Positions 1-21,548 of a stretch of 21,548 nucleotides of DNA are shown here, one piece after another. A model generated the notes under the pieces. It ran no database searches. It had not been told where the DNA came from and saw only the letters and a list, made by a program, of their open reading frames with translations. The stretch lies in contig JAJKFJ010020999.1 of NCBI GenBank assembly GCA_027382625.1, positions 1-21,548 of the forward strand, in the 5' to 3' direction. The stretch comes from Tetmemena sp. SeJ-2015 (Eukaryota; Ciliophora; Spirotrichea; Sporadotrichida; Oxytrichidae). The number at the start of each line of letters is the position of its first letter. Position 1 is the stretch's first letter. The translations under genes and the position numbers were made by a program.

Positions 1-222
1 ATTAGTTATTTATTTTCTCATTGTAAATATATAAATGCTTATTCTGCAATGAACTTGATAAAAATATTTCGAGATAAACTTGCATCAATGATAATTTTTA
101 AGTTTAAAAAAAAATCGTATTATTTTCAAATATAAAATAGCTGTAATTAAATGAGAATCATGATTTAAGCAAATAAAAAAATGAGAAGTATATTTCGACG
201 ATTATAATTTGATCAAAGTATA
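1..222. other. AT-rich stretch, no gene seen
   Basis: Very AT-rich sequence with homopolymer A/T runs. I see no reading frame or repeat I can support. It ends where the left arm of the inverted-repeat element begins. Confidence 0.4.
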
Positions 223-1090
223 GGTTTTTAGAGGGGGGGACGGAAGTGCACACCCCCCTAAATATGAACAAAATGCCCATAAAAGTTTTTCCCTTTATAT
301 GTCAAAATCAGCTAAAATGAAAAAAAAATTAAAATTTAATTCGGGGTTTTTAAAAATTTCCAAGGGGGTCATTTTTACAATTTCACTTTTTTAGGGGTAT
401 GATCTATTAATATTAAAGGTATTTTTTTAAAATAAAAAATTTGATCTTTAAGATTATGTTTTTTTCCCCCCAAAAAAAAAAAAGTATCATTTCATTACTT
501 TCTATTAAGTTATTTTTAAAGAGGTTATCTGCTAAAAGTAACTCCCTTTGATAGCTGGATTTTTTTGAGAACTTTTTTGGGGCTATAAATTTTTAAAAGA
601 TTATTCTTAAAAATTGTACATATAATTGTAAGATCATCTAAAGTAAGTTATAGATTTTATCAATGAGTTTGCAGCATTAATTTTATGCAATTGCAGATAT
701 AGAGATCTTGGCTATTATATTTTAACTTGTAAGATTCTTCTCAAAATTAACATTTTTTTTAAAATTTTTGAATTTTTTAAAAACACCCAAAATCGCTTTT
801 AAAAAAACTAAAGGGGCATAAATTTAATATGATATTTAACTCTAGTTCTTCTTTAAAAACTTTTATTTTGGGAGAAAAAACGGGAGCTGGGAAATTTTAA
901 TTTTTAAAGGGTTTTTTCATAAAAATTTGAAAAAAAAAATTTTTGACCCTCATTGAAATTTTAAAAACAAAAAAATTTTTAAATTTTTTTTGGCTTTTTT
1001 AAGCGATTTTGGCCAAATATGGATGTTTTTTTATAAATTTTGTCATAAAAATGGGGGGTTGGGACTTCCGTCCCCCCCCCGGTTTTTATT
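223..1090. mobile_element. Foldback/MITE-like element with long terminal inverted repeats
   Basis: The left end (gtttttagaggggggg then acggaagt) is matched, reverse-complemented, by the right end (acttccgt, a long C run, then ggttttta). Similarity continues inward with gaps: a C-run block and a gaacaaaat-like block lie in both arms, followed by matching A/T-rich and ggtca-containing blocks for perhaps 150 bp. Almost the whole element may fold into an imperfect hairpin. There is no internal reading frame, so if mobile it is non-autonomous. Clear target-site duplications were not found, so the exact ends are uncertain by several bases. Confidence 0.7.
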
Positions 1091-2395
1091 TCATAGACCT
1101 AAAAAATTTTTTTTAGGATATTTAAAAATTTAAAAATTTTTTAAAAATTATAATTTTATACTGATGATGAAAGCTTATGCCTTTGGTTCGAGAATTTAGT
1201 AAGAAAAAAAGGCTTTCTATTTTATCAAATAGCTCTAATAGAAATCTAAAATGATAAACAAATGGGTTAAGAAACTCATATCATAGCAAATCACAATCAA
1301 TTCTACATTGGCTAAAAAAATAGTACACTTTAAAAAACATATGAGATAATTTAATAAAGAGATATTTAAATTAAAAATAATACAAAAATTGAATAAAAGA
1401 GTGTGAGTTAAAATATCTCTTATTTAAATAATGATTACACAATTTAATTCAGCTTTAAATTTAAAGAAATTTATATCCCTGTAACTTTTATATGTAAGCT
1501 TTCATTTCTGATGTATAATACATTCAATTTTTAATGAAATTGAAGTTGAGGAAGAGTATTCCCAGCCTTTCTCGCTATTAAGAAGGAATAAGATTGCAGA
1601 TTAATATACTGATATTAAGTTTGGTTGTCTCTCAAATAAGCTGTTCGCAAATGATCTTTGAGAAACATTATCAACATTAAAAAATTAGTTTGATACATGT
1701 TTTTTTATTAATTTTAATTGTATAATTACATAAGCTTTTATAATTTTGAATGTTAATTTAAAAATTTTGGAGTTAGCATATAGATTTGAATTAAAGAGGT
1801 AATTTTAATATGAGATTTAGGATAGTTAAGATTACCTGAGATTGTCTGAAGACAAGTTAAGCTACATTAGTCATTAAAAAATATAATAATAAATCATGCT
1901 CATTGTTTTTGCCCTAGTTTATTGCCACTTTGATTTTGAGTTACTCGCTCTATAATTTGTAAGCAAATTTAAACCAATTAAGACATGTCAACTTATAAAA
2001 AATTATCATTTTAAACTATTTAAAAACATAATATTAAAGTTAATTTAAGAATTCTCAATTAAGCTGCAAAGTTAAGTAAAGGTATACAATTTTCATGAAA
2101 TTGTTATAGTTTGAATTCTTGCAACTTTTTAAATTACCATTAAAATATAAAAATAATTGTGACATCATCTTAGGTATAACCTTATGCGTGGCATAAACCT
2201 TCTATTATAATTTTTTTAAATAAGAAGTCTATCAAAAGGAATAAACATTCTCTTAATCTAAAAATTCTATACCCCTTCGCTCTGACAATAAAGAATTTGG
2301 ACTTCTTAAATAGAATCAAATTCTAAAAGCTTTTAACTGCAGAGATTTTTTGTTCAAAAATTTAAATAGTTTTAAAAAATATAAAAATTATGATC
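1091..2395. other. AT-rich intergenic or eliminated DNA
   Basis: About 1.3 kb of very AT-rich DNA. With TAA/TAG as Gln, open stretches occur by chance in such DNA, and none here reads like a protein. I see no repeat or RNA gene. Confidence 0.35.
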
Positions 2396-2755
2396 TCAAA
2401 GCTATTGAAAGTGAAGTCGGAAATATAATAATTTTAAAATAGCGGAAAGAACAATCAAAATAGAAATTATAAAGGACAAAGACCAGCTCGTTTAATTCCT
2501 AATTATTTTCTAATCTAACTTAAAGCATTCGTTAAAGTATTTTTCAAATTATATTTTTTGAATTTAAATAAAAATTTTTACTTACTGAAGACTCTTTTAC
2601 TCATAAATCTTTTTGTTGAGATTAGGCTTTACATGCTTGAGAACATAGCCTATAAAGGAAGAATCTATTGAATACTAATGATAAGCCTTTGCATTCAAAA
2701 GTTTTTCAGCAATCTCTGCACTAACAACTCTTTCTTCTTATTTTGTTTTTATAAT
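2396..2755 (-). CDS. Reading frame for a helical and membrane-like protein, partial
   Basis: This minus-strand frame is open for about 120 codons with TAA/TAG as Gln and ends at TGA. The first part reads as a charged helical protein (EERVVSAEIAEKLLNAKAY and onward). The end holds a hydrophobic run around SFIISILIVLSAILKLLY that could be one membrane segment. There is no ATG after the upstream TGA at 2756-2758, so the 5' end probably lies in another exon or segment. The plus-strand frame over the same bases is hydrophobic and Cys-rich and is judged to be its antisense shadow. I do not recognise the family. The AT-rich last third could be chance reading. Confidence 0.35.
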
Positions 2756-2957
2756 TCAGCTTCACAAAATTGCTGCTGTGATCAGAGTCATAACTATATA
2801 TTCATAAAGATAATAAATCCTTGTATATTACAAATATTTATTGGGATAGGAATTCAAAAGATCTATTAAATCTTATGCTCACAGAATTACACTCTCTTAT
2901 AAATAATCATTAAATACAAGAAATTTCAGTATATTTTCAATTATTTCAAAGAAAAAA

Positions 2958-3665
2958 TCATTTAAGAGCAAGGATATATAAATTTTATTATACCATTAAT
3001 AGCATTTAACTCATTTTATTTTAATGAATTTCCTATTTATTGATTAAATTATTCTTAAATTCTTTTTAATTCATAATTTTCAATGATTAGTTTAGATTAA
3101 TGTAAAAAATATTAAAATATCCACTCATCTATAAAGTTTTTTTTATAAATTATATCTTTTTTATTAAAATAATTATTCTTTGGAATTTAAAGAAAATGAT
3201 TTAAAAATACAGGCTAATTCTTGTTATATTTTATCTGAAAAGATATTTAAATTAGTATTTTCTCCTTAATATATAGATAAGGCTACTTTTCTAATCCTAC
3301 TCTAAATTTTAATAAAGAGATTTCCTAGCTTGGAATCTGAAATTGATTGAGCAGCCACCATGCTATCAGCTGTCTCACCTGCTGTCAGTCAGTCACCAAA
3401 GTTTATCTCCACACTCCAATGGGAAAACTGTTGCTCTTAGCTCTCACCCTCATCAAGTCCGAGCGACCTCGCCCATGGTCTTTGATAATCAATCTCCTCC
3501 TTCGGAGTGGTGGAGGTTGGCCTCAAAGGATAGCCAAGTGTAGGCGAGGAGGCTGACGGCGTTTTGGCACTGGTGGGTCGTGCTCCTGTTACAATGAAAT
3601 CTGTTTTTTATAAGCAAGAGTTAGGGATTGAAGAGGAAAATCTTTTTATATTCGAAAGAATACAT
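2958..3665 (-). CDS. Ser/Pro-rich then Gln/Lys-rich protein, interrupted by an 18-bp segment
   Basis: The frame starts at ATG 3665 and is open to TGA 3393 (90 codons). In the same frame it then continues to TGA 2958. The first part is GC-rich and reads as a low-complexity Ser/Thr/Pro region (SAKTPSASSPTLGYP), then a segment with RSLGLDEGESQ. The single internal TGA lies between two copies of GGTGA (minus strand; TCACC at 3375-3379 and 3393-3397), 18 bp apart. Removing one copy plus the spacer deletes the stop and joins INF-GETADSMVAAQSIS in frame, giving about 229 aa. A 15-nt GT-AG excision is also possible. The C-terminal half is AT-rich and less certain. A similar RSLSLDEGENQ reading occurs inside the element at 6506-6900. 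Family not recognised. Confidence 0.5.
3375..3392 (-). other. Candidate 18-bp IES with GGTGA pointers
   Basis: On the minus strand this unit carries the only in-frame TGA of the 2958-3665 gene and is bounded by GGTGA repeats. Its length is a multiple of three, so excision keeps the frame and removes the stop. This is inference from repeats and frame only. Confidence 0.4.
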
Positions 3666-4488
3666 GAACCCTTTGTAGTAAGTGAGATCAGAAGTTTTAA
3701 ATAACCCACTAAAAAACAGTCTCTCCCCATTATAAGCAGAGTAAATCAAAACTATATTTTTTATTTAGTAAGTCACTTATAGAACTGCAAAATTTAAGCT
3801 TTCATAATCAGTAAATACGAACTTCTTAATCTTAAATCAAATTAATTTAATCTGAAATACCTAAGTAGCTAAAGTATTAGAGAACATATGTTAAGATTAT
3901 TTATCTATCATTTTTTTAATTAAAGTTTTATTTATTTATGAAATATAAATGTGAATTATAACCGTTTCCGAAATCAAGCAGAGACTATGTGCCATCCTCG
4001 AATCTTGACTTAAGATGGTTTTTGAATACTTAGATAGAGTCTACTTCGTCATCTACAAAACCTGCTAGGTACTATTGCTTTCTATCAAAATTATCTCTAA
4101 TATACTTGCTCTTGATATTCAAATTATATATCAAAACATGTAATAAACAAAAACTAACTTATTCCCTAAAAAAAATTGTAATTAATAATTAAATTTAAAT
4201 ATGCTAAAGCAAGACAAGTTTATAAAAATATTAAAAGTACCTTAATCTTTTTAAAATATTTATCCTAGGTAGAGCTCTTCCTCTTAAATATATCTATAAT
4301 AAAGATTTAGGGTTAATTTGAATTCATTATTGCCGATTGGTATAACTTAGAAATGACAACTGATTTAGTCCTTGTTCTGTGATTCACTATATATTAATTA
4401 AGATAATATTATATTAATTATTTATATAAATGTCTACTACAACAACAACTACTGTCATAACAACAAGTTAAATCTCTAAAACTAGAAG
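3666..4488. other. AT-rich intergenic stretch
   Basis: AT-rich DNA between divergently oriented reading frames. It has one GC-richer patch around 3955-4090 in which I find no convincing protein. It probably contains the 5' flank of the minus-strand gene that starts at 3665. Confidence 0.3.
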
Positions 4489-4617
4489 ATATCAGCCGAG
4501 GAGATAAATGAATAAGAGAAGAAAGGTATTCCTCCTGATCAACAGATACTCATCTTATCTGCAAAGCTCAAACAGTTACAAAACTATGATTTGACTTACA
4601 TAAGCTGGAAAGCATGA
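4489..4617 (+). CDS. Ubiquitin-like domain fragment
   Basis: One frame reads SAEEINEQEKKGIPPDQQ followed by ILILSAK and LQNYDLTYIS. This matches the middle of the ubiquitin fold: the DTIENVK region, then the diagnostic KEGIPPDQQ, the LIFAGK strand and the DYNI region. Relative to ubiquitin, about five residues are missing before QEKKG and about four to five after the LIF-like strand. The C-terminal strand and Gly-Gly tail are not in frame; a possible continuation (GKHDLHF) lies one frame away after TGA 4615. An ATG at 4430 is in a different frame. Given the scrambled gene later in the window, this may be a subset of MDSs whose partners lie elsewhere. A decayed copy is the alternative. Confidence 0.5.
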
Positions 4618-5304
4618 TCTTCACTTTTCACAAAGAGAACCCTCTGTGCAATATCCAGAACAACCCTGACACTCAATAATCAACAACTCAAATTGATTAA
4701 ATAATAACTATAACACAAACTGCGGCTGTGTTTTTCATGATCTCAAAGCTGATCTATTTAGAGCAGGCTCCCTCGTTAAATTAAAAAGTATATTGTCTTT
4801 AAACTATCTGTAATTTAATATATAGCATAATTCTCTTAGTTCTGCTGACCTTCACCCATGTAATAATATTCATCCTATATTTATTGACATGTTTATTTTT
4901 TTAATACTTAATATTCTATATAAGGAAGCCGTTTTTGCCACTGTATTTTAAATTTAGGAATTAATTCATCTGCTTGCAAGTTTAATCTGAAATCTAGTTT
5001 TAACTAAACTCACCTCAACAAGTGATAAAATATTATTAATAAAAGTGGTTCCCTATAAATATTATATTAATAAATCTGATAGGCAGGATATTCATATCAG
5101 AAATAAAATATGATAATTCATACTCTAGTTATAACAATAAAATAATATAATTAAGCTTATTTTCACGTAATATACATGGTACTTAATTGGATCATTATTT
5201 ATTATAAAATTAAGTCAAATTTGATTTAATCTGAGGTGTTAAAATATCTCAAAATTAAATAAATAATCTAAATTTGTATGAACTTAAAATAATTCAAAAA
5301 ATCC
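4618..5304. other. AT-rich intergenic stretch
   Basis: The first about 150 bases after the ubiquitin-like fragment are moderately GC-rich and may hold its 3' part in another frame. The rest is AT-rich with no supported feature. Confidence 0.3.
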
Positions 5305-6240
5305 TCACATTTTTAATGTGGGACTACTGAGTTAAAAGTTTAGCTTCTCAAGCTAATTATAAGTTAGTTTTAAAATTAACTTCAAAGTCAAATTATATAT
5401 AATTCTGAATGGAAATATGAACAATAAGCAAATGTATAATATTTATATGAGAAGAAAATCAAATAATTGAACAGTTATGATGTTTTGAGTTATCATTTGT
5501 GTACTTATCAAAATTATTGCATTTATTTAATTGTCCTCAGTAATGTGCGCTTCTATCAATGGGGAATTAGGTACTCTGGACTTGTTCATTATACGTTGTA
5601 ATCCTGGCAATGAATTTAAATGCTCGTGACTTATAAAAAGTGCAATGAAAATATATATTTGTTGACTCTCTAGTAACTGGATTCTGTATTGGAGAGCCTT
5701 TGCCTCTTTCCTTCTGGTCTGTATTCCCCTGTCAATTGGAGTCATTGCCTCTTGGTGTTAATGATTAACTTGCCTCTTGTTTAGGATTTCGTTTCTTTAG
5801 TGAGAAAAGCTGATCATGTTATTGACTAGCTTGATCCAATTTATCTTCTACCCTGGAATTTCATCTTCAAATATCATTCTGGGCATCCCTTCAAAATTGA
5901 CTCCATTGCTCTTTACATTTGACACAATAATTATCAAGAATAATTGTAAATTATTCATTTGAATTATTGTTTGAATATCGTCTACATTAAGTTTAGAAAC
6001 ATTGCTGCCAGTAATGAACTAAGTTTGCTTTTGAGTGATGAGTCTTCTGAGAGTGTTGGTTCTCTTTAAATGAGACTAAGAGTCATACTTTTGCTAAGTA
6101 GCTTAGTTAGTGTTGTTAGTTGAGTAGTGAGTCACTTTGTAAATGAATTTCTTAGACTTGGAATGTGAGGAGTCAGATACAAGTTGACTCTAAACCGAAG
6201 ATTAACCGCCTGCTACTGAGGAGTACTGCCTGTGGGACAT
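5305..6240 (-). CDS. 311-aa protein with a GMP-x-M-x-F / W-x-KL module
   Basis: ATG 6240 to TGA 5305 is one uninterrupted frame of 311 codons in which at least a dozen Gln are TAA/TAG. This is strong evidence for the reassigned code, because the standard code breaks it every few tens of codons. The N-terminal ~70 residues are Ser/Gln-rich (MSHRQYSSVAGGQSSVQSQ) and a basic stretch follows. Near the middle is a module reading GVNFEGMPRMIFEDE and then KINWIKLVNNMISF. The same module occurs in the large minus-strand gene ending at 9762 (GPIFVGMPMMNFDE, KITWTKLMNDMVNF), so the two are paralogous there. After it come charged helical stretches (RRKEAKALQYRIQLLESQQ). The last ~70 codons are AT-rich and hydrophobic and might be beyond the true end. 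The family is not recognised. Confidence 0.7.
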
Positions 6241-6505
6241 ACCACCAACATTATAGCTTTAAAATATAATAAAGCTGCTCTCTCCCTTTTACTTAGGATT
6301 TAGTTAGTTGCTCTTGTTGATGGTTTAAATTGTAAGAGATGGCTTGCTAACAGATTTAGAAAATTAAATAAGAAATATTTCTTGATAATAAAGGATGGCT
6401 ACTATTCCTGAGAATTTAAGTGGAAGTATTTAAATACAAGCTTTTTATCACTTTTCTTTATTTGTCTAATTTAAATCTCTTTTATTAAAGTTAACCATTA
6501 AAAAG

Positions 6506-6900
6506 AATGGCTGTTGTCGAGGCTCTCCTACTCTATCTGCATAAAAAACGCAGGTTGATTAAGTTAGATAGGGAACTTGACCTAGCCAGTCTAATGTTTA
6601 CAGCTCTCTATCAGACCCTTTGTCAATTTGCCAACTTAAGGGCAACAGGCGGCTCGACTCTATCACATACCTATTTGAAGGTCTCTCAGCCTTGACGAGG
6701 GTGAGAACTAAAGATGGTCGAAGAGAGTTCAGGGCTGTCCCCCCAGCTGCGAAATGAAAACCTCAATGGCTTGGGAGTTCTATTGACTTGTAGGTGTCGT
6801 GTTAGTCAAATTGATTAGCTCAAGCTCCCGTATTAGCTTGAGCAAACTGCGTTTTTTCTCAGATCGAGTAGGAGAAATTTTGAAGTCGCCATCCTTTATT
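6506..6900. mobile_element. Short inverted-repeat element (MITE-like)
   Basis: The left end (ctcctactctatctg, then aaaaaacgcaggttg) and the reverse complement of the right end (ctcctactcgatctg, then aaaaaacgcagtttg) match closely. The match extends outward to an aa-gatggc block on both sides, giving arms of about 45-60 bp and a unit of about 390 bp. The interior is GC-rich. A 62-codon plus-strand frame (6507-6695, MAVVEALLLYLHKKRR...) spans the left arm and reads plausibly but has no family. In another frame the interior reads RSLSLDEGENQ, resembling part of the 2958-3665 protein. The flanks show no clear target duplication. Confidence 0.6.
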
Positions 6901-7260
6901 TTAATGATTGACATAAGTAAAGAGATTTAAATTAGATAAAGAACTATAAGAGAGCATTAAAAAATTGTATTTAAAATAATATTAGCACTTAAATTCCCAG
7001 TTATATTTGATATTGGAGACCACGTCAGATAAATTTTTAGAAGATCCCTTTCTAATTATGTCTGATTATGGTTAGACATTTTTCTATTGAGGCATTTACA
7101 ACATTTGGCTTATAAGTTTTAGAATATTGTTTTGAATTATTTAAATTTGTTTTTGGAAGAATAAATACTTTAAATAGCAGTTATAGATATGTAATTGTAA
7201 ATAACAAAAGTCAAATATAATTAAGAGTTTTAGTAATTACAATCATATGTTTCTAGTTGA
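6901..7260. other. AT-rich intergenic stretch
   Basis: No supported gene. It lies between the inverted-repeat element and the next plus-strand frame. Confidence 0.3.
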
Positions 7261-7596
7261 ATGCGTGGGAGAATATAGAGATTATATTTCGACCTACTGA
7301 ATAATCTTCATCTTTTGCTTGCTGATCCTAGGTTGTTTTCTAAATAGCGACTTCAAGTCCAAAAGCTTGCGTTTAGAATTGCGCAACTCGTTTAAAGAAT
7401 CTCTTTTTATAAAATAAATAAGTCTTGGGCTATTTTAGATAGATGAAAAATTATTAAGCAGCCTAATTTATGGTTGGTAGGAAAGAGTGTTTGGAGAATT
7501 GGATTAGTTTTAAGAAGCGAGGTTAAAATATATTTATTATTAATTAGAAGAAACCTAGATAAAAGAGTAGGGAAATAAAAAGTATTAATTTATTGA
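7261..7596 (+). CDS. Short helical protein, one internal TGA
   Basis: ATG 7261 opens 61 codons to TGA 7444. They read as a Leu/Gln/Arg-rich helical protein (MRGRIQRLYFDLLNNLHLLL..., then QRLQVQKLAFRIAQLVQRI). The same frame continues after that single TGA for another 49 codons (KIIKQPNLWLVGKSVW...) to TGA 7594. Other genes in the window show the same pattern, with a lone TGA inside a removable segment. Here I found no intron or pointer pair that removes it in frame, so the second half is uncertain. The family is not recognised. Confidence 0.4.
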
Positions 7597-8518
7597 AGGA
7601 TTATTCAAGATAAATCTTAAATTTTTTTCATTACCATTTAAATATCAAAATTACTATTTAAAAAGCTTATTAAACCCATTTATCGCATTACACGAAACCA
7701 AGAGTAGGATTATTCACATATTGTATTTTATTTCTTCTCGCTTTTTCACTTCTTGAATAAATAAGCTTGAAACTTTTGATTTTCCTAAAAAAAATTGATT
7801 TTAAAAAAAAATTATTAAAAAATACTAGATAGACTTTGCAAATAAACATCAAATACGAATAAGAGATAATTTATATTTATCACAATTAAGATTTACTAAA
7901 CATTACTTATAAGAATTACTTATTATTATAATTATCATTTATTATTTTATAAAAAAGTTGCTAGTATTTGTTGATAGCATTATTTGAGGCTTTGCTTGAT
8001 GAATGAATTAATGCGGCATCTCAATTTATTAAATTTGTGAATTAGGATGAATATCGATATTCTTAAGTGATTTATAATTGATCCTAAGGTTTAAATCTGC
8101 TTCAAATTTTAGATTAGAGTTTAATTTGCTTTATTATTTGACTTTAGTTTAAGCTTTGTTGTAACTATATTGCTAAAACTAATTTAATATTTTAAAAGGA
8201 ATAATATTTGTTTGAGTTCTTACCTTTGTTATACTCTTTTTATAAACTAAATATTTTTCACTCTTAATTAAGGAACTTATTAAACTGTAATATTTATTTA
8301 ATAACTGCAATAAGCAATAAATTAAACTATTTTATCCTGAGAATGAAGTCTTTGGCCTTCTTGAAGAGTAACAAATTCCAGTCAACATATAATAATTAAA
8401 CTTAATACTAACCTTATTCATTTAAAACAAGCAAAATCAAAAATTAAGCTAAAAATAAAGCATTAATTTAAAATCTTTCTGATAAATAAAGTAAATAAAT
8501 ATAATTTGTAATTTTATA
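7597..8518. other. AT-rich stretch, no gene seen
   Basis: Nearly 1 kb of very AT-rich DNA without a protein-like frame or clear repeat. Confidence 0.35.
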
Positions 8519-8623
8519 TAGTAAAGGTTAAGGAGACTTTATAAAACAGAAGAATAAGCAACATTATCGCGAAAAAGTTTCCGATATATTTTTTCATCTT
8601 TGATATTCTACTTGGACCTTGCA

Positions 8624-8995
8624 ATGACCATTAAGATCTCCATATACCCCAGCTACATTTTGAAAGCTGAGGGTTACCTCCTGCACATAGCTCAAGGTAA
8701 AGCATAGGTAGTCTACGCCATCGAGAAGGAAGCTTTGAGAAGAGATGGAGGCTCTCCATCTACCTCTTGGCGACTCGTAGCATCCTGGGTTCGTTTAGGC
8801 TGTTGTAAAACACTTCAAAAGATTTCAGAGAAACCGAAATCAATAACTAACGATATGAATAGTTATAGACCTTAAAGATATTCTAATCATTAAAAATTAT
8901 AATTTTAGATTGCATTCTCTCTCTCAATTCTCTCTCAATCCTTTCTCATAGAAAAAAATACTTTAAATTTTTTTATGTTTCTACAATTTTTATGA
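8624..8995 (+). CDS. 123-aa reading frame around a GC-rich core
   Basis: ATG 8624 to TGA 8993 is 123 codons. The core (8640-8830) is much more GC-rich than its surroundings and reads YILKAEGYLLHIAQGKAQVV, then YAIEKEALRRDGGSPSTSW. The TAG in the core is read as Gln. The frame is also open upstream to about 8519, so the start could be earlier. The minus strand over the core also has open frames (for example PKRTQDATSRQEVDGEPPSL), so strand choice is not secure. No family is recognised. Confidence 0.4.
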
Positions 8996-9761
8996 AAAGT
9001 CTTTGCTGATAATTATTAGTGTTAAAATCTAAGGTTAAGAACTACACCACTTTACTTGGGCAAGCTTAAGGAGACCCATCCTCCTTTACACAATTCCCTA
9101 GCTTAGATAAGGATATCTTAGTAACTATCCGCCTAGTGTTATGTTGAAATAGAGTATAGTTCTTTTAAAGGCAAGTTAATGCTATATATCAAATATCTAT
9201 TGTTATATTTGAGAGTTCATTATTACGACTTCTAAAAATTTTATCTATTTTAAAATTAAATAAGGGAAATTAAAAATCATTTAAAAATAATTATAAACTA
9301 ATAATTCTGTAACATATCTTTTGGTTTAATGTTTTCTGGTGATTATAGATTTCTTCCAAAATATTACTACTTTCCTTTCTTAAGCTTCAAAATAACTAAA
9401 ATAATTTATTAAAGTTAATAAAGCATTAAAAAAATATGAATGAAGTTTAGTTGTAAATAGAGTCTTAATAAATCATTTAATTTGAGCAATTCTTAATTTA
9501 AATATCTTCGTTGAAATCCTTTTGCAATAAGTTGTGTTTATTTTATATATCTTTTTGTTTTAATGAAATATATTTTTTAAAGTTTCGATGAAAATTAAAT
9601 TGGAAAATTTTGATAAAAATTTTATTTGGATAGTATCTTAATTAAACATATGAAAGGTTTATTTGTTTATATTAACTTACTCATGAATATCTCTATAAAA
9701 AAGAGCAAATTTTTTTGACATGTTTTGGAATCCTCTTTTATTTATTTTTCATAATTTGACT
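8996..9761. other. AT-rich stretch with a weak plus-strand frame
   Basis: A plus-strand frame at about 9038-9439 is open for 133 codons with TAA/TAG as Gln. It begins RTTPLYLGKLKETHPPLHNS in a GC-richer patch and then becomes AT-rich. It could be a downstream exon of the 8624 gene, but I found no phase-consistent join. Nothing else is supported. Confidence 0.25.
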
Positions 9762-12349
9762 TCACTGGTCTGTATGCAACTACTGAGATATTTGTGTTGC
9801 AAACTGTTTTAAACTATATGAAAATAAAAATTTTATTATAAAAAAGGATTTTAATTTATTTTTCCATAAATAGTGGGGAAGAATAATCATAGTGGTAAGT
9901 ACTTAATTTACCGATATAAGCTAAATTTTATAATTAAATTTTCTTAAATGTATGAATTTCTGATTTATAATATTATTGATTTGAAAGTATTTTGACTAAT
10001 GAATAAATATAATAAATTAATAAAATAAATTGAATGCATATTATACTTTCTTAAGTGACCTATTTCTATTGTGTATTTGTTTATATCCAGATATTTATTA
10101 GGTTTAAATATCTAGTGAGAGTCTGTTCACTCTTGATCTGCTAGTATTAAGACTACCTAGTTAAGTTAAAGGGAGAGGCGAAGGATTAACAGAGATAGGG
10201 GACCTTAGAGTTCTAGCTTCATTTAAGCTTGCCCTAAAATTGAGTGATTACTGCTAGATGACATCTAGATTAAGTAACTTAGCAGGCTTTAACTTGTACA
10301 GTTCGTAGTGTTTGAGCTGCAATAACCTCTGTTGTTGGAGTTTATGCTTTTATTCTTGAAGAAGTTTCTCTCTGACTTTATAAAGTTCTTCTGTTTCTAT
10401 GCTGAAGTTGCTGCTTCTTATGCTGTTTGACTGACTGATTTCAGTTTGCTCTTTCTCGCTCGATTACTCATCAAAAAATGTAAAAATCAAAGCTTACGCT
10501 TTGAAAGTCTCTTGGTTGGCTAATTTCTGAGGGCTTTAGAGTTGATAGAAATCTCTTTTTGATAGATGCTAGCAGGTGGATTGCTTATTTGGTCTTTATT
10601 TTTTGAACTTCCTTGCTGGCTTAATTGCTGTTGGGAGAAAGTGTCTGCATTTCTTTTTTGCATTCTGGTATTCTTCTCAATCCTCAAGTACTCTTCTTTC
10701 AACTTCCTCCTCATGGGAGAGTCTATCAATGGACTATCATTTTTATGGACTACTGATTTTCGCCTAAACAATATCAAACTAAGTATAAATAACTTACGGA
10801 GATAGTATCGGTTTCATTTTCAATGAAGCAGAAAGCCTATGCAAGTAATTACAAATGCAGGATCTTACTTATTGGGCTGCAGTGAACTTTAATTTATCGA
10901 TACTTTCAAAAGTTAGGGAGGCCTTTAGATTATTCTAATCGAAATTTAGTCCCCTCTAAAATCTCTTTAATCTTCATATTAAATTACTTGTGCTGCTGGG
11001 TTGACTTTCCACAAAACTGAGAGCAGAAGCACGAATGGCGCCTGACTTTTAAATCCGTCGAATTTATCAAGTGCCAAGTTCTAAAATCTTCTTGTTCTAG
11101 AACTACTGAAGATTCAGATTTAGTTTCTTTAACTTGCTCTTATAAAAATATACTCTCGTTTTTTAAGGATGATTTTAGGTCTCTGAGACAGAGATTTTGC
11201 TTGTTTGTTAGTGGTTTCATATTTCATATTGATAACTGGAGTAGTCTAGGTCGAAGATTTGAGAGATGAGTTTGCTCCTCCTCTGCTTGGGACTCGATTC
11301 TGGCTTCCTCCTCCTAATATAGCATTGCTGTTAATGCTGTTTCTATTAGAAGCTAATCTTTGGAAAAGAGAAGCATCTGAAATAGTTTTAGCAGGTGGTT
11401 AGCCTTTTAAATCACTTTCAACTTCGAAAATACCTGTCTTAAATCTTTTCTTCAAGGAATTAAATTCATGATTTTTCTTTATTCATTTATAGGCAATTTA
11501 CTTTTATTATTTTTTACAAGTGTATAAGTTTGACAATTTAATTATTTTTAATTAAGCTATTAATTAAGGATAAGTCAAATTTATATTCAAATTTAAGGCT
11601 TAAGAGATATAGCTTGGATATTATTTTTAATCGATAGCAGTTTATTGCAATTATTGTGGTCTAGTGAGATTGATACTTTCCTTTGCCTTTTATTGAAGAT
11701 AGTTATAAGGGATATCAGGGGCATAAAAGTTGACCATATCATTCATAAGTTTAGTCCAGGTTATTTTCTTGGTTTCATCGAAATTCATCATAGGCATGCC
11801 TACAAATATGGGGCCTAATAGCAAAGTTATAATTCTATTATTACCAGTAGCATATAGAGAAGACAAATGCTTGTCAAGAGTTACATTTTTAGCGTTATAT
11901 TTGTCAACTTCCAAAGTCTATAAGATAAATAATGATGATCAGTGAGAGTGTGAATTACCTTGATGAGTTAGTTGTCTTTCTTATGGATGTCGGCAATTTG
12001 CTAAGTGAAAATCCCATCAGGATGAAAAGTGTTTCTAGAATTAATGTCTCGTTAATCTAATGATGCTCTATTATCATTGACTGAGGCTTTGCTGAAAAAG
12101 AAGTTTCCAAATCGCTTCGAAGCGGTCTAGCCAGAATTAGAATTTGGAAATGGAGTTATTTGCGAGCTTTAGAGTAATTAGTTTCTCAATCCAAACTTGG
12201 TTTGAGGATTTATCCCAGAGGGAGGTCTCTCTAAATTAATATTATAAATGAGTGGGAGTGTCTTAAATAAAGATCCCCACTTGCTTAAAGCTCAGTTTCT
12301 TTCCTGATTCCTCCGAGAGTAGTCTTCTTGAGCTTGAAGTGTGCCTCAT
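9762..12349 (-). CDS. 769-aa protein in 8 exons: GMP/W-x-KL module and C-terminal coiled coil
   Basis: Reading minus strand from ATG 12349, exons are 12349-12281, 12228-11959, 11917-11502, 11444-11134, 11105-10988, 10953-10798, 10778-10498 and 10450-9762. The seven introns are 52, 41, 57, 28, 34, 19 and 47 nt. All begin GT, end AG, and preserve phase through 2310 nt; splice sites were chosen by frame, so single boundaries may shift. The N-terminus is basic and Ser-rich (MRHTSSSRRLLSEESGKK). Residues about 113-190 hold the module shared with the 5305-6240 gene (GMP at about 153-155, then ITWTKLMNDMVNFY). Then come low-complexity Ser/Asn-rich linkers and a Cys-containing patch (HSCFCSQFCGK). 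A Leu/Gln/Lys coiled coil lies near 560-600 (EELYKVREKLLQEQKHKLQQ). The AT-rich last ~120 codons are less sure. No named family is recognised; it resembles ciliate cytoskeletal or ciliary coiled-coil proteins only in composition. Confidence 0.65.
10779..10797 (-). other. 19-nt intron
   Basis: The segment begins GTAAGT and ends TTAG on the minus strand. Its removal joins phase-2 exon ends so that CCT is completed and the frame continues into PLILFRRKSVV. Without removal the frames on the two sides do not connect. Confidence 0.55.
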
Positions 12350-13084
12350 TTTAAATATCATAATCTATACATTAATAATATAAATTATTAATTTATTATC
12401 AAGGCTAGATAATGAAATTTTTATGCGAGATATTTTATAAATTGAGCTAGACATATGAGTTATATTGCACTTACTTTATACTCTCTAAAATTATCATTAA
12501 TCTGGCATGAAGTATACATTTTTAAGATGGATAACAAATTCAATTTGAATCAGATAATAAAGAATAAAATATCTTCCATAAATAAAGATATGATATACAG
12601 TATTTATCAATTAATGATTAATTAAGAATTTAAATATACTCTAGCATGTTACTTATGTTAACTGTAAAAATTATTCCCTCAAAAGTTAAAACTTTTTTAA
12701 CTTTTGAAATATCTTTTTTCTTCCGTTAAATCTTTTAATCATTTGAGTTTGTTTTAAATTTCCTAGATATAAGAAAAGTTAATTTGTATTAAGTAGATAA
12801 TTTACTTTAAAATTAAAAGGCTTACATATAATCGATCTGATTAGCTTGTAATTTTAATTAAACAAAAATTTAAGAAATTATAATTGGTTTAATTTCCATT
12901 TTAGAGTTTTATATATATAATCGAAATTTATTAAAATTACTTATAAAAATGAAATTATTAACATTAAAAATATTAAATTAGATAAATATTAATATGAGAT
13001 AAAATTATTCAAGATATATAATTTCATTCTTTAAACATAAAATTATAGTTAAAATGATATTAATTTTATTAATAATTAATAAAA
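12350..13084. other. AT-rich intergenic region between divergent genes
   Basis: The 769-aa gene starts leftwards at 12349 and the next gene starts rightwards at 13085. This 0.7-kb, very AT-rich stretch therefore probably holds both promoters. No specific motif is supported. Confidence 0.35.
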
Positions 13085-13749
13085 ATGATTTTCGGTTTTT
13101 GTAGATCGTTAGAATTTTGTGAGAAATAGTTGCTGTCATTTTCCTTTAAAGAAGGATGATTATTTTTAGTGCTCATAGAATATTTATTAAGGGAATCTAA
13201 GAAACCCGTCAGGATTTAACCTAAGCAACTTCAATATTTAATCCTAAGTAAAGTAGACTTATCGTGTAACATCCTGTCAACAACCTCTCTGAGCTAGGAG
13301 GATTCACCTTCTGCATATTTATTTATAAAAAATCAGAGTATCGCTTTTGAAAACGAAGTTCCAGATAATCAAAATGGTATATTTAGTTACCACAGGAACT
13401 CTGTAGATCACCTTGATAATGCAAAGTTGAGTGATTGTCATTATATTAGAATTTCTTCTGCTGATGCAGGCCAGAAGGGTCGGCTGGAGAACTTTCACAT
13501 TATGTATCAATCAAACGAGAAATATCTTCTCCAGACCACCATAATCAAAACCTGACGTTAAGTAAACAATTTCCAAAAGATGGACTATTATCATTTAATA
13601 TCTCTAGGGTGATAAATGAAACTAGCAAGTGCATTAACTAAAGTACTGTGGACCTTTCTACCCATAGCTAAAACGATTTAGATGTCACTGGTCGTCACTT
13701 TAACTTTATAATTTATTAGATCTCATAGAATATTAATTATAAAGTGTGA
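13085..13749 (+). CDS. 184-aa protein of unknown family, three exons
   Basis: ATG 13085, exons 13085-13118, 13170-13503 and 13563-13749. The introns are 51 and 59 nt, both GT-AG, phases 1 and 2, total 555 nt. The best-supported part is 13300-13550, a GC-richer stretch reading AFENEVPDNQNGIFSYHRNS, then SSADAGQKGRLENFHI. After the second intron comes KQFPKDGLLSFNISRVINE. The alternative first donor at 13102 is also in phase. The antisense frame at 13319-13510 is hydrophobic and is treated as a shadow. The product appears soluble and mixed-charge. I do not recognise it. Confidence 0.55.
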
Positions 13750-14112
13750 ATTATTATGTTTATAAAATAAATGAAATTAATATTTGAAAAGAGGATGCCA
13801 ATTAAATAAAATATAAATTATCAAGTTTCAAGCTGCTGAATTACTGTAGGCCTTACTCATAAATTCTAAGATAATTTAATACCTTTTATTTCATTTAAAA
13901 TTCAATAATAATTATTTTTCTTCTTAGTCATAATTAATCTACAGAGTGTTATTTATTTAACTTTATAAATAATTAATCTTAAGAGGCATAATATTTAACT
14001 AATTTTTAATATAGAATAAAGTCTTGTCTTATTCGAGTCTATGAATTATATTTACATGGAACTATTTAATTAAGTTTCTAGTGATTATAAATAGGGTATT
14101 TAATTTGAATCT
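13750..14112. other. AT-rich intergenic stretch
   Basis: AT-rich spacer between two co-oriented genes. No supported feature. Confidence 0.3.
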
Positions 14113-15039
14113 ATGTATAATAAAATAATAGGAGGTCAGTAGTCCTTAATTTATTGTGCTAAGTTTGAAAGCAGGTTGGATGAAGCTCTGGATTGTATCG
14201 ACTTTTAAGATTTGATCTAGCTTCCTTATTTGAAGTCACTACTACCGGGTAAAGAGTTTGAATAATAAATTATATTATAATTATATTCATACCATAATTA
14301 ATCCAAATTATATTTTTATACACATTCATTTTTAAAAATAGTTTGTTAATCTTATCTTGGTAAACAGAGCAAAAAGATATAATCTATCTTACATTAAAAT
14401 ATAAATAATTTAACTATAGCGATAAAACATAATAAACTCTGGTATTTAAAGTTTTTTAGTAAATGATTTAATAAAAGCAAAGGTTTAACAAGGAAAAATG
14501 ACATAGACTTCTATTACGCCTTAGAAATGGCTTTTATATTTTTAAGAAATATTTGCTTGAGTTTTGTTTTAATTTATTAAAGATAAAATAGAGTTAGACT
14601 GATTCTTCATATTTTTTAAAGCATAAATAAAAAGACTTTATCAGACTAAATTTTGGATTATTTTGAGGTTGAATTTAGAGAGAAATGGATCTCTCAAATG
14701 TAATTAATTATAGTAAACTACATAAGGTGGCTTCAATGTGAATAATAAATAGTGCGAACATAGAGATACATAAGCTGTAATGTCATAGTTCTTATTTCTT
14801 ATGTCGCCTATTTTTACGGCTTTTTAAGTTAGTCATTCCCACCCGAGCTATCTTCGTTAAGGCAGGGAGGGGATCTCGCTATTCACTTTGATAAAGAAAG
14901 GAGGCTCCACATCTGCTCCACCTCTCTTCATAAAGGCGTGATCTACCTTCACTTACCGTCAAAAGGAGTGATTGAGAACGACCAGTCTCAAAGAGTAACT
15001 CTGGAGTAAAAGGATTATTATTCCCTTTGTAGTCTCTGA
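14113..15039 (+). CDS. 300-aa protein of unknown family with a 24-nt intron
   Basis: ATG 14113 to TGA 15037 is one frame broken only by TGA 14464. A 24-nt segment (14459-14482, GTAAAT...GCAAAG) contains that stop, has GT-AG ends and a length divisible by three. Its removal joins LKFFS-LTRKNDIDFYY. The N-terminus reads MYNKIIGGQQSLIYCAKFES and LDEALDCIDFQDLIQLPYLK. The centre is AT-rich. The C-terminal ~60 residues lie in a GC-rich island (14820-15020) and read QGGDLAIHFDKERRLHI, then STSLHKGVIYLHLP. That last part has a beta-repeat feel, but I cannot assign a domain. At least a dozen Gln are TAA/TAG. The long TGA-free run is the main evidence. Confidence 0.55.
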
Positions 15040-15490
15040 GGTCATTAAATTAAAGTGGTCTCTTCATATTTATTAATAAGCATTAATTCATTCACCTAAA
15101 GTAGGTCATGCTAACTAAAAGTAGCAAGATATATTTTATCAGATTAATCTTTCATAATAAATTTTTAAAGACGTCAATCTTATAAATCTTAGAGCTCAGA
15201 TATTTTTATTTTAGCTGGTTCAATGATACTAAATATATTCTTGTTAGATACTTTTTAAATTTATATTAAGAGCAGATAATTATCTCTTATTCTCTTGTAA
15301 TTTAAATTGAATAGTGATGATGGGGCTAAGAATGTGGATTGGTCGCACTTTACATAAAGCCTTAATTTATGTTTTTAATAAAATTTAAGTATATTATGTA
15401 AATTTATTAAACTTCAAAATAAATTTATCAAATTAACTGTTCACAACTAATTAATTAACGCTTGCCAATCTATGATCAAGGAAATTATGA
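15040..15490. other. AT-rich spacer between convergent genes
   Basis: 3' flanks of the 14113-15039 (+) and 15491-17031 (-) genes. No supported feature. Confidence 0.3.
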
Positions 15491-17031
15491 TCACAAAGTT
15501 TCAGTTATAAGGTACTTTGAATCAATACCTCTCTATTTATTTCTTAGAGAGGCAGGCTTAAAACTTTTTGCGGGCAATTGCTTAGCCTCGTTGGTTTATT
15601 ATGCTTAAATATCATTGTATTAGGAATCTACTTGCATTTTGTGTTCTTCATCTGTGTGGGTTTGATTTACTTCAGCTTATTCGATAATGTGGTTAGTTTG
15701 TTGATAGTCATCCACTCTCATGTAAACTATTACTGATTATTGGCATATCACAAGTTAAATTATAATTTAAAGATTACTTATTCTTTTGGAAGTTAAGACC
15801 TCCTGCCTCAATTTAATACAGATCTTCTAACTCCTCATCAACTCCGTTCTTTATTATCTCTGGTTGCTTTCTCTTGCTCTTCAGCATATCTACAAGCAAA
15901 TTCAAACAATTCATCATAGAATTTATGAGCAAATAACTCTCTTCATCAAATAATTAATCCTATATATTTAATCTTAGATAATATATTAATAAATTTAAAA
16001 ATCAAAAGAGAATTGAATAGAATTGCTTTGCTTAATTATTATTTATAGCATCAGACTTGATAATTTTAAGATGATTTTCTTTTTAATCTATTAATATAAA
16101 TAAATTAAAAAATATTAATTTATATTGTATTTAATTCAGCTTTATGAGAGGACTTTATTTTAAAATGAAGATAGTATTATTATAAATATGAGAAACTTAC
16201 TGATTTCAATTGTAGGAGGTGCTACTCTGTGGTAAGTCTCTCCAGAGTACTTCATGGATAGTTGAATGTCCTTCTGCATCTATTTTTGTTTGCTGAGTTG
16301 TTTCTGATCTCTTTTGTTAAGATCAATAATAATAATATATTTTAGAAGATCTTGTTCATTATTTGATTTGGGTGAGTCATTGTCATCTTCATCGGACGAA
16401 GATTCTTAATCTTGAATGAGATTGAGAGTGTCTCTGATGCTAAAGAGTTTGGTAGCCTTTTAAATATGCTTGATAGGTACTTGCTTTTTAGACTGCTCAA
16501 TCTTAGAAAGTTACTCTTTGTTTTACTAGTGAATTTGGTTATTGTAGTTAAAACTTAAATGAAAATTAAAATTAATTTTAATAAATGAGAAGTTGTAATA
16601 TGCTTGTCGATAAATTTTGATGAAGATAGCTGAATATGGGGCTTGTTCAATATCTTATTTAATTTAGTCTGCTCTGCTGCCATTACGATAAGTTCACTAA
16701 GAGATCTTGATGTTTTTGACTCTGAACCAAGAAATTAATCAAATTCACAAAATTATGACCGATTTAACACTCTACACAGGCCTCTCACGTAAAAGGCGCA
16801 AGGATGAAAACTCCTTAGAATCCATGCTTAATTAAATTATCATAATTAAAAAAATACTCTTACTTCAACAATAGCAGATTCGATAATTGAATATTTATTC
16901 TTTTTTTTTAAATTCTCAGCTATATTGGTATACTTGTGTCCATCATTTTTACTACTGGCAGCATAATGCTAGTTTGTTTGTTCGGATTCACTACTTGAAC
17001 TTTCGTAGCCAGCCAACATACTTTTTAACAT
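15491..17031 (-). CDS. 362-aa acidic/Ser-rich protein in 6 exons
   Basis: From ATG 17031 on the minus strand: exons 17031-16864, 16813-16760, 16719-16555, 16525-16201, 15940-15800 and 15726-15491. The introns are 50, 40, 29, 260 and 73 nt, all GT-AG and phase-consistent over 1089 nt. The protein starts MLKSMLAGYESSSSESEQ, has basic patches (ENLKKKNKY) and an acidic Ser cluster (QESSSDEDDNDSPK). A charged helix with KRDQKQLSKQKQMQKDIQL follows, then RKQPEIIKNGVDEELEDLYQ, and it ends in a Gln/Asn-rich tail. Composition suggests a disordered nuclear or RNA-processing protein, but this is a guess. The 260-nt intron is much longer than the others and could hide an eliminated segment. The plus-strand frames opposite it look like membrane proteins but are antisense artefacts. 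Confidence 0.65.
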
Positions 17032-17511
17032 TTCTACAAATTAATTATTTAAATCATTATTTGCAAATCTATACAATTAATCTTCTATTTTTTATACATT
17101 AAATAAGGAATTGTTTTATTCTATAATTTTGTTTTAACTTTTTCTTTTACTGTGTTTATCAAATAAGATTGGTTACAAAACAATATAGGATTAGTGAGAT
17201 TTTAGAAGTATTATTCAATTAAAATATATAATCCATAATAAGGCTCTTCAAAAATTAGCTAAATGGAATCAATTTTTTTTAAAATAAATAAATAAATGAA
17301 TCCAGTAATTTATTTATAATCAACAATTTAATCCTTCAATTATATGAGAGTAAAACAGAGTTAAATACTAAATTAAATAATGACTTATAATTATAGATTT
17401 TGAATCTCTATTAATTAAGGAAGGAATTGGTGATTGGGAGTGAGTAAATAAATAGAGTTATTAAGGAATTTGATAATTTGAATAATTACATATTTATCAT
17501 AGCAAGAAAAA
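17032..17511. promoter_or_regulatory. Shared upstream region of two divergent genes
   Basis: This 480-bp, very AT-rich interval separates the start of the 362-aa gene (leftwards) from the REEP-family gene (rightwards), so both promoters should lie here. No specific element could be identified. The sequence just before ATG 17512 is A-rich (agcaagaaaa). Confidence 0.35.
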
Positions 17512-18210
17512 ATGAGCTTAATTAGAAAGATTTCCGAGTCGACAGGCGTCCCCCAGCAGAAAGTTCTCCAGTACATTCTCGTACTCCTCGTACTCTTCGT
17601 TGTTTTCGGAGTTGGCAGTTCAATTATCACTAATTTGATTGGCGTTGCATACCCTTGCTTCATGTCATTCTACGCACTCGAGTCAGACGGCGGAGATGAC
17701 GACAAACAGTGGCTCACCTACTGGGTGGTATTCGGCATCTTCACCATTGCTGACCAATTCGCTGGATTCATCCTCTCCTTCATCCCCTTCTACTACGTCC
17801 TCAAGGTGGCAGTCCTCATCTGGTTGTTCCACCCCTCCACCAAGGGAGCCATCTGGGTCTACGAGAACTACATTGAGCCCTTCTGGAAACAGAACAAGCA
17901 ATATGTTGAGCAACTTGAAAAGGGAGTCGAGAGAGCAGTCCATGACAATCACTCCCTACATTCTTTCAATATATGCTTACTGATGTTTAAATGAGTGAAT
18001 GTTGACTTGATCAAGAGCAAGGTGAACACCGGCTTCAAGAACGAATGAGCATCATGAAGATGCGAGGGCACCCTTCCTGCAGCATCAGATGAGAAAGAAT
18101 AGTGAGTCGACTGGCAGAGGTATGCAGCAGCAGAATGATGCAACCAACTCCTTCCTGGCGGCAAAAGGAGGAGCAGTCCACCACCTGTGCACCATACCTA
18201 ATAATAATTA
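17512..18210 (+). CDS. REEP/DP1/Yop1/HVA22-family ER membrane-shaping protein, interrupted by IESs
   Basis: The family makes tubular endoplasmic reticulum by hairpin insertion. Residues 18-45 form a hydrophobic hairpin. YPCFMSFYALES (47-58) is the family signature, followed by DDDKQWLTYWVVFG, a second hydrophobic pair, and KVAVLIWLFHPSTKGAIWVY ahead of an amphipathic helix (EQLEKGVERAVHD). Up to residue 145 the DNA is GC-rich and uses CAA/CAG for Gln. An in-frame TGA at 17992 follows, yet the frame resumes as LIKSKVNTGF. Removing 17943-18002 (TGAC repeats) joins AVHD-LIKSKV. Removing 18042-18062 (CGA repeats) and 18090-18102 (TGAG repeats) gives a continuous Gly/Ser/Gln-rich tail (NEGTLPAASDESTGRG, QQQNDATNSFLAAKGGAV). 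The gene end is not fixed; GC-rich coding character fades at about 18210. A plain stop at 18046 after KNE is the conservative alternative. Confidence 0.88.
17943..18002 (+). other. Candidate 60-bp IES, TGAC pointers
   Basis: TGAC occurs at 17943-17946 and 18003-18006. The 60-bp unit is AT-rich, contains the in-frame TGA at 17992, and its removal keeps the frame within the amphipathic helix. A 78-nt GT-AG intron (17938-18015) is a competing reading but would delete the conserved-looking AVHDLIK junction. Confidence 0.6.
18042..18062 (+). other. Candidate 21-bp IES, CGA pointers
   Basis: CGA occurs at 18042-18044 and 18063-18065. The 21-bp unit contains two in-frame TGAs, and excision joins KNE-GTLPAA in frame. 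A 3-bp pointer is weak evidence by itself. Confidence 0.4.
18090..18102 (+). other. Candidate 13-bp IES, TGAG pointers
   Basis: TGAG occurs at 18090-18093 and 18103-18106. Removing 13 bp both deletes an in-frame TGA and corrects a frame change, giving SDESTGRGMQQQ. It has no GT-AG ends, so it is not an intron. Confidence 0.4.
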
Positions 18211-18479
18211 TCACTCAAACAACAAGCAATCATTCATTTCAATTTCTATTTATCTTTTTGATATTTGGGAAAGATTTGAAGTATAATAGTTGTTTTCAGT
18301 TGTTTGTGTATTCTTTCGCTAAGTATTACTCACAAACTACGTCGTCATCACTTCGTTCTCTGATTTAAGATATATTCTTCCGCCTATTCCTTATATTGTT
18401 CACACATTTATCATTTCAATTAAAGTTATCTTTTTTTGGGAAGCAAGTACATTCCAGACATCAATATACGACCCTTGAT
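18211..18479. other. Spacer between the REEP-family gene and the antiporter segments
   Basis: AT-rich. The REEP-gene frame happens to stay open to TGA 18474, but the composition is no longer coding-like. It probably holds the 3' end of that gene and eliminated DNA. Confidence 0.35.
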
Positions 18480-19535
18480 AAAGAGTATTTCGATCCCTGA
18501 GTATAATATTCTCCAGTAGCAGCATTTCCAACTAAAGCAGGTGGATATATTCGTAGCTGCACACTTTCATTTAATGCATTGACTACTGTTGAGGCGACAG
18601 TAATCACAATAGTTTCATATTTTGTATTTGGGATGCCATTGATTGGATTGGAATAAGTCCTTCAGTGATGGTTCCAGGTTTAATGGCTCTAAGTGAAATT
18701 GACTTTGTTTGCTTTGATAGCAGCAGGCACATTCGAGGATATATTCTGTATAATCCTGTTTGCAATAGCGAAGAGAGTCCTTTTGAACTCAGCTTCCTAA
18801 GAATTGAATGAGGGTACAGCTCGCATAATGTTCGATATCTTGATTCTTGTGGGTGAGTTGGCTATTGCTCTTCTTATTGGAGTGGCTGTGGGATGTCTAG
18901 GCTTCATCTTCAATAAAATTGCAATCATTTTCAATGTCAACAAATTGCTAAATATAGTATCATTTTCATCCAAAATTATTATAAATAAATTATCTAACTA
19001 CAAAAAAGAAAAAAATATAATTTAATTCACATAATTTTAATATCATCTTAATTTTAAGTAATTTTATCCGTTGAATCTTCTCCTACAGAAAAAAAACTTT
19101 AGAGCATGAATGAAAACAAATAAATATAATTAATACGAGAACTCTGATTAATTATAAAGATTAATCCATTATATATATTAGAGAAGTGTTGGAGCAACTT
19201 TGCTACTTAGTTAGATAAATGGGTAGTCAATTTTGAAGGGGATAGCTTGCATATTACATTTACTATATTCAGAGCTTTTGTGGTTTATTTTGCATCAGGA
19301 ATTCCAGGAAAGTATGAACAATAGGAAAGACTATTTATGTCATTCAATTAAAATGGAAAAGCTACAGTGCAAGCAGCTCTTGCTTTTAAATCAAGCCAAG
19401 CAACTCGGTCTGCCATAATAATACATAGAGTACATAATTTGTGAAAGTCCAGACGACTGCTATATTCTCAATCATTATTTGTGCTCCTATCATTATTCTT
19501 TTCATCTCAACTTTTGGGCCAAGATATCTTGAAAA
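18480..19535 (+). CDS. Even-numbered MDS set of a scrambled SLC9B/NHA-type Na+/H+ antiporter
   Basis: Eleven segments, pointers included: E1 18480-18518, E2 18539-18557, E3 18583-18637, E4 18652-18698, E5 18719-18923, E6 19183-19255, E7 19265-19344, E8 19358-19384, E9 19389-19433, E10 19446-19491, E11 19501-19535. Recognisable family pieces: E3 TVEATVITIVSYFVFGMP; E4 ISPSVMVPGLMALSE; E5 AAGTFEDIFCIILFAIA and ILILVGELAIALLIGVAVG; E6 SVGATLLLSQINGQSILKG; E7 RAFVVYFASGIPGKYEQQ and RLFMS; E8 ATVQAALA; E10 VQTTAIFSIIICAPI; E11 STFGPRYLE. Read straight through, this set is frameshifted at nearly every border and skips conserved parts, all of which lie in the odd set. The family's DD pair appears as Glu-Asp (about residues 196-197). 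E2 and E1 rest on 4-bp pointers and are the least certain. Confidence 0.85.
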
Positions 19536-19653
19536 TTCTTTTAGACATAATTTTATTCAGAACTGATTGATGAAATGAATAATATTATTTACTCTATCTT
19601 TACAGATTTTCTATAAAATACACAGTAAATATCGAAACCAACAGCACATTATA

Positions 19654-21132
19654 ATGGAGCATGACGACAACAGTAATCAACAACAATTCTCTAGTTTTGA
19701 ATACGACATAAATGACAACTTGGAAATATTGGTACCTGTGATTATAAGTTATTAATCAATAATTAAATAAATACGATTTCAGCTTCAGTTGAATACACAT
19801 TTTTGCAATAGCTGATTGCGTTCTTGATCGTAATAGGAATGGCTACTATTGGATACTTTTTAGTAAGATTTATTGGAGGCTATCGCATAAAAGGAAGCAA
19901 GTCTAAAAAATATTCGATCACTCCTCTGATTGGGATGATATTCATGCAATATATACAAAGTGAAAAACAACCTTCTTTTTAATTTAAATAGAGAAACTGA
20001 TTTTATATTCAATACTATTTGGATTTATTGGGAGGAATTTGTTTGGATCTCCAGTATATAGATTAAACTTTTATTTCTGCTAGTGAGAGGAGGCATGTAG
20101 GTTTCTTTTGAAGGGGTCAGGATTTTTAGTAGCAATAATGTCGGTAATACCTTCTACTGTTAGAATAAAACCTATGCCTTTTATTGTGTGCATATGCATG
20201 AGCCTTATCTTATCAGCAATAAGAACGCACAATAAATTCGATAAGTGAAAAAGGTTATGGCAAAAATAAAGGAATACTTAGTGCTTTTAAAGCAGCACTC
20301 ACTCATCTTAAACAAATATAATGACCATGAAAAAGCAAAAAAAAAATAATAACTTATTCATAACTTTAATTTCAAATTTATGAAACCTTTTTTGCATTAT
20401 AATTTATGTTTTAACTATAAGAAAACTTGTCATTAATCTTGAATAATTTAGTGAAAAGATGAAATAAAATTGCAGATGAGAATACTAGATTACTAAGCAA
20501 ATCTGTTTGGTCAATTTCATGTGCTGTTGCTTTCGTCATCATTTCAGAGGAGGTGGGTCTCCCAGATGCAAAGTAAACTTTATAATTAAGCGATAAGTAG
20601 AAATACATTAAACTTGTATGTTTTATGTTGCGACCCTGTTCTTTGGATATGCTAGCTATAGAGTTTGGGGAAAAGATAAGCCAAATAAATAGCTCGCTAA
20701 TTTGTGGCTCCTTATTCAACCAATTTTCTTTGGAAGTGTCAAAGCTAATTAAAATGGTTGCATATTGATAGGAGGGATATTCAGATACTATTAATGTCAT
20801 TGACATGGGTGCCCAAAGCTAATATAGTCTTGCTGCTGTCATACTTAATCAAGCTAAATTTGTTATAATAGAGTACGGTATCATAGTCCAGATGTTCTTA
20901 ATACAAATCCTATCGGAGCCATATTCATCTCTTAGGTAATTAAATTATTGAAAAGTAGACAGAGCTACCTGAAACAGAAGATAGACTACTTAATTATCTA
21001 ATGTACAACCCCACAGCTCAAGTTAAAAAAGCATCACGAATAATTAATTAATAAATTAAAATTTTTAAATTAAATATTAAAAATATTTTTAAGTGTTTAT
21101 ATAGAATTAATTTTTTCGTAATTAATTTTTGA
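19654..21132 (+). CDS. Odd-numbered MDS set (with ATG) of the scrambled SLC9B/NHA-type antiporter
   Basis: Segments with pointers: O1 19654-19960, O2 20048-20102, O3 20129-20161, O4 20174-20223, O5 20242-20297, O6a 20463-20580, O6b 20609-20739, O7 20758-20785, O8 20794-20821, O9 20828-20854, O10 20868-20892, O11 20908-20931, O12 20948-21132. Pieces: O1 N-terminus MEHDDNSNQQQ and the first membrane segment, then TPLIGMIF; O2 IKLLFLLVRGGMQV; O4 PFIVCICMSLILSAIS; O5 KGYGKNKGI; O6 YRVWGKDKPNKQLANLWLLI then QPIFFGSV; O7 ILIGGIFR (Arg about 363); O8 LTWVPKA; O11 PIGAIFIS; O12 hydrophilic tail. Alternating with the even set gives about 510 codons, standard length for the family, with roughly a dozen membrane segments. 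The product should exchange Na+ (or Li+/K+) for H+ across a membrane. The last ~25 codons before TGA 21130 are AT-rich and the true end may be earlier. Confidence 0.85.
19748..19782 (+). other. 35-nt intron in the antiporter first segment
   Basis: GTTATT...TTTCAG. It splits a codon after the first base; removal joins EILVPVIIT-SVEYTFLQQL and puts the first membrane segment in frame with ATG 19654. Confidence 0.65.
20574..20608 (+). other. Internal IES of the odd set, TAAACTT pointers
   Basis: TAAACTT occurs at 20574-20580 and 20609-20615. Removing 35 bp joins EEVGLPDAKQ-TCMFYVATLF in frame; without it the frame is off by two. The alternative GT-AG excisions tested here give the wrong phase. 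Confidence 0.6.
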
Positions 21133-21517
21133 TATATTAAAACTTATAAATAACACTTCATGATAAAGCTTTGTTATGAAATTTGAGTATACATTTTAGA
21201 TTAAATATTTTAAGTCAAAATTTGAATAATTTGTGAGTATAATTACTTTCCTTTTGGATTTAAAATTGAATTACGATGCTTAATATCAAATTTATATATT
21301 TTATAAATAATGAGGAATATCTTCAAAAGGATGTTAAGTAATAAATCTGATATTTATTTCCAATAATCTCTATATTCTTATTTATTTATCTCTAAATAAA
21401 ATGCTTAAAATTTTTCCTCTTAAATAATATTATGATATTGGAATTAAATGTCAAAAATTATGTGAGTACAAGTCTCTTATTAATATCATCTTTAATATAT
21501 CAATCAATATTATTCAT
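21133..21517. other. AT-rich 3' flank
   Basis: Very AT-rich DNA after the last antiporter segment. No supported gene or repeat. Confidence 0.3.
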
Positions 21518-21548
21518 CGAAAACACGAGTGCGAAAACACGAGTGCGA
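21518..21548. repeat. 14-bp tandem repeat at the window end
   Basis: The unit cgaaaacacgagtg occurs at 21518-21531 and 21532-21545, followed by cga. It begins abruptly in AT-rich DNA and runs to the last base, so the sequence may break inside a satellite. It also contains acgagtgcg, which resembles a sequencing barcode I recall, so an artefact is possible. Confidence 0.7.

Follow-up and report, generated by a model that had tools for sequence, protein, structure and literature searches.

A putative SLC9B/NHA-type antiporter gene scrambled in 23 pieces over neighboring odd and even sets

The window analyzed here is the entire contig C2078 (21,548 nucleotides) of a 146-Mb assembly. Towards its end lie two neighboring stretches of antiporter-like coding fragments, each unreadable alone. 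The locus raises the question of whether two damaged genes stand side by side or the alternate pieces of a single gene. Read with ciliate codon usage, in which TAA and TAG are taken as glutamine (Q), the plus-strand locus at 18439 to about 21180 has the features of a typical odd/even scrambled SLC9B/NHA-type antiporter gene, divided into 23 pieces in two neighboring sets. The best explanation, to which we give a probability of about 0.95, is a likely germline locus of a hypotrich-type ciliate whose 23 pieces would be joined odd-even-odd at 22 repeats. At the sequence level this reading is supported by the two sets, the piece order, the repeats, the open frame obtained in that order from a second contig (C4107), and the agreement with a relative that is not scrambled.

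The map is as follows. The coordinates of MDSs in the even set include the pointers at both ends.

18439-19535, plus strand: even set, from relative-guided alignment; 12 of 22 junctions pointer-blind, the others by repeat and relative
18439-18495, plus strand: MDS 2
18510-18572, plus strand: MDS 4
18583-18637, plus strand: MDS 6
18652-18698, plus strand: MDS 8
18710 (or 18719)-18923, plus strand: MDS 10
19183-19255, plus strand: MDS 12
19265-19344, plus strand: MDS 14
19358-19384, plus strand: MDS 16
19389-19433, plus strand: MDS 18
19446-19491, plus strand: MDS 20
19501-19535, plus strand: MDS 22
19654-about 21180, plus strand: odd set, from relative-guided alignment, repeats and relatives
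19654-19902, plus strand: MDS 1, open in C4107 from the ATG at 19654
19913-20056, plus strand: MDS 3, with one IES inside
20073-20161, plus strand: MDS 5
20174-20223, plus strand: MDS 7
20242-20287 (or 20297), plus strand: MDS 9
20463-20739, plus strand: MDS 11, with one IES inside
20758-20785, plus strand: MDS 13
20794-20821, plus strand: MDS 15
20828-20854, plus strand: MDS 17
20868-20892, plus strand: MDS 19
20908-20931, plus strand: MDS 21
from 20948, plus strand: MDS 23; read in the frame of C4107, it reaches its first TGA at about 21179, though the true 3' end may differ
18924-19182, plus strand: IES of 259 bases, the longest between even pieces; faces odd MDS 11
20298-20462, plus strand: IES of 165 bases, the longest between odd pieces; faces even MDS 10
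19938-20011, plus strand: ordinary IES in MDS 3, 74 bases, 3-base repeat ATA
20574-20623, plus strand: ordinary IES in MDS 11, 50 bases, TA repeat, exact fit to relatives
Pointers 1-6, in order: GGAAGCAAGT, TTCGATC, TCTCCAGTA, ATTT, CTACTGTT, ATGCC
Pointers 7-12, in order: AATAAG, TAAGTGAAA, AGCAGCA (or TGCTTT), AATAAAATTGCA, GAAGTGT, TTGCATATT
Pointers 13-18, in order: ATATTCAGA, ATGTCATT, AAAGCTA, TCTTGCT, AATCAAGC, ATAGAGTAC
Pointers 19-22, in order: AGTCCAGA, TCCTATC, TTCATCTC, TTGAAAA
Even 18439-18448 and odd 19893-19902, plus strand: pointer 1, GGAAGCAAGT, restoring a stretch aligned to CLPNIRIQPILRSV of P0001
Even 18489-18495 and odd 19913-19919, plus strand: pointer 2, TTCGATC; the odd copy in C4107 is TTTGATC, leaving GATC
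Even 18510-18518 and odd 20048-20056, plus strand: pointer 3, TCTCCAGTA, used from odd to even
Even 18569-18572 and odd 20073-20076, plus strand: pointer 4, ATTT, found by the pointer-blind alignment
Even 18633-18637 and odd 20174-20178, plus strand: pointer 6, ATGCC in the window; the odd copy in C4107 is ATGCT

The 22 pointers follow the identical order in both sets and are 4-12 bases long (mean 7.8, median 8). Nineteen of the 21 IESs between the pieces measure 4-20 bases. For the IES inside MDS 11, a 35-base version flanked by TAAACTT is possible; it leaves 5 extra residues, and the 50-base TA version fits the four aligned relatives better.

The sequence-only reading had proposed 22 junctions, each at a direct repeat said to occur once per set, and had judged so many ordered repeats very unlikely by chance. 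Five of the 22 repeats occur several times in a set: in 18480-19560 and 19654-21160, respectively, AAAG is found 8 and 13 times, AGGT 2 and 4, GTAGC 2 and 1, AGCAGCA 2 and 1, and AAAGCTA 1 and 2. The two sets share 265 7-mers; 100 shuffles gave 194 on average and never more than 241. Shared words thus exceed chance, yet most of them are chance, and repeats alone prove little. Because of both observations, protein relatives were used for the map. The nearest of 153 proteins, with the earlier join as query, were P0001 (EukProt entry 403376950) and two Stylonychia lemnae proteins of the same family, P0002 and P0003, annotated as mitochondrial sodium hydrogen exchanger NHA2 and 9B2, respectively, and listed on contigs of 1893 and 1672 bases. 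P0001, presumably from Oxytricha trifallax, is known here from the protein alone.

P0001 was aligned to the DNA without knowledge of the pointers, jumps being allowed anywhere at a fixed cost, and three jump costs were used. This alignment is a stronger test than repeat counts. It scored 1377, compared with 590-617 for eight shuffles and 597-619 for six stretches taken elsewhere in the window; the reverse complement reached 659. When only forward steps were allowed, the score fell to 744, a 1.85-fold difference; the chance floor of about 600 was measured for the free-jump alignment alone. Summed over the three costs, 12 of the 22 listed pointers coincide exactly with junctions of this alignment: ATTT, CTACTGTT, AATAAG, TAAGTGAAA, GAAGTGT, ATGTCATT, AAAGCTA, ATAGAGTAC, and AGTCCAGA at cost 12, TCTTGCT at cost 9, and TCCTATC and TTCATCTC at cost 7. 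The alignment chooses TGCTTT at junction 9 and ATTG near junction 6.

Fourteen odd/even switches of the blind alignment lie between pieces of at least 5 residues. Eleven of them fall on repeats of at least 4 bases, whereas random pairs do so in 2.6% of cases and 616 shifted partners in 2.3%. At the remaining three, 2, 1, and 1 bases are shared: one switch belongs to a spurious tail segment, and in two the alignment overran the pointer. The ten further pointers, most of them next to pieces whose shortness defeats blind alignment, were assigned manually with the help of repeats and relatives. Since the repeats were known at that step, the agreement of all 22 junctions with repeats is partly by construction.

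Eighteen of the junctions first proposed, from CTACTGTT to TTGAAAA, are retained. The first four, AAAG, TCTCCAGTA used from even to odd, AGGT, and GTAGC, are wrong. Their use leaves four places in the first third of the protein without residues that all four aligned relatives have, and these residues are restored by GGAAGCAAGT (18439/19893) in place of AAAG, TTCGATC (18489/19913), TCTCCAGTA in the opposite direction (18510/20048), and ATTT (18569/20073). The even set starts at 18439 rather than at 18480. At two of the 18 retained junctions another repeat fits better, TGCTTT rather than AGCAGCA in comparison with the relative, and ATTGATTG rather than ATGCC in C4107. The earlier path was also described as keeping one frame. 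It changes frame inside 20463-20732, the site of an ordinary IES, and carries 5 extra residues at 20574-20623; both ordinary IESs are absent from that map.

Joined with the letters of C4107, the 23 pieces form one frame of 555 codons, even though among pieces 1 to 22 there are 16 whose length is not a multiple of three. An earlier form of the join, cut at 480 residues, is identical to P0001 at 296 of 430 positions with no internal gap (69%). BLAST of the final join against P0001 gives 66.3% identity over 457 residues with 2 gaps, and this alignment runs into the divergent tail. The identity of the join to P0002 and P0003 is 43-45%. In a profile of 59 homologues (P0002-P0060), the final join scores 368 bits and P0001 385, whereas no single frame of either half exceeds 29.3 bits. 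The earlier join (window letters, with a supposed intron and the 35-base IES taken out) scores 305 bits. Two same-strand sets with alternate pieces of one NHA-like antiporter, the core of the earlier proposal, are thus borne out alike by the blind alignment, the open frame of C4107, and the profile scores.

The joined protein shows full-length homology to SLC9B proteins. Solved SLC9B2 chains match it at E values of 1.6e-45 and 1.2e-40, and their scores rise from 143 to 159 and from 127 to 143 bits on passing from the earlier to the corrected join. These chains, of mammalian SLC9B2/NHA2 (7p1i and 7b4l), cover positions 87-479 and 87-473 when the join is taken in a 509-residue form. A Pfam search with this 509-residue form returned no family at E values up to 1, and the earlier join likewise lacks PF00999; PF00999 matches P0001-P0003 at 7e-20 to 2e-23. 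The HMMER prefilters may have dropped PF00999 for the joins.

SLC9B/NHA antiporters bind their ion through a pair of acidic residues, DD. The motif of the scrambled gene is GTFEDI, with TFEDI where mammalian SLC9B2/NHA2 has SFDDI, so that both residues of the pair are acidic. DD is present in 104 of 121 aligned sequences and ED in three, among them the scrambled gene and P0001. ED is also read in the related copies on C1872 and C1057, and EN in those on C1753 and C1124. In a tree, the scrambled gene is sister to P0001 (100/100), and it groups with none of the linear copies described below. Judged from its sequence, the product of the joined gene would be an ion/proton antiporter.

A search of the same genome with P0001 gave 53 matches, C2078 and C4107 included. 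Twelve related copies on eight other contigs were compared: one each on C1872, C1057, C1880, and C3126, and two each on C1753, C1124, C3845, and C2934; C4844 was left out of this comparison. The ratio of free-jump to forward-only scores is 1.03 to 1.22 for these copies, compared with 1.85 at the scrambled locus, so the 12 copies are linear. Among all genes of the genome, the linear ones on C1872 and C1057 come closest to P0002. On C1753, C1124, C3845, and C2934 the two genes stand head to tail, with identities within the pairs of 0.80, 0.77, 0.63, and 0.58, respectively. The first copies of C1753 and C1124 are 0.92 identical and those of C3845 and C2934 are 0.88 identical; the members of each couple may be haplotypes or duplicates. 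Given this alikeness, the genome contains at least two distinct tandem pairs.

How might the scrambled arrangement have arisen? The gene may have been duplicated in tandem, after which its two copies decayed in a complementary fashion. This origin is preferred because linear tandem pairs of the family occur in the genome; the antiporter locus by itself does not demonstrate it. A 2022 eLife study of scrambled genomes predicts that each IES derives from a duplicated copy of the MDS opposite it (PMC9797194). Over 20 of the 21 pairs (one 4-base IES was left out), MDSs and facing IESs show no overall similarity, with Stouffer z values of -0.17 for global alignment and, for local alignment, -0.86 in the window and 0.75 in C4107. 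Single pairs deviate in both directions: pair 7 has a z of 3.04 in C4107, pair 14 of 2.6 and 2.8, and pair 22 of about -2. The IESs are short, and beside most pointers no extended similarity was seen. These observations favor some other origin, which is a tenable possibility but not the one we favor. Against it stand the tandem pairs of this family elsewhere in the genome and a weak positive correlation between MDS and IES lengths (rho 0.49, p 0.02 for 21 pairs; once the two long pairs are omitted, 0.32 with p 0.19). In addition, candidate local relics are found at junction 9, where TGCTTT and AGCAGCA lie close together in both copies, and at junction 6 in C4107 (pair 7). According to PMC9797194, the length correlation is also only weak in Oxytricha and Tetmemena, which fits old duplicates.

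Contig C4107 appears to represent the other haplotype of the locus. Two fetched stretches of it match 949-10824 and 12815-21548 of the window with small gaps at 88 to 99.6%. The agreement is uneven along the window, with 88-94% at 12815-15168, 97.7% at 15276-21548, and 99.6% at 3889-10824. Over 3.25 kb at the locus, the two contigs differ at 28 positions. The 1725 bases that are kept hold 11 of the differences and the 779 that are removed hold 16 (Fisher p 0.003, counted with 19748-19782 placed in MDS 1); one lies outside the sets. The three single-base indels are all in kept DNA:

19748-19749, plus strand: one A fewer in the window than in C4107; breaks the frame of MDS 1
20113, plus strand: one G more in the window than in C4107; disrupts the reading frame of MDS 5
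after 20991, plus strand: alters the reading of the C-terminal tail, which is open in both contigs

Owing to two of these indels, the window contig itself has no open frame through the join, whereas C4107 is open. The frame-breaking indels may be assembly errors or may mark a broken allele. An intron at 19748-19782, considered as an alternative for the first, was rejected, as C4107 is open there.

The pointer letters differ between the contigs at two of the 22 junctions, those of TTCGATC and ATGCC. One account holds that the two germline copies shift their junctions, so that each contig would join at a different repeat where these two are no longer shared. When C4107 is joined at the shared ATTGATTG just downstream of ATGCT, it regains a proline that does not vary when the earlier join and four relatives are aligned, and without the two shifted pointers the C4107 join scores 357 bits in the 59-homologue profile. 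The conserved residues are kept by both joints, as SISITPL in both contigs and as GMPFIV and GMPLIV. We regard such a shift as unlikely. Should the two contigs be true homologues from a single individual, the letters of a pointer would be free to drift, with the joint set by template RNA. The frame-broken C2078 copy could, if so, persist in the germline, carried by its working partner.

Two tandem antiporter pseudogenes that decayed in different places, never undergo joining, and are complementary only by coincidence would also leave two halves unreadable alone. Other family members do stand in tandem, and the window contig does carry frame-breaking indels. Nevertheless, the complementary path through C4107 is one open frame with a core free of gaps relative to P0001, the blind switches sit on repeats in 11 of 14 cases, and the contigs differ less in kept than in removed pieces. 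Exact repeats at the handover points would also not be expected from independent decay. Chance complementation of two pseudogenes is thus very improbable. That the exact path of the sequence-only reading is real in the window haplotype is harder still to credit: its step from AGGT to GTAGC via 18539-18553 happens to hold the frame past the frameshift at 20113, but it drops residues at four places relative to all four relatives, cuts into even MDS 4, which is required whole, and scores 305 bits compared with 368 for the corrected join.

The joined odd-even-odd gene is accordingly the reading carried forward, and the DNA of the window is likely germline (micronuclear). IES-interrupted DNA is also seen in the neighboring TB2/DP1/HVA22 (REEP-type) gene at 17512-18048 (PF03134, E 4.6e-30), which has a 60-base insert flanked by TGAC repeats at 17943 and 18003; without the insert, its frame runs to a TGA. 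The GC content at 17512-18048 is the maximum of the contig, 0.46. At the other side of the locus, about 21425-21548 is a sharp-edged dispersed repeat of about 124 bases, whose end consists of 14-base units in tandem, CGAAAACACGAGTG. Two such units in a row have 122 matches in the genome; 40 of 228 candidates were scored, and among the listed places 35 lie no more than 8 bases from the first base of a contig and face outward, the others being inside contigs. The repeat may mark the border of a mobile element or a satellite where the assembly breaks. A telomere was rejected for it, given the copies inside contigs. Telomere-like CCCCAAAA repeats begin exactly at position 1 of C298, C586, C672, C739, C770, C1030, C1301, C4311, and C4966.

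During formation of the somatic nucleus, the cell would join the odd and even pieces alternately at the 22 short direct repeats, and the DNA between the pieces would be removed. In Oxytricha, joining is guided by template RNA from the old macronucleus, and the same guidance would apply to the antiporter locus. As in the odd/even scrambled genes of Oxytricha and Tetmemena, alternate MDSs lie in two clusters with direct-repeat pointers; the gene is a different one, and so is the species as far as the data show. A search for a macronuclear or cDNA sequence of the species returned none, the best protein being 61% identical (BLAST, earlier join as query). The pointer order, 1 to 22 followed by 1 to 22, corresponds to a "repeat word" in the terms of PMC5940158, and scrambled pointers generally exceed ordinary ones in length (PMC9797194). 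The fragmentation, earlier called extreme, is surpassed in print: Oxytricha has loci with more than 50 scrambled pieces and chromosomes with hundreds (PMC5940158). Among the 12 papers listed of 39 in a literature search, none paired "scrambled gene" with an antiporter or exchanger term, which is not proof of absence in print.

The scrambled antiporter is another example of an arrangement known from many genes of related ciliates, and no new mechanism was seen in it. It illustrates how a map drawn from repeats alone can err, as 4 of 22 junctions did here. Its value lies in the family. A scrambled locus in two versions and linear tandem pairs have been mapped within one genome, so the model of duplication and decay becomes testable on a single family, for which this antiporter locus offers a family-wide test case.
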